A DNA stretch of 64,000 nt from Pseudomonas syringae CC1557 (GTDB lineage: Bacteria > Pseudomonadota > Gammaproteobacteria > Pseudomonadales > Pseudomonadaceae). Location: assembly GCF_000452705.1 (NCBI RefSeq), contig NZ_CP007014.1:1674001-1738000 (forward strand), written 5' to 3'. Under the pieces are notes generated by a model. The model was not told where the DNA came from. It saw nothing but the letters and a program-made list of their open reading frames with translations, and did not search any database. Both the position numbers and the translations under genes were made by a program. Each line of letters starts with the position of its first letter. Within the stretch, counting starts at the first letter, position 1. Shown here one piece after another: positions 1-64,000 of the stretch.

Positions 1-286
<286 letters not shown>

Positions 287-1156
287 ATGGCCAGGTCTGC
301 CATTACAGCAATACCGGTGTTCAAGCTTTACGGCGAAACCACCGCGTGGCCGACGCCGGATCTGATTCATTGCGAGTCGATTCCGGAACGCAGCAAGGTT
401 CACGAGTGGGAGATCAAACCGCATCGGCATGGCGATCTGGTCCAGTTGCTGTATGTGCAATCGGGCAAGGCGATGCTGAAAGTCGAGGACATGGTCCGCG
501 AAGTTGAAACGCCTTCGCTGCAGGTGGTCCCGGCGTTGAGCGTACATACCTTCAGGTTTGCCGAAGACATTCAGGGGCACATTCTCAGCCTGGCGCGGCC
601 GTTGGTGGAACAGCTTGAGACGGCGCTCGACAGTTCGGCGATGAGTACAGCACGTTGCTATGAGCTTGGGCCAGACAGCCATTACGTCGACACGTTGTTC
701 AGCGCCATCGCTCGCGAATACCGACAGCCCGAAGCAGGTCGCGATCTGATGCTGCATTCGTTGATCAATGTGCTGGTGGTCTGGCTGAGTCGGCGTAGCC
801 GCGAGCACGCCGGTGAAGAAATTCATACGCTGGACCGCGGGCGTGAGCATTTACAGGTGTTCATGCATCAACTGGAGACGAGCTTTCGCGAGCATTGGTC
901 CATTGAGCAGCATGCACAGGCGATGGGGCTCAGTGCGGCTCATCTGAATGCGCTGTGTCGGCGCCTGTGCAACCAGTCGGCGTTGCAGATCATCAGCCAG
1001 CGGCTGCTGCTGGAGGCCAAGCGCAATCTGATTTACACCACCATGACCATCAATCAGGTGTCCGACAGCCTGGGGTTTTCCGAACCGGCCTATTTTTCGC
1101 GCTTCTTCAAACGCGCCACCGGCCAGTCGCCTAGCGCGTTTCGCCAACAAAAATAA
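287..1156 (+). CDS. pobR: AraC-family activator of 4-hydroxybenzoate catabolism
   Basis: The protein has 289 residues. The first ~170 resemble an AraC cupin-like effector domain (HRHGDLVQLLYVQSGKA, a short beta-barrel signature). The last ~100 hold the paired helix-turn-helix DNA-binding domain, ending in the AraC signature region (LGFSEPAYFSRFFKRATGQS). AraC-type PobR proteins of pseudomonads activate pobA in response to 4-hydroxybenzoate, and here the gene is divergent from pobA. The start at 287 is preceded by GGGGAGGA at good spacing. A strong hairpin follows the stop. Family assignment is secure; effector specificity is inferred from the neighbour. Confidence 0.88.
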   Translation: MARSAITAIPVFKLYGETTAWPTPDLIHCESIPERSKVHEWEIKPHRHGDLVQLLYVQSGKAMLKVEDMVREVETPSLQVVPALSVHTFRFAEDIQGHILSLARPLVEQLETALDSSAMSTARCYELGPDSHYVDTLFSAIAREYRQPEAGRDLMLHSLINVLVVWLSRRSREHAGEEIHTLDRGREHLQVFMHQLETSFREHWSIEQHAQAMGLSAAHLNALCRRLCNQSALQIISQRLLLEAKRNLIYTTMTINQVSDSLGFSEPAYFSRFFKRATGQSPSAFRQQK

Positions 1157-1157
1157 A

Positions 1158-1183
1158 AACGGGGCGCTCAAGAGCGCCCCGTT
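1158..1183. terminator. bidirectional hairpin between pobR and ppnN
   Basis: A perfect inverted repeat, AACGGGGCGCTC / GAGCGCCCCGTT, lies immediately after the pobR stop and before the 3' end of the convergent ppnN. A-rich sequence on the pobR side gives a U-run for ppnN transcripts, so the hairpin probably ends both genes. Confidence 0.85.
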
Positions 1184-1207
1184 CGCTTGCCTGATGACGC
1201 TGTGGCG

Positions 1208-2581
1208 TCAGGCCACAACCTGGTAGCACGGCACATAGTCCGCGCCACCCGGCAGTTTCATGCGGTGCTGATCGACAAACGCCTGTAACAGTTTGTCCAG
1301 CGGGCCCATGATCGAAGGGTCACCCTGGATCTGATAGGGACCGTGTTGTTCGATCAGGCGAATGCCCTTGTCCTTGACGTTGCCCGCGACAATGCCGGAA
1401 AACGCCCGACGCAGGTTGGCCGCCAGCTCGTGCGTCGGCACGTCATGGTTGAGTTGCAGTTTCGCCATGTTCTCGTGGGTCGGATCGAAAGGGTGCTGGA
1501 AGCTTTCTTCGATCTTCAGCAGCCAGTTGAAGTGAAACGCATCGTTGCGCTCGCGGCGGAACTGCTTCACCTCTTTCAGGCCCTGAGTCATCTGCCGGGC
1601 AACATCTGCCGGGTTGTCGATGATGATCTGGTAGTGACGCTGCGCCTCTGCACCCAGCGTGGCCCCGACGAACTCATGCAACTGTTGCAGGTACGGCTCG
1701 GTGTTTTTCGGGCCGGTCAGGATCACCGGGAATGGCACATCCTTGTTGTCCGGATGCATCAGGATACCCAGCAGGTACAGGAATTCTTCGGCAGTGCCTG
1801 CGCCACCCGGGAAGATGATGATGCCGTGACCGACACGCACGAAGGCTTCAAGACGTTTTTCGATGTCCGGCAGGATCACCAGCTCGTTGACGATCGGGTT
1901 CGGTGCCTCGGCAGCGATGATGCCCGGCTCGGTCAGGCCCAGGTAGCGACCGCCGACGATGCGCTGCTTGGCGTGGGCGATGGTGGCGCCTTTCATCGGG
2001 CCTTTCATGACGCCGGGGCCGCAACCGGTGCAGATGTCCAGGCTGCGCAAGCCGAGTTCGTGGCCGACCTTCTTGGTGTATTTGTATTCTTCGGTATTGA
2101 TCGAGTGACCGCCCCAGCACACCACCATCTTCGGCTCGACGCCAGCACGCAGGGTGCGGGCGTTGCGCAGCAGGTGGAACACGTAATCGGTGATGCCCTG
2201 GGAATTGCTCAGGTCGATGCGCTGGCTGTCCAGTTCGCTTTCGGTGTAGACGATGTCGCGCAAGGCGCTGAACAGCATCTCGCGAGTGCTGGCGATCATT
2301 TCCCCATCGACGAAAGCGTCGGCCGGAGCGTTGAGCAGCTCCAGGCGCACGCCGCGATCCTGCTGATGGATGCGCACTTCAAAGCTTTCGTACGCTTCAA
2401 GAATGGTCTTGGCGTTATCGACATGGGCGCCGGTATTGAGAATGGCCAGGGCGCACTGGCGAAACAGGGTGTAGGTACTGCCTGAACCTGCAGCGCTGAG
2501 TTGCTGCACTTCGCGTTGGGACAGGGTTTCAAGGCTGCCCTTCGGGCTTACGGTGGCGTTAATCACTTGTCTTGGGAGCAT
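1208..2581 (-). CDS. ppnN: pyrimidine/purine nucleotide 5'-monophosphate nucleosidase (PpnN/YgdH, LOG family)
   Basis: The chosen start (MLPRQVINATVSPKG) gives 457 residues, close to the ~454 of E. coli PpnN. The enzyme cleaves nucleoside monophosphates to base and ribose 5-phosphate and is tied to the stringent response. Visible features are the N-terminal DUF4478-like region, then the Rossmann LOG domain with VVCWGGHS, the nucleotide-binding GPGVMKGPMKGA and the LOG hallmark PGGAGTAEE, then a C-terminal DUF3412-like domain. Upstream in-frame starts at 2593 (ATG) and 2638 (GTG, with AGG five bases away) would add 4 or 19 residues. The gene converges on pobR through a shared terminator. It has no link to motility in sequence. 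Confidence 0.9.
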   Translation of the reverse strand: MLPRQVINATVSPKGSLETLSQREVQQLSAAGSGSTYTLFRQCALAILNTGAHVDNAKTILEAYESFEVRIHQQDRGVRLELLNAPADAFVDGEMIASTREMLFSALRDIVYTESELDSQRIDLSNSQGITDYVFHLLRNARTLRAGVEPKMVVCWGGHSINTEEYKYTKKVGHELGLRSLDICTGCGPGVMKGPMKGATIAHAKQRIVGGRYLGLTEPGIIAAEAPNPIVNELVILPDIEKRLEAFVRVGHGIIIFPGGAGTAEEFLYLLGILMHPDNKDVPFPVILTGPKNTEPYLQQLHEFVGATLGAEAQRHYQIIIDNPADVARQMTQGLKEVKQFRRERNDAFHFNWLLKIEESFQHPFDPTHENMAKLQLNHDVPTHELAANLRRAFSGIVAGNVKDKGIRLIEQHGPYQIQGDPSIMGPLDKLLQAFVDQHRMKLPGGADYVPCYQVVA

Positions 2582-3020
2582 TCTATTTTCCATTAGAGCG
2601 ATGCAGTCGAGCATCAGGATGGTGGGTGTCCGGGACACTCACGCCTGTCAGACCTTTTCTACAGCACTTGGACGGGAAAGCAAACGTTGCGCAGTGCAAG
2701 GCCCTGATTTGCGGCAGCAAACGTCGCGCCAGCGCCGAATTCGTTTGAAAGCAGGGACTTGCTCACCGCGACCGTGCGGCTGAATTTTGACGCTCACACA
2801 AGCCGATAGTGAACCTGACCCGGTTCGAGGAGTCTGTTAGCTGATGGTTTTTTCTGGACGGCCTGCAAAAAAGGGAATCGATGCGCTTTCAAGTGCGTGT
2901 CATTGGCAGACAATCCGTCCGGGCAGGAGTTGCAAGAACCTTTGATCGCCTGTCCTCCCATCGTTAGCCGGCCCGTTCAACGAGGCTTTATTTTCATTCC
3001 GGATAAAGATAATTATCGCC
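2582..3020. other. intergenic stretch between ppnN and the SH3 gene
   Basis: This 439-base gap lies between divergent genes and should contain both promoters. Short open frames exist but have no family resemblance or ribosome-binding site of note. No hairpin with a T-run, no RpoN element and no repeat was found. The A/T-rich section just before 3021 (TTTATTTTCATTCCGGATAAAGATAA region) is the likeliest promoter site for the SH3 gene. Confidence 0.4.
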
Positions 3021-3695
3021 ATGTCTCGTCATCTTTCTGCACTTCCTTCTCGTGCCCCTGGCCTGTTCTCCACGTCGCGTCGTTTGCTGGGAGCTGGCCT
3101 GTTCGGTGCTGTGCTGACCGTGATCGTTCCTGGCAATGCTCAGGCGGCGAACAACGAGCGTTGGGTCAGCGACAGTCTCACCACTTATGTGCGCAGCGGG
3201 CCGACGGATGACCATCGCATCGTCGGTACGCTGAAATCCGGGCAGAAGGTCGAGTTGCTCACCTCCTCGGGCAAGTTCAGCCAGGTGCGCGGCGAAGGCG
3301 GCGCGACGGTGTGGATTCCGAGCAGTGACCTGCAAGAGGTTCCTGGCCAGGCTGAGCGTGTGCCGCAACTGACTCAGCAGGTCGCCGAGCTGACCGAGCA
3401 ACTGGCAGGCATCGACAACACCTGGAAGACCCGCGTGCAAGGCATGCAGGAAACCCTGGACGCGCGCAAGAAGCTGGTCGACGAGCTGGAAGCCCGAACC
3501 AAGACCCTGAATGATCAATTGGCCGACTCTCAGGCCGAATTGCGTGCTACCCAGGCGCGCCTCGGTGACGAGAACAAGCAAGTGATGATGCGTTACATGG
3601 TTTATGGCGGCAGCATTGCCGGTGCAGGCCTGTTGGTCGGCCTGATCCTTCCGGCACTGACCAAGGGCCGCAAGAAGAACGACGGCTGGGTGTAA
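3021..3695 (+). CDS. TIGR04211-type SH3 domain membrane protein
   Basis: The protein has 224 residues. An N-terminal signal sequence (hydrophobic stretch LGAGLFGAVLTVIVPGNAQA, cleavage after AQA near residue 43) leads into a bacterial SH3 domain (residues ~46-105: TTYVRSGPTDDHRIVGTL, then WIPSSDL). A coiled-coil of about 75 residues follows (VPQLTQQVAELTEQLAG onwards), then one C-terminal transmembrane helix (GGSIAGAGLLVGLILPAL) and a basic tail. This architecture matches the YgiM/TIGR04211 family of uncharacterised envelope proteins, which are anchored in the inner membrane with a periplasmic SH3 domain. The function is unknown. A perfect hairpin lies just after the stop. Confidence 0.85.
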   Translation: MSRHLSALPSRAPGLFSTSRRLLGAGLFGAVLTVIVPGNAQAANNERWVSDSLTTYVRSGPTDDHRIVGTLKSGQKVELLTSSGKFSQVRGEGGATVWIPSSDLQEVPGQAERVPQLTQQVAELTEQLAGIDNTWKTRVQGMQETLDARKKLVDELEARTKTLNDQLADSQAELRATQARLGDENKQVMMRYMVYGGSIAGAGLLVGLILPALTKGRKKNDGWV

Positions 3696-3707
3696 CCCGC
3701 TGTTTGA

Positions 3708-3736
3708 AGCATGCCGACGCCCTGTGTCGGCATGCT
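3708..3736 (+). terminator. hairpin after the SH3 gene
   Basis: The perfect arms AGCATGCCGAC / GTCGGCATGCT flank a 7-base loop, 13 bases after the stop at 3695. No clear T-run follows, so it could be a weak terminator or a 3' stabilising hairpin. Confidence 0.6.
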
Positions 3737-4099
3737 GTCCGTAACGTTCCCTGTCGCATCACGGGCGGCTTCAATCGTCAGCCTGCTCTCCGCAACGCCT
3801 TCCTTGATTCCCGCAAAAATTCCCGCAAATTCGATCCAGCTCGCAAAACAAGCGCTTAATCGCCATGCCGAAGAGGTGCGAAGTGCAGGTTCGCCCTATA
3901 GTTTCTGCCGGCATGGTCGAAAAACTGAGTGTCGCCGTAAACCTCAACCGGTCACTCGGGGTGGCGATGGCAAGCTGTGCCTGAGCATCAGTCAGCTATC
4001 AGTTATCAAGCATGTCCTGAAAACGGGCTGCTGAGCCGGGTCCGGTTAGCTCTCGGGCTGTGGGTCTCGTATTTTTACTTCTCCTGTGCAGGAATCCGG
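3737..4099. other. intergenic stretch before the TPR response regulator
   Basis: With the preceding hairpin, this makes a 404-base gap. It holds no convincing gene. A short direct repeat (ATTCCCGCAAA, twice near 3808-3828) is present. The leader of the next gene contains a plausible ribosome-binding site, AGGA at 4090-4093, six bases before the ATG at 4100. A promoter is expected upstream but could not be placed. Confidence 0.4.
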
Positions 4100-5701
4100 A
4101 TGCTGGCGTACAACCAAAAAAGCTTTCTTATCGTTGATGACTTTTCTGACTTTCGCAGTTCAGTCAGGTCGATGCTGCGTGAACTGGGCGTCAAGGAAGT
4201 GGATACCGCCGACACCGGTGAAGAGGCTTTGCGCATGTGCGCGCAAAAGCGTTACGACTTCGTGTTGCATGACTTCAACCTTGGCGACGGTCGCAAGAAT
4301 GGTCAGCAGGTGCTGGAAGACCTGATGGTCGAGCGGCTGTTGAGCCATGAAAGTGTCTTCATCATGGTCACCGCCGAAAACAGTCAGGCCATGGTCATGA
4401 GTGCGCTGGAATGGGAGCCGGACGGCTACCTGACCAAGCCGTTCAACCGTGCCGGTCTGGCTCAGCGTCTGGAAAAACTGGTGCAGCGCAAGACGCTGCT
4501 CAAACCGATTCTGCAGGCGCTCGACCGTCGTAACCCGGCTGAGGTACTGGCCGCCTGCAACGCATTGATCGAGCAGGACCCGCGTTACGCGCCACTGTGC
4601 CTGCGCCACAAGGCCGAGGCCTTGCGTGACCTGAAACAGAACGAGCCGCTGGAAGCTTTCCTCAAGAGCATTCTGGCCGACCGAGCCACGCCCTGGGCCT
4701 ACGGCGCACTGGGCAGCCTGTTGCTCAAGCGCGGTAAGGCCGCCGAGGCGCAGGCTGTCTACGAGCAGGCGATCAAGGCGTTTCCGATCATGCCTGCGCT
4801 GTTCGACGGGCTAGCTGATGTGCTGGTGGCCCTCGGCGATGCCAAGCGGGCGCAGACGGTGCTGGAAAGCGCGGTGCGGCTGTCGCCGCTGGCGGTTCGA
4901 CGGCAGAGGCTGCTGGGCAAGCTGGCGCTGGGCAACGAAGACTTCGAAAGTGCCTCCAAGGCCTATCGTCAGGCGGTTTCACAGGGGCAGCATTCGCGCT
5001 TCAAGGACCCCGAGACCAATCTGGGGCTGGCGCATGCCTTGATCAGCAAGGGCGGCGAGCAGGGGCTTGATGCGCGGACCCGGGTCGAGGTCAACAACGC
5101 CTTGGGTGATGTCGCCAAGGAACACAGTAACGACGAAGGCCTGCAAGTGCGTACGCGCTTGATGAAGGCCTCCAGTCTGCAACACTCGGACCCGGAAGCG
5201 GCCGCCAAGCTTACCGAGCAGGCGATGGCCCGGCTGGACGGAACGGAGCTGTTTCTCAGCGCCGAAGCCTCTTTGATGGTGGCAGCCCAGCTCAAGCAGT
5301 TGGGCCAGGAAGAGGCGGGCGCTGGTGTCTTGAAAAACTGTGCAGAAGTCTACGGCGATGATCCTGCGGTGATGAAAAGCGTCGCCAGCATGACCGACGA
5401 TCCTGCGATCCTGGGTGCCAATAAAGCGGCCAGCGATCTCAACCTGCAAGGCGTGCGCAGTTACAAGGCGGGCAACCTGACCGAGGCACAGGGGTTTTTC
5501 CGCAGTGCGCTGGCGTTGCAGCCGAGGAATCTCAGTATCGCGCTCAACATGGCGCAGTCGCTGCTCCACCCCGGTCAGAGCCTGGGACAGGCAGGTCTGG
5601 ACGAGTGCCGGGCCAGCCTGACCATGGTCGGCAAGATTCCGGACAGCGACCCGCGTTTCGAGCGTTACCAAAAACTCAGGGAGAGGGCGTTTGGCGCATG
5701 A
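4100..5701 (+). CDS. response regulator with tetratricopeptide-like region
   Basis: The ATG at 4100 (AGGA six bases upstream) gives 533 residues. The receiver domain spans residues ~6-125, with an acidic pocket at D13/D14, phospho-acceptor D58 (LHDFNLG), T91 and K113 (LTKPF). The remaining ~400 residues are alpha-helical repeats of TPR type, for example repeated AYGALGSLLLKRGKAAEAQA and AIKAFPIMPALFDGLADVL. There is no DNA-binding or enzymatic output domain, so the output is probably protein-protein interaction. The gene overlaps the next, a histidine kinase, by 4 bases, so the pair is almost surely one two-component system. An in-frame upstream start at 3977 would add 41 unlikely residues. 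The target is unknown. Confidence 0.88.
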   Translation: MLAYNQKSFLIVDDFSDFRSSVRSMLRELGVKEVDTADTGEEALRMCAQKRYDFVLHDFNLGDGRKNGQQVLEDLMVERLLSHESVFIMVTAENSQAMVMSALEWEPDGYLTKPFNRAGLAQRLEKLVQRKTLLKPILQALDRRNPAEVLAACNALIEQDPRYAPLCLRHKAEALRDLKQNEPLEAFLKSILADRATPWAYGALGSLLLKRGKAAEAQAVYEQAIKAFPIMPALFDGLADVLVALGDAKRAQTVLESAVRLSPLAVRRQRLLGKLALGNEDFESASKAYRQAVSQGQHSRFKDPETNLGLAHALISKGGEQGLDARTRVEVNNALGDVAKEHSNDEGLQVRTRLMKASSLQHSDPEAAAKLTEQAMARLDGTELFLSAEASLMVAAQLKQLGQEEAGAGVLKNCAEVYGDDPAVMKSVASMTDDPAILGANKAASDLNLQGVRSYKAGNLTEAQGFFRSALALQPRNLSIALNMAQSLLHPGQSLGQAGLDECRASLTMVGKIPDSDPRFERYQKLRERAFGA

Positions 5702-6393
5702 GTGAAGAGAGGGAGCTGGGGCTCGATTTTTCCATGGTGATCGCCTCCACCGTGCACGACATGAAGAACTCATTGGCGACGCTGACCCAGGCGCACAGTG
5801 AGTGGCTGGCTAAGCTTTCCGCGCAGCAACTCGACACGCCCGAACATGGCGTTATCGAATACGAGTTCGCCAACCTGAACGGCATGCTGGTGCAGTTGCT
5901 GGGCCTGTACAAACTCGGCGTCAATCAGATGCCGTTACGCCCGGATTACCACGAGCTGGATGATTTCATCGAAGCGCAACTGGCTCATCACCAGGACGTG
6001 CTGAGTAGCCGTGGCATTGCGGCTCGGTATGCCATTGATGTTGTGAGCCCGTTGGGCTTCTTCGACCGTGAGCTGGTGGGATCGGTGGTGGGTAACATCA
6101 TCGTCAACGCGACCGGTTTTGCCCGCGAGCAGATCTTCGTCGGCGTGTCCGATGAGGACGGCCAACTGAAGATCACCGTCAACGACGACGGCCCCGGTTA
6201 CCCGGCCTACCTGATCGAGCAACAGACGGATTATGTGCTGGGGATCAATCAGGGGAGCGGCAGCACCGGGCTGGGCCTTTATTTTGCTTCGCACATTGCG
6301 CGGTTGCATGTGCGCAATGGCTTGCAGGGACGCATCGAGATCGCCAATGGTGGCGTTCTGGGTGGCGCCCTGTTCAGCATGACGCTGCCCTGA
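5698..6393 (+). CDS. compact cytoplasmic sensor histidine kinase
   Basis: The ATG at 5698 overlaps the stop of the TPR response regulator (ATGA). At 231 residues it is far shorter than usual. It has an H-box at residues 19-25 (VHDMKNS, phospho-acceptor H20) almost at the N-terminus and a HATPase domain with an N-box (GNIIVNATG, N137), G1 (NDDGPGYP) and G2 (GSTGLGLYF). No transmembrane segment, PAS or other sensor domain is seen, so sensing must come from partners or from the regulator's repeat domain. The DMKNSL form of the H-box departs from the commoner HExxxP. Translational coupling suggests it phosphorylates the regulator at 4100. Confidence 0.85.
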   Translation: MSEERELGLDFSMVIASTVHDMKNSLATLTQAHSEWLAKLSAQQLDTPEHGVIEYEFANLNGMLVQLLGLYKLGVNQMPLRPDYHELDDFIEAQLAHHQDVLSSRGIAARYAIDVVSPLGFFDRELVGSVVGNIIVNATGFAREQIFVGVSDEDGQLKITVNDDGPGYPAYLIEQQTDYVLGINQGSGSTGLGLYFASHIARLHVRNGLQGRIEIANGGVLGGALFSMTLP

Positions 6394-6459
6394 ACCTGGA
6401 GCTTGCCAGCACGCGTCCTGCGCAATCACCTGGAGGGATTGCCGGACGAGCGCTATTAC

Positions 6460-7269
6460 TCAGAGATTCAGCCCGAAACTCTGTTTGATGCTGTTGAGGC
6501 TGTCCATCAGTTCCTGATTGGAGGCGAGCGGGTGTTTGACCGGCTCACAGCCGTGCTTGAGCTTGAAGTGTTCGATGGCGTCGAGAACGTTTTGCTTGTG
6601 CAGGTTGCTGGACGAAATGGTCGACTGTTCGTAGCTCCAGGGCTCGTCTCCCAGATACCGCTCTGAATGGTCGATATCGGCAAAGAACCAGAACGGCGGG
6701 TGCATGTTCTGGTTGATGATGGCCAGGGTGTGATCAACGTGTTCAAAAGCGTTGTTATACGTCTCATCCATCAGTCCGGCTGCTTCGAGGCTGCGTCTGG
6801 AATAGTAGGAAAACGCCCCGACGCAATGTCGATACAACGGCAGGTTGATGCCGTTGCCATAATCAATCTTGCACACCGCATTGGCTTCGCCGTCAGGCGT
6901 TTTGTTCATCAGCCCGTGCTGGCTGTAATTCAGATGCTGAATGCCGGTCAGGGTCGACGTCAGGATATAAAGCTCGAAGACTTCCGGGCTCTTGATGTAG
7001 ATATCGTCTTCGATCAGAAACAGATGTTCGCAACCAGCGTCCAGCAGCAGTGAGAGCGCCCTGTTCTTGGATTTGCCTACGCCGAGGTTGCTTTCATTGT
7101 TGAACAAGACATCGCTGTCGTAGGCGGAGTGTTCGGGGTACGCGTCGCCGTCATTGATGATGACGATGCTGTCGATGAGGTCGGCGGGCAGTGAGTCGTA
7201 AAGTTTTCTCAGCAGGGCGGGGCGGTTATACGTGACGATTCCGCAGCCAACCTTTTGACCATTGATCAT
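6460..7269 (-). CDS. glycosyltransferase family 2 (GT-A fold) protein
   Basis: The start is the ATG complementary to 7267-7269, with AGGATCACC upstream, giving 269 residues. The N-terminus is a GT-A nucleotide-sugar binding fold (CGIVTYNRPALLRKLYDSL, then SIVIINDG), and the metal-binding DxD-like acidic motif is LIEDDIYI. No membrane segment is visible. The gene is divergent from the SAM methyltransferase at 7516, and the two are separated by ~246 bases that must hold both promoters. Acceptor and sugar are unknown. A role in surface polysaccharide or flagellar glycan is possible given the glycosylation island 29 kb away, but this is conjecture. Confidence 0.8.
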   Translation of the reverse strand: MINGQKVGCGIVTYNRPALLRKLYDSLPADLIDSIVIINDGDAYPEHSAYDSDVLFNNESNLGVGKSKNRALSLLLDAGCEHLFLIEDDIYIKSPEVFELYILTSTLTGIQHLNYSQHGLMNKTPDGEANAVCKIDYGNGINLPLYRHCVGAFSYYSRRSLEAAGLMDETYNNAFEHVDHTLAIINQNMHPPFWFFADIDHSERYLGDEPWSYEQSTISSSNLHKQNVLDAIEHFKLKHGCEPVKHPLASNQELMDSLNSIKQSFGLNL

Positions 7270-7515
7270 GGTGATCCTCTGTCTTTCTGTGGCCTGAGCG
7301 TGATTTTTGGTGGCTAGCGTCAGCAATGGCCGGGTAAGTTGGGCACCTGGCTGACGTAAATCATCGTGCATTCACACTGGATCCAGATGTTTAGCAATAT
7401 CTGCGCCAATGGCCAGTCGCAGGCTTGCGCATGGCAGGCGATAGTTAAAGTTCTGTCTGGTATCGCCGATATTTCAGGCAGGTTTATCCAGATAACGACG
7501 AGCGACGGGGGAGCA

Positions 7516-8427
7516 ATGCAGTTAGCCAAGAAGTACTGCCAGGGGCAAGGTATCGAACTGGGTGCGGCAGCTCACAACGCATTCAACCTTGCCAGTTGCC
7601 TGAACGTTGCGCCCTGCGACGGCGTCGAGTTTTTGCACCCTCGTGATATGGAGGATTATCAGCAGTACTTTGTCGAGCAGATGAAGGTGTCGGGCGACGT
7701 TTCAAAAGTCGACATGCTCGGCGACTTTCAATGTATCCACACGCCAGATGCGTCAGTTGATTACCTCATCAGCTCGCACGTGATCGAGCATGTTCCCAAT
7801 CTGTTTTCCGCCTACGTCGAAGCGCTCAGGGTGCTGAAGAACGGCGGTGTCTTCTTTTGCATCTTTCCCAAGCGCACGGCCGCCAAGACCGACCGCGCGC
7901 GTCGTCTGACGACGCTGGCGCAGATGATCGAGGATTATGAAAACAAGATAGACATGACCACCGTCACTGAGGGTGAATGGCGTGGTCATTATCAGGTGTT
8001 TTCCTTGCAGAGCATGATCCGCGCCGTCAATCACGTTAATTCCTCAGGCTTGGGCTGCTGGTACATCGAGTGCGTCGAAGAGACGGATTCGAAGGTAGGC
8101 AACGGCCACACCATCGTACTGCGCAAGGTAGAGGGGCTGTCGGCCGGGAAATGGCAGGATGTCGCCGACTTCAATGCGCAGTTCAATCAGCTGTTGATGG
8201 CGGGCAAACTGGAAAACGCATTGACGCTGACCAAGATTTTGCTGTCGTTCAATTTTTTCGATGCCACCAAGCTGCATCTCGCCGGTGCCCTGAGTCGCCA
8301 GCTGGGTCACGTTGCCGAGGGCGTCGAATTTCTGCGCCAGGCCCTGGTGGTCGATCCGGAGAACGAGGACTACCGAAAGGAGTTCATCGAAGTGACCGGC
8401 GCACCGTTTCACAATCCGGTGCTCTGA
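7516..8427 (+). CDS. SAM-dependent methyltransferase with C-terminal TPR-like tail
   Basis: The ATG at 7516 follows GGGGGAG at good spacing and gives 303 residues; a longer frame back to 7366 lacks support. The N-terminal ~190 residues look like a class I methyltransferase of the Methyltransf_11 type: a motif-I-like GIELGAAAHNAFNL, a post-motif II stretch VDYLISSHVIEHVPN, and ALRVLKNGGVFFCIFPK. The last ~80 residues form a TPR-like helical pair (LHLAGALSRQLGHVAEGVEFL). It is head-to-head with a family 2 glycosyltransferase, suggesting modification of a sugar or glycan. The substrate cannot be told from sequence. Confidence 0.75.
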   Translation: MQLAKKYCQGQGIELGAAAHNAFNLASCLNVAPCDGVEFLHPRDMEDYQQYFVEQMKVSGDVSKVDMLGDFQCIHTPDASVDYLISSHVIEHVPNLFSAYVEALRVLKNGGVFFCIFPKRTAAKTDRARRLTTLAQMIEDYENKIDMTTVTEGEWRGHYQVFSLQSMIRAVNHVNSSGLGCWYIECVEETDSKVGNGHTIVLRKVEGLSAGKWQDVADFNAQFNQLLMAGKLENALTLTKILLSFNFFDATKLHLAGALSRQLGHVAEGVEFLRQALVVDPENEDYRKEFIEVTGAPFHNPVL

Positions 8428-8494
8428 AGCTGCAAGCAGAAGCCAGAAGACTCGCGCTTGCCACTTGAAGCTTGAAGCTTGAAGCTTGCAGCTT
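8427..8494. repeat. 68-bp palindromic intergenic element with internal 7-bp tandem repeat
   Basis: The perfect inverted repeat AAGCTGCAAGC (8427-8437) / GCTTGCAGCTT (8484-8494) bounds the element. Just inside the right arm is a heptamer repeat, (GCTTGAA) about three times (from ~8464). It fills the gap between the methyltransferase stop and the next gene. From memory, similar GCTTGAAGCTTG strings are dispersed in P. syringae genomes. It could form a hairpin that ends the upstream transcript. Confidence 0.65.
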
Positions 8495-8514
8495 AACCAC
8501 AAAGGATTGAACCC

Positions 8515-9858
8515 ATGACTCGCAATGACCCCCATTCGCTGGCGCAGCAGTTGATGGGCATTGATGAAGTGGAGTGTGTGACCCCGGATTTGAACGGTGT
8601 GCCGCGCGGCAAGGTGATGACGGCCGAAGGTTTTCTCGAAGGGCGGCGCTTGCAGCTGGCGCGTGGCGTTTTGCTGCAATGCATCATGGGCGGCTACCCG
8701 CCGGCACGCTTCTATGGCAGTGATGACGGCGACCTGGCCCTGGTCAGCGACCCGCAGCAGATCCACCGCCTGCCCTGGAGCGAGCCGCCTCGTGCTCTGG
8801 CCATCTGTGATGCCATGGACCTGAGCGGCGAGCCGTGCAGGCTGTCCACCCGCAATCAGCTCAAGGCGGTGATTGCTCGCTACGCCGATCGTGGCCTGGC
8901 ACCGGTTGTGGCCACAGAGCTCGAGTTTTTCGTCTTCGCTCCCAATCCTGATCCAATTTTCCCGTTCATGCCGCCGGTCGGGCTGGACGGGCGACGCGAA
9001 GCAGGGCAGTCGGCGTTCAGTATCAGCTCCAGCAATGGCTTGCGTCCGTTCTTCGCCGAGGTCTACATGTGCATGGCAGCACTGGGCCTGCCGCGTGACA
9101 CGGTGATGCACGAGATGGGCGTCAGTCAGTTCGAGATCAACCTGCTGCATGGTGATCCTTTGCTGCTGGCCGACCAGACCTTTCTGTTCAAGCACCTGCT
9201 CAAAGAGGTGGCGCTCAAGCACGGTCTGATCGTGGTGTGCATGGCCAAACCGCTGGCAAGCACGGCGGGCAGTTCGATGCATATTCATCAGAGTGTGGTG
9301 GCAGCGGAGACCGGCCTTAATGTATTCAACGATGTGAACGGCAACGCCACTGCCACGTTCCGTCACTTCATCGGCGGCCAGCAGGCATGCATGGCAGACT
9401 TCACCGCGTTGTTCGCGCCTAATGTGAATTCCTATCAACGTCTGTTCCATCCTTACGCGTCACCCAACAATGCCTGCTGGTCCTACGACAATCGCGCAGC
9501 CGGGCTACGCATTCCGTCGAGTGCAGCGGCGGCCAGAAGGGTGGAGAATCGTTTGCCCGGCGCGGACGCCAACCCTTATCTGGCCATCGCTGCAAGTCTG
9601 GCGGCCGGGCTGTACGGTATTGAGCAGGGCCTGGAACCGACCGCGCCGATGCAGGGTGAAATCGAGGTGCCGGAAGAATTGTCACTTCCGTGTACCTTGC
9701 AGGCCGCTCTTGAGCGTCTGACAAGCAGTCAGTTGGCCAAGGAACTGTTTGGTCATGAATTCATCGAAGGCTACGTCGCGTCAAAGGCCCTGGAGCTGAG
9801 CAGTTTTTTTGACGAGATAACCCCCTGGGAACGGCGCGTTCTGGCGGCCCAGGTTTAA
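8515..9858 (+). CDS. glutamine synthetase family protein, probable gamma-glutamylpolyamine synthetase
   Basis: The protein has 447 residues and lies in the length range of PuuA/SpuI-type enzymes that ligate glutamate to putrescine or related amines with ATP. The beta-grasp N-terminal domain covers residues ~15-105 (VECVTPDLNGVPRGK). The catalytic domain has the first metal-ligand motif ATELEFFVF, the second in HEMGVSQFEINLLHG, the glutamate/ATP loop AGSSMHIHQS, and the arginine-rich active-site segment NRAAGLRIPSS followed by VENRLPGADANPYL. It lacks the adenylylation-tyrosine tail expected of housekeeping GlnA. It is followed by an MFS transporter 54 bases on. The exact amine is not determinable here. 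Confidence 0.82.
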   Translation: MTRNDPHSLAQQLMGIDEVECVTPDLNGVPRGKVMTAEGFLEGRRLQLARGVLLQCIMGGYPPARFYGSDDGDLALVSDPQQIHRLPWSEPPRALAICDAMDLSGEPCRLSTRNQLKAVIARYADRGLAPVVATELEFFVFAPNPDPIFPFMPPVGLDGRREAGQSAFSISSSNGLRPFFAEVYMCMAALGLPRDTVMHEMGVSQFEINLLHGDPLLLADQTFLFKHLLKEVALKHGLIVVCMAKPLASTAGSSMHIHQSVVAAETGLNVFNDVNGNATATFRHFIGGQQACMADFTALFAPNVNSYQRLFHPYASPNNACWSYDNRAAGLRIPSSAAAARRVENRLPGADANPYLAIAASLAAGLYGIEQGLEPTAPMQGEIEVPEELSLPCTLQAALERLTSSQLAKELFGHEFIEGYVASKALELSSFFDEITPWERRVLAAQV

Positions 9859-9912
9859 GAATCGCAGTGTCGGGCTCGCCCATTCGGGCGACTCCCTATT
9901 TTTGGAAAGTTG

Positions 9913-11304
9913 ATGCGCCAAATCTGGAAGTCCTTTCGAGCGCTTTATTTTGCCTCGTTGATGATGTTGATCGGCTCGGGTCTGCTGAGCACTTATCTGG
10001 CCCTGCGCCTGGCGGCCGATCAGGTCGACAGCCTGTGGGTCGGTGCGTTGATGGCCGCGAACTATTTCGGTCTGGTCCTGGGCGGCAAGATCGGTCACCG
10101 CCTGATCGGCCGCGTCGGTCACATTCGCGCCTACGCCACCTGCGCCGGGATCGTCGGTGCGGCCGTGCTCGGGCACGGTCTGATCAGTTGGCTGCCGGCC
10201 TGGCTGGTGCTGCGGGTGATCGTCGGTCTGGGCATGATGTGCCAATACATGGTCATCGAGAGCTGGCTCAACGAGCAGGCCGAGGCCAAGCAGCGCGGCA
10301 TGGTGTTCAGCGGCTACATGATTGCGTCCTATCTCGGCCTAGTGCTGGGGCAACTGGTGCTGGTGGTTCACCCGCAACTGGGCCCTGAGCTGCTGATGCT
10401 GGTGGCGCTGTGTTTTGCGTTGTGTCTGGTGCCCGTAGCCATGACTCGGGCCATTCACCCGGCACCTTTGCATCCTGCACCACTGGAACCGCGCTTTTTC
10501 ATGAAGCGCGTTCCGCAATCGCTGACGGCGGTTCTGGGCGCCGGGCTGATCATTGGTTCGTTCTACGGTCTTGCGCCGGTCTACGCTGCCGAACAGGGGC
10601 TGTCCACCGAGCAGGTCGGTCTGTTCATGGGTTGCTGCATTCTTGCCGGTTTCCTCGTGCAATGGCCTCTGGGCCTGTTGTCGGACCGCTATGACCGCTC
10701 CGTGCTGATGCGGGTATTTGCGGCTGCACTGGTTGTCGCTTCACTGCCGCTGGCGGTGTTCCCCAGCGTGCCGGTCGAGGTGCTGTTCGGCGTCGGTTTC
10801 CTGGCCTCGCTGATGCAGTTCTGCCTCTACCCGCTGGCCGTGGCATTCGCCAATGACCACGTCGAGGCCGAGCGGCGTGTGTCGCTGACCGCGATGCTGC
10901 TCATGACCTACGGGATTGGCGCAAGCATTGGTCCGCTGGCTGCGGGTGTGGTCATGAAAGTTTTCGGCGGCCACATGCTGTATGTGTTTGTCTGCGGCGC
11001 TGCGGCGATTCTCGTGCTGTTGATCAGGCCAAAGGCCGTTACTCACCTGCATCAGGTGGAAAACGCTCCACTGCACCACGTGGCAATGCCGGACAGTATG
11101 TCCAGTTCGCCGTTGGTGGTGGCGCTCGACCCGCGTGTGGATGAGCAGGTGGTGCAGGACCAGATGCAGACGACCGTCGAGCCGGAAGTGGCCGCCGAAG
11201 AGCCCGGGCTTGAGCCTGAAGCTGAGGTCGCGGCTGATGCCGGGGTCGATGAGGAAAAGCCAGAGGAAGAGCGTGAGGGTGAGCGCGAGACCTGGAAGGC
11301 CTGA
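9913..11304 (+). CDS. MFS transporter (YcaD-like) with acidic C-terminal tail
   Basis: The ATG at 9913 follows GGAAAG and gives 463 residues. About twelve hydrophobic helices are visible in residues ~10-380. The MFS loop-2/3 motif is present as GGKIGHRLIGRVGHIR, and the loop-8/9 counterpart as GLLSDRYDRSVLMR. Residues ~400-463 form a cytoplasmic tail very rich in Glu and Asp (repeated PEVAAEEPGLEPEAE style), which is unusual for the family. It resembles the YcaD/UMF-type drug-proton antiporter group, but the substrate is unknown. Proximity to the glutamine-synthetase-like gene may mean co-transcription. A terminator hairpin follows at 11327. Confidence 0.82.
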   Translation: MRQIWKSFRALYFASLMMLIGSGLLSTYLALRLAADQVDSLWVGALMAANYFGLVLGGKIGHRLIGRVGHIRAYATCAGIVGAAVLGHGLISWLPAWLVLRVIVGLGMMCQYMVIESWLNEQAEAKQRGMVFSGYMIASYLGLVLGQLVLVVHPQLGPELLMLVALCFALCLVPVAMTRAIHPAPLHPAPLEPRFFMKRVPQSLTAVLGAGLIIGSFYGLAPVYAAEQGLSTEQVGLFMGCCILAGFLVQWPLGLLSDRYDRSVLMRVFAAALVVASLPLAVFPSVPVEVLFGVGFLASLMQFCLYPLAVAFANDHVEAERRVSLTAMLLMTYGIGASIGPLAAGVVMKVFGGHMLYVFVCGAAAILVLLIRPKAVTHLHQVENAPLHHVAMPDSMSSSPLVVALDPRVDEQVVQDQMQTTVEPEVAAEEPGLEPEAEVAADAGVDEEKPEEEREGERETWKA

Positions 11305-11326
11305 ATGTAGCGGGAGGGAAGTGGAT

Positions 11327-11350
11327 GATTGCGGCAGGGCTGCCGCAATC
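11327..11350. terminator. bidirectional hairpin between the MFS gene and ycgR
   Basis: The perfect 10-bp stem GATTGCGGCA / TGCCGCAATC with loop GGGC sits between the convergent MFS and ycgR genes. Confidence 0.8.
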
Positions 11351-11371
11351 ACCGGTCATGCGGTGTTGCTG

Positions 11372-12118
11372 TCAGAAATCGTCGTCTTTATCGAAGCGAC
11401 GTGCCTCACGTTGCAACTGGTAGACAAACCGCTCGACCTGCCGCTGTACCAGCCCGCTCATGTTGTGAAAGCGTACGCCGGCAAAGGTGGTGTGAAAGCG
11501 CTCTTCGAAATACAGATGGCGCAGTTCGACGGGTGCGGTCATGGCGCCAAATGGCAATTTGGCTATAAACCGGTCGTAAACCTGGCCCAGTTGCATGCGG
11601 TCAGACACATCGCCCTCAAAGCGCAATTTGCAGCCGGTCGCGGAAATATCCAGCAATTTGCCGGTCAGCGTTGATTTCAGACGTTCGCCGCCGATCTCGA
11701 CATCAACCAGCTGAGCCAGCTTGAGCGCTGCGCGAAACGCATTGCGACGCTGGTGATAAATAACTTCTTCAGGCATCGGGCCGCGGTACATGCGCTGGCC
11801 GTCAGCCTCGACAATGTCCATGTGCGCGGAGCTTTCCCAGGCGATACGTACGCCGTCGTGAAAACCTTCCACGCGATAGGGTTCGCCATTGCTGATGAAG
11901 CGTTCGCCATCACGGGGGATCATTTCGTCGAGCGCAATGCTGTTGCTGTCGCGGTCGACTTCGAGCAGATAGCTCTGGAAGCGCTGGGCGCGCTCATGGA
12001 AGGTAATGATCAAAGGATCATGACTGTCGACGAGCAGCCGCAGGTTTGCAGCAATTTCCAAAGGTGTATTAAGGACCTTCGGGGGCTGCGGAGCATCGTC
12101 CGCGCTTGAGCCATTCAC
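11372..12118 (-). CDS. ycgR: flagellar brake protein YcgR (PilZ, c-di-GMP binding)
   Basis: The 248-residue protein starts at a GTG (complement 12116-12118) with GGAG upstream. The N-terminal YcgR domain covers residues ~18-118. A C-terminal PilZ domain carries the c-di-GMP motifs RRNAFR (124-129) and DISATG (157-162). YcgR binds the flagellar switch or stator when c-di-GMP is high and slows the motor. The gene lies just downstream of flgN and flgM on the same strand, as in other pseudomonads, so it is likely co-expressed with them. Both ligand motifs are intact, so it is predicted to be functional. Confidence 0.93.
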
Positions 12119-12199
12119 GTTCTTGAATCTCCAGGCAAAATACTACAGCAACGCAATAACAGCATTCTGCCACTACGCGCAAAACCTTGATACAGGAAG

Positions 12200-12667
12200 T
12201 TACGCCTGACTCAGGGGGCGCGGCTTGGCTCTCAGGGCGGTCGATCCGCGACTGTCATAAAGCGTCGGCGTATCGCCGCCGTTGAGTATCCGAAGCTGAT
12301 GAGCAGTGCTGATCTGTTGCAACTGGATAAGACTACCATTCTGATCATTCAGAATCTGGCACTCATTGATCAATGCACTCAGTTCATCACCGGACGTCAA
12401 CAATTGCTCGCCGACTTCCGACTGGCTGGCCAGTTGCTGAAGACCGTCACGATTGGCTGGCAGCCCCATCCCCGCAAGGACCTGGCTGCGTTTGCGCCCA
12501 TGCTGATCAAGAAGGATCACCAGCGCCTGCTTCTGCGCCAGTACCTGCTCCATCTCGCCCATGTCGCGGCCGTGAAGAATCAATGATTCGGCCTGCAACA
12601 GCTCGAGAAGCTGACGGGCAGCGACCATATCGTCGGTAATCATCTGCAGCAAAGTAGTGTCTTGCAT
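12200..12667 (-). CDS. flgN: flagellar export chaperone FlgN
   Basis: The 155-residue, mostly helical protein has the FlgN-family layout: LLQMITDDMVAARQLLELLQ at the N-terminus, then a second long helix region (MGEMEQVLAQKQALVILLD). FlgN holds the hook-filament junction proteins FlgK and FlgL in the cytoplasm and delivers them to the export gate. It lies between flgM (12717) and ycgR (11372), all on the minus strand, and probably shares the FliA promoter upstream of flgM. Confidence 0.93.
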   Translation of the reverse strand: MQDTTLLQMITDDMVAARQLLELLQAESLILHGRDMGEMEQVLAQKQALVILLDQHGRKRSQVLAGMGLPANRDGLQQLASQSEVGEQLLTSGDELSALINECQILNDQNGSLIQLQQISTAHQLRILNGGDTPTLYDSRGSTALRAKPRPLSQA

Positions 12668-12716
12668 CGCATGCTCTGGTTTTTAAGCGTCCAGAATATC
12701 CAGCGCGAGCCGTGGC

Positions 12717-13031
12717 TTAGCGTTGGGTTTCGAAATTCAACAGTTTGCTGGCAACACGGTTGCTGTCGACTTTATAGCTACCGTCTGCGATGGCCTGTTT
12801 GAGCTCGGCGACGCGTGCACTGTTGACGGTGGGCAAATCGTTCAGCTTGTCCGTGATTTTATGCAACTGTTGAGCCTCACTGCTCAAGGAAAACGTTTCC
12901 CCGGTGCTTTTGACGCCTGCGGTGACTGCAGGTGCCAGCGCATCGGTTTTGGCGGTGTCTTTACTGGGCCCGGTACGCGATGTACTGGCGGCAGGCTGTG
13001 AATTATTAAGGCGGCTAAAATCTATGACCAT
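12717..13031 (-). CDS. flgM: anti-sigma-28 factor FlgM
   Basis: The ATG complementary to 13029-13031 gives 104 residues ([16 protein letters not shown]). The disordered N-terminal half is rich in Ser, Ala and Thr. The C-terminal half holds the FliA-binding helices ([40 protein letters not shown]). FlgM holds FliA inactive until the hook is complete and is then secreted. A FliA-type promoter lies 38 bases upstream, giving the usual feedback in which FliA drives its own inhibitor. flgA precedes it on the same strand. Confidence 0.94.
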
Positions 13032-13068
13032 GATTGAAAAACCTCTGGGTGTTTGGACGCTTGCCTTG

Positions 13069-13095
13069 TTTTCGGCCAACCCCGATCAAACTTTA
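13069..13095 (-). promoter_or_regulatory. FliA (sigma-28) promoter of flgM
   Basis: On the minus strand the sequence reads TAAAGTTT, 11 bases, GCCGAAAA. This matches the sigma-28 consensus TAAAGTTT-N11-GCCGATAA at 15 of 16 positions with exact spacing, 38 bases before the flgM start. Confidence 0.85.
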
Positions 13096-13191
13096 GGCTG
13101 ATTGTGAGAAAGCTTCCCAATAGACGACATTTGCCGTCGGGCATTCCCCGCAGTCTAAAAAAAACACACCCTTCGCGCCACCATCAATGCG

Positions 13192-13950
13192 TTACATGGC
13201 CACTTCCACCTGCCCGGGGCCGGTGACACTGGCTTTGATCACCCGCTGGGAATTGAGGTTTTTCACCCTTATCTGCTCGTTGAAACCACCATCGGACATC
13301 GCTTCGCCAGGCATACGAACCGCCAGTGTGCCGGTACGGGCGATGATCACCACCTGATCGCCCTTGTGAACCATTTGTGGCTGCTCCAGCGCCACCGGTG
13401 TAATGACCTGGTCGATGACCATCTGTCGGACAACTTTCTGACCCACTGCCTGATCAAGCGATGCCAGGAAGCCCTGACCCAGGCTGCTGACATCCCGCTC
13501 GCGCATCGCAACATCTTCTTCAGTGACGATGGCGTCGCGTTTCAGCGGCCGCATCACGGTGACGACATTGCGGAAAAGCTGGACCTGGGCGGGCACGAAC
13601 ACGGTCCAGGGCGACGAACCCTCGCAACGAACACGCACGGTGACCCGGCCAACCGGTCGAGGACTTTCCAGCGTGGCTGTCAAATCCTTGTCGCAGGCAT
13701 TCATCCTCATGCGCGGGTCGAGCTGCTTGACCTGTATGTCGTGACGCCCGTCAATCTGGTTGGTTGCCAAATAGTCTTCTACTGTGAACTCAAGAAACCC
13801 TTGGGTGACGCCGATAAGCTGTTCAGGCAGTGTGAAATTCTCTGCACGGGCGAGGTTGCCCGCGCCGCAAAGGCACAGCAGAGCGATTGCGCACAGAAGC
13901 CTGCGGGTTTCTAATGCGAGGTGTCGAGAAATTGTCGTCTTTGCGTTCAT
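13192..13950 (-). CDS. flgA: flagellar P-ring assembly chaperone FlgA
   Basis: The true start is the ATG complementary to 13948-13950 (MNAKTTISRHLALETRRLL), giving 252 residues; the frame stays open far upstream but that part overlaps cheV. A Sec signal peptide ends near residue 36 (GAGNLARA). The mature protein carries a SAF-type domain (LKRDAIVTEEDVAMRERDV, residues ~150-205) and a C-terminal beta domain ending VIKASVTGPGQVEVAM. FlgA chaperones FlgI in the periplasm during P-ring building. An RpoN-type promoter lies 13 bases upstream. Confidence 0.94.
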   Translation of the reverse strand: MNAKTTISRHLALETRRLLCAIALLCLCGAGNLARAENFTLPEQLIGVTQGFLEFTVEDYLATNQIDGRHDIQVKQLDPRMRMNACDKDLTATLESPRPVGRVTVRVRCEGSSPWTVFVPAQVQLFRNVVTVMRPLKRDAIVTEEDVAMRERDVSSLGQGFLASLDQAVGQKVVRQMVIDQVITPVALEQPQMVHKGDQVVIIARTGTLAVRMPGEAMSDGGFNEQIRVKNLNSQRVIKASVTGPGQVEVAM

Positions 13951-13962
13951 GAGGTTATAAAT

Positions 13963-13978
13963 AGCAAAGCCCGTGCCG
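13963..13978 (-). promoter_or_regulatory. RpoN (sigma-54) promoter of flgA
   Basis: On the minus strand the element reads CGGCACGGGCTTTGCT: GG and GC exactly 10 bases apart, close to the consensus TGGCACG-N4-TTGCW. It lies in the short flgA-cheV divergent gap. Confidence 0.8.
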
Positions 13979-14028
13979 CTTGTTGATCGGGTGTGTGGGC
14001 GGCGGTCATTTTGGTAAGGGGGTTCGGC

Positions 14029-14955
14029 ATGGCAGGTGTAATGGATTCGGTAAACCAGCGAACTCAGCTGGTGGGTCAGAATCGCCTGGAGCTGCTCTTG
14101 TTTCGTCTCGACGGCAAGCAGCTCTATGGGATCAACGTCTTCAAGGTTAAAGAAGTACTGCAATGTCCCAAACTCACTGTCATGCCCAAGTCGAGCAAGA
14201 TCGTTCGGGGCGTTGCCAATATTCGTGGCGGCACCATTCCGATCATGGATCTGGCGATGGCGACAGGCTCCGCCGGGATGATTTCGCTGGTTAATTCCTT
14301 CGTCATCATTACCGAGTACAACACCAAGGTTCAGGGCTTTCTGGTGCATTCCGTAGAACGCATCGTCAACATGAACTGGGAAGAGATCCATCCACCACCC
14401 AAGGGCACCGGGCGCGATCACTACCTGACCGCCGTTACCCGGGTCGACAATCAGTTGGTGGAAATCATCGACGTCGAAAAAATTCTCGCCGAAGTGGCGC
14501 CTGTTTCCGAAGAAATCTCGATCGGTGTTATTGATGCCGATATTCAGCACAAGGCAGTCTCGCTGCGCGTTCTGACGGTCGACGACTCGTCGGTAGCGCG
14601 CAAGCAGGTGAGCCGCTGCCTGGAAACCGTCGGCGTTGAAGTGGTAGCCCTCAACGACGGTCGTCAGGCGCTGGATTACTTGCTCAAGATGGTCGAAGAA
14701 GGAAAAAAACCGGAAGAAGAGTTCCTGATGATGATCTCCGACATTGAAATGCCGGAGATGGATGGCTATACCCTTACAGCGGCGATACGTAATGACCCGC
14801 GCCTGCAGAAGATGCACATCACCTTGCACACCTCGTTGTCCGGGGTGTTCAACCAGGCGATGGTCAAGAAGGTCGGTGCTGATGACTTCCTTGCCAAATT
14901 CCGGCCTGATGACCTGGCGGCCAGGGTTGTTGCGCGGATCAAGGCAGCAGAATAA
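14029..14955 (+). CDS. cheV: chemotaxis coupling protein CheV
   Basis: The ATG at 14029 follows TAAGGGGG and gives 308 residues. Residues ~15-165 are a CheW-like coupling domain (LLLFRLDGKQLYGINVFKVKE). Residues ~175-305 are a receiver domain with the acidic pair in VDDSSVARKQ, phospho-acceptor Asp in ISDIEMPEMDG and the Thr/Lys pair further on (LHTS, FLAKF). CheV links chemoreceptors to CheA and tunes adaptation through phosphorylation. It is followed by cheR after 51 bases and diverges from flgA, the usual Pseudomonas order. Confidence 0.95.
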   Translation: MAGVMDSVNQRTQLVGQNRLELLLFRLDGKQLYGINVFKVKEVLQCPKLTVMPKSSKIVRGVANIRGGTIPIMDLAMATGSAGMISLVNSFVIITEYNTKVQGFLVHSVERIVNMNWEEIHPPPKGTGRDHYLTAVTRVDNQLVEIIDVEKILAEVAPVSEEISIGVIDADIQHKAVSLRVLTVDDSSVARKQVSRCLETVGVEVVALNDGRQALDYLLKMVEEGKKPEEEFLMMISDIEMPEMDGYTLTAAIRNDPRLQKMHITLHTSLSGVFNQAMVKKVGADDFLAKFRPDDLAARVVARIKAAE

Positions 14956-15006
14956 CCATCCGGGGGCGTCGTCCCTGGTGATTCACATGATTTGAGAGGC
15001 GGCACC

Positions 15007-15834
15007 TTGTCTACGGGTAATTTGGATTTTGATCAGTTCCGGGTATTTCTGGAAAAAGCCTGTGGCATCTTGCTTGGGGAAAACAAGCAGTACCTGGTGT
15101 CCAGCCGCCTCAACAAATTGATGGAGCAGCAGAGCATCAAGTCGTTGGGCGAGCTGGTCCAGCGTATTCAGACCCAGCCGCGCAGCGGCCTGCGCGAGCA
15201 GGTGGTTGATGCCATGACCACTAACGAAACCCTGTGGTTTCGCGACACTTACCCGTTTGAAGTGTTGAAGAACAAGGTGCTGCCCGAGCAGATCAAGGCC
15301 AGCCCCGGCCAGCGTTTGCGCATCTGGTCGGCAGCCTGCTCGTCGGGTCAGGAACCGTATTCGCTGTCGATGTCCATCGACGAGTTTGAGCGCGCCAACC
15401 CAAGCCAGCTCAAATCAGGTGTGCAGATCGTGGCAACCGATCTGTCCGGCTTGATGCTCAATAACTGCAAGACGGGCGAATATGACAGCCTGGCGATTGG
15501 CCGGGGTTTGTCACCGGATCGCCTGCAACGTTTTTTTGACGTGAAAAGCCCGGGCCGCTGGGTGGTCAAGACGCCGATCAAGAGTCGCGTGGAATTCCGC
15601 TCGTTCAACCTGCTCGACAGCTACTCGGCGCTGGGCAAGTTCGACATCGTGTTCTGCCGTAACGTATTGATCTACTTCTCGGCCGAAGTGAAGAAAGACA
15701 TCCTGCTGCGTATCCACGGCACGCTCAAGCCAGGCGGCTACCTGTTTCTGGGTGCCTCCGAAGCGCTTAATGGTTTGCCTGATCACTACCAGATGGTCCA
15801 GTGCAGTCCGGGGATTATCTACAAGGCCAAGTGA
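15007..15834 (+). CDS. cheR: chemotaxis protein glutamate methyltransferase CheR
   Basis: I take the TTG at 15007 as start (AGAGG at 14995-14999, seven bases away), giving 275 residues; an earlier TTG at 14992 would place the Shine-Dalgarno inside the gene. The N-terminal helical CheR domain covers residues ~5-60. The SAM-binding methyltransferase domain includes RDTYPFEVL, WSAACSSGQEPYS and DIVFCRNVLIYF. The enzyme methylates chemoreceptor glutamates. In P. aeruginosa the gene after cheR leads into hsbA; here it is followed by a terminator and an accessory insertion. Confidence 0.95.
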   Translation: MSTGNLDFDQFRVFLEKACGILLGENKQYLVSSRLNKLMEQQSIKSLGELVQRIQTQPRSGLREQVVDAMTTNETLWFRDTYPFEVLKNKVLPEQIKASPGQRLRIWSAACSSGQEPYSLSMSIDEFERANPSQLKSGVQIVATDLSGLMLNNCKTGEYDSLAIGRGLSPDRLQRFFDVKSPGRWVVKTPIKSRVEFRSFNLLDSYSALGKFDIVFCRNVLIYFSAEVKKDILLRIHGTLKPGGYLFLGASEALNGLPDHYQMVQCSPGIIYKAK

Positions 15835-15862
15835 CGGTCTGTCAGTCGCCTGTCATAAAGAA

Positions 15863-15886
15863 AGAGATCTTCGGGTCTCTTTTTTT
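15863..15886 (+). terminator. Rho-independent terminator of cheV-cheR
   Basis: The stem AGAGATC / GGTCTCT closes a TTCG tetraloop and is followed by a seven-base T-run (15880-15886), 28 bases after the cheR stop. Confidence 0.93.
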
Positions 15887-15927
15887 ATGGGCGGACGAAA
15901 ACAGCCTTTAACGTCTGCCCATCGGTT

Positions 15928-16806
15928 TCATGTTTGCGTACTACTGCCGCTCACCAGCTTTGCAAACGCGTTGGCTGCGGCACTCTGGTATCCGTTTTTA
16001 CGCCGCAGCAGCGCAACCGTCCGCCTTGGCAGGGCAGGGATTGTCTGAACTTCGTGTAATCCAGGCTGCTCGCGAACGATGGCATCGGGAAGAATGGTCG
16101 CCATGCGGCCCTGGGCAACGACCTTGAGCAAAATGGCAATCGAGTTGGCTTCAAGGCCGACCGTCGGCTTGAAGTTCTGCGTCTGGCACCAGGCATCCAG
16201 CAACTGGCGAGTGGCGAAGCCGGGGGCGAGCAAGGCAAAGCGAAGCGCCTGCAGGTCGTCAAGTGTCAGCGCGGCCTGCTTTTCGGGGCCAGACTTGGCC
16301 ATGACCAGGCACAGCTGTTCATCGAACAGAGGCTGGCTGTCTATCTCGACAGCATGACTGCCGGCAAAACCTATGGCCAGATCGAGCGCGTCACTGATCA
16401 ATGCCTCGGTAATCTGCTCCAGAGGCAGCTCTATGAGGATGATTGCCACTCCGGGATACAGCGCGCTGAAGCGGTCTATCAGCGGCGCTATCAGGTATTC
16501 ACTGAAGGTTGGCGTGACGCCGAGGCGCAATTGTCCACGTGACAGGTCGCTGACATCGTTCAGCGCACGCTTTCCGGCATCCAGCTCAAGCAGGCAGCGA
16601 CGCGCGTGGTCCAGATACACGCGGCCAGCATCGGTCGGCACGACACTGCGGCGGGTGCGGTCGAACAGTTGCACACCCAGGCTGCTTTCCAGTTGCCTGA
16701 TTTGCTGCGACAACGCCGGTTGGGAGACATGCAGGGCCTCGGCCGCCCGAGTGAAATTGCCATGGTCGGCGACTGCCAGCAAATAGCGTATATGGCGTAA
16801 CAGCAC
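15928..16806 (-). CDS. cynR: LysR-family regulator CynR of cyanate metabolism
   Basis: The GTG complementary to 16804-16806 gives 292 residues beginning MLLRHIRYLLAVADHGNFTR, which matches the canonical LysR start; an ATG at 16842 would add 12 residues. The winged helix-turn-helix (TRAAEALHVSQPALSQQI) occupies residues ~15-60. The effector-binding domain follows (RGQLRLGVTPTFSEYLIAPL) and ends near RRTVALLRRKNGYQSAAANAF, very like E. coli CynR. CynR activates cyanase genes in the presence of cyanate, and here it is divergent from cynS. It is part of the accessory block separating cheR from flgB. Confidence 0.85.
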   Translation of the reverse strand: MLLRHIRYLLAVADHGNFTRAAEALHVSQPALSQQIRQLESSLGVQLFDRTRRSVVPTDAGRVYLDHARRCLLELDAGKRALNDVSDLSRGQLRLGVTPTFSEYLIAPLIDRFSALYPGVAIILIELPLEQITEALISDALDLAIGFAGSHAVEIDSQPLFDEQLCLVMAKSGPEKQAALTLDDLQALRFALLAPGFATRQLLDAWCQTQNFKPTVGLEANSIAILLKVVAQGRMATILPDAIVREQPGLHEVQTIPALPRRTVALLRRKNGYQSAAANAFAKLVSGSSTQT

Positions 16807-16915
16807 GGCATCACCATAAGTCAGGGTTATGGCGATGATCATAAATCAGTCTTGGATCTTATGGTAATAGTTGCCGATCCTGTGACTGACGTGAATTCAT
16901 TCGGGAGGGTTACCT
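16807..16915. promoter_or_regulatory. divergent cynR/cynS control region
   Basis: This 109-base gap between head-to-head genes contains an imperfect LysR-type dyad, CTTATGGTAATAG near 16858-16870, inside flanking GGATC...GATCC arms (about 16854-16880). LysR regulators usually bind such T-N11-A dyads. The operator call is inference. AT-rich sequence nearby would suit the cynS promoter. Confidence 0.45.
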
Positions 16916-17383
16916 ATGCCGCACAGCAATATTTCCAGAGCGCCGCGTCAGAATCTGACTGAACGTGTGCTGCAGGCCAAGACCGCAAAGAACCTGACCT
17001 GGGCCGGGCTCGCAGAAGGTACGGGGTTGAGCGTGGTGTATGTCACCGCTGCATTGCTCGGTCAGCACCCTTTGCCGGAAGCGGTTGCCGAGGTAGTTGC
17101 CGAGCGTCTCGGGCTGGACAGGGACGCGGTCGCTGAGCTGCAAACCATCCCGTTGCGTGGCAATGTCGAAGACGTTTCCAGTGACCCGACGATCTACCGC
17201 TTCCACGAAATGGTTCAGGTCTACGGCACTACGTTGAAGGCGTTGGTGCATGAACAGTTCGGCGACGGCATCATCAGCGCCATCAACTTCAAGCTCGACA
17301 TCAAGAAAGTCGAGGATCCGGAAGGGGGCGAGCGAGCCGTGATAACCCTCGACGGAAAATTCCTGCCCTACAAACCATTCTAA
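16916..17383 (+). CDS. cynS: cyanate hydratase (cyanase)
   Basis: The protein has 155 residues, one fewer than E. coli CynS. It catalyses bicarbonate-dependent breakdown of cyanate to ammonia and CO2. The N-terminal helix-turn-helix-like domain covers residues ~10-80 ([20 protein letters not shown]). The catalytic domain holds R95 and E98 in [13 protein letters not shown] and S121 in [11 protein letters not shown], corresponding to R96, E99 and S122 of the E. coli enzyme, so all three catalytic residues are present. It ends with the conserved [11 protein letters not shown]. The enzyme supplies nitrogen and detoxifies cyanate. Confidence 0.95.
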
Positions 17384-17393
17384 GGACGCTGAT

Positions 17394-17867
17394 ATGAGTG
17401 ATAAAGGAAGACCGCCATTGCCACCCTTCACCCTGGAGACGGCTGTTCAGAAAGTCCGTGGCGCCGAGGATGGCTGGAATTCGCGCGATGCTGCGAAAGT
17501 CGCGCTGGCTTACACCGAAGACACGTATTGGCGTAACCGCAGCGAGTTCGTCAATGGCCGCGCTGAGGCTCAGGCGTTTCTTGAGCGCAAGTGGCGCAAG
17601 GAACTGGACTATCGCTTGATCAAGGAACTGTGGGCATTCACGGATAACCGCATTGCCGTGCGTTATGCCTACGAATGGCATGACGACTCGGGCAACTGGT
17701 TCCGCTCGTACGGCAATGAGAACTGGGAGTTCGCTGCAAACGGCCTCATGCAAAGGCGTTTTGCCTGCATCAACGATTTGCCGATTGCCGAATCCGAGCG
17801 CAAATACCATTGGCCGTTGGGGCGGCGGCCGGATGATCACCCGGGTTTGAGTGAGCTTGGCCTCTGA
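17394..17867 (+). CDS. DUF1348 / NTF2-like protein
   Basis: The 157-residue protein starts 11 bases after cynS and is probably co-transcribed. It has the NTF2/SnoaL-like cone fold of DUF1348: [30 protein letters not shown], then a strand-rich half with [21 protein letters not shown], and a closing [24 protein letters not shown]. Proteins of this family are found across bacteria, without a firmly established reaction that I know of. Linkage to cynS hints at a small-molecule stress role, but that is only context. Confidence 0.85.
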
Positions 17868-17912
17868 GTGAAGTGTGGTCCGGGCGGAGATTATCGAAAA
17901 TCGCCCGGACTT

Positions 17913-18692
17913 TCATTCGGTGGCTGGTGCGTCGGTAGCTGATGCACTGTCGCCAAATACGCTTTCATCGCGAGTCAGAAACTTGCCGATAAAGTCTTGA
18001 GCATCACTTTTGCCTTCAGCCGTATTGGTCAGGTAATTGAAGTCTTGATCAATCCATCCCCGTATTTTGGATTCATAATTCTCCGGGTACTGCGCTTTTT
18101 CGATGGCAGGCAATCCTTTGAAATGCTCCAGAGATTCACCGAACGCGTTGTTGAATTTCCCAGTGCTGTTATATTCCGCCATCGCCTTGGCCGCAAACTG
18201 CTGGCGCCACAAGGATTCCTGATTGAAGTCCTCAACCCACGCAGCTTTCTTCTCGTTTACGGTAAATGTTCCGCTTTCGTCGTAGGCGATCAGTGACAGT
18301 TGATCTCTAGCCATGCCTGCGAAAGGATTCTCTCTACCGCCGTTTACGAATTGTGTTGCTTTTTTCGCGCGTGCCAGCACCTCGGGATCAGTCGTTTCAG
18401 GCACCTCAGCGTCATTTTTAGCCTTGTTGATGTCGTAGCTGCGACCAATGATCTGGTCAAGTTGCTCAGCAGCTTTCGCTCCCAGTGCATCATGATCAAG
18501 GCCTGAATCTCTTGACGCCGCACGCGTTGCGCTTTGGCTGAGTTGAACGGACAGAGAGGAGATCTTGCCTGAATCCTGCGTTTTGATTGAGGCGGCAGAA
18601 AGGGCGCTGGTGGGGTTTGAAGTGCTAGAGGAAAGCGAATTGGAGCGGGCCGTAGGGCCAGTGCCGCCGTTCGTATTGATGGATGTGACCAA
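17913..18692 (-). CDS. unrecognised Ser/Thr-rich protein (259 aa)
   Basis: I do not recognise a named domain. The likely start is a TTG complementary to 18690-18692 with a strong GGGAG seven bases upstream, beginning MVTSINTNGGTGPTARSNS. The first ~65 residues are rich in Ser, Thr and Asn with no hydrophobic signal peptide. The rest is charged and helical, with stretches such as WVEDFNQESLWRQQFAAKAM and a conserved tail KGLPAIEKAQYP...GWIDQDFNY. A decayed paralogue of the last ~85 residues sits at 19594-19868. The coding sequence looks AT-richer than the flanking flagellar genes. An N-terminus of this composition occurs in type III secreted proteins, but no hrp box (GGAACC...CCAC) was seen upstream. 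Function unknown. Confidence 0.7.
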   Translation of the reverse strand: MVTSINTNGGTGPTARSNSLSSSTSNPTSALSAASIKTQDSGKISSLSVQLSQSATRAASRDSGLDHDALGAKAAEQLDQIIGRSYDINKAKNDAEVPETTDPEVLARAKKATQFVNGGRENPFAGMARDQLSLIAYDESGTFTVNEKKAAWVEDFNQESLWRQQFAAKAMAEYNSTGKFNNAFGESLEHFKGLPAIEKAQYPENYESKIRGWIDQDFNYLTNTAEGKSDAQDFIGKFLTRDESVFGDSASATDAPATE

Positions 18693-18840
18693 AATAAAAC
18701 TCCCTTTAATAGTATTCCTGTGGCTATCCAAAAGTATCGACTGTCTGATGGCTTTCTATATAGCAGGGGGGGGCGGGCGAGCCAGGATTCGACCGTTTCA
18801 GCGACTGCGTATCAGGCTTCAGTTTGTGGGTACCCTGTTT

Positions 18841-19122
18841 TCAGGCATTTGCAGATTCACCAGTAGCGCTGAGAATGCGGTGAACCGCAATGCCTGCGCC
18901 TGTGAGCAATGCGATCAGACCTGATGCTTCAGTGGGTGTTGGCAACCTGCCTTCAAAGAGAAAGCCGAGTGCGGCTGCGAACAGGCCCTCCAGTGAAATC
19001 AACTGACCGGAAAGCACCATCGGCAGCCGTCTTGTTGCTGAGTTCCACGCCCACGCTCCGATCACCGAAGACAAGACTGCGATTATCAGGCCCCATAAAT
19101 CACGCTGGTTTTTACCGCTGCC
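18841..19122 (-). pseudogene. 3' fragment of a DMT/EamA-type transporter
   Basis: In the minus frame ending at 18841, about 90 residues resemble the last three helices of an EamA-family exporter (LWGLIIAVLSSVIGAWAWNS, LPMVLSGQLISLEGLFAAAL, ASGLIALLTGAGIAVHRIL). Upstream of about 19122 the frame continues but no longer resembles a transporter; it overlaps a LysR fragment on the other strand. This is a truncated remnant. No start or ribosome-binding site suited to expression is visible. Confidence 0.65.
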
Positions 19123-19572
19123 GATGAAGTCTTTCCCGTGTGCCGCTCCGATTACCTCGAGCCTGGCAGTTTGCTGAGCCTCAAAGAGCTTCGCCTGCAC
19201 AAACTGCTGCACTACCGCTCCACGCCCCATGAATTCATGACGTGGGATGACTGGTTGCAGATGTTTGGAAGTACCAGGGCGGATTATCCTCAAGGTGCGG
19301 TGTTTGATAGCTATCCGCTTATGCTTCAGGCGGCAGTGGAGGGGCATGGCGTTGCATTGGGATGGCGTCGAACTGCGTCAAAACTTATTGAAGAGGGCAC
19401 GTTGGTGCAGTGCTGTGCAGAACGTGTTCAGTTGCCTGACGCCATTTCAGTTTATAAAAAGAGTCACGACGACAATCGGGTTGAAGTCCGTATGCTGCTG
19501 GACTGGCTCCGGGAACGTTGGTTATGGAGTGCTGACCCACTGGATTCGTTGCTTGACTCAGGCAGTTGTTGA
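19114..19572 (+). pseudogene. 3' fragment of a GcvA-like LysR regulator
   Basis: The frame from about 19114 to the stop at 19572 gives the second half of a LysR effector domain: ADEVFPVCRSDYL, then WLQMFG, GAVFDSYPLMLQAAVEGHGVALGWR and DWLRERW. The helix-turn-helix and first half are absent; a stop lies in frame at about 19096. It abuts the transporter remnant on the opposite strand, so a deletion appears to have joined the interiors of two genes. Probably non-functional. Confidence 0.65.
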
Positions 19573-19593
19573 TGGGGCACAAAAAAGAGACGT

Positions 19594-19868
19594 TCAGGAT
19601 TCAGTGCCGGCAGTGCCTTGTCCGGTAAATACCGCGCTGTCAGGGTCGAGGATTTTATCCAGAAGGCTCTTGGCATCAGCATCACCTTCAGCGGTGTGCG
19701 TTTTGTAGTTGAAGTCTTGATCAATCCAGCCCTGAAGTCTGGGCTCATAGCTGGAAGGGTATTGCGACTGCTCGATGGCTGGCAGCCCTTTGTAGGGATC
19801 GAGAGCCGATGTGTAAAAATCAGTCAGCTTGCCGGTCGCACTGTATTCAGCGCTTCCTTCGGCTACAA
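19594..19868 (-). pseudogene. truncated paralogue of the Ser-rich protein at 17913
   Basis: About 90 C-terminal residues align with the end of the 17913-18692 product: AEYSATGKL against AEYNSTGKF, YKGLPAIEQSQYPSSYE against FKGLPAIEKAQYPENYE, GWIDQDFNYKTHTAEG against GWIDQDFNYLTNTAEG. Homology stops near 19868, just before a short tandem GCTACAACCCAC. Upstream there is no equivalent of the first ~170 residues and no credible start. It lies directly before the flgB promoter region. Confidence 0.75.
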
Positions 19869-20011
19869 CCCACGCTACAACCCCCGTACTGGCAAAAAAA
19901 CGGCACCCACCTTGCCGCTTTGCCCCTCCACAGCGGAAATGCCTTGCCGCTTTTCTGGCATTGCCGCTTCCGCGCCGCCTGTGACCCTTGCAATCATTGG
20001 GTTTTACAACA

Positions 20012-20027
20012 TGGCACGCCGATTGCT
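20012..20027 (+). promoter_or_regulatory. RpoN (sigma-54) promoter of flgBCDE
   Basis: The element TGGCACGCCGATTGCT matches the sigma-54 consensus TGGCACG-N4-TTGCW at every informative base, with GG and GC 10 apart. It lies 47 bases before flgB and just beyond the pseudogene at 19594, so the flagellar promoter survived the accessory insertion. Confidence 0.92.
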
Positions 20028-20073
20028 TTGTCACTAACAACAGAATCAGGTCAACCGGCAAAGGTTTCCCGAA

Positions 20074-20481
20074 ATGAGCATCAGCTTCGATAAAGCGCTA
20101 GGCATACATGAAAAGGCCCTCAACTTCCGGGCTCAGCGGGCAGAGGTGTTGGCCAACAACATTTCCAACGCCGACACCCCGAACTTCAAGGCGCGTGATC
20201 TGGAGTTTTCTTCGGTGCTGGCTGCTGAAACCGAGAAGACCCAGAACGGTCATTTCGCGCTGAACAAGACCAACAGCCGTCATATCGAAGCCGAGGGCAT
20301 GGGTAATGACGACGGTACGCTGATGTACCGTACGCCGTCGCAGCCTTCGCTGGACCAGAACACCGTTGATTCGCAGGTCGAGCAGGCCAGTTACACCGAG
20401 AATGCCATGGGCTTCCAGGCCAGCTTCACATTGCTCAACAGCAAGTTCAAAGGGCTGGTTGCAGCCCTTCGCGGAGAATAA
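20074..20481 (+). CDS. flgB: flagellar proximal rod protein FlgB
   Basis: The 135-residue protein begins with the rod/hook N-terminal helix (KALGIHEKALNFRAQRAEVLANNISNADTPNFKARD), bearing the ANNISNADTPNYK-type signature. It ends with the second packing helix (MGFQASFTLLNSKFKGLVAALRGE). FlgB forms part of the proximal rod next to FliE. It is the first gene of the flgBCDE operon, 3 bases before flgC, and follows an RpoN promoter. Confidence 0.96.
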   Translation: MSISFDKALGIHEKALNFRAQRAEVLANNISNADTPNFKARDLEFSSVLAAETEKTQNGHFALNKTNSRHIEAEGMGNDDGTLMYRTPSQPSLDQNTVDSQVEQASYTENAMGFQASFTLLNSKFKGLVAALRGE

Positions 20482-20484
20482 TTC

Positions 20485-20925
20485 ATGTCACTAGCCAATG
20501 TGTTCAACATTGCCGGTAGCGCCATGAGTGCTCAGACCACACGTCTGAACACGACGGCCAGTAACATCGCCAACGCCGAGACCGTGTCTTCGAGCATGGA
20601 CCAGACCTACCGCGCCCGTCATCCGGTGTTTGCCACCGTGATGCAGGGTCAGCAATCCACAGGTGGTTCGCTGTTCCAGGACCAGGGTGAAGCCGGGCAG
20701 GGTGTTCAGGTCAACGGCATCATCGAAGACAGTTCCAACCTCGAAGCGCGCTACGAGCCTAATCATCCTTCCGCTGACAAGGACGGGTATGTCTATTACC
20801 CCAACGTCAATGTTGTGGAAGAAATGGCCGACATGATTTCCGCCAGCCGGTCCTTCCAGACCAACGCTGAAATCATGAACACCGCTAAATCCATGATGCA
20901 GAAGGTTCTGACCCTCGGTCAGTGA
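20485..20925 (+). CDS. flgC: flagellar proximal rod protein FlgC
   Basis: The 146-residue protein shows the N-terminal rod signature (NVFNIAGSAMSAQTTRLNTTASNIANAET), the FlgC-typical central part (VNGIIEDSSNLEARYEPNHP, GYVYYPNVNVVEEMADMISA) and a C-terminal D0 helix (NTAKSMMQKVLTLGQ). It builds the proximal rod with FlgB and FlgF. It starts three bases after flgB and is followed by flgD. Confidence 0.96.
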   Translation: MSLANVFNIAGSAMSAQTTRLNTTASNIANAETVSSSMDQTYRARHPVFATVMQGQQSTGGSLFQDQGEAGQGVQVNGIIEDSSNLEARYEPNHPSADKDGYVYYPNVNVVEEMADMISASRSFQTNAEIMNTAKSMMQKVLTLGQ

Positions 20926-20940
20926 TAGAAGGCGAACGTT

Positions 20941-21630
20941 ATGGCCGTTGATAGCACCACAGCAAACAGCGTTTCATCGACATTTTTGAACAAGCTGCAA
21001 AACCCTACACCGACAGCCACGAACTCTACGGGCACGCTGGGCAAGGATTCGTTTCTGCAACTGCTCGTCACGCAGATGAAGAATCAGAACCCTCTAGACC
21101 CGCAGGACAACACCCAGTTCGTAGCGCAGCTGGCGCAGTTCAGCAGCCTTGAAAGCATGCAGAACCTGACGAAGACGGTTGACACCATTGCCACCAGTTA
21201 CCAGTCGTCCCAGGCCTTGCAGGCGTCGTCGCTGGTGGGCCGTTCAGTGATTATTGATTCGAGCAGCACCTCGGTCGATACGACCAAGGGCATGACCGGT
21301 TCAATCGTGATCCCTGCGGCCAACCCGCTGACAACGGTCAAGGTTTACGACGCGCAATCGAACCTGGTCGACAGTGTTGATCTGGGTGCCCAGGCAGCTG
21401 GCACGACCAACTTCGCCTGGGACGGTACAGACTCAAACGGCGCAGCGCTGCCCTCGGGTACTTACACCTTCAAGGCTGAAGGCGCGGTTGACGGCAAAAA
21501 TACACAGTTTTCGACTTACCTGCCCGCTACGGTCAACAGTGTCACGCTGGGTGTCAATGGTGCGGAAACAATGCTTAACCTGGCCAGCGGCAGTGTTGCC
21601 CTGTCCAAAGTTCAAACCATCGGATTGTAG
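20941..21630 (+). CDS. flgD: hook cap / hook assembly protein FlgD
   Basis: The 229-residue protein has a conserved N-terminal segment (LGKDSFLQLLVTQMKNQNPLDPQDNTQF, residues ~34-62). This is followed by the FlgD tudor-like and Ig-like domain (TSVDTTKGMTGSIVIP, VKVYDAQSNLVDSVDLG, FAWDGTDSNGAALPSGTYTF). FlgD caps the growing hook so that FlgE can polymerise. It lies between flgC and flgE, in operon spacing. Confidence 0.96.
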   Translation: MAVDSTTANSVSSTFLNKLQNPTPTATNSTGTLGKDSFLQLLVTQMKNQNPLDPQDNTQFVAQLAQFSSLESMQNLTKTVDTIATSYQSSQALQASSLVGRSVIIDSSSTSVDTTKGMTGSIVIPAANPLTTVKVYDAQSNLVDSVDLGAQAAGTTNFAWDGTDSNGAALPSGTYTFKAEGAVDGKNTQFSTYLPATVNSVTLGVNGAETMLNLASGSVALSKVQTIGL

Positions 21631-21655
21631 AGCCGCTACGGCGCAGGAGTGAAAC

Positions 21656-22993
21656 ATGTCTTTCAATATCGGCCTTAGTGGGCTCTATGCTGCAAACAAA
21701 AGCCTCGACGTTACCGGCAACAACATTGCCAACGTCGCGACCACTGGATTCAAAAGTTCGCGCATCGAATTCGCTGACCAGTACGCACAATCGATTCGCG
21801 GCACGTCGGGCGGCACGAGTGTCGGCAGTGGTGTTACCACGGCCGCTGTTTCTCAGCAGTTTTCCCAGGGCAGCCTGACCACGGGCACAGGTAATTCACT
21901 TGACCTGGCCATCAATGGCAATGGTTTCTTCATGCTCAGCAACAAGGGTGATTCGTTGTATACCCGTGCAGGCGCTTTCCATGCTGACAAGGACGGCTAT
22001 GTCGTCAACAGTTCGGGCATGAACCTTCAGGGTTATAACGTTGATGCAAATGGCACGGTCATGGTCGGCTCTTCCGGTGATCTGCGAGTGGACAGTTCCA
22101 ATCAGTTGGCGAGTCCGACCAGCAGCATTACCAACACGGCCAACCTCAACTCGACGTCGGCAGTTCCGACGGTCACTCCGTTCGACGCCACCAACTCCAA
22201 AACCTATAACGATACCTACAGCACCACCGTTTTTGATTCACAAGGCAACGAGCACCGGATGGAAAGTTATTTTGCCAAGAATGGTACTAATAGCTGGACC
22301 ATGTACTCGCTGATTGACGGGCGTAATATCAGTAATCCGGCCAGCACGGTTCCTGATGCAAACAATCTGACTTTCGACTCTTCTGGCTCGCTGGTCATCA
22401 ATACCGGTGCCACGCCGACTTCACCTTCGCCAAGCGCTAACGTGGCGGTCAACGCCGACGGCACTTTCAAGGTGACGAACTGGGTACCGGCCATTCAGAC
22501 TGGCACTGGTAATACTGCCACCTGGGGCCCGAACGGTGCTGCCGGTGTTGCTTCGGGTATCCGCTTGGACATGACGGCTTCAACGCAGACTGCTTCGGCC
22601 ACAGGCCGTTCGGCGCAAGCGCAGAATGGCTACGCGGCAGGTCAGATCAAGGACATGAGCGTAGACTCCTCCGGTAAGCTGTTTGCGTCCTACACCAACG
22701 GTCAGTCCAAAGTCATCGGTCAGGTTTCCCTGACCTCCTTTGCCAACGTGCAAGGCCTTGCGCCTGCTGGCGGGACCAACTGGCGCGAAACCTTCTCTTC
22801 GGGCATTCCAGGCACTGGCGCTCCGCAGTCGGGTACTCTGGGTTACGTCACCGGTCAGGCGCTGGAAGAATCCAACGTCGACCTGACGCTTGAACTGGTC
22901 AACCTGATCAAGGCGCAAAGCGACTATCAGGCTAACGCCAAGACCATCTCGACTCAAAGCAGCGTCATGCAGACCACTATTCAGATGACGTAA
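21656..22993 (+). CDS. flgE: flagellar hook protein FlgE
   Basis: The 445-residue protein starts at ATG 21656 after GGAGTG. The N-terminal D0 helix and rod signature (SGLYAANKSLDVTGNNIANVATTGFKSSR) are followed by the D1/D2 hook domains (TTVFDSQGNEHRMESYF, SWTMYSLIDGRN) and the C-terminal D0 helix (ALEESNVDLTLELVNLIKAQ, ending STQSSVMQTTIQMT). It is the last gene of the operon and ends at a strong terminator. A second, longer hook-like gene begins 196 bases downstream but is broken by IS66, so this copy must supply the hook. Confidence 0.96.
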   Translation: MSFNIGLSGLYAANKSLDVTGNNIANVATTGFKSSRIEFADQYAQSIRGTSGGTSVGSGVTTAAVSQQFSQGSLTTGTGNSLDLAINGNGFFMLSNKGDSLYTRAGAFHADKDGYVVNSSGMNLQGYNVDANGTVMVGSSGDLRVDSSNQLASPTSSITNTANLNSTSAVPTVTPFDATNSKTYNDTYSTTVFDSQGNEHRMESYFAKNGTNSWTMYSLIDGRNISNPASTVPDANNLTFDSSGSLVINTGATPTSPSPSANVAVNADGTFKVTNWVPAIQTGTGNTATWGPNGAAGVASGIRLDMTASTQTASATGRSAQAQNGYAAGQIKDMSVDSSGKLFASYTNGQSKVIGQVSLTSFANVQGLAPAGGTNWRETFSSGIPGTGAPQSGTLGYVTGQALEESNVDLTLELVNLIKAQSDYQANAKTISTQSSVMQTTIQMT

Positions 22994-23019
22994 TAAGCAT
23001 CGTTTGGGAAGTTGTAAAA

Positions 23020-23044
23020 AAGCCCCTGTTTCAGGGGTTTTTTT
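23020..23044 (+). terminator. Rho-independent terminator after flgE
   Basis: The stem CCCCTG / CAGGGG with loop TTT is preceded by an A-run and followed by seven T. It ends the flgBCDE transcript 27 bases after the flgE stop. Confidence 0.93.
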
Positions 23045-23189
23045 ATGGGTGATGATTACGTATTTTTTTCATGTTTTGGCAAAGTTTAAAGTTACGGATT
23101 AGTCCCTCAGCCTACTTGGAAACGTCCTACGCACGATGATGTGAGAATAAAACTCCTCTATGAATTGCCTTTATGGCAAGGGAGTAATC

Positions 23190-23261
23190 ATGTCATTCAA
23201 TATAGCGATCAGCGGCATTCATGCTGCGAACAAAAGACTGGAGGTAGCGGGTAACAATATC
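23190..23261 (+). pseudogene. 5' part of a second hook-like gene (flgE paralogue), cut by IS66
   Basis: The ATG at 23190 has a near-ideal Shine-Dalgarno (AAGGGAG, six bases away). The 24 codons up to the insertion encode MSFNIAISGIHAANKRLEVA and GNNI, closely matching FlgE (MSFNIGLSGLYAANKSLDVT). The frame then enters the left end of the IS66-family element and stops within 16 codons. Joining base 23261 to 25416, thereby removing the element and one 8-bp target copy, continues the frame exactly (GNNI-ANAGTLGFKSS). The 145 bases upstream show no RpoN or FliA element. Confidence 0.9.
23254..23261 (+). repeat. target-site duplication, left copy
   Basis: The octamer ACAATATC immediately precedes the left end of the element and is repeated exactly after its right end at 25408-25415. 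Eight bases is the expected duplication length for IS66-family insertion. Confidence 0.93.
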
Positions 23262-23282
23262 GTAAGCGCTCCACAAACCCCA
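23262..23282 (+). repeat. left terminal inverted repeat of IS66 element
   Basis: Begins GTAAGCGCTCCACAAACCCC, the typical IS66 terminal GTAAGCG. It pairs with the right end at 25387-25407. Confidence 0.9.
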
Positions 23283-23305
23283 TCTAACCAAAGACGACGG
23301 TGCGT

Positions 23306-24945
23306 CTAGGAATGCAAACGAGGCGTACAGTTCCACGGCAGCAAGGCTTCGTAATCTTCAACCGAGGTCGCCAGTGGTAGCCGTTCTAATGCGTGGCGCA
23401 GCCACGCATAGGGCTCCTGGCCGTTGGCTTTAGCCGTCTCGACCAAGCTGTAGAGTTGAGCACTGGCCTTGGCACCCTTGGGGGTATCGCTGAATAGCCA
23501 GTTCTTGCGTCCGATCACAAACGGTCTGATCGCACGCTCTGCCGCATTGTTGTCGATGGGCAAAAATCCAGCTTCGGTATAGCGCAGCAGCTTTTGCCAG
23601 TTGCTGGCTAGATAACTGATCGCCTTACCCAGCGCATTTTGCGCCGTGACGTGAGGCAGCGTTTTCTCCATCCAGGTGTGCAACTGAGTCAGCACCGGTA
23701 CGCTGTTTTGCTGGCTAGATAACTGATCGCCTTACCCAGCGCATTTTGCGCCGTGACGTGAGGCAGCGTTTTCTCCATCCAGGTGTGCAACTGAGTCAGC
23801 ACCGGTACGCTGTTTTGCTGGCGAGCTTCATAACGCTGCTCATCGCTGCCTTCTTTCAACGCCCGCTCGATACCGTAAAGCTTGTTGATCAAATTCAGGG
23901 CAACATCAGCCCGCCCGGTTTTGCCCTTGGGCTGCACTTTTTGTGCTTCTACGAACTTGCGACGAGCATGCGCCCAACAACCCAAGCGCTCGACACCGGC
24001 TTGCGCTCCAAGCGCGTTGTAACCGGCGTAATCATCAGTCATCAAGTAGCCACGATAGCCTTCTAGCAGGCGCGTCGGTACCTCCTGCGCACGGCTGGTT
24101 GAGTAGTCGAAAAGAACAACAGGCTGATTAGGCGGGCCTCCAGTTTGTACCCACATCCAGGATTGACTGGCGGGCTCTCGATCAGGCTCTTTATTAACCT
24201 GCACTCGCGTCTCATCGCAGTGGATGACACGACTTTCCAGCAGTCGATCCCGCATCAAGTTGAGCAAGGGTTGCAGATGCTCGCCGCACTGAATCACCCA
24301 GCGCGCCAACGTTTGTCGAGGAATATCCATGCCGTGGCGGCCCAACACTTTTTCAAAGCGGTGAAGCGGTAAACCATCTACATATTTAGTGGTAAGCAGC
24401 ATCGCCAAAACGCTAGGGCTGGCCATGCTCTTCTCGATCACTTGCGCAGGTTTATCAGCAGTGACCGGGGCTGTTTCGCAGTCGCGGCAGGCATAGACTT
24501 TTCGGATGTGTTTGATCACGCGGATCTGCATCGGCACGATTTCAAGCTGCTCGCTGACTTCTTCGCCAATGGTGTGTTTGCGGCAGCCACAAACGCAGGT
24601 CAGTTCGTGCTCATGCAGTTCGTGGATGACTTCGACGCGGGGTAAATCGGCAGGCAAAGGTTTGCGCTTGCCACGGCGCCTGGTCGGAGCAACGACCTCT
24701 TCATCTGAAGCTTCGTCCACAGGCTCGATGACGCTTTCTACTTCATTGAAGAGGGCCAGTTGCGGCGTTGCCGCATCAGCTGTTTGCTCGGACTTACGTC
24801 CGAACAAACGCTGAAGCAGGAGGGCATTCTGTTCTTGTAGCCGAATAATCTTTCCCTTATCCAACTGACGCTCGTCGAACATCTGCCCAAGCAGTTGCTT
24901 GAGCAGAACGGGATCATCTGGAAGGTTTTCGGGCACGGAATTCAT
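23306..24945 (-). pseudogene. tnpC: IS66 transposase TnpC, frameshifted
   Basis: Translation from 24945 (MNSVPENLPDDPVLLKQ) gives a leucine-zipper-like N-terminus (IIRLQEQNALLLQRLFGRKS), a zinc-finger-like CVCGCRKHTIGE...CRDCE region and the DDE catalytic core (VIHCDETRVQV, LMTDDYAGYNALG). It runs into a premature stop at 23689. The remaining C-terminus, with the catalytic Glu context ([20 protein letters not shown]), is in another frame ending at 23306. The cause is the 107-bp tandem duplication at 23601-23814, since 107 is not a multiple of three. Removing one copy restores a single frame. Confidence 0.92.
23601..23814. repeat. 107-bp tandem duplication within tnpC
   Basis: Bases 23601-23707 are repeated exactly at 23708-23814. 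Each unit begins TTGCTGGC, and the same octamer follows the second copy at 23815-23822. The original sequence therefore had this 8-bp repeat 107 bases apart, and the duplication arose between them, as in replication slippage. Confidence 0.93.
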
Positions 24946-24963
24946 GCCCTGGATTATACCGAA

Positions 24964-25323
24964 TCAGGCTACGAATCGCGGCGTCAAAACTTGATGAGGA
25001 CGGTTGCGCCAGAGGTCAAAGCCATCGAGCATCCAGTTGAGTTCCTGAACCGTCAGGACAATCGCTTCGTCGGTGGCGTCTGGCGATGTTTTGAATCGTT
25101 CGGACTCCAGACGCTTGAGCCAAAGGCAAAAGCCATTGCGCTCCCAGTACAAGATCTTCACGCGGTTGCGTGGCTTGTTGAGGAAGACGAAAAGTACTGG
25201 ATCAAAGACGGCGACCTTGATGTCCAGTTCGACCAATGCCGCCAGACCGTCGATAGACTTTCGGAAGTCCACAGGCTTGGGGTACAGATACACTTTTTCG
25301 ACTTTGGCATCGGGTCGCATCAT
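24964..25323 (-). CDS. tnpB: IS66 accessory protein TnpB (Orf2)
   Basis: The 119-residue protein has the IS66 Orf2 signature: VYLYPKPVDFRKSIDGLAAL, DPVLFVFLNKPRNRVKILYW, then RNGFCLWLKRLESERF. In IS66 elements this protein is needed for transposition with TnpC, although its exact function is unclear. It starts at ATG 25323 and ends 18 bases before tnpC. The frame is intact. No tnpA lies upstream. Confidence 0.92.
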   Translation of the reverse strand: MMRPDAKVEKVYLYPKPVDFRKSIDGLAALVELDIKVAVFDPVLFVFLNKPRNRVKILYWERNGFCLWLKRLESERFKTSPDATDEAIVLTVQELNWMLDGFDLWRNRPHQVLTPRFVA

Positions 25324-25386
25324 GGCGAGCTGGCTCCTGAGGGAATCGGGATCACAGCTTCCGGGATCAGCTAAGCACTTTGAATG

Positions 25387-25407
25387 TGGGGTTTATGGAG
25401 CGCTTAC
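25387..25407 (-). repeat. right terminal inverted repeat of IS66 element
   Basis: The complement begins GTAAGCGCTCCATAAACCCC and matches the left end apart from one base. Confidence 0.9.
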
Positions 25408-25415
25408 ACAATATC
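25408..25415 (+). repeat. target-site duplication, right copy
   Basis: The octamer ACAATATC is identical to 23254-23261. It is part of the interrupted hook-like gene. Confidence 0.93.
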
Positions 25416-27092
25416 GCCAACGCAGGCACCCTTGGTTTCAAGTCATCGCGTGCGCAATTTTCCGCTTTATATGCGTCTGCGCAGTTGGGCTCCGGGCACA
25501 ATGCTGTTGGCGATGGCGTGCGGCTCGCCTCGGTGCAGCAGAACTTCAATCAGGGTGAAACCGTGATCAGTTCCGGTAACCCGCTGGACATGCGTATTCA
25601 GGGTAACGGCTTCTTCGTGGTCAGTGATCAGGGCGCGCTGGCCTATACGCGGGCTGGCGCCTTTCTCAAGGACGCTGCCAATTTTGTGGTCGACAGCGAC
25701 GGCGGGCGATTGCAGGGCTATGCAGCAAATGACAAGGGCGAGATTATCAGTGGAATCCGCACCGACTTGCAGATCGATACATCCAACGTCGCCGCCAGAG
25801 CCACCAGCAGAGTTGCCGAAAATATCAATCTGGACGCATCGCTGCCTTCGCTCGCTCGATTACCGACCTTTGACCCGGACGACCCGGCGACCTATACACG
25901 GGTCACTGCCCGAACCATTCAGGATGTCGGGATCAGTCCGGTGCCCCCTGCCGATCACGAACTCAAGCAGTACTTCGTCAAGACCGAAGACAATCAGTGG
26001 TCCATGTATGTCCTGGTGGATGGGCGCAACCCGGTAGACCCCGACAGTGTGGCGCCGCTGCAAGTAAGTCTCGAACTGAGGCCGGATGGCACCCTGTCGT
26101 ACAGCGGCAATAATCAGCACCTGCGAAAAGTCTCGGACAGCGAATTTGCCCTGGAGGGCTGGGTGCCAGCCAGCGCAGTGAATGGTGCGTGGATGGCTAA
26201 CGGCTCGGTCAACGGCGGGGCGGTTTCGTTACCGCTGGAGGCCGCCGGGACAAGTGTGCTCGACCCCGCTGATACGGTCATGCACCGTCCGGTGCCGGAC
26301 TTCAGTGCCTCTGACCTGACTACCTACAGCAGGATGTTCGGCAATCAGATCTTTGACAGCCAGGGCAATACGCATGAGCTGAAACAATATTTCGTGAAAG
26401 ACGGCACCAACAGCTGGCGCATGCACGTGTTGATTGACGATCGAAACCCGCAGATGCCTGCGTCCACTCAGCCATTGACGGCCAATATCGTGTTCGATTC
26501 CCATGGCTCGGTCGCGTCACTGACCGGCAGCCCGGGCCTGACCAGCAGCAATGGCAACCTGCTGCAACTCACCGGCTGGTCGCCCGCGATGGTGGCGGAT
26601 CCAGGTACAAGTCGCGAACGCTGGATATCCAATGGCGCGGCTGGCGGTGCCAAGGGCATTGCTATCGACTTTACCAATCTGCTGCAACACAACTCGGCCA
26701 GTTCGCGCTCTTCAGCGCAAGTGGACGGTAACTCGGCGGGGGAGCTGAAAAGTCTGGACGTCGGACGTGACGGCATCCTGCGTGCGGGTTTCACCAACGG
26801 CATGACCAGGGATATCGGCCAGGTCATGCTTGCCAGTTTTGCCAACCCCCATGGTTTGCAGCCGCGCAGCGACACGCGCTGGACGGCGACCGCTGATTCC
26901 GGCGTACCTGAATATGACGTGCCGGGCATCGGAACGCTGGGCAGCATTGTCAGTGGCGGACTGGAAGGCTCGAACGTCGTGCTGGCGGATGAACTGATTG
27001 CCTTGATTCAGGCGCAGACGGCCTATCAAGCCAATTCCAAAGCTATATCCACCGAGGTGACGCTGATGCAGACGCTGATTCAGTCCACCTGA
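25416..27092 (+). pseudogene. 3' part of the second hook-like gene (flgE paralogue) with doubled central region
   Basis: This part has 558 codons plus a stop and continues exactly from the 5' part at 23261, giving an original protein of 582 residues against 445 for FlgE. It holds the hook N-terminal continuation (ANAGTLGFKSSRAQFSALYAS), the strand region GNPLDMRIQGNGFFVVSDQG and two copies of a D2-like module. One copy is HELKQYFVKTEDNQWSMYVL with DGRNPVDPDSV; the other is HELKQYFVKDGTNSWRMHVL with DDRNPQMPAST. The C-terminal D0 helix follows (ADELIALIQAQTAYQANSKA). The frame has no other break. It stays open back into the IS end (an ATG at 25380 falls within the IS), but that product would lack the N-terminal helix needed for hook assembly. 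Confidence 0.9.
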
Positions 27093-27284
27093 TCAAATCG
27101 AGCAGTCGGCTTTGATGAAGTGACCTTTCAAGCGTTTCCAGCCCGGGCCTGGACTGGTCTGGGCACAGACGATCCGGCTGTCGCCCTGCCATTTGTAGTA
27201 ATGCGCGGGAGCGGCCTGGGCGAGCAGGGCAAGGGTGGTGAGGCTGGCTGCCGCGATACCGACGATGAACCGGTGAAAAGACAT
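27093..27284 (-). CDS. small secreted protein of unknown function
   Basis: The ATG complementary to 27282-27284 gives 63 residues. A Sec signal peptide (MSFHRFIVGIAAASLTTLAL to AQA, cleavage near residue 24) precedes a 39-residue mature part (APAHYYKWQGDSRIVCAQTS to ADCSI) with two cysteines that could form a disulphide, and Trp and Lys residues. The gene converges on the hook-like gene (27092) with no gap and diverges from flgF. I do not recognise the family. Its position between the flgE and flgF operons may be chance. Confidence 0.65.
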   Translation of the reverse strand: MSFHRFIVGIAAASLTTLALLAQAAPAHYYKWQGDSRIVCAQTSPGPGWKRLKGHFIKADCSI

Positions 27285-27416
27285 GGCGGTTACCGATGAG
27301 GTCTGTGATGTCGGCCAGATTATCACTGTCGATCAGGTTGTCCGCGCGCACCTGCGAAGTTTTTTTGGCGTTGCACGGGGTTTGGCGTGAGGTGGGCGGC
27401 AGTCCGCCGCCGCTAT

Positions 27417-27432
27417 TGGCTGGCACTTTGCC
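27417..27432 (+). promoter_or_regulatory. probable RpoN promoter of the flgF-flgL genes
   Basis: The element TGGCTGGCACTTTGCC has GG and GC exactly 10 bases apart, with TTGC at -12. It departs from the consensus in the middle. It is 136 bases before flgF. A nearby GGTGCCTGTTTTTGC has an 11-base spacing and was not chosen. Confidence 0.6.
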
Positions 27433-27567
27433 GAGAGACAAACGATCGGTGCCTGTTTTTGCTGGCTAATCAAGAGTTTGTATCGAGCCTGACAAGTTGG
27501 TTCAAAAATTGCTTTAACCCTTTCAGAACAGCTACAGGCGGCAAGCGTCTGTCGGAGGAGGAAGACT

Positions 27568-28308
27568 GTGGACAAGTTGCTTTACGTCGCCATGAGCGGT
27601 GCATCCGAAAACGCGATTGCGCAGAAGGCTCACGCCAACAACCTGGCAAACGTCTCGACCAACGGTTTCATGCGTGACCTTGAACAGGCCCGCTCGATGC
27701 CGGTGTATGGCGAGGTCATGCCCTCGCGTGCCTACGCCATGAGCGAGCGTCCCGGGACTGACTTTTCCGCGGGTGCCATGGTGCAGACCGGTCGTGAACT
27801 GGACATCGCCGTCAAGGGTGATGGCTGGATCGCGGTGCAGACCCCCGATGGCGGCGAAGCCTACACCCGCAGTTCCGGCATGAACATCGATGCCCTGGGT
27901 GTGTTGCGCGACGGCAGTGGTTTGCCGGTAATGGGCAACGGTGGTCCGATTGCCGTGCCGCCTCAGCAGCAGATCGAGATCGGTGCCGACGGCACGATCA
28001 GCATTCGTTCGCTGGGTGAGAGCCCACAGGTGATGGCGCAGGTCGACCGCATCAAGCTGGTCAAGCCTGACTTGAAGACCATGGAAAAAGGCCCTGACGG
28101 CCTGATCCACACCAAGACCGGCCGGCCTGCCGACGCAGACGCCACCGTTCAGGTCGAGTCCGGCTTTCTGCAGGCGAGCAACGTCAATGCGGTCGAGGAA
28201 ATGACCTCGGTGCTGGCCTTGTCCCGTCAATTCGAATTGCACGTCAAGATGATGAAGACCGCCGAAGAAGACGATCAGTCGATGGCTCGCGTCTTGCAAC
28301 TTGGCTAA
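27568..28308 (+). CDS. flgF: flagellar basal-body rod protein FlgF
   Basis: The GTG start at 27568 follows GGAGGAGGAAG, giving 246 residues. The N-terminal rod signature (YVAMSGASENAIAQKAHANNLANVSTNGFMRD) and C-terminal packing helix (SNVNAVEEMTSVLALSRQFELHVKMMKTAEE) identify a proximal rod protein of the FlgF type. It is first of the flgFGHIJKL run. The spacing to flgG (46 bases) and onward is operon-like. Confidence 0.95.
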   Translation: MDKLLYVAMSGASENAIAQKAHANNLANVSTNGFMRDLEQARSMPVYGEVMPSRAYAMSERPGTDFSAGAMVQTGRELDIAVKGDGWIAVQTPDGGEAYTRSSGMNIDALGVLRDGSGLPVMGNGGPIAVPPQQQIEIGADGTISIRSLGESPQVMAQVDRIKLVKPDLKTMEKGPDGLIHTKTGRPADADATVQVESGFLQASNVNAVEEMTSVLALSRQFELHVKMMKTAEEDDQSMARVLQLG

Positions 28309-28354
28309 TCAATGACAGCTTGCGCCGACAAACCGGCGCTTGAGGAGAACACAC

Positions 28355-29936
<1,582 letters not shown>

Positions 29937-29949
29937 TAGCGGGATAGAC

Positions 29950-31059
29950 ATGATCAAGCTCAAGCAACTGATAGCGGCGACCTTGTTGTTGTCCACAGCG
30001 TTCGGCGTGCATGCCGAACGTCTGAAGGACATCGCGAGCATCTCCGGCGTGCGGGCCAACCAATTGATCGGTTACGGTCTGGTGGTGGGTCTCAACGGGA
30101 CGGGTGACCAGACCACCCAGACCCCGTTCACCCTGCAGACTTTCAACAACATGCTGTCGCAGTTCGGCATCAAGGTTCCGTCCGGTTCCGGCACTGTGCA
30201 GCTGAAAAACGTCGCGGCAGTTGCTGTGTACGCGGATCTGCCTGCGTTCGCCAAGCCGGGCCAGACGGTCGACATCACCGTCTCCTCGATTGGTAACTCC
30301 AAGAGCCTGCGCGGCGGTGCGCTGTTGATGACACCGATGAAAGGTGTCGACGGTAACGTCTATGCCATCGCCCAAGGCAACCTGGTGGTCGGCGGTTTCG
30401 ACGCGGAAGGTCGTGACGGCTCGAAAATCACTGTCAACGTTCCGTCGTCGGGTCGAATTCCTGGCGGTGCTTCGGTGGAGCGCTCGGTGCCGAGCGGCTT
30501 CAATCAGGGCAATACCCTGACTCTGAACCTGAACCGTTCCGACTTCACCACCGCCAAGCGGGTGGTCGACAAGATCAACGACTTGCTGGGCCCTGGCGTT
30601 GCTCAGGCGCTGGACGGTGGTTCGGTGCGTGTGACCGCGCCGCTTGATCCGGGCCAGCGTGTCGACTACCTGTCGATTCTGGAAAACCTGGAGGTCGATC
30701 CGGGCCAGACCGCTGCCAAGGTCATCATCAACTCGCGGACCGGCACGATTGTTATCGGCCAGAACGTCAAGGTGTCGCCTGCCGCTGTGACTCACGGCAG
30801 CCTGACCGTGACCATCACCGAAGACCCGATTGTCAGCCAGCCGGGTGCGTTGTCCGGCGGTCAGACCGCTGTTGTGCCGCGCTCGCGGGTTAACGCCCAG
30901 CAAGAGCTGCACCCGATGTTCAAGTTTGGTCCAGGCACCACGCTGGATGAGATTGTCCGTGCGGTCAATCAGGTGGGCGCTGCGCCCGGCGACCTGATGG
31001 CCATCCTCGAAGCCCTGAAGCAGGCCGGTGCGTTGCAAGCCGACCTGATCGTGATCTGA
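29950..31059 (+). CDS. flgI: flagellar P-ring protein FlgI
   Basis: The ATG at 29950, 13 bases after flgH, gives 369 residues. A Sec signal peptide ([19 protein letters not shown], cut after VHA) precedes the conserved P-ring sequence ([40 protein letters not shown]). FlgI forms the ring in the peptidoglycan layer and needs FlgA, encoded at 13192. A longer frame from 29755 overlaps flgH and is not used. Confidence 0.96.
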
Positions 31060-31069
31060 GGATTTGCGC

Positions 31070-32323
31070 ATGGATATGCCCAAGAGCGGGATTTCTTCAG
31101 CGGTCGACTCCGGTGCCTATACCGACGTCAACCGTCTGGCAGCGCTGAAGCATGGCGACAAGGACAGTGTGGAAAACCAGAAGAAGGTGGCCCGCGAGTT
31201 CGAATCGCTGTTCGTCAGCCAGATGCTCAAGGCCATGCGGTCAGCCAACGAAGTGCTGGCCAAGGACAACCCGATGAACACCGCGGCGACGCGGCAGTAT
31301 CAGGACATGTATGACCAGCAACTGGCGGTCACCCTGTCCACGCGTGGTAACGGCATTGGCTTGCAGGACGTGCTGATGCGCCAGTTGTCGAAAGACAAGG
31401 GTATAAACCACGCCGCTGCAGCGGTTACGCCCGACGCCGCCAAGGCTGCAACGGCAGCTACTGACGCGGCGCCTGCCAGGACCGGTCTGGCAACCAGTAT
31501 CTACCAGCGTCCACTGTGGGCGACACGCTCGGCGGCGGCGGATCAGGCGGCTGTCGCAGCGTCGGCATCCGGTGAAGGTCGCAACGACATGGCGGCGCTC
31601 AATTCGCGTCGCCTGTCCTTGCCGAGCAAGCTCACCGATCGACTTCTGGCAGGCATCGTGCCTTCGGCAGCTACCGCAGTCAGCAACAGTCCTGCACCTA
31701 CTCGTGCGACTTCCGGCATTGCTGGCAACAATGGCGACTGGACGCTCGACCCGAACCTGGCGCCTGCGCCGGAGTACGTGCGCTCGATGGCTCAGCCACC
31801 GCTGGCGCCGGCCAAGCGTGCGTTCAGCAACGCCGATCAGTTCGTCGAGACCATGCTGCCGCTGGCCAAGGAAGCCGCCGCGCGTATCGGCGTCGACCCG
31901 GTGATGCTGGTGGCGCAGGCTGCGCTGGAAACCGGCTGGGGCAAATCGATCATGCGTCAGCAGGATGGCAGCAGCAGTCACAACCTGTTCGGCATCAAGG
32001 CTGCGGGTAGCTGGAAGGGCGCAGAAGCGCGCGCCATCACCAGCGAGTTCCGTGAAGGGAAGATGGTCAAGGAAACGGCAGACTTCCGCTCCTACGACTC
32101 CTATGCCGACAGCTTCCATGACCTGGTCAGTCTGCTGCAGAACAACAATCGTTATAAAGAAGTGGTCAACTCGGCCGATAAACCAGAACAGTTCGTAAAA
32201 GAATTGCAGAAGGCTGGTTACGCCACCGACCCGGACTATGCAAGCAAGATTTCGCAGATTGCGAAGCAGATGAAGAGTTACCAGACGTACGCCGCTGCAA
32301 CGGGCTCTTCCACGACTTTATAA
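31070..32323 (+). CDS. flgJ: flagellar rod cap and muramidase FlgJ
   Basis: The ATG at 31070 gives 417 residues, longer than the ~313 of E. coli because of a long Ala/Thr-rich linker. The N-terminal rod-cap domain covers residues ~30-105 (KKVAREFESLFVSQMLKAMR, MYDQQLAVTLSTRGNGIGL). The C-terminal glucosaminidase domain (GH73, residues ~265-415) has the catalytic Glu context AQAALETGWGKSIM and NLFGIKA. It scaffolds rod assembly and opens the peptidoglycan. It sits in operon order between flgI and flgK. Confidence 0.95.
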   Translation: MDMPKSGISSAVDSGAYTDVNRLAALKHGDKDSVENQKKVAREFESLFVSQMLKAMRSANEVLAKDNPMNTAATRQYQDMYDQQLAVTLSTRGNGIGLQDVLMRQLSKDKGINHAAAAVTPDAAKAATAATDAAPARTGLATSIYQRPLWATRSAAADQAAVAASASGEGRNDMAALNSRRLSLPSKLTDRLLAGIVPSAATAVSNSPAPTRATSGIAGNNGDWTLDPNLAPAPEYVRSMAQPPLAPAKRAFSNADQFVETMLPLAKEAAARIGVDPVMLVAQAALETGWGKSIMRQQDGSSSHNLFGIKAAGSWKGAEARAITSEFREGKMVKETADFRSYDSYADSFHDLVSLLQNNNRYKEVVNSADKPEQFVKELQKAGYATDPDYASKISQIAKQMKSYQTYAAATGSSTTL

Positions 32324-32333
32324 GGTTTTAATC

Positions 32334-34394
32334 ATGTCGCTGATTTCAATTGGGCTCTCAGGTATCAACGCCAGTAGCGCTGCGATCAATACCATCGGTA
32401 ATAACACGGCCAACGTGGATACCGCGGGTTACTCGCGTCAGCAGGTACTGACCAAGGCGTCGGCGCAGATTGCCCTGGGGCAGGGCACCGGCTACGTCGG
32501 CACGGGTACAACGCTGTCGGATGTGCGTCGCATCTACAACAGCTACCTGGACACCCAATTGCAAACCACGACCGCCCTTAGCGCGGACGCGGTCGCATAC
32601 TCCGGTCAGGCCGGCAAGACGGACACCTTGCTGTCCGACAATGCGTCAGGCGTCGCCGTGCAGTTGGCAGACTTTTTTTCCAAAATGCAGGGCATCGCCA
32701 CCAATGCGACGCAATCGTCAGATCGCTCCTCGTTCCTGACTCAGGCGGGCTCATTGAGCGCACGGTTCAACTCGATCGCTTCCCAGCTGTCTTCACAGAA
32801 CGACAACGTCAATTCCCAGCTCGCCAACTTCACCTCCCAGGTCAACGAACTGACCACCACGGTGGCGAGCCTGAACAAACAGATCACCCAGGCGTCGGCT
32901 GGCAACGGCACGCCCAACACACTGCTCGATTCGCGTAGCGAAGCGGTGCGTCAGCTCAATGAGCTGGTAGGTGTGAAAGTCTCCGAAAACAACGGCAATT
33001 ACGATATTTACACCGGCACCGGGCAAGCATTGGTCAGCGGTTCGACGGCTTACAAGATGTCGACAGCCCCTAACCCGTCCGACCCGCTGCAGTCCAACGT
33101 GCAGATCGCCTACGGTCAGTCCCAGACCGACGTAAGTTCGGTCGTTACGGGCGGCTCGATTGGTGGTCTGCTGCGTTACCGCAACGAAGTGCTGGTGCCA
33201 GCGACCAACGAGCTTGGCCGTACGGCGATGGTGCTCTCGGACCAGGTCAACAGCCAATTGAACCAGGGTATCGACAGCAAGGGTAATTTTGGTTCGAATC
33301 TGTATTCGAGCATCAACAGCGCGGATGCGATTACCCAGCGCAGCATCGGCAAGACCACCAACAGTCTCGGTTCCGGCAACTTGAACGTGACGATTGGCGA
33401 TACCAGCAAGCTGACGGCGGACGATTACGAAGTCACGTTCAGCGACGCCTCGAATTTCACGGTGCGTCGTCTGCCCAATGGCGAGAGCGTCGGTGCCGGT
33501 GCGTTGAGTGACAATCCGCCCAAGCAGTTCGACGGTTTCAGTGTGAGCCTCAATGGCAACACCTTGGCGGCTGGAGACAGCTTCAAGGTCATACCGACAC
33601 GCACCGGCGCGTCGGGGATTTCGGTGGTCATGACCGACGCCAAGGATATCGCCGCGGCTGCGCCCTTGACGGCGACTGCGGGTGCCAGCAACGCTGGCAC
33701 CGGCAGTTTTACCCAGCCTGTACTGAACACCAAGTCAGATATTTACAGCAGCACCCGGACCGCGGATCTGCGCAACGCTGTTAAGGATTCCACCCCCATG
33801 AAGCTGGTGATGGGCGCGGTCAGCAGCACTGGCGTTCAGAGCTACAGCCTGATCAATGCGAGTGGTGGCGCAGTGCTCGATCAGAACGGTAACGCCGTGG
33901 GCGGTTCGATCATTCAGGGGCAGACCAACACGCTCAAACTGAACGTCGGCTATACCGATACCACGACAACGCCGGGCAGCAAGACTGCGTTTCAACTGGA
34001 AATGACCATTTCCGGCTCGCCGGTCGTCAACGATACCTTCAGCGTCGGCATCACCGGTTCGGGCTCGTCCGACAACCGTAATGCGCTGGCAGTGGTCGGT
34101 TTGCAGACCGCCAAGACCGTCGGCGTCGCCAATGGCGACGCGGGCACCAGCCTGTCCGGCTCCTACGCTGACCTTGTTTCTGTGGTCGGCACGCTGGCAA
34201 GTCAGGGCAAGAACGATGTCACGGCTACGGCTGCCGTTGTCGGTCAGGCCAAGGCGTCACGCGATTCGGTTTCGGGTGTATCGCTCGATGAAGAAGCGTC
34301 CAACCTGATCAAGTATCAGCAGTACTACACCGCCTCATCGCAGATCATCAAGGCGGCACAAACCATCTTCAGCACGCTGATCAACAGCCTTTAA
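32334..34394 (+). CDS. flgK: hook-filament junction protein FlgK (HAP1)
   Basis: The 686-residue protein begins with the rod/hook-type helix (GLSGINASSAAINTIGNNTANVDTAGYSRQ) and ends with a flagellin-like C-terminal helix (EEASNLIKYQQYYTASSQIIKAAQTIFSTLINSL). The central ~300 residues are Ser/Thr/Gly-rich and variable, as is usual for surface domains. FlgK is the first junction protein between hook and filament and is a client of FlgN. The gene starts 10 bases after flgJ and precedes flgL by 13 bases. Confidence 0.96.
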   Translation: MSLISIGLSGINASSAAINTIGNNTANVDTAGYSRQQVLTKASAQIALGQGTGYVGTGTTLSDVRRIYNSYLDTQLQTTTALSADAVAYSGQAGKTDTLLSDNASGVAVQLADFFSKMQGIATNATQSSDRSSFLTQAGSLSARFNSIASQLSSQNDNVNSQLANFTSQVNELTTTVASLNKQITQASAGNGTPNTLLDSRSEAVRQLNELVGVKVSENNGNYDIYTGTGQALVSGSTAYKMSTAPNPSDPLQSNVQIAYGQSQTDVSSVVTGGSIGGLLRYRNEVLVPATNELGRTAMVLSDQVNSQLNQGIDSKGNFGSNLYSSINSADAITQRSIGKTTNSLGSGNLNVTIGDTSKLTADDYEVTFSDASNFTVRRLPNGESVGAGALSDNPPKQFDGFSVSLNGNTLAAGDSFKVIPTRTGASGISVVMTDAKDIAAAAPLTATAGASNAGTGSFTQPVLNTKSDIYSSTRTADLRNAVKDSTPMKLVMGAVSSTGVQSYSLINASGGAVLDQNGNAVGGSIIQGQTNTLKLNVGYTDTTTTPGSKTAFQLEMTISGSPVVNDTFSVGITGSGSSDNRNALAVVGLQTAKTVGVANGDAGTSLSGSYADLVSVVGTLASQGKNDVTATAAVVGQAKASRDSVSGVSLDEEASNLIKYQQYYTASSQIIKAAQTIFSTLINSL

Positions 34395-34407
34395 GGAATC
34401 GTGAGCC

Positions 34408-36000
34408 ATGCGTATCTCGACTACCCAGTTCTACGAAGCCACGAACGCCAATTATCAGCGCAACTATGCAAACCTCAACAAGACCAGCGAAGAGGTTTCC
34501 AGCGGTATCAAGCTCAATACGGCGAGCGACGATCCGGTGGGCTCAGCCCGGGTACTGCAACTGGCTCAGCAGAACTCCATGCTGACCCAGTACGCGGCCA
34601 ACATAGGAACGATCAACACCAACGTGGTCAGCACCGAGACCGCATTGACCAGCATCATCGATACCATGCAGTCTGCTCGTGAAGAGATCATATCGGCGTC
34701 CAACGGCGTCAATACCGACTCTGAACGTCTCACCAAGGCTCAGTCGCTCAAACAGTATCAGGGGCAGCTTCTGGCGCTCATGAACAGCAAGGATCCTAAT
34801 GGCCAATATATATTGGCCGGTTCCAAGTCCTCGACGCCGCCTTACTCGCTGAACGCCGATGGTTTTTACAGCTACAAGGGCGATCAGACCAGCGTCAACC
34901 TGGCGGTAGGCGATGGTCTGGTAATGGCCAGTAACACCACGGGCTACGAGGCGTTCGAGCAGTCGGTCAACAGCACGCGCACGTCTGCGACACTGATTTC
35001 CCCGGCGACCGATGATGGCAAGATCGGCCTGAGTGCCGGCCAGGTGACGTCGACTCCTACCTATAACTCGAGCTATCAGGCGGGCGAACCTTACACACTG
35101 ACCTTCCTCAGCGGTACGCAATTCAAGATCACCGATGCCACCGGCACCGATGTGAGCTCCGACGCGTCGTCTGCCGGCAAGTTCGGCAACAGCACGTTCG
35201 AGGCGCAGACGTTTACCTTTCGCGGTGTCGAAATGACCCTCAACGTTAACCTGCCAGCGGCTGACAGAGTGTCGGAAGCCACGGCTGATGCTGCACTGAC
35301 CAATCGCAGTTATCAACTGTCTTCGACGCCAGACAGCGTGTCGACGTCGCGAAGTGCCGGTAACACCTCTACCGCCAACATCAGCAGCTCTACCGTGGGT
35401 AACACCGCAGCTGACCGGACGGCGTTCAATAATACCTTCCCTACCGGCGGCGCCATTCTCAAGTTCACCAGCGCTACCGACTACGATCTGTTTGCGTCAC
35501 CCTTGACCAGCAGCAGTAAACCGGTGTCCAGTGGCACGATGAGCGGCTCTACGGCCAACGCCTCCGGGGTCAATTTCAACCTCAGCGGTACACCTGCCGC
35601 CGGTGATCAGTTTATCGTGGAGTCTGGTACTCACCAGAACGAGAACATCCTCAACACACTGACGGCGGCGATCAAAGCCTTGTCGACGCCGGTTGACGGA
35701 GATCTGGTGGCGACGCAAAAGATGAAGGCGTCACTGGACTCTGCGCTGGGCAACATCACCAGCGGTATCGCGCAGGCTTCTACCGCACGTGCCAATGGCG
35801 GCGCGCGCCAGCTTGCTGCGAGTGCCCAGGGGACCACTAACGAGCTGCTCAAAGCCAATAATACAATTGAGCAGGGCACTTACGTGAATGCGGACATCGT
35901 CGAGGCGACCACTCGCCTGACGCTGCAGAAAACCATGCTGGATGCTTCCCAGCAGGTCTTTACCATGCTGTCCAAGTTGAACCTGTTCAGTCAGCTTTGA
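34408..36000 (+). CDS. flgL: hook-filament junction protein FlgL (HAP3)
   Basis: The 530-residue protein has flagellin-like ends: MRISTTQFYEATNANYQRNY, SSGIKLNTASDDPVGSARVL at the start and RLTLQKTMLDASQQVFTMLS at the end. It is much longer than enteric FlgL (~317 residues), with an enlarged Ser/Thr-rich centre (residues ~190-400). FlgL forms the second junction ring under the filament and is exported with FlgN. It is the last structural gene before the glycosylation island. Confidence 0.95.
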   Translation: MRISTTQFYEATNANYQRNYANLNKTSEEVSSGIKLNTASDDPVGSARVLQLAQQNSMLTQYAANIGTINTNVVSTETALTSIIDTMQSAREEIISASNGVNTDSERLTKAQSLKQYQGQLLALMNSKDPNGQYILAGSKSSTPPYSLNADGFYSYKGDQTSVNLAVGDGLVMASNTTGYEAFEQSVNSTRTSATLISPATDDGKIGLSAGQVTSTPTYNSSYQAGEPYTLTFLSGTQFKITDATGTDVSSDASSAGKFGNSTFEAQTFTFRGVEMTLNVNLPAADRVSEATADAALTNRSYQLSSTPDSVSTSRSAGNTSTANISSSTVGNTAADRTAFNNTFPTGGAILKFTSATDYDLFASPLTSSSKPVSSGTMSGSTANASGVNFNLSGTPAAGDQFIVESGTHQNENILNTLTAAIKALSTPVDGDLVATQKMKASLDSALGNITSGIAQASTARANGGARQLAASAQGTTNELLKANNTIEQGTYVNADIVEATTRLTLQKTMLDASQQVFTMLSKLNLFSQL

Positions 36001-36040
36001 ACCCTGACGTGAGCATCCACCGTCTTTTTTCAGCGGTGAG

Positions 36041-36066
36041 GGGAGCCAATCGACTGGCTGGCTCCC
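36041..36066 (+). terminator. hairpin between flgL and fgt1
   Basis: The arms GGGAGCCA / TGGCTCCC flank a 10-base loop. There is no T-run after it; a T-run (36025-36030) lies before it. It may partly stop transcription or protect the flgL 3' end. Confidence 0.55.
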
Positions 36067-36088
36067 TGCCGCTCGCGAGTCTGTAATA

Positions 36089-39000
36089 GTGAATTCAGCC
36101 CCTCTTGTCAGTATCGTCATTCCCGCTCTCAACCCTCGCTTTTTCCGCGCCGCGTTGCAAAGTGCGCTGGACCAGGTTTACGACAATCTCGAAATCGTCG
36201 TCTGTGACGATTGCCGTACCGATGAGATCAAAACGATTTTTGACGAGCTGATCCCTTCGGACAGTGATTGTGCGCGTTATGTGGACAACCCTCGGCGCCT
36301 GGGTTTTCAAGGGAATCTGCTCAAGTGTCTGGAAGAGGCGAGCGGCGAGTACATCAAGTTTCTCTGCGATGACGACCGTCTTTACACCTATTGCGTTGCG
36401 CATCAGGCGCAGACCCTTGATACGTACAAGGATGTTCAACTGGTTGTCAGCAAACGCCATCTGGTGGACATCGATGACTATGTACTGCCGGCGCGCATGG
36501 AAAACGTCGGGCTGGTGCCATACGACGCGGTGTTCAAAGGCGAGGATATGCTGGCGATTTTCGAGCGCACGCCGCGCAATTATCTGGGGGGGTTCAGCGG
36601 CGCGCTGATGCGCCGTGCCGACGTGCTGGAATACCTGCCGTCCCTCGCTGTGCCAGGGCAGGGCTTTGTCGCATTGCTGGATTTCACCTTGTTCATCTGC
36701 CTGCTGCGACGTGGGAACCTGGTTGTACTGAACAATGTCGAGAGCATTGAGCGTCTGTACCCGGGGCGCCTCAGCAGTCAGCCAGACATGCTTCAAAAAG
36801 CCACCACCGAATGGGGCTGGTTGAACGAAATGCTCAAGGCACGCAGTGGCGAGGACGCACCTGCTCAGGGCTGGGTGCGTTTCCTGCCATTGCGCAGGGC
36901 GATGGAAGAACCGCGCGAGTGGGACGAAGTCGGTCTTTACGGGGTGATGGCCGGTCGTCAAGGCATCATGATGAGCCGAGTCGGCAGCAGCAGTGAAAGC
37001 TATGCCGAGCTGTACGCCGAGTGGCTGTCCTGCCGGCGGTTTTCCGTTCCGCAAAAGAAGCTGCTGGAGCGGCGCATCGGCAGTTGGGCCTGGCAGCCGC
37101 GTATCGTACCGGTGATCATCGATCCTGACGGTGACGCCGAAGGCCTCGATATCACGTTGCGCAGCATTGCCGAACAGGATTACGCCGCCGACTCGGTGGT
37201 GGTGCTCACCAACGCCAGCGTCGATGACCCGCAAGTGCTGCGCTTTTCCCTGCAGCCGGACTGGTCGCAGCAGTTAAACGAAGTCTTGCCGCTGCTGGAC
37301 AGCGCCGACTGGGTTTATCTGCTGCGTGCTGGCGACCGGCTGACGCAGCCCGCGCTGCTGGTACTGGCTGAACGTATCGCCCAGCATTCCGGGCTGTTGT
37401 GTATCTACAGCGACGAAGGGGCGCTGGTCGATGACGAATCCAGAGAGCCGATTTTCAAACCCGGTTTCAATCTGGATCTTCTGCGCGCCTATCCCTATGT
37501 CGGGCGCACGCTGGCCTTCGAACGTCGCAATCTGCTGGACATGGGCGGTTTCGATCCGGCCCATGACGAACTGGCTCCGCACGATGTCATCTGGCGTCTG
37601 GTCGAGGGTGCCGGGCCGCAGACCATCGAGCACATCGCCGAAGTGCAGGTCGAATCCCGCCTGGCGTTTGCCGAGTGGTTGTCACTGCCTTGCGTCATTG
37701 AACACAACGAGTCGGTGGTAGCGGCCCACCTGACACGTATCGGCAGGGAGCATGTGATTCATCACGATCAACTGCCGCTGCTGAACCGCATCGAGTACGT
37801 TCACCCGTCGCAGCCTCTGGTGTCGATCATCATCACCGCCAGGGATCAGTTGGGCGCTCTGGAGCGTTGCGTCGACAGCCTGCTCAGCAACACGACCTAC
37901 CCGAATTACGAGGTCTTGATCGTCGACAACGCCAGCGAGGGCGCAGAGGCCCAGGCATGGTTCGCGGCAATGGGCCAGCTGGGCAGCGACAAGCTGCGCA
38001 TTTTCTCGTTGTCTGACGCCGGCAGCCAAGCTTCGGCCCAGAACCATGCTGCGCGGCAAGCAAGGGGCGACTACCTACTGATGCTCAGCCCGCATGCCAT
38101 TATTCATCAGGCCGACTGGCTGCAGGGGCTGGTCAGTCATGCTCAGCGCCCGGAAGTCGGCATCGTCGGACCACGTATTCTCAGCCCTCAAGGCACTATT
38201 CTGTACGCAGGCATGGTGATGGGCATGGATGGTCTGGCCGGGCGGCCCTTCATCAACTTTCATGCGGGCGCGCGCGGCTATATGCAGCGTCTGCAACTGA
38301 CGCAAAACTGGAGTGCGGTCAGCGGCAATTGCCTGATAGTGCGCAAAGAAGTATTCGACGCTGTGGGCGAGATGGAGGCCGCGACCTTTACTCAGGGCCT
38401 GCAGGATCTGGACCTTTGCCTGCGTGTCGGGCGCGAGGGTTACCTGATCGTCGGGACACCCGATTCTGCACTGGTACTGTCAGAGCCTGCTGCCGCTGAA
38501 CGCAGCGAGGCATCTCGTCAGGCGCTTGATAACGAGCAGAAATCATTCTTCCAGAAATGGCTGCCGAAAATGGCCAGTGATCCGGCGTACAACCCCAACC
38601 TGCATCTCAACGAAACGCTGTCGTTCGCTCTTAACCCTGGTCTGCTGGTGGGCTGGGATCCGTTCTGCAGTCGTCATCTGCCTTCCATTCTCGGCATGGC
38701 GGTCAACTCTTCGGCAGTTGGGCATTACCGGGTCAGCCAGCCACTGCTGGAGCTGATGGCCGCCGGGCGGGTAGTTGGTCATATGACCTATGAGACCGCA
38801 TCGCCGGTTGAGATAGAGCGCCAGTCTCCCGACGTGATCGTCTTTCAGGGCCGCTATACCGAAGCCAAGGTTCCGGATATCGAGCTGGCAAAGAACTATT
38901 CGAATGCCATGCGTATTTTCGAGCTTGACGATTACATTGCCGATGTACCCGAGCGCAACGAGCACAAGCGCAACATGCCTGACAATATCGGCGCCATGCT

Positions 39001-39664
39001 GCGCAAGGGGATAGGCCTATGTGACCGTGTGGTGGTGTCGACACATCCGCTGGCCGAGGTGCTGTCGAGCATGCACAGCGATATCCGAGTGGTGCCGAAC
39101 ATGTTGGCGACCCATCTGTGGAGCAACCTTAGGAGTCAGCGCCGCAGCTCCGGCAAGCCGCGTATCGGCTGGGGTGGGGGCACCAGCCATCGGGGCGACC
39201 TGGAGCTGATTGTCGATGTGGTGCGTGAGCTGGCCGATGAGGTGGAGTGGGTGTTTTTCGGCATGTGCCCGGATATTCTCAAGCCCTTCATTCACGAATT
39301 TCATACTGCGGTCAGCCTCAAGACCTACCCGGCCAAGCTGGCCAGCCTGAATCTCGATCTGGCACTGGCGCCGCTGGAATTTCACATCTTCAACGACTGC
39401 AAGAGTAATCTCAGGCTGCTGGAATACGGCGCGTGCGGCTACCCGGTCATTTGTTCCGACACTGAGGCTTACCGTGGCCATCTGCCGGCCACCCGCGTGA
39501 ACACTAACAGTCCGGACGAGTGGTTGCAGGCGATTCGCATGCACCTCTCCGATCCTGATGCCAGTTACCGTATGGGCGATGAACTGCGCGAGACGGTGTT
39601 GCGCGACTTCATGCTGCGCGGTGAAAACCTGCAATATTGGGCCAACGGCTGGCTGCCGGACTGA
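36089..39664 (+). CDS. fgt1: flagellin glycosyltransferase Fgt1 (multidomain GT2/GT-B-like)
   Basis: The GTG start gives 1191 residues. Domains in order are: a GT2 (GT-A) domain at ~5-240 (SIVIPALNPRFFRAALQSAL, acidic metal site CDDDR); a GT2-like domain at ~335-560 with no clear DxD; a third GT2 domain at ~575-840 (VSIIITARDQLGALERCVDS); and a C-terminal GT-B-like domain at ~855-1191 (YGACGYPVICSDTEAYR). In P. syringae the gene between flgL and fliC encodes Fgt1, which is needed to glycosylate flagellin with rhamnose and modified viosamine. Residues ~335-840 are paralogous to the C-terminal half of Fgt2. The protein is cytoplasmic, with no membrane segments. Confidence 0.88.
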   Translation: MNSAPLVSIVIPALNPRFFRAALQSALDQVYDNLEIVVCDDCRTDEIKTIFDELIPSDSDCARYVDNPRRLGFQGNLLKCLEEASGEYIKFLCDDDRLYTYCVAHQAQTLDTYKDVQLVVSKRHLVDIDDYVLPARMENVGLVPYDAVFKGEDMLAIFERTPRNYLGGFSGALMRRADVLEYLPSLAVPGQGFVALLDFTLFICLLRRGNLVVLNNVESIERLYPGRLSSQPDMLQKATTEWGWLNEMLKARSGEDAPAQGWVRFLPLRRAMEEPREWDEVGLYGVMAGRQGIMMSRVGSSSESYAELYAEWLSCRRFSVPQKKLLERRIGSWAWQPRIVPVIIDPDGDAEGLDITLRSIAEQDYAADSVVVLTNASVDDPQVLRFSLQPDWSQQLNEVLPLLDSADWVYLLRAGDRLTQPALLVLAERIAQHSGLLCIYSDEGALVDDESREPIFKPGFNLDLLRAYPYVGRTLAFERRNLLDMGGFDPAHDELAPHDVIWRLVEGAGPQTIEHIAEVQVESRLAFAEWLSLPCVIEHNESVVAAHLTRIGREHVIHHDQLPLLNRIEYVHPSQPLVSIIITARDQLGALERCVDSLLSNTTYPNYEVLIVDNASEGAEAQAWFAAMGQLGSDKLRIFSLSDAGSQASAQNHAARQARGDYLLMLSPHAIIHQADWLQGLVSHAQRPEVGIVGPRILSPQGTILYAGMVMGMDGLAGRPFINFHAGARGYMQRLQLTQNWSAVSGNCLIVRKEVFDAVGEMEAATFTQGLQDLDLCLRVGREGYLIVGTPDSALVLSEPAAAERSEASRQALDNEQKSFFQKWLPKMASDPAYNPNLHLNETLSFALNPGLLVGWDPFCSRHLPSILGMAVNSSAVGHYRVSQPLLELMAAGRVVGHMTYETASPVEIERQSPDVIVFQGRYTEAKVPDIELAKNYSNAMRIFELDDYIADVPERNEHKRNMPDNIGAMLRKGIGLCDRVVVSTHPLAEVLSSMHSDIRVVPNMLATHLWSNLRSQRRSSGKPRIGWGGGTSHRGDLELIVDVVRELADEVEWVFFGMCPDILKPFIHEFHTAVSLKTYPAKLASLNLDLALAPLEFHIFNDCKSNLRLLEYGACGYPVICSDTEAYRGHLPATRVNTNSPDEWLQAIRMHLSDPDASYRMGDELRETVLRDFMLRGENLQYWANGWLPD

Positions 39665-39681
39665 TCCGATCGTTTAAACAT

Positions 39682-39706
39682 GCGCCAGCAGATTGCTCGC
39701 TGGCGC
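39682..39706 (+). other. hairpin in the fgt1-fgt2 spacer
   Basis: The arms GCGCCAGC / GCTGGCGC flank a 9-base loop, without a T-run. A second imperfect hairpin (CTTCAA...TTGAAG) follows at about 39722-39747. These could tune read-through into fgt2. No promoter was recognised in the 111-base spacer. Confidence 0.5.
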
Positions 39707-39775
39707 CACGTTACGCTCTTGCTTCAACGCCCGCTGCGGGTTGAAGGCGCACTCGATTCGTTATAAGGAAAGATC

Positions 39776-42685
39776 ATGCAAAACCATTCCGGAAATGAAC
39801 ACACCGCTTTGAATCAGCGTCTGACTCTGCTGTTGGTGGCCAAGGACCAGCCGGATTTCCTGCGCCGCGCCTTGAAGTATTACAGCGACTTCCCCTGCAG
39901 CGTGGTAGTGGTCGACGCATCCGCTCAGCCGGATGCCGGCATCGCGGGCACCTCAGGCCTGTTTTACGTGCAACACGCAGCGCTGACCGATGCCAGCCTC
40001 AGTGCCAGGATTGCCGAGGGCCTCAAGCATGTCACCACACCGTTTGTGATTCCGGCGCCGGTCGACAGCTTCCTGCTGGCAAGCGCATTGAATGCCGCCT
40101 TGAGCTTTCTTGAAGCCAATCAGACTTACGGTGCCTGCCAAGGCTACAGCCTTAGCTATCAGGCCCATGTCGATAAAGTGGATTATTTCCGTCGCGATCG
40201 TAAAACCTGCGAAGACTACGCGTCCGATGACGCTGGCGAGCGGGTGTCGAGTTTCATGAGCCAAGGCCTGTCGTTGCTCAGCGCAGTGACGCGGACTGAA
40301 CTGGCGCAGCAGTGGTTCGCTTCGGTTACCGAAGGCACCGAGTTGCATTGGCAGGAAATCGGTTACATGAGTTATCTGGCGGCGGCTGCTCGCCTGCGCA
40401 TTCTGCCGATTCCGTATGCCCTGCATTTCACGCCGGGCAAGGAAGCAGAGATGCGCCATGGCGCGGGCATCGTCGCTGCGGTCAGGCATGTCGATCCCAA
40501 AGCCAAGGCGACCCGAGAGGCATTTGCCAAACGACTGGTTTCGGTGTTGGGCGACGAATCGGGCTTCGCCGGTACGCAGGGCGTACAGAACATCTTGGCC
40601 GGGCTCGCCGCCATGGCGGAACGTCTCAAGACTGAGGGGTTTCAGGCTGATGAAAAACTCATCAGTGCGGTCTGGAACGTTGCCCTTGAGCAGTCGGACG
40701 CGTTGTTCGAGCCTCGGCAGTTCGTCGAATTGCCGTTTTACAACCAGCCGCTGTTCGACGAACTGGCCCGCATCGAACTCCTGATTCATGTCATGCCGGC
40801 AGGCCGCTTGCAGATGGAGGCGCTTGAAGCGGCTCTGCTCAAGCAAGCCGAGTTGCTGCGTGAGCAAAGCAATCCGGATGCTGAAACCAGACTCAGCCGT
40901 CTGTGGCAGGCCTACGAAACCTACGCGTTCAATCTGGGTGTGGTGCAGAGCCTCGCCACGGAATTGCTCGCTAGCAAAGACGACAAACACAGCGAAGAGC
41001 AGCTTGCGCTTGTTTCTGCCTGGGGCCAGCGTCTGCAGGCCGCATCCGGTTTCGACAACGGCCGGCTGCTCGACGGCATGGCCTCTGGCCGACTGCTCAA
41101 CTGGCTCGATGCGCGTAATCCGACCCCCGACGCCGTCAAGCAGATCACCGAAAAGCTCGCCAGTGCACCGACCGGCTCGCAGATCGGTATTTTGCTGCTG
41201 GACCTGGACGCAGACATGATGAAGCTCCAGGCAACGTTCGACAGCCTGATCAACAGCTATTATAAGGCGTTCAAAGTGGTGGTTTTCACGACGGGAGAGT
41301 TACCGGCAGTCACCACACTGCACAACACCCTGCATTTCGTGAAGGTCACTGAAAGCAATTACGTCGACAAGATCAACCAGATCATCAAGCAGTCCCCCAG
41401 CGACTGGCTGATGCTGGCCCAGGCCGGTGAAGAGTTCACCCGCAGCGGCCTGTTGCTGGCCAGTGCCGAGCTGGTTGACGCGGCTGAGTGCCGTGCGGTG
41501 GCGGTCGACGAGATTCAGCGTCAATCCAACGGCACTCTGGCCCCAGTGTTCCGCCCTGGTTTCAACTTGGACCTGTTGCAAAGTCTGCCCGCTCTGATGG
41601 CGCGCCATTGGCTGATCCGCCGCGATGTGCTGGTGGAGGCGGGCGGCTATTCGCGTGAATTACCCAAGGCGCTCGAATTCGATCTGTTGCTGCGCTTGAT
41701 CGAGCTGGGCGGCATGAGCGGCCTGGCCCACTTGAGCGAGCCGCTGCTGATGTGTGATGCGCCTGCGCTGGAAGACAATCCCGACGAACAGAGAGCGCTC
41801 AAGCGCCATCTTGGCAAGCGGGGTTATCAGGCTGAAGTCACTTCGGTACAGCCCGGCACTTACAAGATCGATTACCGCCACACCCATCGGCCGCAGGTCT
41901 CGATTCTGCTGCACAGTCAGGACAACCTGCCGGAGCTGCAACGCTGCCTGCAAAGTATCCTGCAACGCACCCGCTATCAGCGTTACGAAGTACTGATCGG
42001 CGACAACGCCAGTACGTCAGCCGAACTGTCGACCTGGCTCGACAGACAGGAACAGGTTTCGGGTCGCGTGCGTGTGTTCCGCGCCGAGCAGCGCATGAGT
42101 TCGGGGGCTTTGTGTAATCTGATCAGTCAGGAAGCCACTGGCGAATACCTTGTCTTGGTGGATGCGCAAAGCCAGATCGTCAATGTCGGCTGGATCGAAT
42201 CCCTGCTCAACCAGGCGCAACGTCCGGAAGTGGGCGTGGTCGGCGTCAAGCTTGTTGATGGTGAAGGCGCGGTGACTCAGGCCGGGCTGATTCTGGGCCT
42301 CAATGGCGGCGTGGGCTCTGGCTTTGTCGGCGAGCCGAAGACCTCTACCGGTTATATGCAGCGCCTGGTGGTCGAGCAGAATTACTCTGCCGTGTCATCG
42401 GCGTGCCTGATGATTGCCAAGGAGCTGTATGACGCAATCGGCGGGCTGGACGAGGAGGCCTTCGCCGAAGCGCTGGGTGACGTGGACCTGTGTCTCAAGG
42501 CTGCACAGGCTGGTTACCTGACCGTGTGGACCCCGCATGTTCAGGTGGTGCATTCCGGTGTGGTAAAGGTTTCCGAGCAGGCGCGTACCGCGCTGATGGA
42601 CAAATGGTCTGCGCAATTCGCGCAGGATGAAGCCTACAACGCTAATCTCGATCTCAATGGTCGGGGTTTCACCCTGGCTGTTTGA
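39776..42685 (+). CDS. fgt2: flagellin glycosyltransferase Fgt2
   Basis: The 969-residue protein has a TIGR00180-like glycosyltransferase N-terminus (residues ~10-260: LTLLLVAKDQPDFLRRALKY, CSVVVVDAS). A helical middle section and two GT2-type segments follow (~470-690 and ~700-960: VSILLHSQDNLPELQRCLQS, YEVLIGDNAS, PEVGVVGVKL). It corresponds to the second gene of the P. syringae flagellin glycosylation island, which extends the glycan on flagellin serines. Its C-terminal half matches the middle of Fgt1 (for example FRPGFNLDLL / FKPGFNLDLL and GYMQRL in both). An RBS (AAGGAAAG) precedes the ATG. Confidence 0.87.
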   Translation: MQNHSGNEHTALNQRLTLLLVAKDQPDFLRRALKYYSDFPCSVVVVDASAQPDAGIAGTSGLFYVQHAALTDASLSARIAEGLKHVTTPFVIPAPVDSFLLASALNAALSFLEANQTYGACQGYSLSYQAHVDKVDYFRRDRKTCEDYASDDAGERVSSFMSQGLSLLSAVTRTELAQQWFASVTEGTELHWQEIGYMSYLAAAARLRILPIPYALHFTPGKEAEMRHGAGIVAAVRHVDPKAKATREAFAKRLVSVLGDESGFAGTQGVQNILAGLAAMAERLKTEGFQADEKLISAVWNVALEQSDALFEPRQFVELPFYNQPLFDELARIELLIHVMPAGRLQMEALEAALLKQAELLREQSNPDAETRLSRLWQAYETYAFNLGVVQSLATELLASKDDKHSEEQLALVSAWGQRLQAASGFDNGRLLDGMASGRLLNWLDARNPTPDAVKQITEKLASAPTGSQIGILLLDLDADMMKLQATFDSLINSYYKAFKVVVFTTGELPAVTTLHNTLHFVKVTESNYVDKINQIIKQSPSDWLMLAQAGEEFTRSGLLLASAELVDAAECRAVAVDEIQRQSNGTLAPVFRPGFNLDLLQSLPALMARHWLIRRDVLVEAGGYSRELPKALEFDLLLRLIELGGMSGLAHLSEPLLMCDAPALEDNPDEQRALKRHLGKRGYQAEVTSVQPGTYKIDYRHTHRPQVSILLHSQDNLPELQRCLQSILQRTRYQRYEVLIGDNASTSAELSTWLDRQEQVSGRVRVFRAEQRMSSGALCNLISQEATGEYLVLVDAQSQIVNVGWIESLLNQAQRPEVGVVGVKLVDGEGAVTQAGLILGLNGGVGSGFVGEPKTSTGYMQRLVVEQNYSAVSSACLMIAKELYDAIGGLDEEAFAEALGDVDLCLKAAQAGYLTVWTPHVQVVHSGVVKVSEQARTALMDKWSAQFAQDEAYNANLDLNGRGFTLAV

Positions 42686-42702
42686 GTCGCCAGCATCCGT
42701 AA

Positions 42703-42735
42703 AACCGGTCGCATCGCGGCCGGTTCGCTGCTTTT
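42703..42735 (+). terminator. terminator after fgt2
   Basis: The stem AACCGGTCGC / GCGGCCGGTT (one G-T pair) has a three-base loop, and a short T-run follows at 42732-42735. Confidence 0.75.
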
Positions 42736-42990
42736 AAAATCTCTGCGCAGCGGGCTGAATGGCTGGCTCCAGTGCGCTTTTCCACGCCGCAAATTATCGC
42801 AAAGCATGCAAACGGGAGTGACCTGCGGGTCATAACGTGCATCTTCACTGTATTGTGTTACAGAGAGCGACATGCGCCTGACTTGCTTTAACGTGCCAAG
42901 CGCCCTGAAAATGTCTGTAAATCACCTCTATTCGGTAGCGCCCTGATTTTTGTCAGGACGGAAAATGACCTGTTTACTCATCGGGAAGCC
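42736..42990. other. intergenic stretch before the KAS III gene
   Basis: With the terminator this is a 305-base gap. No clear FliA or RpoN element was found. The AT-rich 42845-42930 section probably holds a promoter for the KAS III gene. Open frames on the minus strand here look random. Confidence 0.4.
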
Positions 42991-43920
42991 ATGATGATTG
43001 GCATTAAAAGCATAGCGAGTTACGTGCCTGTTGCAGGCGTTGATAACTACGCTCAAGGCGCCAGGTTCGGCAAGGATGAAGAATTCATCCTTGGGAAAAT
43101 TGGCTCCACGTTCCTGCCGCGCAAAGACGCTGGCCAGGAAACCTCGGATCTGTGTGTTGAAGCGGCCAATACGCTGTTTGCCAACAACCCGCAGCTCAAG
43201 CGCGAAAGTATTGATGTGCTGATCGTCGTCACCCAGAACGGTGACGAGGAAGGCTTGCCGCATACCGCTGCCATCGTCCAGGACAAGCTTGGCCTGTCTA
43301 CCAACGTTGCTGCGTTTGATATTTCGCTGGGCTGCTCCGGCTATGTATACGGTATCTATGCGATCAAGGGCTTCATGGAGGCAGCAGGCCTTAAGAATGG
43401 GCTGCTGATCACCGCCGATCCGTATTCGAAAATTGTCGACCCGGAAGACCGCAACACCACCATGCTGTTCGGTGACGCAGCTACTGCCACATGGATGGGC
43501 GAGGACGCCGACTGGCAATTGGGCAAGGCGAAGTTCGGCACCGACGGTTCCGGCGCACCGCACCTCAAGGTCAGCAACGGCGTGTTTTTCATGAACGGCC
43601 GTCAGGTATTCAATTTTGCACTGCTGAAAGTCCCTGCGCATCTGCATGAGCTGTTGGCCGAGTCAGACCTGACGCCTGACGATATTGATGCCTTCTGTAT
43701 TCACCAGGGCAGTGCCGCCATCGTCGACGCCGTTGCGCGCCGCTTCGAAGACAAACCCGAGAAGTTTCTCAAGGACATGGTCGAGACCGGCAATACCGTG
43801 TCGTCCAGCATTCCGTTGCTGATTGAAAAACACGTACTGGGCTCTTCGTGGAAGCGGGTTGCCTTGAGCGGTTTTGGTGTGGGGCTGTCCTGGGGGTCTG
43901 CCATTATCTATAAAGGCTGA
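42991..43920 (+). CDS. 3-oxoacyl-ACP synthase III (KAS III, FabH-like) of the flagellin glycosylation island
   Basis: The 309-residue protein (start at 42991 or the adjacent ATG at 42994, after GGGAAG) has the thiolase fold and the KAS III catalytic triad: Cys115 in ISLGCSGYVYG, His in FCIHQG and Asn in VETGNTVSSS. KAS III enzymes condense a primer acyl-CoA with malonyl-ACP. This gene is the third of the P. syringae glycosylation island. It has been proposed to help make the 3-hydroxybutyryl group on the viosamine sugar of the flagellin glycan. It has its own leader and a terminator after it. Confidence 0.85.
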   Translation: MMIGIKSIASYVPVAGVDNYAQGARFGKDEEFILGKIGSTFLPRKDAGQETSDLCVEAANTLFANNPQLKRESIDVLIVVTQNGDEEGLPHTAAIVQDKLGLSTNVAAFDISLGCSGYVYGIYAIKGFMEAAGLKNGLLITADPYSKIVDPEDRNTTMLFGDAATATWMGEDADWQLGKAKFGTDGSGAPHLKVSNGVFFMNGRQVFNFALLKVPAHLHELLAESDLTPDDIDAFCIHQGSAAIVDAVARRFEDKPEKFLKDMVETGNTVSSSIPLLIEKHVLGSSWKRVALSGFGVGLSWGSAIIYKG

Positions 43921-43940
43921 GTTAATACAGCCTGACTAAG

Positions 43941-43972
43941 AGCGCCTGTGGATTTATTCTCCAGGCGCTTTT
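43941..43972 (+). terminator. terminator after the KAS III gene
   Basis: The stem AGCGCCTG / CAGGCGCT has a 13-base loop and a four-base T-run, 20 bases after the stop. Confidence 0.85.
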
Positions 43973-44141
43973 AAATTAAACAGTGATCCACGTCACACTT
44001 TGCACTTCGCTATGCGACACCCTCGCTTGACCCCACTTCCTGTTGTTGATGAATTTCTCTCTTTCCAGTCGCGTGATTATGCCCCAATCCCTTGTTCTAT
44101 AAGGGGTGGCCGTGTGATGGCAAAATATTTAAAAAAAACAC

Positions 44142-44168
44142 TCAAGCAACCTGCCATTGCGACGATAA
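44142..44168 (+). promoter_or_regulatory. FliA (sigma-28) promoter of fliC
   Basis: The element reads TCAAGCAA, 11 bases, GACGATAA, against the Pseudomonas form TCAAGTTT-N11-GCCGATAA, with correct spacing. It lies 82 bases before the fliC ATG. The rest of the 330-base gap from 43921 is AT-rich and holds the KAS III terminator; short open frames there are not convincing. Confidence 0.85.
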
Positions 44169-44250
44169 CTATTACGAAGGTTCTCTAGGCACACCCGGCA
44201 GCTTGCAGGGGCCGGAAGCCACGTAGTACCAAACCACCGAGGAATTCATC

Positions 44251-45099
44251 ATGGCTTTAACAGTAAACACCAACGTAACATCGTTGAACGTCCAGAAGAA
44301 CCTGGGCCGAGCTTCTGACGCACTGTCGAAATCGATGGAACGTCTGTCCACCGGTAAGAAAATCAACACCGCCTCGGATGATGCTGGTGGCAGCGTAACG
44401 CAAACCAAGATCACCTCGCAGATCCGCGGCCAGACAGTGGCGATGAAAAACGCCAACGACGGTATCTCGATCGTGCAGACCACTGAAGGTGCACTGCAAG
44501 AGTCGGTCAGCATTCTGCAGCGTATGCGTGAACTGGCTGTTCAGTCGCGAAACGACAGTAACAGTCCGGAAGGTCGTGATGCGCTGAACAAAGAATTCGC
44601 GCAGATGAGCCTGGAAATAACCCGTATCGCTGATAGTACTAACCTTAACGGCAAGAAGCTGCTCGACGGTTCGGCCAGCACCATGACTTTCCAGGTGGGT
44701 GCAGACTCTGGCGCTGCGAACCAGATTTCTGTCACTCTGAGCGCCAGCTTTGACGCAAACACTATGGGTGTAGGTTCGGCAATCACCATCGTCGGTTCCG
44801 ACAGTGCCGCTGCAGAGACCAACTTCTCCGCCGCCATCGCTGCGATCGACTCGGCTCTGTCGACGATCAACAACACCCGTTCCGATCTGGGTGCTGTACA
44901 AAACCGTTTGACCAGCACCATCTCCAACCTGCAGAACATCAACGCCAACGCCAGTCAGGCACTGAGCCGTATCGAAGATACCGACTTCGCTGCTGAAACT
45001 GCACAGTTGACCAAGCAACAGACTCTGCAACAGGCTTCCACCTCTGTTCTGGCGCAGGCTAACCAGCTGCCATCCGCTGTACTGAAACTGCTTCAGTAA
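44251..45099 (+). CDS. fliC: flagellin FliC with divergent flg22 region
   Basis: The 282-residue protein matches P. syringae FliC in length and in its ends (MALTVNTNVTSLNVQKNLGR; TKQQTLQQASTSVLAQANQL). D0/D1 helices occupy residues 1-130 and 205-282. Serines are present at 143, 164, 176, 183, 193 and 201, the six positions glycosylated in P. syringae, fitting the fgt1/fgt2 island. The flg22 segment (residues 30-51) is strongly altered: E30, T34, K36, T40, S42, G46, and S48-V49-T50-Q51 replacing the usual LQIA end. The flgII-28 region (84-111) also differs, with V86-S87 and P106-E107-G108. The TLR5-contact stretch LQRMRELA is intact. It is driven by FliA, with a terminator after it. Confidence 0.97.
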   Translation: MALTVNTNVTSLNVQKNLGRASDALSKSMERLSTGKKINTASDDAGGSVTQTKITSQIRGQTVAMKNANDGISIVQTTEGALQESVSILQRMRELAVQSRNDSNSPEGRDALNKEFAQMSLEITRIADSTNLNGKKLLDGSASTMTFQVGADSGAANQISVTLSASFDANTMGVGSAITIVGSDSAAAETNFSAAIAAIDSALSTINNTRSDLGAVQNRLTSTISNLQNINANASQALSRIEDTDFAAETAQLTKQQTLQQASTSVLAQANQLPSAVLKLLQ

Positions 45100-45116
45100 T
45101 ATCGGCTTGAGTTTTA

Positions 45117-45151
45117 GCGGGGGAGTGCTTAACAGTGCTCTCTCGCTTTTT
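45117..45151 (+). terminator. terminator after fliC
   Basis: A 12-bp stem including G-T pairs (GCGGGGGAGTGC / GTGCTCTCTCGC) with a six-base loop is followed by five T, 18 bases after the stop. Confidence 0.85.
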
Positions 45152-45170
45152 ACTTTCAGAGGTGATGGTC

Positions 45171-45569
45171 ATGGATATGAGTGTGAAGTTGACCTTGTCT
45201 TATCCGGCCGTTCAACCGGCAGGTCAGGCCGCTGTGGCCGACCCGTCGGTCGATAAGCCTGCCGATGCCCGGCCCGTAGAGCGTGTTGCTGCCACGGCGG
45301 AAAGTAAAGGTTCTGATCTGCCTAAGGATAAAGAAGGTTTTCCGGACGACGCCAAGGTCAAGGCGGCCGCCGAGGATATCCAGAAATTCTTTCATACGGT
45401 GAATCGTAATCTTGAGTTTTCTATCGACGAAGACTCTGGCAAAGTCATCGTCAAGGTGATTGCAAGCGACTCCGGTGAAGTAGTCAGACAGATTCCCAAT
45501 GCAGAAATCCTGAAACTGGCCGATAGCCTGAGTGACGCGAACAGTTTGTTGTTCCGCGCCAAGGCCTGA
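45171..45569 (+). CDS. flaG: flagellar protein FlaG
   Basis: The ATG at 45171 follows AGAGGTGA and gives 132 residues. The N-terminal ~65 residues are low-complexity and charged. The C-terminal FlaG domain contains FFHTVNRNLEFSIDEDSGKV and VVRQIPNAEILKLADSL. FlaG proteins affect filament length or stability in pseudomonads and are usually found between fliC and fliD, as here. Confidence 0.93.
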   Translation: MDMSVKLTLSYPAVQPAGQAAVADPSVDKPADARPVERVAATAESKGSDLPKDKEGFPDDAKVKAAAEDIQKFFHTVNRNLEFSIDEDSGKVIVKVIASDSGEVVRQIPNAEILKLADSLSDANSLLFRAKA

Positions 45570-45652
45570 TCGCCGGTACGGTATTTGTTGTCGGGTTACG
45601 AGCCTTTTGAAAAGGCAGTGCGGCCCGCGACATTTTTGAAGGGAGAGGCACC

Positions 45653-47134
45653 ATGGCAAGTCCGATTGTACCTACCACGGGCCTGGGTTCAGGTCTGCAA
45701 ATCACTGCAATTGTCGAAGGGCTGGTGGCGGCTGAAAGAGCGCCGAAACAGACCCAGATTGACCAGCAGACATCTGCCACCAAAGCGTCGCTGTCAGGTG
45801 TCAGTCAGCTGACGTCCGCCTTGGCTGCGTTCCAGAAGACTCTGGATACGCTCAGTAGCAGCACGCCTGCGTTTCAGGGCTTCGCCGCGACGTCATCCAA
45901 CGAAACGATGGTCAAGGCCACGGCGAGTAACACGGCCGTCAATGGCACCTATGCCATTAACGTCACTAATCTGGCTTCTGCTTCGAAGGTCTCCACAGCT
46001 GCGCTTAATTCGACGCAAGCCAGTGCCATTCCGAGTGGTACTCTGGAAATCACTCAGAATGGCACTACCCAGAAGGTCGTGATTGGTCAGACTTCCACCC
46101 TGCAAGAGGTGCGCGACCAGATCAACTCGTCGCTGCAGGGCAAGGGTATTACTGCCAACATCATCAATGACAACAACGGTTCAAGGCTGGTGTTCAGTTC
46201 GACCACCACGGGCGCTGGCAGTGATATCTCTGTCAAGGGCGCAGCTGGTCAGGAAGCGTTGAACATTGACGGTACCAAGCTGATGAAGGACACCAGCACG
46301 GCGACCGACGCAAGTGGTAACCCGATTCCTGGTGCGGGAGCGATTATCGATGTGGCCAAGGATGCAGTGTTCTCTATTGATGGTCTGAGTCTGACCAGTA
46401 AGACGAACACTGTGAGTACCGCCATTTCCGGTCTTTCATTTGATCTGATCGCGCCCAGTGTAACTGCTGCGTCAACGACCACTATCACGGTCGCCACAAA
46501 TACCGAAGGCTTGAAGACTTCGCTGCAGTCTTTCGTCGACTCTTACAATACCTTGGTCACGCTGGTCAGTACTTTGACCAAGGGCTCTGTCGGTACCGAC
46601 GGTAAATTTACCCCTGCGTCCCTGACCGGCGACGCTACTCCGCGTGGCTTGCTGGCAGCGGTGCGTGACCAGATTGCTACCGCCACATCGAATTCCGGTC
46701 TCGGCTCTCTCTCACAGTTGGGGATCAAGACGCAGCAAGCCGACGGCAAGCTCTCACTGGATACAGTCCAGTTAACCTCGGCACTTGTTGACAAAAAACT
46801 CGGCGGGCAGATCCAGGCGTTGTTTAACGGCACTGGTGCCAAAAAAGCTGACGGTACGCTTGTGGATGGCGGTTTGGTCGCACGCATGAGTAAAGCGCTC
46901 GAACCTTACACCAAGGCCGACGGCATTCTGGCCACCAAGACGACCAGTCTGAACAAGGTGAACGCAAGGCTGGCCAAGGATCAGGAAGCGCTGGACCTGC
47001 GTATCACCTCGTTGACTGACGTGTTGAAGGCGAAGTACAACAAGATGGATCTGCTGGTTGGCCAGCTCAGAGCGTCGAGCAGTAGCATCACGTCGATCTT
47101 CGAGGCGATGAACGCTCAGAAAAACGCTTCGTAA
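45653..47134 (+). CDS. fliD: filament cap protein FliD
   Basis: The 493-residue protein shows the FliD N-terminal domain (SPIVPTTGLGSGLQITAIVEGLVAAERAP), a Ser/Thr-rich variable centre (VTNLASASKVSTAALNSTQA, residues ~70-280) and the C-terminal FliD domain (SLQSFVDSYNTLVTLVSTLT to SSSSITSIFEAMNAQKNAS). FliD forms the pentameric or hexameric cap on the filament tip and can contribute to adhesion. It starts after a GGGAGAGG ribosome-binding site and ends at a strong terminator. Confidence 0.96.
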   Translation: MASPIVPTTGLGSGLQITAIVEGLVAAERAPKQTQIDQQTSATKASLSGVSQLTSALAAFQKTLDTLSSSTPAFQGFAATSSNETMVKATASNTAVNGTYAINVTNLASASKVSTAALNSTQASAIPSGTLEITQNGTTQKVVIGQTSTLQEVRDQINSSLQGKGITANIINDNNGSRLVFSSTTTGAGSDISVKGAAGQEALNIDGTKLMKDTSTATDASGNPIPGAGAIIDVAKDAVFSIDGLSLTSKTNTVSTAISGLSFDLIAPSVTAASTTTITVATNTEGLKTSLQSFVDSYNTLVTLVSTLTKGSVGTDGKFTPASLTGDATPRGLLAAVRDQIATATSNSGLGSLSQLGIKTQQADGKLSLDTVQLTSALVDKKLGGQIQALFNGTGAKKADGTLVDGGLVARMSKALEPYTKADGILATKTTSLNKVNARLAKDQEALDLRITSLTDVLKAKYNKMDLLVGQLRASSSSITSIFEAMNAQKNAS

Positions 47135-47152
47135 GCTTTTTTACCGAAGTGC

Positions 47153-47186
47153 CAAGAACCCGACCCTGCGTCGGGTTCTTGCTTTT
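47153..47186 (+). terminator. terminator after fliD
   Basis: The perfect 12-bp stem CAAGAACCCGAC / GTCGGGTTCTTG with a five-base loop is followed by CTTTT. Confidence 0.93.
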
Positions 47187-47190
47187 GGGC

Positions 47191-47217
47191 TAAAGTTTAG
47201 GCGCTGTACGTCGATAG
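47191..47217 (+). promoter_or_regulatory. FliA (sigma-28) promoter of fliS-fliT
   Basis: The element TAAAGTTT, 11 bases, GTCGATAG matches the sigma-28 consensus with two changes in the -10 region and exact spacing. It lies just after the fliD terminator and 40 bases before fliS. Confidence 0.78.
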
Positions 47218-47256
47218 CCTGAGTATCAAACATTCTGAGTGCGTCTCGAGGTCATT

Positions 47257-47646
47257 ATGAATCCGATGTTAGCGTTGCGGCAGTATCAAAAAATCGGCGC
47301 CCAGGCTCAGGCTTCGGAAGCCAGCCCTCATCGTCTGGTGCAGATGCTGATGGAGGGTGGCCTCGACCGCATCGCTCAGGCCAAAGGCGCAATGGCGCGC
47401 AACGACTTCGCCAACAAGGGTGTGTTTATCAGCAAGGCCATCGGCATTGTCGGCGGGTTGCGCGAAGGGCTGAACCTTGAGGGCACGCCCAGCGAAAGCC
47501 TGGTCAGGCAGGACAGCCTCTATCACTACATGATGGCGCGCCTGGCCGAGGCCAGTGCCCGTAACGATCAGAAGATTCTTGATGAGGTCTCAGGCCTGCT
47601 GATCACTGTCAAGGAAGGCTGGGACGCGATCGGCACCCTGCAATAA
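47257..47646 (+). CDS. fliS: flagellin export chaperone FliS
   Basis: The ATG at 47257 follows GAGG and gives 129 residues. The helical FliS fold is marked by LRQYQKIGAQAQASEASPHRLVQMLMEGGLDRI (the conserved Tyr and the PHxLvxMLxxG motif) and SLYHYMMARLAEASARN. FliS binds the flagellin C-terminus to prevent early polymerisation and guides it to FlhA. It is followed by fliT. Confidence 0.94.
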   Translation: MNPMLALRQYQKIGAQAQASEASPHRLVQMLMEGGLDRIAQAKGAMARNDFANKGVFISKAIGIVGGLREGLNLEGTPSESLVRQDSLYHYMMARLAEASARNDQKILDEVSGLLITVKEGWDAIGTLQ

Positions 47647-47671
47647 TCTGCTGCTTTCGAGGAGAATAAAA

Positions 47672-47968
47672 ATGAGTGCTGCGCTCAAGCGTATCGAAGA
47701 AACTCGTGAAGCCTTGGTAGGTGCACTGGCCGAGCGCGACTGGGAGGCGATCGGCAAGCTTGATCTGGCCTGTCGTGAGTGTGTCGACGCGGCTGTGGGC
47801 GAGCCACCTGCCGACGAACCGGCATTACGCAGCAACCTCGAAGAGTTGCTTGGCGTTTACAGACAATTAATTGATGTTGCAACCGGCGAGCGTCAAGCCG
47901 TTGTCGATGAAATGACGCAAATCCAGAATGCCAAAAATGCGACGAAGGTATACCATCTGTTCGGTTAA
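47672..47968 (+). CDS. fliT: FliT-like flagellar chaperone
   Basis: The 98-residue, largely helical protein begins 25 bases after fliS, with GAGGAG upstream. Its sequence (KRIEETREALVGALAERDWEAIGKLD, ELLGVYRQLIDVATGERQAV) fits the short FliT-type proteins found after fliS in pseudomonads, which are thought to chaperone the cap protein FliD. The similarity to enteric FliT is weak, so the exact client is inferred from position. Confidence 0.82.
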   Translation: MSAALKRIEETREALVGALAERDWEAIGKLDLACRECVDAAVGEPPADEPALRSNLEELLGVYRQLIDVATGERQAVVDEMTQIQNAKNATKVYHLFG

Positions 47969-48145
47969 CGTTTAATTGTCATTTTATTGTCGGACGAGAT
48001 TTTCGCCATAAATTTGACTGTGTTCGTTTTTTTGACTTAACTAGTGATGTTTGCCATTTTCTGGCGTCTCAAGGTCTATATCTGCTGAGATTGCCAAGTT
48101 GTCCCAATTTGTGGGCATTGAGTTGACTAGGGAAGTTGCTATTGC

Positions 48146-49621
48146 ATGTGGCGTGAAATCAAGATTCTGCTAATCGATGACGATAGCCAGCGCCGCCGGG
48201 ATCTGGCGGTCATCCTTAATTTCCTTGGCGAAGAAAACCTGTCCTGCTCAAGCCAGGACTGGCAGCAGGCGGTCGGCTCTTTGGCCTCTACGCGGGAGGT
48301 GCTGTGCGTACTGCTAGGCAGCGTCAGCGCACCGGGCACACTGCAAGGGCTGCTTAAGACCATCGCCGCATGGGATGAGTTCCTTCCCGTACTGATGATG
48401 AGCGAAAATTCTGCCGTGGAATTGCCGGAGGACTCGCGCCGCCGTGTGCTTTCCGTGCTGGAAATGCCGCCTAGCTACAGCAAGCTGCTCGACTCCCTGC
48501 ACCGTGCCCAGGTCTATCGTGAAATGTACGATCAGGCCCGTGAGCGCGGTCGTCACCGCGAACCGAATCTTTTCCGCAGTCTGGTCGGCACTAGCCGCGC
48601 CATTCAGCATGTACGACAAATGATGCAGCAGGTTGCCGACACTGACGCCAGCGTGCTGATTCTTGGCGAATCAGGCACTGGCAAGGAAGTGGTTGCCCGC
48701 AACCTGCACTATCACTCCAAACGTCGCGATGCTCCTTTCGTACCGGTGAACTGCGGTGCGATTCCGGCCGAGCTGCTTGAGAGCGAACTGTTCGGCCATG
48801 AAAAAGGCGCATTCACTGGTGCGATCACCAGCCGTGCCGGGCGTTTCGAGCTCGCCAACGGCGGTACGCTGTTTCTCGATGAAATCGGCGACATGCCGTT
48901 GCCGATGCAGGTCAAATTGTTGCGCGTGCTGCAGGAGCGTTCGTTCGAGCGTGTTGGCAGCAACAAGACCCAGAGCATCGACGTGCGCATCATTGCCGCG
49001 ACACACAAGAATCTCGAAAACATGATCGAGATCGGCAGCTTCCGTGAAGACCTTTATTACCGTCTGAATGTGTTCCCGATCGAAATGGCCCCGTTACGCG
49101 AGCGTGTCGAAGACATTCCGCTGTTGATGAACGAGCTTATCTCGCGCATGGAGCACGAAAAGCGCGGCTCGATCCGATTCAATTCGGCAGCGATCATGTC
49201 GCTGTGTCGTCATGCCTGGCCGGGTAACGTTCGTGAGCTGGCCAACCTGGTCGAGCGCATGGCGATTATGCATCCGTATGGCGTGATCGGTGTGGCGGAG
49301 TTGCCGAAGAAGTTTCGCTACGTCGATGATGAAGACGAGCAGATGGTCGACAGCCTGCGCAGCGATATCGAAGAGCGCGTGGCCATCAATAACCACACGC
49401 CGAACTTCGCTTCCGGTGCCTTGCTGCCGCCTGAAGGGCTGGACCTCAAGGACTACCTCGGCGGGCTTGAGCAGGGTCTGATTCAGCAGGCGCTGGATGA
49501 TGCCAATGGCATTGTTGCCCGTGCCGCCGAGCGCTTGCGCATTCGTCGCACCACGCTGGTGGAGAAGATGCGCAAGTACGGCATGAGCCGTCGTGAAGGT
49601 GACGAACAGGCGGAGGATTGA
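48146..49621 (+). CDS. fleQ: flagellar master regulator FleQ (c-di-GMP responsive, sigma-54 activator)
   Basis: The 491-residue protein has an N-terminal receiver-like FleQ domain (residues ~5-120: [20 protein letters not shown]) without a normal phospho-acceptor context. The AAA+ domain (~145-375) has Walker A GESGTGKE, the sigma-54 contact loop GAFTGA and Walker [10 protein letters not shown]. The C-terminal helix-turn-helix is [20 protein letters not shown]. FleQ activates class II flagellar genes with RpoN and, in response to c-di-GMP, controls exopolysaccharide genes. The AT-rich leader (47969-48145) fits a sigma-70 promoter, but I could not place it. A terminator follows. Confidence 0.96.
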
Positions 49622-49647
49622 CGCCAGTTTTAAGTGCCTAAAACCAA

Positions 49648-49674
49648 GCCTCTGAATTTTCAGGGGTTTTTTTT
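49648..49674 (+). terminator. terminator after fleQ
   Basis: The stem CCTCTGA / TCAGGGG (one G-T pair) with a four-base loop is followed by eight T. Confidence 0.93.
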
Positions 49675-49690
49675 CGGCACGAGGATTGCT
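49675..49690 (+). promoter_or_regulatory. RpoN promoter of fleSR
   Basis: The element CGGCACGAGGATTGCT has GG and GC 10 bases apart and matches TGGCACG-N4-TTGCW except for the first base. It begins directly after the T-run of the fleQ terminator and 54 bases before fleS. Confidence 0.88.
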
Positions 49691-49743
49691 AAGTCTCTCT
49701 TAACACACCGTTTACTGACGGTCCGCCACAAGAGAGCAGAACT

Positions 49744-50958
49744 ATGTCCCAGGCCGCCCAACTGACTTCCGCCCCCTTTATTCAAGCTCCTTATTCCCCG
49801 GAGCTGGAAAGTCGTCAGGGGCTTGAGCAAGCGTTCTCGCTATTCAACCAGATGTCGGCGCAACTCACTGACTCCTACGGAGTGCTGGAGGCGCGTGTCA
49901 CCGAACTGAAGGGCGAGTTGGCCCATGCCGGCGCCCAGCGCCTGCAAGAGTTGGCGGAAAAAGAGCGTCTGGCCAATCGCTTGCAGAATCTGCTCGACCT
50001 GCTGCCGGGTGGCGTGATTGTCATCGACGGCATGGGCGTGGTCCGTGAGGCCAACCCGGCGGCCATCGACCTGCTCGGGCAGCCGCTGCTGGGCATGCTC
50101 TGGCGCCACGTGATCAGCCGTTGTTTCGCACCCCGTGAAGACGACGGTCACGAAGTGTCCCTGAAGGACGGCCGCAGGCTTTCCATTGCCACACGTTCGC
50201 TGGATGCCGAGCCGGGGCAACTGGTCCTGCTCAATGACCTGACTGAAACCCGTCGTTTGCAAGAGCAACTGGCGCGTCACGAGCGCTTGTCGTCGCTGGG
50301 CCGAATGGTCGCTTCTCTGGCGCATCAGATTCGCACGCCGCTGTCAGCGGCAATGATCTATGCCAGCCATCTGGCCGAGCAGGAGCTGCCGGTGGAAACC
50401 CAGCAGCGCTTTGCCGGGCGGCTCAAAGACCGTTTGCACGAGCTTGAGCATCAGGTACGCGACATGCTGGTGTTTGCCCGCGGCGAACTGCCATTGACCG
50501 ACCGCCTGACACCTGGCGCGGTGTTCCAGGCCTTGCAAAACGCAGCCGCCACTCATTTACAAGGCGTTGCCGTGCGTTGGCAGTGCGACAGCATCGACGG
50601 CGAGTTGCTGTGCAATCGCGACACGCTGGTCGGCGCGCTGCTTAACCTGATTGAAAATGCGGTCCAGGCCAGTGCTGGCCGGACCCTGTTGAAAGTGCAT
50701 GCCTACAGCCGTGGCAACACGCTGCGCATAGCGTTCAGCGATAACGGTAGCGGTATGGACAAGGCTGCACTGGCGCGTATCGGTGAGCCGTTCTTCACCA
50801 CCAAGACTACCGGCACCGGGCTGGGCCTGGCGGTGGTCACTGCGGTGTCGCGAGCGCATCAGGGCGGCGTGCATTATCGGTCTCATGTCGGTCGCGGCAC
50901 GTGCGCGATTGTCAGTCTGCCGTTGATTCCTGCAGCCAGTCCTGCGGGTAACGAATGA
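49744..50958 (+). CDS. fleS: flagellar sensor histidine kinase FleS
   Basis: The 404-residue soluble kinase has no membrane segment. A helical N-terminus is followed by a PAS domain (~80-170: NLLDLLPGGVIVIDGMGVVR), a HisKA domain with the H-box (LAHQIRTPLSAAMIYASHL) and a HATPase domain (N-box LLNLIENAVQAS, G1 FSDNGSGMD, G2 TGTGLGLAVV). FleS pairs with FleR to activate class III genes encoding hook, rings and junction proteins. Its stop overlaps the fleR start (ATGATG), so translation is coupled. Confidence 0.95.
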   Translation: MSQAAQLTSAPFIQAPYSPELESRQGLEQAFSLFNQMSAQLTDSYGVLEARVTELKGELAHAGAQRLQELAEKERLANRLQNLLDLLPGGVIVIDGMGVVREANPAAIDLLGQPLLGMLWRHVISRCFAPREDDGHEVSLKDGRRLSIATRSLDAEPGQLVLLNDLTETRRLQEQLARHERLSSLGRMVASLAHQIRTPLSAAMIYASHLAEQELPVETQQRFAGRLKDRLHELEHQVRDMLVFARGELPLTDRLTPGAVFQALQNAAATHLQGVAVRWQCDSIDGELLCNRDTLVGALLNLIENAVQASAGRTLLKVHAYSRGNTLRIAFSDNGSGMDKAALARIGEPFFTTKTTGTGLGLAVVTAVSRAHQGGVHYRSHVGRGTCAIVSLPLIPAASPAGNE

Positions 50959-52373
50959 TGTCGATCAAGGTGCTGCTGGTCGAGGACGACCGTTCACTGC
51001 GCGAAGCACTGGGCGAAACGCTTGAGCTGGCAGGGTACGGCTACCAGGCCGTCGGCTCTGCCGAGGAGGCGCTGGTCGCTGCCGACGCGCAGCCGTTCAG
51101 CCTGGTGATCAGTGACGTCAACATGCCGGGCATGGATGGTCATCAATTGTTGAGCCTGCTGCGCAGCCGGCACCCGCAACTGCCGGTGTTACTGATGACG
51201 GCGCACGGTGCGGTCGAGCGTGCGGTGGATGCGATGCGTCAGGGGGCGGCCGACTATCTGGTCAAACCGTTCGAGCCCAAGGCGCTGATCACGCTGGTTG
51301 CACGGCATGCGCTGGGTCGCCTCGGGCCTGCCGACAGTGAAGGGCCGATTGCGGTCGAACCTGCCAGCATCCAGCTGCTCAACCTTGCCAGCCGCGTGGC
51401 CAAGAGTGATTCCACGGTGCTGATTTCCGGCGAGTCCGGGACCGGCAAAGAGGTACTGGCGCGATTTATTCACCAGAATTCGCCTCGCGCCGACAAACCG
51501 TTCATCGCGATCAATTGCGCGGCGATTCCGGACAACATGCTTGAGGCAACCCTGTTCGGTCATGAGAAGGGCTCCTTCACCGGTGCCATTGCGGCGCAGG
51601 CGGGCAAGTTCGAACAGGCTGAAGGCGGCACGATCCTGCTCGATGAAATATCCGAAATGCCCATGGGGCTTCAGGCCAAGCTGCTGCGCGTATTGCAGGA
51701 GCGCGAGGTTGAGCGCGTCGGCGCGCGCAAGCCGATCATTCTGGATATACGCGTGGTCGCCACCACCAACCGCGATCTGGCGGGTGAAGTGGCGGCGGGG
51801 CGCTTTCGTGAAGATCTGTTTTATCGCCTGTCGGTGTTTCCGCTGGCATGGCAGGCATTGCGTCAAAGGACTGCCGATATTCTGCCGTTGGCCGAGCGGC
51901 TGCTGGCCAAGCATGTCAATAAAATGAAGCACGCGCCGGTGCGCTTGTCTGCCGAGGCGCAGGAATGTCTGATCAGCTACGCCTGGCCTGGCAATGTGCG
52001 CGAGCTGGACAACGCCGTGCAGCGGGCTTTGATCCTGCAGCAGGGTGGCGTTATTCAGGCGCAGGATTTCTGCCTCGCCGGGGCGGTCGCCAATCTGGCA
52101 CCGACCGTGACAATAGCGGCTGCACCCGCGCTGTCTGTCATGTCGGCAGTGGACAATCCGGGGGGCAGTGCTGGCGCGGAGTCAGCCGGCGCACTGGGTG
52201 ATGACCTCAAGCGCAGGGAGTTTCAGATGATCATCGACACCTTGCGTGCCGAGCGCGGGCGTCGCAAGGAGGCCGCCGAACGATTGGGTATCAGCCCGCG
52301 TACATTGCGCTACAAGCTGGCCCAGATGCGTGATGCAGGCATGGATGTAGAAGGCTATCTGTTCGCCACCTGA
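50955..52373 (+). CDS. fleR: two-component sigma-54 activator FleR
   Basis: The 472-residue NtrC-type regulator has a receiver domain (~5-120) with an acidic pocket VEDDRS, phospho-acceptor Asp in [12 protein letters not shown] and Lys in YLVKPF. The AAA+ domain (~140-370) has Walker A GESGTGKE and Walker [10 protein letters not shown], with the sigma-54 contact loop reading GSFTGA instead of the usual GAFTGA. The C-terminal Fis-type helix-turn-helix is [20 protein letters not shown]. It is phosphorylated by FleS and activates class III flagellar promoters with RpoN. Confidence 0.95.
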
Positions 52374-52533
52374 CCCGGTCATCAAGCGGGTAATGATCGT
52401 CCGGGTACTTAATTTCTGCGTTATCGATACAGCTCCTGCATATACGTGGGCCGGGGCAACAGCTTGTTGCAGAGCGGTTTCATGACGAACAGCATGGCGT
52501 TCGCAGGGGTGTGGCAACTGGCCGCCACCTAGC

Positions 52534-52549
52534 TGGCACCGTTGTTGCT
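52534..52549 (+). promoter_or_regulatory. RpoN promoter of the fliE operon
   Basis: The element TGGCACCGTTGTTGCT matches TGGCAC-N5-TTGCT with GG and GC 10 bases apart, 61 bases before fliE. Confidence 0.92.
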
Positions 52550-52610
52550 ATGTCTTCTGTATCCGCTGAATCAGTGTCAAAAATTTGCGGGCCTTACGAG
52601 AGAAACGTCC

Positions 52611-52940
52611 ATGAGCCAAGGTGTTGAATTTAATCGCTTGATGTTGGATATGCGGGCCATGCAGATGGATGCAATGTCTGCCCCCAAGCCCGTGTCCGGC
52701 CCGCAGGAAGCCGGAGCCAGCAGCTTTGCCGACATGCTTGGTCAGGCCGTCAACAAGGTCGCGCAGACCCAGCAGGCATCCAGTCAGTTGGCCAGTGCAT
52801 TCGAAGTTGGCAAGAGTGGTATTGATCTGACTGACGTCATGATTTCGTCGCAGAAAGCCAGTGTGTCTTTTCAGGCGTTGACCCAGGTTCGTAACAAACT
52901 GGTTCAAGCGTATCAAGACATCATGCAGATGCCGGTTTAA
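52611..52940 (+). CDS. fliE: flagellar hook-basal body protein FliE
   Basis: The ATG at 52611 gives 109 residues; an earlier in-frame ATG at 52542 falls inside the promoter. The conserved C-terminal FliE region ([54 protein letters not shown]) links the MS ring to the rod. It is first of the fliEFGHIJ operon, behind an RpoN promoter. Confidence 0.95.
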
Positions 52941-52955
52941 GGGACGTACTGAGTC

Positions 52956-54746
52956 ATGGCCGAAGCAACAGCCGATCCCGTTCCTGCAAGAGCGGGCGCT
53001 TCCGATAAGAAACCGTTATTCGGTTTGTCTTTTCTGGAAAATCTTTCCGAAATGACCATGCTGCGTCAGGTCGGCCTTATGGTCGGTCTGGCCGCGAGCG
53101 TGGCCATCGGCTTTGCCGTGGTGCTCTGGTCCCAGCAGCCGGACTATCGTCCGCTCTATGGCAGTCTGGCCGGTATGGACAGCAAGCAGATCATGGACAC
53201 CCTGACTGCGGCGAACATCAATTACACCGTCGAACCCAACTCCGGTGCCCTGCTGGTCAAGTCTGATGACGTGCAGCGTGCGCGTATTCAGCTGGCTCAG
53301 GCGGGCGTGGTACAGAACGACGCCAACATCGGTTTCGAGATCCTCGACAAGGATCAGGGCCTGGGAACCAGCCAGTTCATGGAAGCCACGCGCTATCGTC
53401 GCGGGCTGGAAGGCGAACTGGCACGGACCATCTCGGCCCTCAATAACGTCAAGGGTGCTCGTGTACACCTGGCGATTCCGAAGAGCTCGGTGTTTGTCCG
53501 TGATGATCGCAAGCCAAGCGCTTCGGTACTGGTCGAGCTGTACGCCGGTCGCTCGCTGGAGCCGAGCCAGGTGCTGGCCATTATCAACCTGGTGGCCACC
53601 AGCGTTCCCGAATTGAGCAAGTCGCAGATTACCGTCGTGGACCAGAAGGGCACGCTGCTGTCTGATCAGGCGGAAAACTCCGAGCTGACAATGGCGGGCA
53701 AGCAGTTTGATTACAGCCGTCGCATGGAAGGCATGCTGACCCAGCGTGTGCAGAACATTTTGCAACCGATCCTGGGCAATGACCGCTACAAGGCGGAAGT
53801 CTCGGCAGTGGTTGATTTCAGTGCCGTCGAGTCGACAGCTGAAAGCTTCAACCCTGATCAACCAGCCTTGCGCAGCGAGCAATCGGTCAATGAACAACGC
53901 TCCAGCAGTTCAAGCTCGGGTGGCGTTCCGGGTGCGCTGAGCAATCAGCCACCAGGTCCGGCGACCGCTCCGCAGACTGCTGGTGGTGGCGCTGCCGGTG
54001 CTGCCGGACCCATCGCTCCAGGCCAGCCGCTGCTCGATGCCAACGGTCAGCAGATCATGGACCCGGCTACCGGTCAGCCAGCATTGGCGCCATTCCCGGC
54101 TGACAAACGTGTGCAGTCGACCAAGAACTTTGAACTGGATCGCTCGATCAGTCACACCAAGCAACAGCAGGGTCGTTTGACGCGTCTGTCGGTTGCCGTG
54201 GTAGTCGATGACATGGTCAAGACCAATGCCGCCAACGGCGAAGTCAGCCGTGCGCCGTGGAGTGCTACGGACCTGGCCCGCTTTACCCGCCTGGTGCAGG
54301 ACGCGGTCGGCTTCGATGCCAGCCGGGGTGACAGTGTCAGTGTGATCAACGTGCCGTTCTCCAGCGAACGTGCCGAAGTGTTGCCTGAAGCGTCCTTTTA
54401 CTCGCAACCGTGGTTCTGGGACATCGTGAAACAGGCGGTCGGGGTGATCTTCATTCTGATCCTGGTGTTTGGTGTGCTGCGTCCGGTGCTGAACAACATC
54501 ACCAATGGCAAGAGCAAGCAACAACTGGCCGCGTTCGGGGGTGGCGACGCCGAACTCGGTGGCATGGGCGGTCTGGACGGCGAGTTGTCCAACGATCGCG
54601 TAAGCCTGGGCGGTCCGCAGAGCATCTTGCTGCCAAGCCCGACCGAAGGTTATGACGCACAGCTGAACGCGATCAAAAGCCTGGTAGCCGAGGACCCTGG
54701 CCGTGTGGCTCAGGTTGTGAAAGAGTGGATCAACACTGATGAATGA
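52956..54746 (+). CDS. fliF: flagellar MS-ring protein FliF
   Basis: The 596-residue inner membrane protein has a first transmembrane helix at ~45-67 (VGLAASVAIGFAVVLWS). A YscJ-like ring-building domain follows (PLYGSLAGMDSKQIMDTLTAA, residues ~69-240, and PKSSVFVRDDRKPSASVLVEL). There is a flexible Gly/Ala/Pro-rich section (~310-370). The second transmembrane helix is at ~490-508 (AVGVIFILILVFGVLRPVL). The cytoplasmic tail binds FliG. The gene overlaps fliG by 8 bases. Confidence 0.97.
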   Translation: MAEATADPVPARAGASDKKPLFGLSFLENLSEMTMLRQVGLMVGLAASVAIGFAVVLWSQQPDYRPLYGSLAGMDSKQIMDTLTAANINYTVEPNSGALLVKSDDVQRARIQLAQAGVVQNDANIGFEILDKDQGLGTSQFMEATRYRRGLEGELARTISALNNVKGARVHLAIPKSSVFVRDDRKPSASVLVELYAGRSLEPSQVLAIINLVATSVPELSKSQITVVDQKGTLLSDQAENSELTMAGKQFDYSRRMEGMLTQRVQNILQPILGNDRYKAEVSAVVDFSAVESTAESFNPDQPALRSEQSVNEQRSSSSSSGGVPGALSNQPPGPATAPQTAGGGAAGAAGPIAPGQPLLDANGQQIMDPATGQPALAPFPADKRVQSTKNFELDRSISHTKQQQGRLTRLSVAVVVDDMVKTNAANGEVSRAPWSATDLARFTRLVQDAVGFDASRGDSVSVINVPFSSERAEVLPEASFYSQPWFWDIVKQAVGVIFILILVFGVLRPVLNNITNGKSKQQLAAFGGGDAELGGMGGLDGELSNDRVSLGGPQSILLPSPTEGYDAQLNAIKSLVAEDPGRVAQVVKEWINTDE

Positions 54747-55755
54747 ACGAGCCATGGTAGCCAAACTCTCGAAAGTTGAAAAAGCGGCTGGACTGTTACT
54801 TTCGCTGGGCGAAACCGATGCGGCTCAGGTGCTCCGGCACATGGGCCCCAAGGAAGTCCAGAAGGTGGGCGTGGCCATGGCTCAGATGCGCAACGTGCAT
54901 CGCGAGCAGGTCGAAGAGGTCATGAGCGAGTTTGTCGACATCGTCGGCGATCAGACCAGCCTCGGCGTCGGCTCGGATGGTTATATCCGCAAAATGCTGA
55001 CTCAGGCACTGGGTGAAGACAAGGCCAACGGCCTGATCGACCGGATTCTGCTGGGCGGCAATACCAGCGGTCTGGACAGCCTCAAATGGATGGAGCCACG
55101 TGCGGTTGCCGACGTTATCCGTTTCGAACACCCGCAGATTCAGGCGATTGTGGTGGCGTATCTGGACGCCGACCAAGCCGGTGAAGTGCTCGGGCATTTC
55201 GATCACAAGGTGCGCCTGGACATCATCCTGCGTGTCTCGTCGCTCAACACCGTGCAACCGGCGGCACTCAAAGAGCTTAACCAGATTCTCGAGAAGCAGT
55301 TCTCTGGCAACGCCAACACGTCGCGTACCACCTTGGGTGGCATCAAGCGTGCGGCCGACATCATGAACTTCCTCGACAGCTCCATCGAAGGCGCGCTCAT
55401 GGATTCGATCCGCGAGGTCGACGAAGACCTTTCGGTGCAGATCGAAGACCTCATGTTCGTCTTCAACAACCTCTCCGACGTGGACGACCGCGGTATCCAG
55501 GCGCTGTTGCGCGAAGTGTCTTCGGACGTGCTGGTGCTGGCGCTCAAAGGCTCGGACGAGGCGATCAAGGAAAAAATCTTCAAGAACATGTCCAAGCGTG
55601 CCGCCGAACTGCTGCGCGACGACCTCGAAGCCAAGGGTCCGGTGCGTGTCAGCGATGTGGAAACCGCCCAGAAAGAAATCCTCACCATCGCGCGTCGTAT
55701 GGCCGAGGCCGGCGAGATCGTACTCGGTGGCAAGGGTGGCGAGGAAATGATCTAA
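54739..55755 (+). CDS. fliG: flagellar motor switch protein FliG
   Basis: The 338-residue protein has the N-terminal FliF-binding domain (LSKVEKAAGLLLSLGE), the middle ARM domain with the EHPQ motif (IRFEHPQIQAIVVAYL), and the C-terminal charge-bearing torque helix (EDLMFVFNNLSDVDDRGIQA). It forms the rotor face that contacts the stators and FliM. The ATG at 54739 lies inside the end of fliF, indicating coupled translation. Confidence 0.97.
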   Translation: MNERAMVAKLSKVEKAAGLLLSLGETDAAQVLRHMGPKEVQKVGVAMAQMRNVHREQVEEVMSEFVDIVGDQTSLGVGSDGYIRKMLTQALGEDKANGLIDRILLGGNTSGLDSLKWMEPRAVADVIRFEHPQIQAIVVAYLDADQAGEVLGHFDHKVRLDIILRVSSLNTVQPAALKELNQILEKQFSGNANTSRTTLGGIKRAADIMNFLDSSIEGALMDSIREVDEDLSVQIEDLMFVFNNLSDVDDRGIQALLREVSSDVLVLALKGSDEAIKEKIFKNMSKRAAELLRDDLEAKGPVRVSDVETAQKEILTIARRMAEAGEIVLGGKGGEEMI

Positions 55756-55770
55756 GGATTCAGCTGACTC

Positions 55771-56589
55771 ATGTCCACTTCCAATAAAGAATTGGCCAGC
55801 GATCTGATTCGCGCCAAGGACGCCGGGACGCTCGATATCTGGGCGTTGCCCAGCTTTGATCCGCATGTGGAGCCCGAGCCTGAACCCGAGCCGGAACCTG
55901 TCGATGAACCGGCCGAGATGGAAGAGGTGCCGCTGGACGAAGTTCAGCCACTGACCCTGGAAGAACTGGAAAGCATTCGTCAGGAGGCCTGGAACGAAGG
56001 CTTCGCCACGGGTGAAAAAGAAGGCTTTCACAGCACCCAGCTCAAGGTTCGACAAGAGGCTGAAGTCGCGCTTGCCGCGAAGATCGCCAGCCTTGAGCAA
56101 CTGATGGGGCACCTGCTGGAGCCCATTGCCGAGCAGGACACTCAGATCGAAAAGGCCGTTATCCATCTGGTCGAGCACATTGCACGCAAGGTGATTCAGC
56201 GCGAGCTGGTCACCGATTCCGGGCAGATCGCCAGCGTGCTGCGCGATGCGCTGAAGCTGTTGCCGATGGGCGCGCAGAATCTGCGAATCTTCATCAATCC
56301 TCAGGACTTCCTGCTGGTCAAGGCCATGCGTGAACGTCACGAGGAGGCGTGGAAAATCGTCGAAGACGAAGACCTGTTGCCGGGCGGTTGCCGGATTGAA
56401 ACCGAGCACAGTCGTATCGACGCCAGCGTCGAAACACGCATCGCGCTGGCGATTTCCAAGATGCATGATCAGTTGCACGAGCAGGTCACTCATCCTGCGG
56501 CGGCGGACCTGAGTGTCGATCTGGAAACCTCGCCAGCCAGCGCTTCCAGTGCGGCAGAATCCGAAGCGGACACCCTCGATGCGCCTTGA
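55771..56589 (+). CDS. fliH: flagellar export ATPase regulator FliH
   Basis: The 272-residue protein has an acidic Pro/Glu-rich N-terminal segment (repeating PEPEP, residues ~30-50), a Gly-poor coiled-coil ([20 protein letters not shown]) and a C-terminal FliH domain ([36 protein letters not shown]) that binds FliI. It joins the ATPase to the export gate and C ring. Its last 11 bases overlap fliI. Confidence 0.94.
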
Positions 56590-57937
56590 TCGCACCAGCT
56601 TCGGCAAACGTCTCGGCACCTACGCCGAGTCGATAAGCCTGCCTGCCCAGCCAGTTGTGGAAGGGCGCCTGCTGCGCATGGTCGGCCTGACGCTCGAAGC
56701 CGAAGGCATGCGCGCGGCAATGGGCAGTCGCTGCATGGTTATCAACGATGACAGTCATCACCCGGTGGAAGTCGAAGCCGAAGTGATGGGTTTTTCCGGC
56801 GGCAAGGTGTTTCTGATGCCGGTTGGCAGCGTTGCCGGTATTGCGCCTGGCGCGCGGGTCGTGCCGCTGGCCGATACCGGCCGCCTGCCGATGGGCATGA
56901 GCATGCTGGGGCGCGTTCTGGACGGTGCCGGTCGGCCGCTGGACGGTCGTTCACCGATAAAGGCCGAAGACTGGGTGCCTATGGACGGCCCGACCATCAA
57001 CCCGCTCAAGCGTGACCCGATCAGCCAGCCACTGGATGTCGGCATTCGCTGCATCAACGGTTTATTGACGGTCGGCCGCGGCCAGCGTCTCGGGCTGTTC
57101 GCCGGTACGGGCGTGGGCAAGAGTGTGCTGCTCGGCATGATGACGCGCTTTACCGAGGCGGACATCATCGTCGTGGGGCTGATCGGTGAGCGGGGCCGTG
57201 AGGTTAAAGAATTCATCGAGCATATTCTCGGTGAAGAGGGCCTCAAACGTTCGGTGGTGGTCGCCTCGCCAGCCGATGACGCGCCGCTGATGCGTTTGCG
57301 CGCGGCGATGTATTGCACACGCATCGCCGAGTATTTTCGCGACAAGGGCAAGAATGTCCTGTTACTGATGGATTCGCTGACCCGTTTCGCCCAGGCCCAG
57401 CGGGAAATCGCACTGGCCATCGGTGAACCGCCCGCCACCAAGGGCTATCCGCCGTCAGTGTTCGCACGCCTGCCAAAGCTGGTCGAGCGCGCTGGTAATG
57501 CGGAAAAGGGCGGTGGTTCGATCACCGCGTTTTACACGGTGCTCTCGGAAGGCGATGACCAGCAGGATCCGATTGCCGACTCCGCACGGGGCGTGCTTGA
57601 CGGCCATATCGTGCTGTCCCGGCGTCTGGCCGAAGAGGGGCATTACCCGGCCATCGATATCGAAGCGTCCATCAGTCGGGTCATGCCCGCCGTGGTCAGC
57701 CCCGAGCACATGGCCCGGGCGCAACATTTCAAGCAGTTGTGGTCGCGTTATCAGCAGACCCGCGACCTGATCAGCGTTGGTGCCTACGTGGCTGGTGGCG
57801 ACCGCGAAACCGACATGGCGATCGCGCTGCACCCGGTACTGGTGCGCTACCAGCGTCAGGCCCTGCGCGAGAACGAAAGCATGCAGGGCAGTAGCGAAGC
57901 GCTGGCATCGATATTCGCCCCGGCACCTGGCGGCTGA
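56579..57937 (+). CDS. fliI: flagellum-specific ATP synthase / export ATPase FliI
   Basis: The ATG at 56579 gives 452 residues ([20 protein letters not shown]) and overlaps the fliH stop; an earlier ATG at 56513 lies well inside fliH. The F1-like ATPase core has Walker [16 protein letters not shown], the Walker B region [20 protein letters not shown] and the signature [20 protein letters not shown]. FliI hydrolyses ATP to help unfold and load export substrates. It is followed by fliJ after 6 bases. Confidence 0.96.
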
Positions 57938-57943
57938 TAGGCC

Positions 57944-58393
57944 ATGGCCCAGAGTCGAGCGGCGCGTCTGGCGCCAGTGGTCGAAATGGCTGAAGCGGCC
58001 GAGCGAACGGCGGCTCAGCGGCTCGGGCATTTTCAGGGGCAGGTCAACCTGGCCAACAACAAACTTCAGGAACTCGACCAGTTTCGCCAGGATTATCAAC
58101 AGCAATGGTTGCAGCGCGGCAGCGCCGGGGTGTCCGGGCAATGGCTGCTGGGCTATCAGCGCTTTCTCAGCCAGCTCGACGTCGCGGTTGCCCAGCAATA
58201 CAAAAGCCTCGAATGGCACACGGCCAATCTTGATAGGGCCCGCATCGCCTGGCAGGACTGCTACGCAAGGGTCGAAGGCCTGCGCAAACTGGTGCAGCGC
58301 TACATGGACGAAGCACGCAAGCTTGAGGACAAACGAGAGCAGAAGCTGCTGGATGAGTTATCGCAGCGTCTGCCACGGCATAACCCATTCTGA
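57944..58393 (+). CDS. fliJ: flagellar export chaperone-escort FliJ
   Basis: The 149-residue protein is one long antiparallel coiled-coil (EMAEAAERTAAQRLGHFQGQ, RKLVQRYMDEARKLEDKREQ). FliJ sits in the FliI ring like the gamma subunit of F1 and passes chaperones to FlhA. It is the last of the fliEFGHIJ block, 83 bases before the hsbA start. Confidence 0.94.
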   Translation: MAQSRAARLAPVVEMAEAAERTAAQRLGHFQGQVNLANNKLQELDQFRQDYQQQWLQRGSAGVSGQWLLGYQRFLSQLDVAVAQQYKSLEWHTANLDRARIAWQDCYARVEGLRKLVQRYMDEARKLEDKREQKLLDELSQRLPRHNPF

Positions 58394-58476
58394 CTTTTGA
58401 CTGAATGAGATCCCGGCGATCTCTCGGTCTGGTCTACGCTCACACTGTCTCGGTGATGAACCACCTCGGAGCTTCC

Positions 58477-58779
58477 ATGATAATCACTTCCGAACTGTCG
58501 GCAGATGGTCGACAACTGACCCTTTTCGTCGAGGGACGCTTTGATTTTGATGCTCACCAGGGCTTTCGCGCGGCCTATGAGGAGTATCCGCAGGATCTGG
58601 ATTACGTCGTCGACCTGCGCGGTACCCATTATCTGGACAGCTCTGCATTGGGCATGTTGTTGCTGCTGCGCGATCATGCTGGCGGTGATAAATCAAAGGT
58701 ACGTTTGATCAACTGCACGTCCGATGTTCGTACGATCCTCACGATCTCCAATTTCTCGCAGCTGTTTCAACTGAGCTGA
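58477..58779 (+). CDS. hsbA: anti-anti-sigma factor HsbA (STAS domain)
   Basis: The ATG at 58477 follows GGAGC and gives 100 residues of a single STAS domain (ELSADGRQLTLFVEGRFDFD). The phosphorylatable serine is in the loop HYLDSSALGML (S55/S56). In P. aeruginosa HsbA switches partners between FlgM and the diguanylate cyclase HsbD and is dephosphorylated by HsbR, linking swarming and biofilm. It is followed 4 bases later by hsbR. The order fliJ-hsbA-hsbR-hptB-fliK differs from P. aeruginosa, where the cassette follows cheR. Confidence 0.9.
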   Translation: MIITSELSADGRQLTLFVEGRFDFDAHQGFRAAYEEYPQDLDYVVDLRGTHYLDSSALGMLLLLRDHAGGDKSKVRLINCTSDVRTILTISNFSQLFQLS

Positions 58780-58783
58780 CGTT

Positions 58784-60490
58784 TTGCAGTCGCCTGCGAA
58801 GAAGCTGTGCATCCTGATCGCTGATGACAGCGCCAGCGACCGTCTGCTGTTGTCGACCATTGTTGCCCGTCAGGGTCACCGGGTGCTGAGCGCTGGGAAT
58901 GGCGTCGAAGCCGTGGCGATCTTCACCTCTGAACGACCGCAGTTGATCCTGATGGACGCCATGATGCCGGGCATGGACGGTTTCGAGGCGGCGCGGCGCA
59001 TCAAGGCAATGACCGGCGAGTCGCTGGTGCCGATCATTTTTCTGACCTCGCTCACCGAAGGCGAAGCGCTGGCGCGTTGCCTGGATGCCGGTGGCGACGA
59101 CTTCATGTCCAAGCCTTACAACCCGCTGGTGCTGGCTGCCAAGATCAACGCGATGAACCGGCTGCGTGTGCTGCACGAAACCGTCCGCGAGCAGCGCGAC
59201 CAGATTTCCAGGCACCATGACTATCTGCTCAACGAGCAGCGCGTTGCCAAGGCGGTGTTTGACCAGGTCGCGCATGCCGGCTGCCTCGGGGCGAGCAATA
59301 TCCGTTACCTGCAATCCCCCTATGCGCTGTTCAACGGTGACCTGATGCTGGCGGCTTATACCCCGGCCGGGCACATGCAGGTGCTGCTCGGGGACTTTAC
59401 CGGCCATGGTTTGCCGGCCGCCGTGGGGGCAATGCCGCTGGCTGAAGTGTTTTATGGCATGACCGCCAAAGGTTACGGTCTGGTGGAAATCGTTCGGGAA
59501 ATGAATGCCAAGCTCAAACGCATTCTGCCGATCGACATGTTCTGTTGCGCGACGCTACTGTGCGTCAACCTCCAGCAGCGCCAGGTCGAAGTCTGGAGCG
59601 GCGGCCTGCCGGACGGCTATCTGCTGCGTGGCACGGGGGGCGAACATGTGCCGCTGGCCTCGCGCCATCTGCCACTGGGCGTGTTGAGTGTCGATGCCTT
59701 CGATACCCGCACCGAGGTGTACCCGCTGGCGCCGGGAGACCGGATTTTTCTGTTGTCCGACGGTGTGCTCGACACCTGCGACAGTAAAGACGAACTGTTC
59801 GGCGCACAGCGATTGCGTCATGTCCTGTCAGCCAATCGCGAGCCGCAGTTGCTGATTCAGGAAATCCTCCAGGCGCTCAACGATTTTGGCGGCAAGGCGC
59901 GTGACGACGTCAGTCTGCTGGAAATCAGCGCGGTGGAAGAGCCGCCCGGAAGCCCGCAGGTCGTGACCTATTCGGACAGTGGCGCTTCCAGCCCGCTGGA
60001 CTGGTCGGCCAGTTTCGAATTTCGTGCGTCTACCCTTAAACGCTTCAATCCGCTGCCTTATATTCTGCAACTGTTGCTGGAAGTACACGGTTTGCGCAAT
60101 CAGGGCGCGGCGTTGCATATAGTGCTGGGCGAGCTGTACAGCAATGCGCTGGAGCATGGTGTGCTAGGGTTGGACTCGACACTCAAGCATGATGCGCCAG
60201 GCTTTGCGCGCTATTACCAGCAGCGGGCCGAACGTCTGAGTGCCCTGGAAGCTGGTTTCATCCGCATGAGCCTGCAGATCGAACCGGTAGGGCAGGGCGG
60301 GCGTCTGACCTTGAGTGTCGAGGACAGCGGTAATGGATTCAATGCGCAGCAGGCCAAAATGCAAACGCCTGCAGGCGGCGATCTTTACGGTCGCGGGCTA
60401 CAGTTGGTGTGTGAATTGAGCCATGAGGCTCGATGGTCCACGGATGGCAGGACCGCCTGCGTGGAATTTTTATGGGCGGGAGTGGCATAA
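58784..60490 (+). CDS. hsbR: response regulator phosphatase/kinase HsbR
   Basis: The TTG start at 58784, four bases after hsbA, gives 568 residues. The receiver domain (~7-130) has Asp in ILMDAMMPGMDG and Lys in MSKPY. The SpoIIE-type PP2C phosphatase domain (~190-385) has metal-binding DFTGHGLPAA, SDGVLD and RDDVSLLE. A C-terminal HATPase-like anti-sigma kinase domain (~425-568) has ELYSNALEHG and DSGNGF. The protein is phosphorylated by HptB and controls the phosphorylation state of HsbA. All three domains look intact. Confidence 0.9.
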   Translation: MQSPAKKLCILIADDSASDRLLLSTIVARQGHRVLSAGNGVEAVAIFTSERPQLILMDAMMPGMDGFEAARRIKAMTGESLVPIIFLTSLTEGEALARCLDAGGDDFMSKPYNPLVLAAKINAMNRLRVLHETVREQRDQISRHHDYLLNEQRVAKAVFDQVAHAGCLGASNIRYLQSPYALFNGDLMLAAYTPAGHMQVLLGDFTGHGLPAAVGAMPLAEVFYGMTAKGYGLVEIVREMNAKLKRILPIDMFCCATLLCVNLQQRQVEVWSGGLPDGYLLRGTGGEHVPLASRHLPLGVLSVDAFDTRTEVYPLAPGDRIFLLSDGVLDTCDSKDELFGAQRLRHVLSANREPQLLIQEILQALNDFGGKARDDVSLLEISAVEEPPGSPQVVTYSDSGASSPLDWSASFEFRASTLKRFNPLPYILQLLLEVHGLRNQGAALHIVLGELYSNALEHGVLGLDSTLKHDAPGFARYYQQRAERLSALEAGFIRMSLQIEPVGQGGRLTLSVEDSGNGFNAQQAKMQTPAGGDLYGRGLQLVCELSHEARWSTDGRTACVEFLWAGVA

Positions 60491-60587
60491 TCCGCGCTGG
60501 TGGCTGCTTGTGTTTCATCGCGGACCGGCAAAACGGTTCGTGCCTGAACCCCTACAGCCCCTCAAATCTTGATCAAGGAGCGAGCAA

Positions 60588-60944
60588 GTGTCGATTCATC
60601 TGGATTACAGCGTGTTGAACGCATTGCAGGAAGTCATGGAGGATGAATATCCGACTTTGCTGGATGTGTTCCTGAAGGATTCCGAGCAGCGGGTTGAGCA
60701 ATTGCGCTTGGCGGTTGAAACCCGCGACCTGGATTTACAGGAGCTGAGCCTCAACGCGCACAGCTTCAAGGGCAGCAGTAGCAATATGGGCGCCTTGCGC
60801 CTTTCGGACCTGTGCCGAGAGCTTGAGGATCTGGCTCGTCAGCAAAAACGCTCCGGTCTGGCAGAGCTGGTTGGCAAGATAGACAGTGAATACCTGACCA
60901 TCCGCGGGCTGTTCAATGCGGAGCGGCAGTTTTTCGTCAGTTGA
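60588..60944 (+). CDS. hptB: histidine phosphotransfer protein HptB
   Basis: The GTG start at 60588 follows AAGGAG and gives 118 residues. The single Hpt domain carries the phosphorylatable His58 in NAHSFKGSSSNMGA. In P. aeruginosa HptB takes phosphate from several hybrid kinases, including RetS-linked ones, and passes it to HsbR. Here it follows hsbR after 97 bases. There is no sensor kinase nearby, so its input is encoded elsewhere. Confidence 0.9.
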   Translation: MSIHLDYSVLNALQEVMEDEYPTLLDVFLKDSEQRVEQLRLAVETRDLDLQELSLNAHSFKGSSSNMGALRLSDLCRELEDLARQQKRSGLAELVGKIDSEYLTIRGLFNAERQFFVS

Positions 60945-60981
60945 CGGTCATTTCAAGTATGGATGAGTGCGTTATCGGAGT

Positions 60982-60997
60982 TGGCCTGCATTTTGCT
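60982..60997 (+). promoter_or_regulatory. probable RpoN promoter of fliK
   Basis: The element TGGCCTGCATTTTGCT has GG and GC 10 bases apart and TTGCT at -12, with mismatches in the centre. It is 38 bases before the fliK ATG. Confidence 0.7.
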
Positions 60998-61034
60998 GGT
61001 ACTGAGATAACCAGCTGCTCATGCGGAGACCGAA

Positions 61035-62465
61035 ATGCCCCTTGCCCCCAACGCCCTTCTACAGGCCACCACCGCTGCGACCTCCCGGTCCGGTGTGGCG
61101 AACAACTCGGTCAAGTCTGCCGACAGCAGCAAGGACGGGGCTTCCAGCTTTTCCAACGTCTATGCAAAGCAGGCCAGGGACACTGTTCCGGCGCGCGATG
61201 ATGCGCCGGTCAAACCCGGCCGCGAGAAGGCTGCGCCCGACAAGGACAAGGTTGCCGCTGGCAAGGACAAACCGGTAAACGATCAAACGAATGCCGCTGA
61301 CAAGTCGACTGTTGCCGATAGCAAGTCGACTGTTGCCGATAGCGGCAATGGTTTGCCTGCCAAGTCTGCTGTTGCCGACGATGACGCAGCCAACGCAGAT
61401 TCCACGCAGGACGACGCGAAGGCAGCTGCCGATGCGGCGCTGGCCGATGCCCCTGCGGTGGTTGATCCCGCACTCGATCCAGCCCTTCAGGCAATGACTG
61501 TGCAGGCTCCCGTTGCGCCAACCGTCAAAACGCAGGGTGCGGAAACCAAGGTTTCGCCTGCGGTTGTGGCGCTTGCCACAACGGCTGCCACGCCAGCCGC
61601 CCCCGTCGTCGCCGAAGCGGCTTTCAACCCCGACGCTGATCCTCTGGCGGGTCTGGATGCGGTGCAACTGGCGCTGGAAAATGCCACTGCCAAGACTCAG
61701 CTGGCTGCGCAGAACGCCCAGGCTGCCAGCAAAGCGACGCCGTCGAACGCAGAGGCTGATCCGACACAGAATTTAGTCAATAACCTGTCGGCCTTGAGCG
61801 AGCAGCTTCCCTCGGACGGCAGCAGCACCGAAAGCAGCGACAAGTCCTTCAGCGGGTTGATCGGTGAAGGCCTCAAAGAAGTCAAAAGCGCTACGGGTGA
61901 TACCCGTGTCGATAACTTCGCCGATCGTCTCGCGGCATTGAGCCAAGCAGCGCAACCGGCCCGTGTGGCAGCAGCACCCGCGGCTGGGCCGCTGATGAAT
62001 CAGCCCTTGGCAATGCATCAAAGCGGCTGGACCGAAGGCATCGTCGACCGCGTGATGTACCTGTCGAGCCAGAACCTCAAGAGCGCCGACATCAAGCTGG
62101 AGCCCGCTGAACTCGGGCGTCTGGACATCCGCATCAACATGGCACCGGATCAGCAGACTCAGGTGACCTTCATGAGCGCCCACCTGGGCGTGCGCGATGC
62201 GCTGGAAAACCAGATGTCGAAACTGCGCGAGTCGTTCGTTCAGCAAGGCCTCGGCCAGGTGGACGTCAACGTATCCGATCAATCGCAACAACAGGCCCAG
62301 CAGCAGGCCCAGGAACAAGCCAGTCGTGCGCAGCGCAGCGGCCGTGGCAACGGCATGGGTTCCAGTGACACGTCCGATGAGGTCGCAGGCATCGATGCTG
62401 CGATTCCCGTCAGCCAGCCGGCCGCACGCGTGATTGGCACCAGCGAGATCGATTATTACGCGTGA
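61035..62465 (+). CDS. fliK: flagellar hook-length control protein FliK
   Basis: The 476-residue protein has a long disordered N-terminal ruler region rich in Ala, Asp, Lys and Ser (residues 1-~330). This region includes a 21-bp exact tandem repeat (61302-61343, repeating KSTVADS) and a diverged third copy. The C-terminal Flg_hook domain (~345-430) has LKSADIKLEPAELGRLDIRI, QTQVTFMSAHLGVRDALENQ and MSKLRESFVQQGL. FliK is exported, measures hook length and switches export from hook to filament substrates through FlhB. A Gln-rich section (QQQAQQQAQEQA) precedes the tail. Confidence 0.94.
   Translation: MPLAPNALLQATTAATSRSGVANNSVKSADSSKDGASSFSNVYAKQARDTVPARDDAPVKPGREKAAPDKDKVAAGKDKPVNDQTNAADKSTVADSKSTVADSGNGLPAKSAVADDDAANADSTQDDAKAAADAALADAPAVVDPALDPALQAMTVQAPVAPTVKTQGAETKVSPAVVALATTAATPAAPVVAEAAFNPDADPLAGLDAVQLALENATAKTQLAAQNAQAASKATPSNAEADPTQNLVNNLSALSEQLPSDGSSTESSDKSFSGLIGEGLKEVKSATGDTRVDNFADRLAALSQAAQPARVAAAPAAGPLMNQPLAMHQSGWTEGIVDRVMYLSSQNLKSADIKLEPAELGRLDIRINMAPDQQTQVTFMSAHLGVRDALENQMSKLRESFVQQGLGQVDVNVSDQSQQQAQQQAQEQASRAQRSGRGNGMGSSDTSDEVAGIDAAIPVSQPAARVIGTSEIDYYA
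61302..61343 (+). repeat. 21-bp tandem repeat in fliK
   Basis: Two exact copies of a 21-bp unit (in-frame KSTVADS) lie side by side, with a similar sequence (KSAVADD) near 61367. The repeats sit in the ruler region, where copy number can change length without breaking the frame. Confidence 0.85.
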
Positions 62466-62649
62466 GCCTGTTTTTGATGCTGATTCTCGTGCCGACAGGG
62501 CGCATTGGCGCGAGAGTCATGACGCCTGCGCGGCCGCGCGCGTCGCCAGTTGTGTCCAATAACATCCCTTCCCGTACAACTCTGGCATAACACTTGCTCA
62601 GCCTCTGTCACGTATTGAAGAAACTCTTGAATAGTGACGGATTATTGGC
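62466..62649 (+). other. fliL leader region
   Basis: This 184-base gap contains the RpoN element at 62583 and a GC-rich stretch with GCGCGGCCGCGCGCG (about 62529-62543). No clear terminator for fliK was seen. Confidence 0.45.
62583..62598 (+). promoter_or_regulatory. RpoN promoter of the fliL operon
   Basis: The element TGGCATAACACTTGCT matches TGGCAC-N5-TTGCT with one change and GG-N10-GC spacing, 52 bases before fliL. Confidence 0.9.
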
Positions 62650-63156
62650 ATGGCGCAGAGCGAAGACGTTAAAGAACCCGCACCCAAAGGCAAAGGTAAA
62701 CTCAAGCTCATCATGATCGCCGTTGTGGCGCTGTTGCTGGCGGTGGGTTTGTCGGTGGGTGCTACCTGGTTCCTCATGCACAAGAGCGAAAGCAAGGTAG
62801 ATCCGGCCGCAGCCGCAGCGGCGGCCAACGTCAAGCCGGTGGCGGTCTATGAGCCGATGACACCAGCGTTTGTGGTCAACTTCAACGCCAATGGCCGTCA
62901 GCGTTACATGCAGGTCAGTATCACCATGCTCGGGCGCAATGCGGCGGACATGGAGGCGCTGAAAGTACATATGCCACTGATTCGCAACAATCTGGTCATG
63001 CTTTTCGCGGGGATTCCATTCGAATCGCTGGCTTCGCCGATCGGCCAGGAAATGCTGCGTCAGAAAGCGACCGCAAGCATTCAGGAAGTCGCACAGAAAG
63101 AACTCGGCAAGACTGTAATCGAACAGTTGCTCTTCACTAATTTCGTATTGCAGTAG
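62650..63156 (+). CDS. fliL: flagellar stator-associated protein FliL
   Basis: The 168-residue protein has a short basic cytoplasmic N-terminus, a transmembrane helix at ~20-43 (LKLIMIAVVALLLAVGLSVG) and a periplasmic stomatin-like FliL domain (TPAFVVNFNANGRQRYMQVS to LGKTVIEQLLFTNFVLQ). FliL surrounds or supports the stator units. It is followed by fliM after 9 bases. Confidence 0.95.
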   Translation: MAQSEDVKEPAPKGKGKLKLIMIAVVALLLAVGLSVGATWFLMHKSESKVDPAAAAAAANVKPVAVYEPMTPAFVVNFNANGRQRYMQVSITMLGRNAADMEALKVHMPLIRNNLVMLFAGIPFESLASPIGQEMLRQKATASIQEVAQKELGKTVIEQLLFTNFVLQ

Positions 63157-63165
63157 GATTTTCAC

Positions 63166-64000
63166 ATGGCCGTGCAAGACCTGCTCTCCCAGGACGAAAT
63201 CGACGCGCTGTTGCATGGTGTTGACGATGGTATGGTCCAGACCGATGGCCCCGGCGAGCCGGGTAGCGTCAAAAGTTATGACCTGACCAGCCAGGACCGG
63301 ATTGTCCGGGGGCGCATGCCTACCCTGGAAATGATCAACGAGCGATTCGCCCGTTACACTCGTATCAGCATGTTCAACCTGCTGCGCCGCTCTGCGGATG
63401 TGGCAGTGGGCGGCGTTCAGGTCATGAAGTTTGGCGAGTACGTGCATTCGCTGTACGTGCCGACCAGCCTCAACCTGGCCAAGATCAAGCCGTTGCGCGG
63501 CACAGCGCTGTTCATTCTCGACGCCAAGCTGGTTTTCAAGCTGGTGGACAACTTTTTCGGCGGCGACGGTCGTCACGCCAAGATCGAAGGTCGTGAGTTC
63601 ACGCCAACCGAATTGCGCGTCGTGCGCATGGTGCTGGATCAGGCATTCATCGACCTCAAGGAAGCCTGGCAGGCGATCATGGAAGTCAATTTCGAGTACA
63701 TCAATTCGGAAGTGAACCCGGCCATGGCCAACATCGTAGGGCCAAGCGAGGCAGTGGTGATCTCGACGTTCCACATCGAACTCGATGGCGGTGGCGGTGA
63801 TCTGCACGTGACCATGCCGTACTCGATGATCGAGCCAATCCGCGAAATGCTCGATGCCGGCTTCCAGTCGGACCTCGACGATCAGGACGAGCGCTGGGTC
63901 AATGCGCTCAAGGAAGACGTGCTGGATGTCAGCGTGCCATTGACGACTACCATTGCGCAGCGTCAGTTGCCATTGCGCGACATTCTGCACATGCGTCCCG
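63166..64000 (+). CDS. fliM: flagellar motor switch protein FliM (partial, 3' end beyond window)
   Basis: The ATG at 63166 is followed by 278 codons before the window ends, about 85 percent of a typical ~320-residue FliM. The N-terminal CheY-P binding motif LLSQDEIDALL (residues ~6-16) is intact. The middle CheC-like domain follows, with VDNFFGGDG and FTPTELRVVRMVLDQAF. The C-terminal SpoA domain begins near VNALKEDVLDVSVPLTT and is cut off. FliM joins FliG to FliN in the C ring and receives the chemotaxis signal. Confidence 0.96.
   Translation, partial: MAVQDLLSQDEIDALLHGVDDGMVQTDGPGEPGSVKSYDLTSQDRIVRGRMPTLEMINERFARYTRISMFNLLRRSADVAVGGVQVMKFGEYVHSLYVPTSLNLAKIKPLRGTALFILDAKLVFKLVDNFFGGDGRHAKIEGREFTPTELRVVRMVLDQAFIDLKEAWQAIMEVNFEYINSEVNPAMANIVGPSEAVVISTFHIELDGGGGDLHVTMPYSMIEPIREMLDAGFQSDLDDQDERWVNALKEDVLDVSVPLTTTIAQRQLPLRDILHMRP

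What the first reader, a model, noticed from the sequence alone, without database searches (positions are those of the whole stretch)
44338..44403. Flagellin with a strongly divergent flg22 epitope in an otherwise typical P. syringae FliC
Codons 30-51 of fliC differ from the canonical P. syringae flg22 at ten positions: E30, T34, K36, T40, S42, G46, S48, V49, T50, Q51. The C-terminal end, where G47-LQIA normally contacts FLS2 and BAK1, becomes G47-SVTQ. Flanking helices are typical (TKITSQIRG follows directly), so the change is focused. This suggests selection against plant FLS2 recognition or replacement of this segment by recombination.
Basis: partly seen in the sequence, partly recalled or inferred. 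Interest (0 to 1): 0.82.

Follow-up and report, generated by a model that had tools for sequence, protein, structure and literature searches.

The report
Known flg22 variant on exchanged block
This plant-associated Pseudomonas carries a natural version of its flagellar filament protein whose immune-recognised stretch is strongly altered; the same version occurs in Pseudomonas cannabina, where it is reported not to trigger the usual plant alarm, and it seems to have moved between species inside a block of flagellar genes.

Summary
fliC (44251-45099) is intact and the only flagellin found in the genome. Its flg22 segment (44338-44403), ERLSTGKKINTASDDAGGSVTQ, differs at 10 of 22 positions from the commonest TRLSSGLKINSAKDDAAGLQIA. 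It is no base-calling error: 6 of the 120 best database flagellins (one is the window's own) carry the identical peptide, and P. floridensis has a two-residue variant despite heavy silent divergence.

The peptide is a shared allele, present in P. cannabina-labelled proteins. Papers report the flg22 of P. cannabina pv. alisalensis ES4326 as inactive and antagonistic; I did not see its letters.

'Segment replacement' must be enlarged. Against the sister species, breakpoints lie at 44155-44237 (5' leader) and 47818-47825 (in fliT): a block of about 3.6 kb, fliC-flaG-fliD-fliS, is exchanged. Trees of fliC and fliD conflict with gyrB+rpoD, and fliC still does so without codons 27-52. Within fliC, fixed amino-acid changes concentrate in flg22 (10 of 22 codons against 16 of 260).

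Best reading: an old, constrained, FLS2-evading flg22 haplotype that spreads between P. syringae-complex species by recombination of a filament-gene block. Both ingredients were already reported in general terms; the map is the new part.

The parts
44251..45099 (+). fliC, flagellin, 282 aa
   Evidence: ORF; Flagellin_N and Flagellin_C over cut-off
44338..44403 (+). Variant flg22 segment, codons 30-51, ERLSTGKKINTASDDAGGSVTQ
   Evidence: Sequence; alignments; fixed-difference count
44500..44583 (+). flgII-28 region, codons 84-111, with 3 of 28 codons fixed different from 11 canonical flagellins
   Evidence: Alignment; epitope name from PMC3161960 passages
44155..44237 (.). Left breakpoint interval of the exchanged block (5' leader of fliC); a one-base insertion shared with G384 at 44200 narrows it to 44155-44200
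   Evidence: Segmentation; leader alignment
44200..47820 (+). Exchanged block: fliC, flaG, fliD, fliS and the first half of fliT
   Evidence: 586 of 646 informative sites match G384 rather than sister species G313; identity steps
45168..45569 (+). flaG
   Evidence: PF03646
45653..47134 (+). fliD, filament cap
   Evidence: FliD_N and FliD_C; tree conflict with core genes
47254..47646 (+). fliS, flagellin chaperone
   Evidence: PF02561
47672..47968 (+). fliT-like; carries the right breakpoint
   Evidence: PF05400 at 29.4 bits, just under its cut-off 29.5
47818..47825 (.). Right breakpoint interval
   Evidence: Segmentation against G384/G313
41899..44155 (+). Native stretch upstream: end of fgt2, FabH-like gene and fliC promoter region, matching sister species G313
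   Evidence: Only 36 of 232 informative sites match G384

Best explanation
The window carries an intact flagellin gene with an old, non-canonical flg22 haplotype shared by a few P. syringae-complex species. The haplotype travels between species by homologous recombination of a block that runs from the fliC leader to fliT. SHOWN: the peptide, its carriers, its amino-acid conservation despite silent divergence, the tree conflicts, and the breakpoints against the sister species. INFERRED: the peptide keeps D14, D15 and G18 but loses L19 (co-receptor BAK1 docking) and I21 (also the P2 residue for release by the plant protease SBT5.2). The plant would then release it poorly and would not assemble an active FLS2-BAK1 complex, so a filament is made while the FLS2 alarm is weak or blocked. 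Exchanging flagellin, cap and chaperone genes together would keep the parts of one filament matched (inference). The most likely source for the window lineage is a P. cannabina-like donor.
For: Identical peptide in P0001-P0006 (6 of 120 best hits, P0001 being the window's own), two changes in P. floridensis and in pv. cilantro. Motif in 3 of 398 sampled genus genomes. The core tree gyrB+rpoD pairs the window with G313 (100/100) and puts P. floridensis with G295 and G335 (100/100); fliC, fliD and the joined fliC+flaG+fliD group the four carriers (100/100) and, in fliC and the joined genes, put the window with G384 (100/99). AU tests reject window+G313 (fliC p 1.2e-8; fliC without codons 27-52 p 7.9e-6; fliD p 9.3e-38) and P. 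floridensis with G295, G335, G066. Four-segment mosaic against G384/G313, gain 209.8 against 0.0 as the best of 20 shuffles. Constraint: window against P. floridensis in codons 30-51, 11 silent changes over 16.5 silent sites but 2 over 49.5 replacement sites. Non-elicitation of the ES4326 allele: passages of PMC5999195, PMC7387336, PMC9919041. Roles of D14, D15, G18, L19, I21: PMC12281300 passages; P2 Ile of SBT5.2: PMC11069567 passages.
Against: No plant response was measured. The ES4326 peptide letters were not seen: Clarke et al. 2013 is not held, and the link rests on P. cannabina-labelled protein P0004 and its identical twin P0003. Direction of transfer is uncertain: window-G384 dS in fliC and flaG (0.10, 0.09) is below gyrB, rpoD and the FabH-like gene (0.30, 0.17, 0.41), but fliD (0.28) is not clearly lower, and fliC may have low dS through codon bias. 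The triplet window/P. floridensis/G295 showed no breakpoint (one segment, 1067 of 1560 sites), so that transfer rests on trees alone. The FabH-like flank supports window+G313 only weakly (72/85).
Confidence: 0.75

Rival explanations
1. The variant block was ancestral to the whole group window/G313/G326/G384, and sister species G313 replaced it with a canonical block; the window simply kept it. The link to P. floridensis would be an older exchange.
For: Three of the four species of that core clade carry the variant. G313 itself looks like a recipient: its fliC has dS 0.13 to G192 where gyrB and rpoD have 0.38 and 0.28, and its fliD groups with G056 (100/100).
Against: In fliC and the joined genes the window is closer to G384 than G384 is to its core sister G326 (AU p 0.002 and 0.003 against G384+G326), and the one-base insertion at 44200 is shared by window and G384 only among five genomes.
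Confidence: 0.3
2. The divergence was selected by something other than FLS2, such as filament mechanics, flagellum-binding phages or the flagellin glycan, and loss of plant recognition is a by-product.
For: Fixed changes lie outside flg22 too (16 of 260 codons); the flagellin glycosyltransferase genes upstream are also mosaic; PMC9919041 passages say that substitutions in the first 17 residues mainly hit motility.
Against: The fixed changes are most concentrated in flg22 and include residues 19 and 21, used for BAK1 docking and for release (PMC12281300 passages).
Confidence: 0.25
3. Short gene conversion or convergent mutation of codons 30-51 alone.
For: The amino-acid difference is concentrated there.
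Against: fliC without codons 27-52 and fliD alone still group the carriers and reject the core relations; silent divergence from G192 in these codons (dS 0.55) lies within the 0.10-0.99 range of the other stretches.
Confidence: 0.03
4. Sequencing or assembly error.
For: None found.
Against: Identical or nearly identical peptides in separate records with different silent bases.
Confidence: 0.01

Closest known systems
flg22 allele of Pseudomonas cannabina pv. alisalensis ES4326 (Clarke et al. 2013, as cited in PMC5999195, PMC7387336, PMC9919041; passages seen)
   Same: P0003 and the P. cannabina-labelled P0004 carry the window's flg22 letter for letter
   Different: The window's gyrB+rpoD is closest to G313, not to G384, which has the P0003/P0004 flagellin; FliC differs at 6 of 282 residues from P0003, one of them in flgII-28. 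The ES4326 sequence itself was not seen
Between-phylogroup recombination of fliC in the P. syringae complex (PMC6317194, passage)
   Same: fliC/flg22 is named there among positively selected, virulence-associated families that recombine between phylogroups
   Different: Here one exchanged tract is mapped: fliC leader to fliT
Polymorphic flg22 of Ralstonia solanacearum and Agrobacterium tumefaciens (PMC7387336 and PMC12281300 passages)
   Same: Divergence reaches the C-terminal message segment and FLS2 activation is lost
   Different: Distant lineages; taken as independent origin (inference, not tested)
flg22 and flgII-28 variation in P. syringae pv. tomato (PMC3161960 passages)
   Same: Natural fliC variation tied to plant recognition
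   Different: Single substitutions within a clonal lineage there; ten flg22 differences on an exchanged haplotype here

Membership tests
Bacterial flagellin FliC | Flagellin_N and Flagellin_C domains over cut-off, full length | tested here: met
   136.7 and 91.2 bits against cut-offs 26.6 and 23
Bacterial flagellin FliC | Assembles into a motile filament | not testable with these tools
   Only indirect: open gene, few replacement changes among carriers
P. cannabina-type flg22 allele | Same 22-residue peptide as a P. cannabina flagellin | tested here: met
   Identical in P0004, named Flagellin [Pseudomonas cannabina]
P. cannabina-type flg22 allele | Same peptide as strain ES4326, on which the plant tests were done | tested here: inconclusive
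   The passages seen do not print the letters; searches for flg22ES4326, GGSVTQ and STGKKINTA found 0 papers; primary paper not held
P. cannabina-type flg22 allele | Message-segment Leu19 and Ile21 absent, Asp14/Asp15 present | tested here: met
   S19 and T21; D14, D15 and G18 kept
P. cannabina-type flg22 allele | Inactive as elicitor, antagonist of flg22 | not testable with these tools
   Reported for ES4326 (PMC9919041 passage)
Horizontally exchanged flagellar block | Gene trees conflict with core tree | tested here: met
   AU tests
Horizontally exchanged flagellar block | Breakpoints flanked by native sequence | tested here: met
   Segmentation against G384/G313 and G326/G313 (against G326 the last part, 47335-48110, is mixed, 29 of 62); not seen for window/P. 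floridensis/G295

The most novel reading that the evidence does not exclude
The fliC-flaG-fliD-fliS block is an exchangeable filament cassette in the P. syringae complex. Alternative versions, each with its own flg22 type (canonical, cannabina/floridensis, perhaps viridiflava-like), are maintained over long times and swapped whole between species, so that recognition by FLS2 is decided by which cassette a lineage currently holds rather than by stepwise mutation.
Probability: 0.4. Interest if true: 0.55.

Novelty: new member of a known kind. Interest (0 to 1): 0.38.

Why it matters
flg22 is the textbook example of a conserved bacterial signature. Here a strongly altered version is kept under amino-acid constraint in several species and appears to move between them with its neighbouring filament genes. 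That would explain how a ten-residue change in a functionally critical segment can appear at once in a lineage, and it makes the sister pair window/G313 (nearly identical core proteins, different flagellin blocks) a natural comparison for what the block does on plants. It also warns that flg22 type cannot be predicted from species identity in this complex.

Tried and rejected
Sequencing error: rejected. A second flagellin copy with the canonical peptide: not found; the other match at E <= 0.001 is FlgL-like at 30% identity. Convergent change of flg22 in P. floridensis and the cannabina-like species: not favoured, because fliC without codons 27-52 and fliD alone still group them. Short gene conversion of codons 30-51: not favoured.

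The triplet window/P. floridensis/G295 gave one segment, no breakpoint. In one search the downstream G384 columns are empty because my script placed that locus wrongly; I used G313 and G326 there, and for G384 up to 48.2 kb. The McDonald-Kreitman-like table counts codons per group, uses groups that I chose from genomes at hand (4 carriers, 11 canonical; also run with 6 canonical, 10 of 22 against 17 of 260), and ignores recombination; it describes concentration and is no formal proof of positive selection. The clade tests for window+G313, G384+G326 and P. floridensis use groups from the independent core tree; the tests of the four carriers as one clade use a group named from fliC. G066 was left out of the core tree for lack of a full rpoD match (23 of 24 genomes used); G212 lacked flgL in the stretch fetched. 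fliC, fliD and FabH-like trees use 16 genomes, chosen by FliC similarity, so they are not a random sample.

Structure prediction was not run: a model of a well-known fold would not decide recognition. The promoter scan covers sigma-70 types only and found nothing useful at fliC. Two receptor-engineering papers (PMC12364711, PMC12364713) had none of the terms cannabina, ES4326, Pseudomonas syringae or Pcal in the main text. Only 57 loci came from the named species genomes; 2 of them (P. floridensis, pv. cilantro) carry the variant.

Full report
WHAT IS THERE. fliC lies at 44251-45099 on the + strand and encodes a 282-residue flagellin. Codons 30-51 (44338-44403) read ERLSTGKKINTASDDAGGSVTQ. The commonest peptide among the 120 best database flagellins is TRLSSGLKINSAKDDAAGLQIA (51 of 120). 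In the genome (5.81 Mb) the only other match to FliC at E <= 0.001 lies in the FlgL-like ORF, at 30% identity. The neighbours are two long glycosyltransferases (36089-39664, 39776-42685), a FabH-like gene, then flaG, fliD, fliS, a fliT-like ORF (29.4 bits, cut-off 29.5) and fleQ.

IS THE CHANGE FOCUSED. Between four carriers (window; G384; G326, whose fliC and contig length equal those of pv. cilantro 0788_9; P. floridensis) and 11 canonical flagellins, 10 of 22 codons in flg22 are fixed amino-acid differences, against 16 of 260 elsewhere (Fisher p = 2.4e-6). In flg22 there are 10 fixed replacement and no fixed silent codons, against 7 replacement and 23 silent polymorphic codons counted per group. 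So flg22 is the hot spot, but the haplotype spans the gene: pairwise differences from four canonical flagellins are 44-55 residues. Against G192, replacement and silent rates in codons 30-51 are about equal (dN 0.52, dS 0.55), while the other seven stretches of the gene have dN 0.01-0.14.

WHO ELSE HAS IT. Six of the 120 listed proteins (P0001-P0006; P0001 is the window's own) have the identical peptide, and three (P0007-P0009; P0009 is P. floridensis) have a two-residue variant. Pv. cilantro 0788_9 differs at two residues. A degenerate DNA pattern for DDAGGS[V/I]TQ and a few near forms hit 3 of 398 sampled genus genomes: the window's own, G326 and G384. G384's FliC equals P0003 and P0004, the latter named Pseudomonas cannabina. 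Between the window and P. floridensis, codons 30-51 have 11 silent changes over 16.5 silent sites but only 2 over 49.5 replacement sites. The variant peptide is therefore old and conserved, not a fresh mutation or an error.

HOW IT GOT THERE. Core genes gyrB+rpoD (23 genomes) pair the window with G313 (100/100), then with G384+G326 (100/100); P. floridensis sits apart with G295 and G335 (100/100). Yet G313 has a canonical flagellin. In fliC, fliD and the joined fliC+flaG+fliD, the four carriers form one clade (100/100). The window is sister to G384 (100/99) in fliC and in the joined genes; in fliD that fork among the three is unresolved. Holding window+G313 together is rejected (fliC p 1.2e-8, fliD p 9.3e-38, joined p 1.3e-32), as is P. 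floridensis with G295, G335 and G066 (fliC p 4.6e-46, fliD p 6.7e-73). Dropping codons 27-52 of fliC changes nothing (p 7.9e-6 and 2.5e-48). The reverse holds too: the core genes and the FabH-like gene reject one clade of the four carriers (p 1.9e-64 and 7.9e-8).

BREAKPOINTS. At 1168 sites where G384 and G313 differ and the window agrees with one, the best segmentation has four parts: 40006-41895 (226 of 278 match G384), 41899-44155 (36 of 232), 44237-47818 (586 of 646) and 47825-48110 (1 of 12). The gain was 209.8 against 0.0 as the best of 20 shuffles. Using G326 in place of G384 gives the same first two breakpoints, but a less sharp right end (44237-47289, 479 of 544; then 47335-48110, 29 of 62). 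Identity to G313 falls from 96% to 84% at the start of fliC and returns to 96-98% at 47.8 kb, then stays at 92-99.5% out to 57 kb in 400-base steps. A one-base insertion at 44200 is shared by the window and G384 but not by G313, G326 or G192, so the left breakpoint lies between 44155 and 44200, just around and after a sequence (44141-44168) that resembles a sigma-28 promoter (motif recalled, from no call). The exchanged block is thus the fliC leader to fliT, about 3.6 kb. The window/P. floridensis/G295 triplet showed no breakpoint.

DIRECTION. dS window-G384 is 0.10 in fliC and 0.09 in flaG, against 0.30 in gyrB, 0.17 in rpoD and 0.41 in the FabH-like gene; fliD is 0.28. G384+G326, sisters in the core, are rejected as sisters in fliC without codons 27-52 (p 0.002) and in the joined genes (p 0.003). 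This favours import from a P. cannabina-like donor into the window lineage. G313 looks like a recipient as well: its fliC has dS 0.13 to G192, where gyrB and rpoD have 0.38 and 0.28. I cannot exclude that the variant was ancestral here and that G313 lost it.

HOW IT MOST LIKELY WORKS. From PMC12281300 (passages): residues 1-17 address FLS2 and 18-22 carry the message that docks BAK1; D14, D15, G18 and L19 are conserved in most eliciting peptides; I21 matters for cleavage by SBT5.2. From PMC11069567 (passages): SBT5.2 and SBT1.7 cut after Ala51, Ile50 at P2 being critical for SBT5.2, and also after Asn39 with Ile at P2, which inactivates the epitope. The window keeps D14, D15, G18 and the Ile-Asn of the inactivating site, and has Ser for L19 and Thr for I21 (codon 50). 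Prediction (inference): poor release, poor BAK1 recruitment, possible occupation of FLS2. This agrees with the report that the ES4326 allele is inactive as a PAMP and acts as an antagonist (PMC9919041 passage, citing Clarke et al. 2013) and with statements that its polymorphisms abolish FLS2 recognition (PMC5999195 passage; PMC7387336 passage, names it as a similar case). Its flgII-28 is reported as recognised in tomato, through FLS3 (PMC5999195); the window's flgII-28 differs from that of P0003 by one residue. I did not see the ES4326 letters or the 2013 paper.

NOVELTY. The loss of recognition is known for the P. cannabina ES4326 flg22, and fliC is already named among recombining, positively selected loci of the complex (PMC6317194 passage). 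New here, to the extent of my paper searches (open-licence papers only), are the window lineage as a carrier beside a canonical sister species, the block boundaries, and the contrast between amino-acid constancy and silent divergence. I file it as a new member of a known kind.

Noticed in passing
window 33400-35800 and 38200-41800: Two further mosaic stretches against sister species G313 (flgK/flgL region; end of fgt1 and most of fgt2): in 14 of 15 steps of 400 bases the window is 91-97% identical to G384 but 80-90% to G313. Here G313 may be the recipient.
   Followed up: partly
proteins P0054, P0056, P0057, P0062 and others: A second divergent flg22 type (SRLSSGLKVQNARDNVGVLSTI and near forms) in 16 of the 120 best flagellins; of the 9 whose ids the call printed, 7 bear a name, P. 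viridiflava or P. alliivorans. A third type (QKLSSGKSITSSKDNAAGSQIA) in 2 of 120.
   Followed up: no
L004, L062, L093 (pv. cilantro 0788_9 and G326): fliC of pv. cilantro has N39 to I and S42 to A in the variant peptide, and 8 silent changes over 16.8 silent sites in codons 30-51 against the window (dS 0.75, core genes 0.16-0.26; few sites): fliC may be shuffled even among carriers.
   Followed up: partly
G000:C1:4344863-4346851 and G000:C1:3442668-3444698: The window's genome has two HrcV-type export proteins over the family cut-off, as do G313, G192 and G056, while G384, G326 and P. floridensis have one (7 genomes).
   Followed up: no
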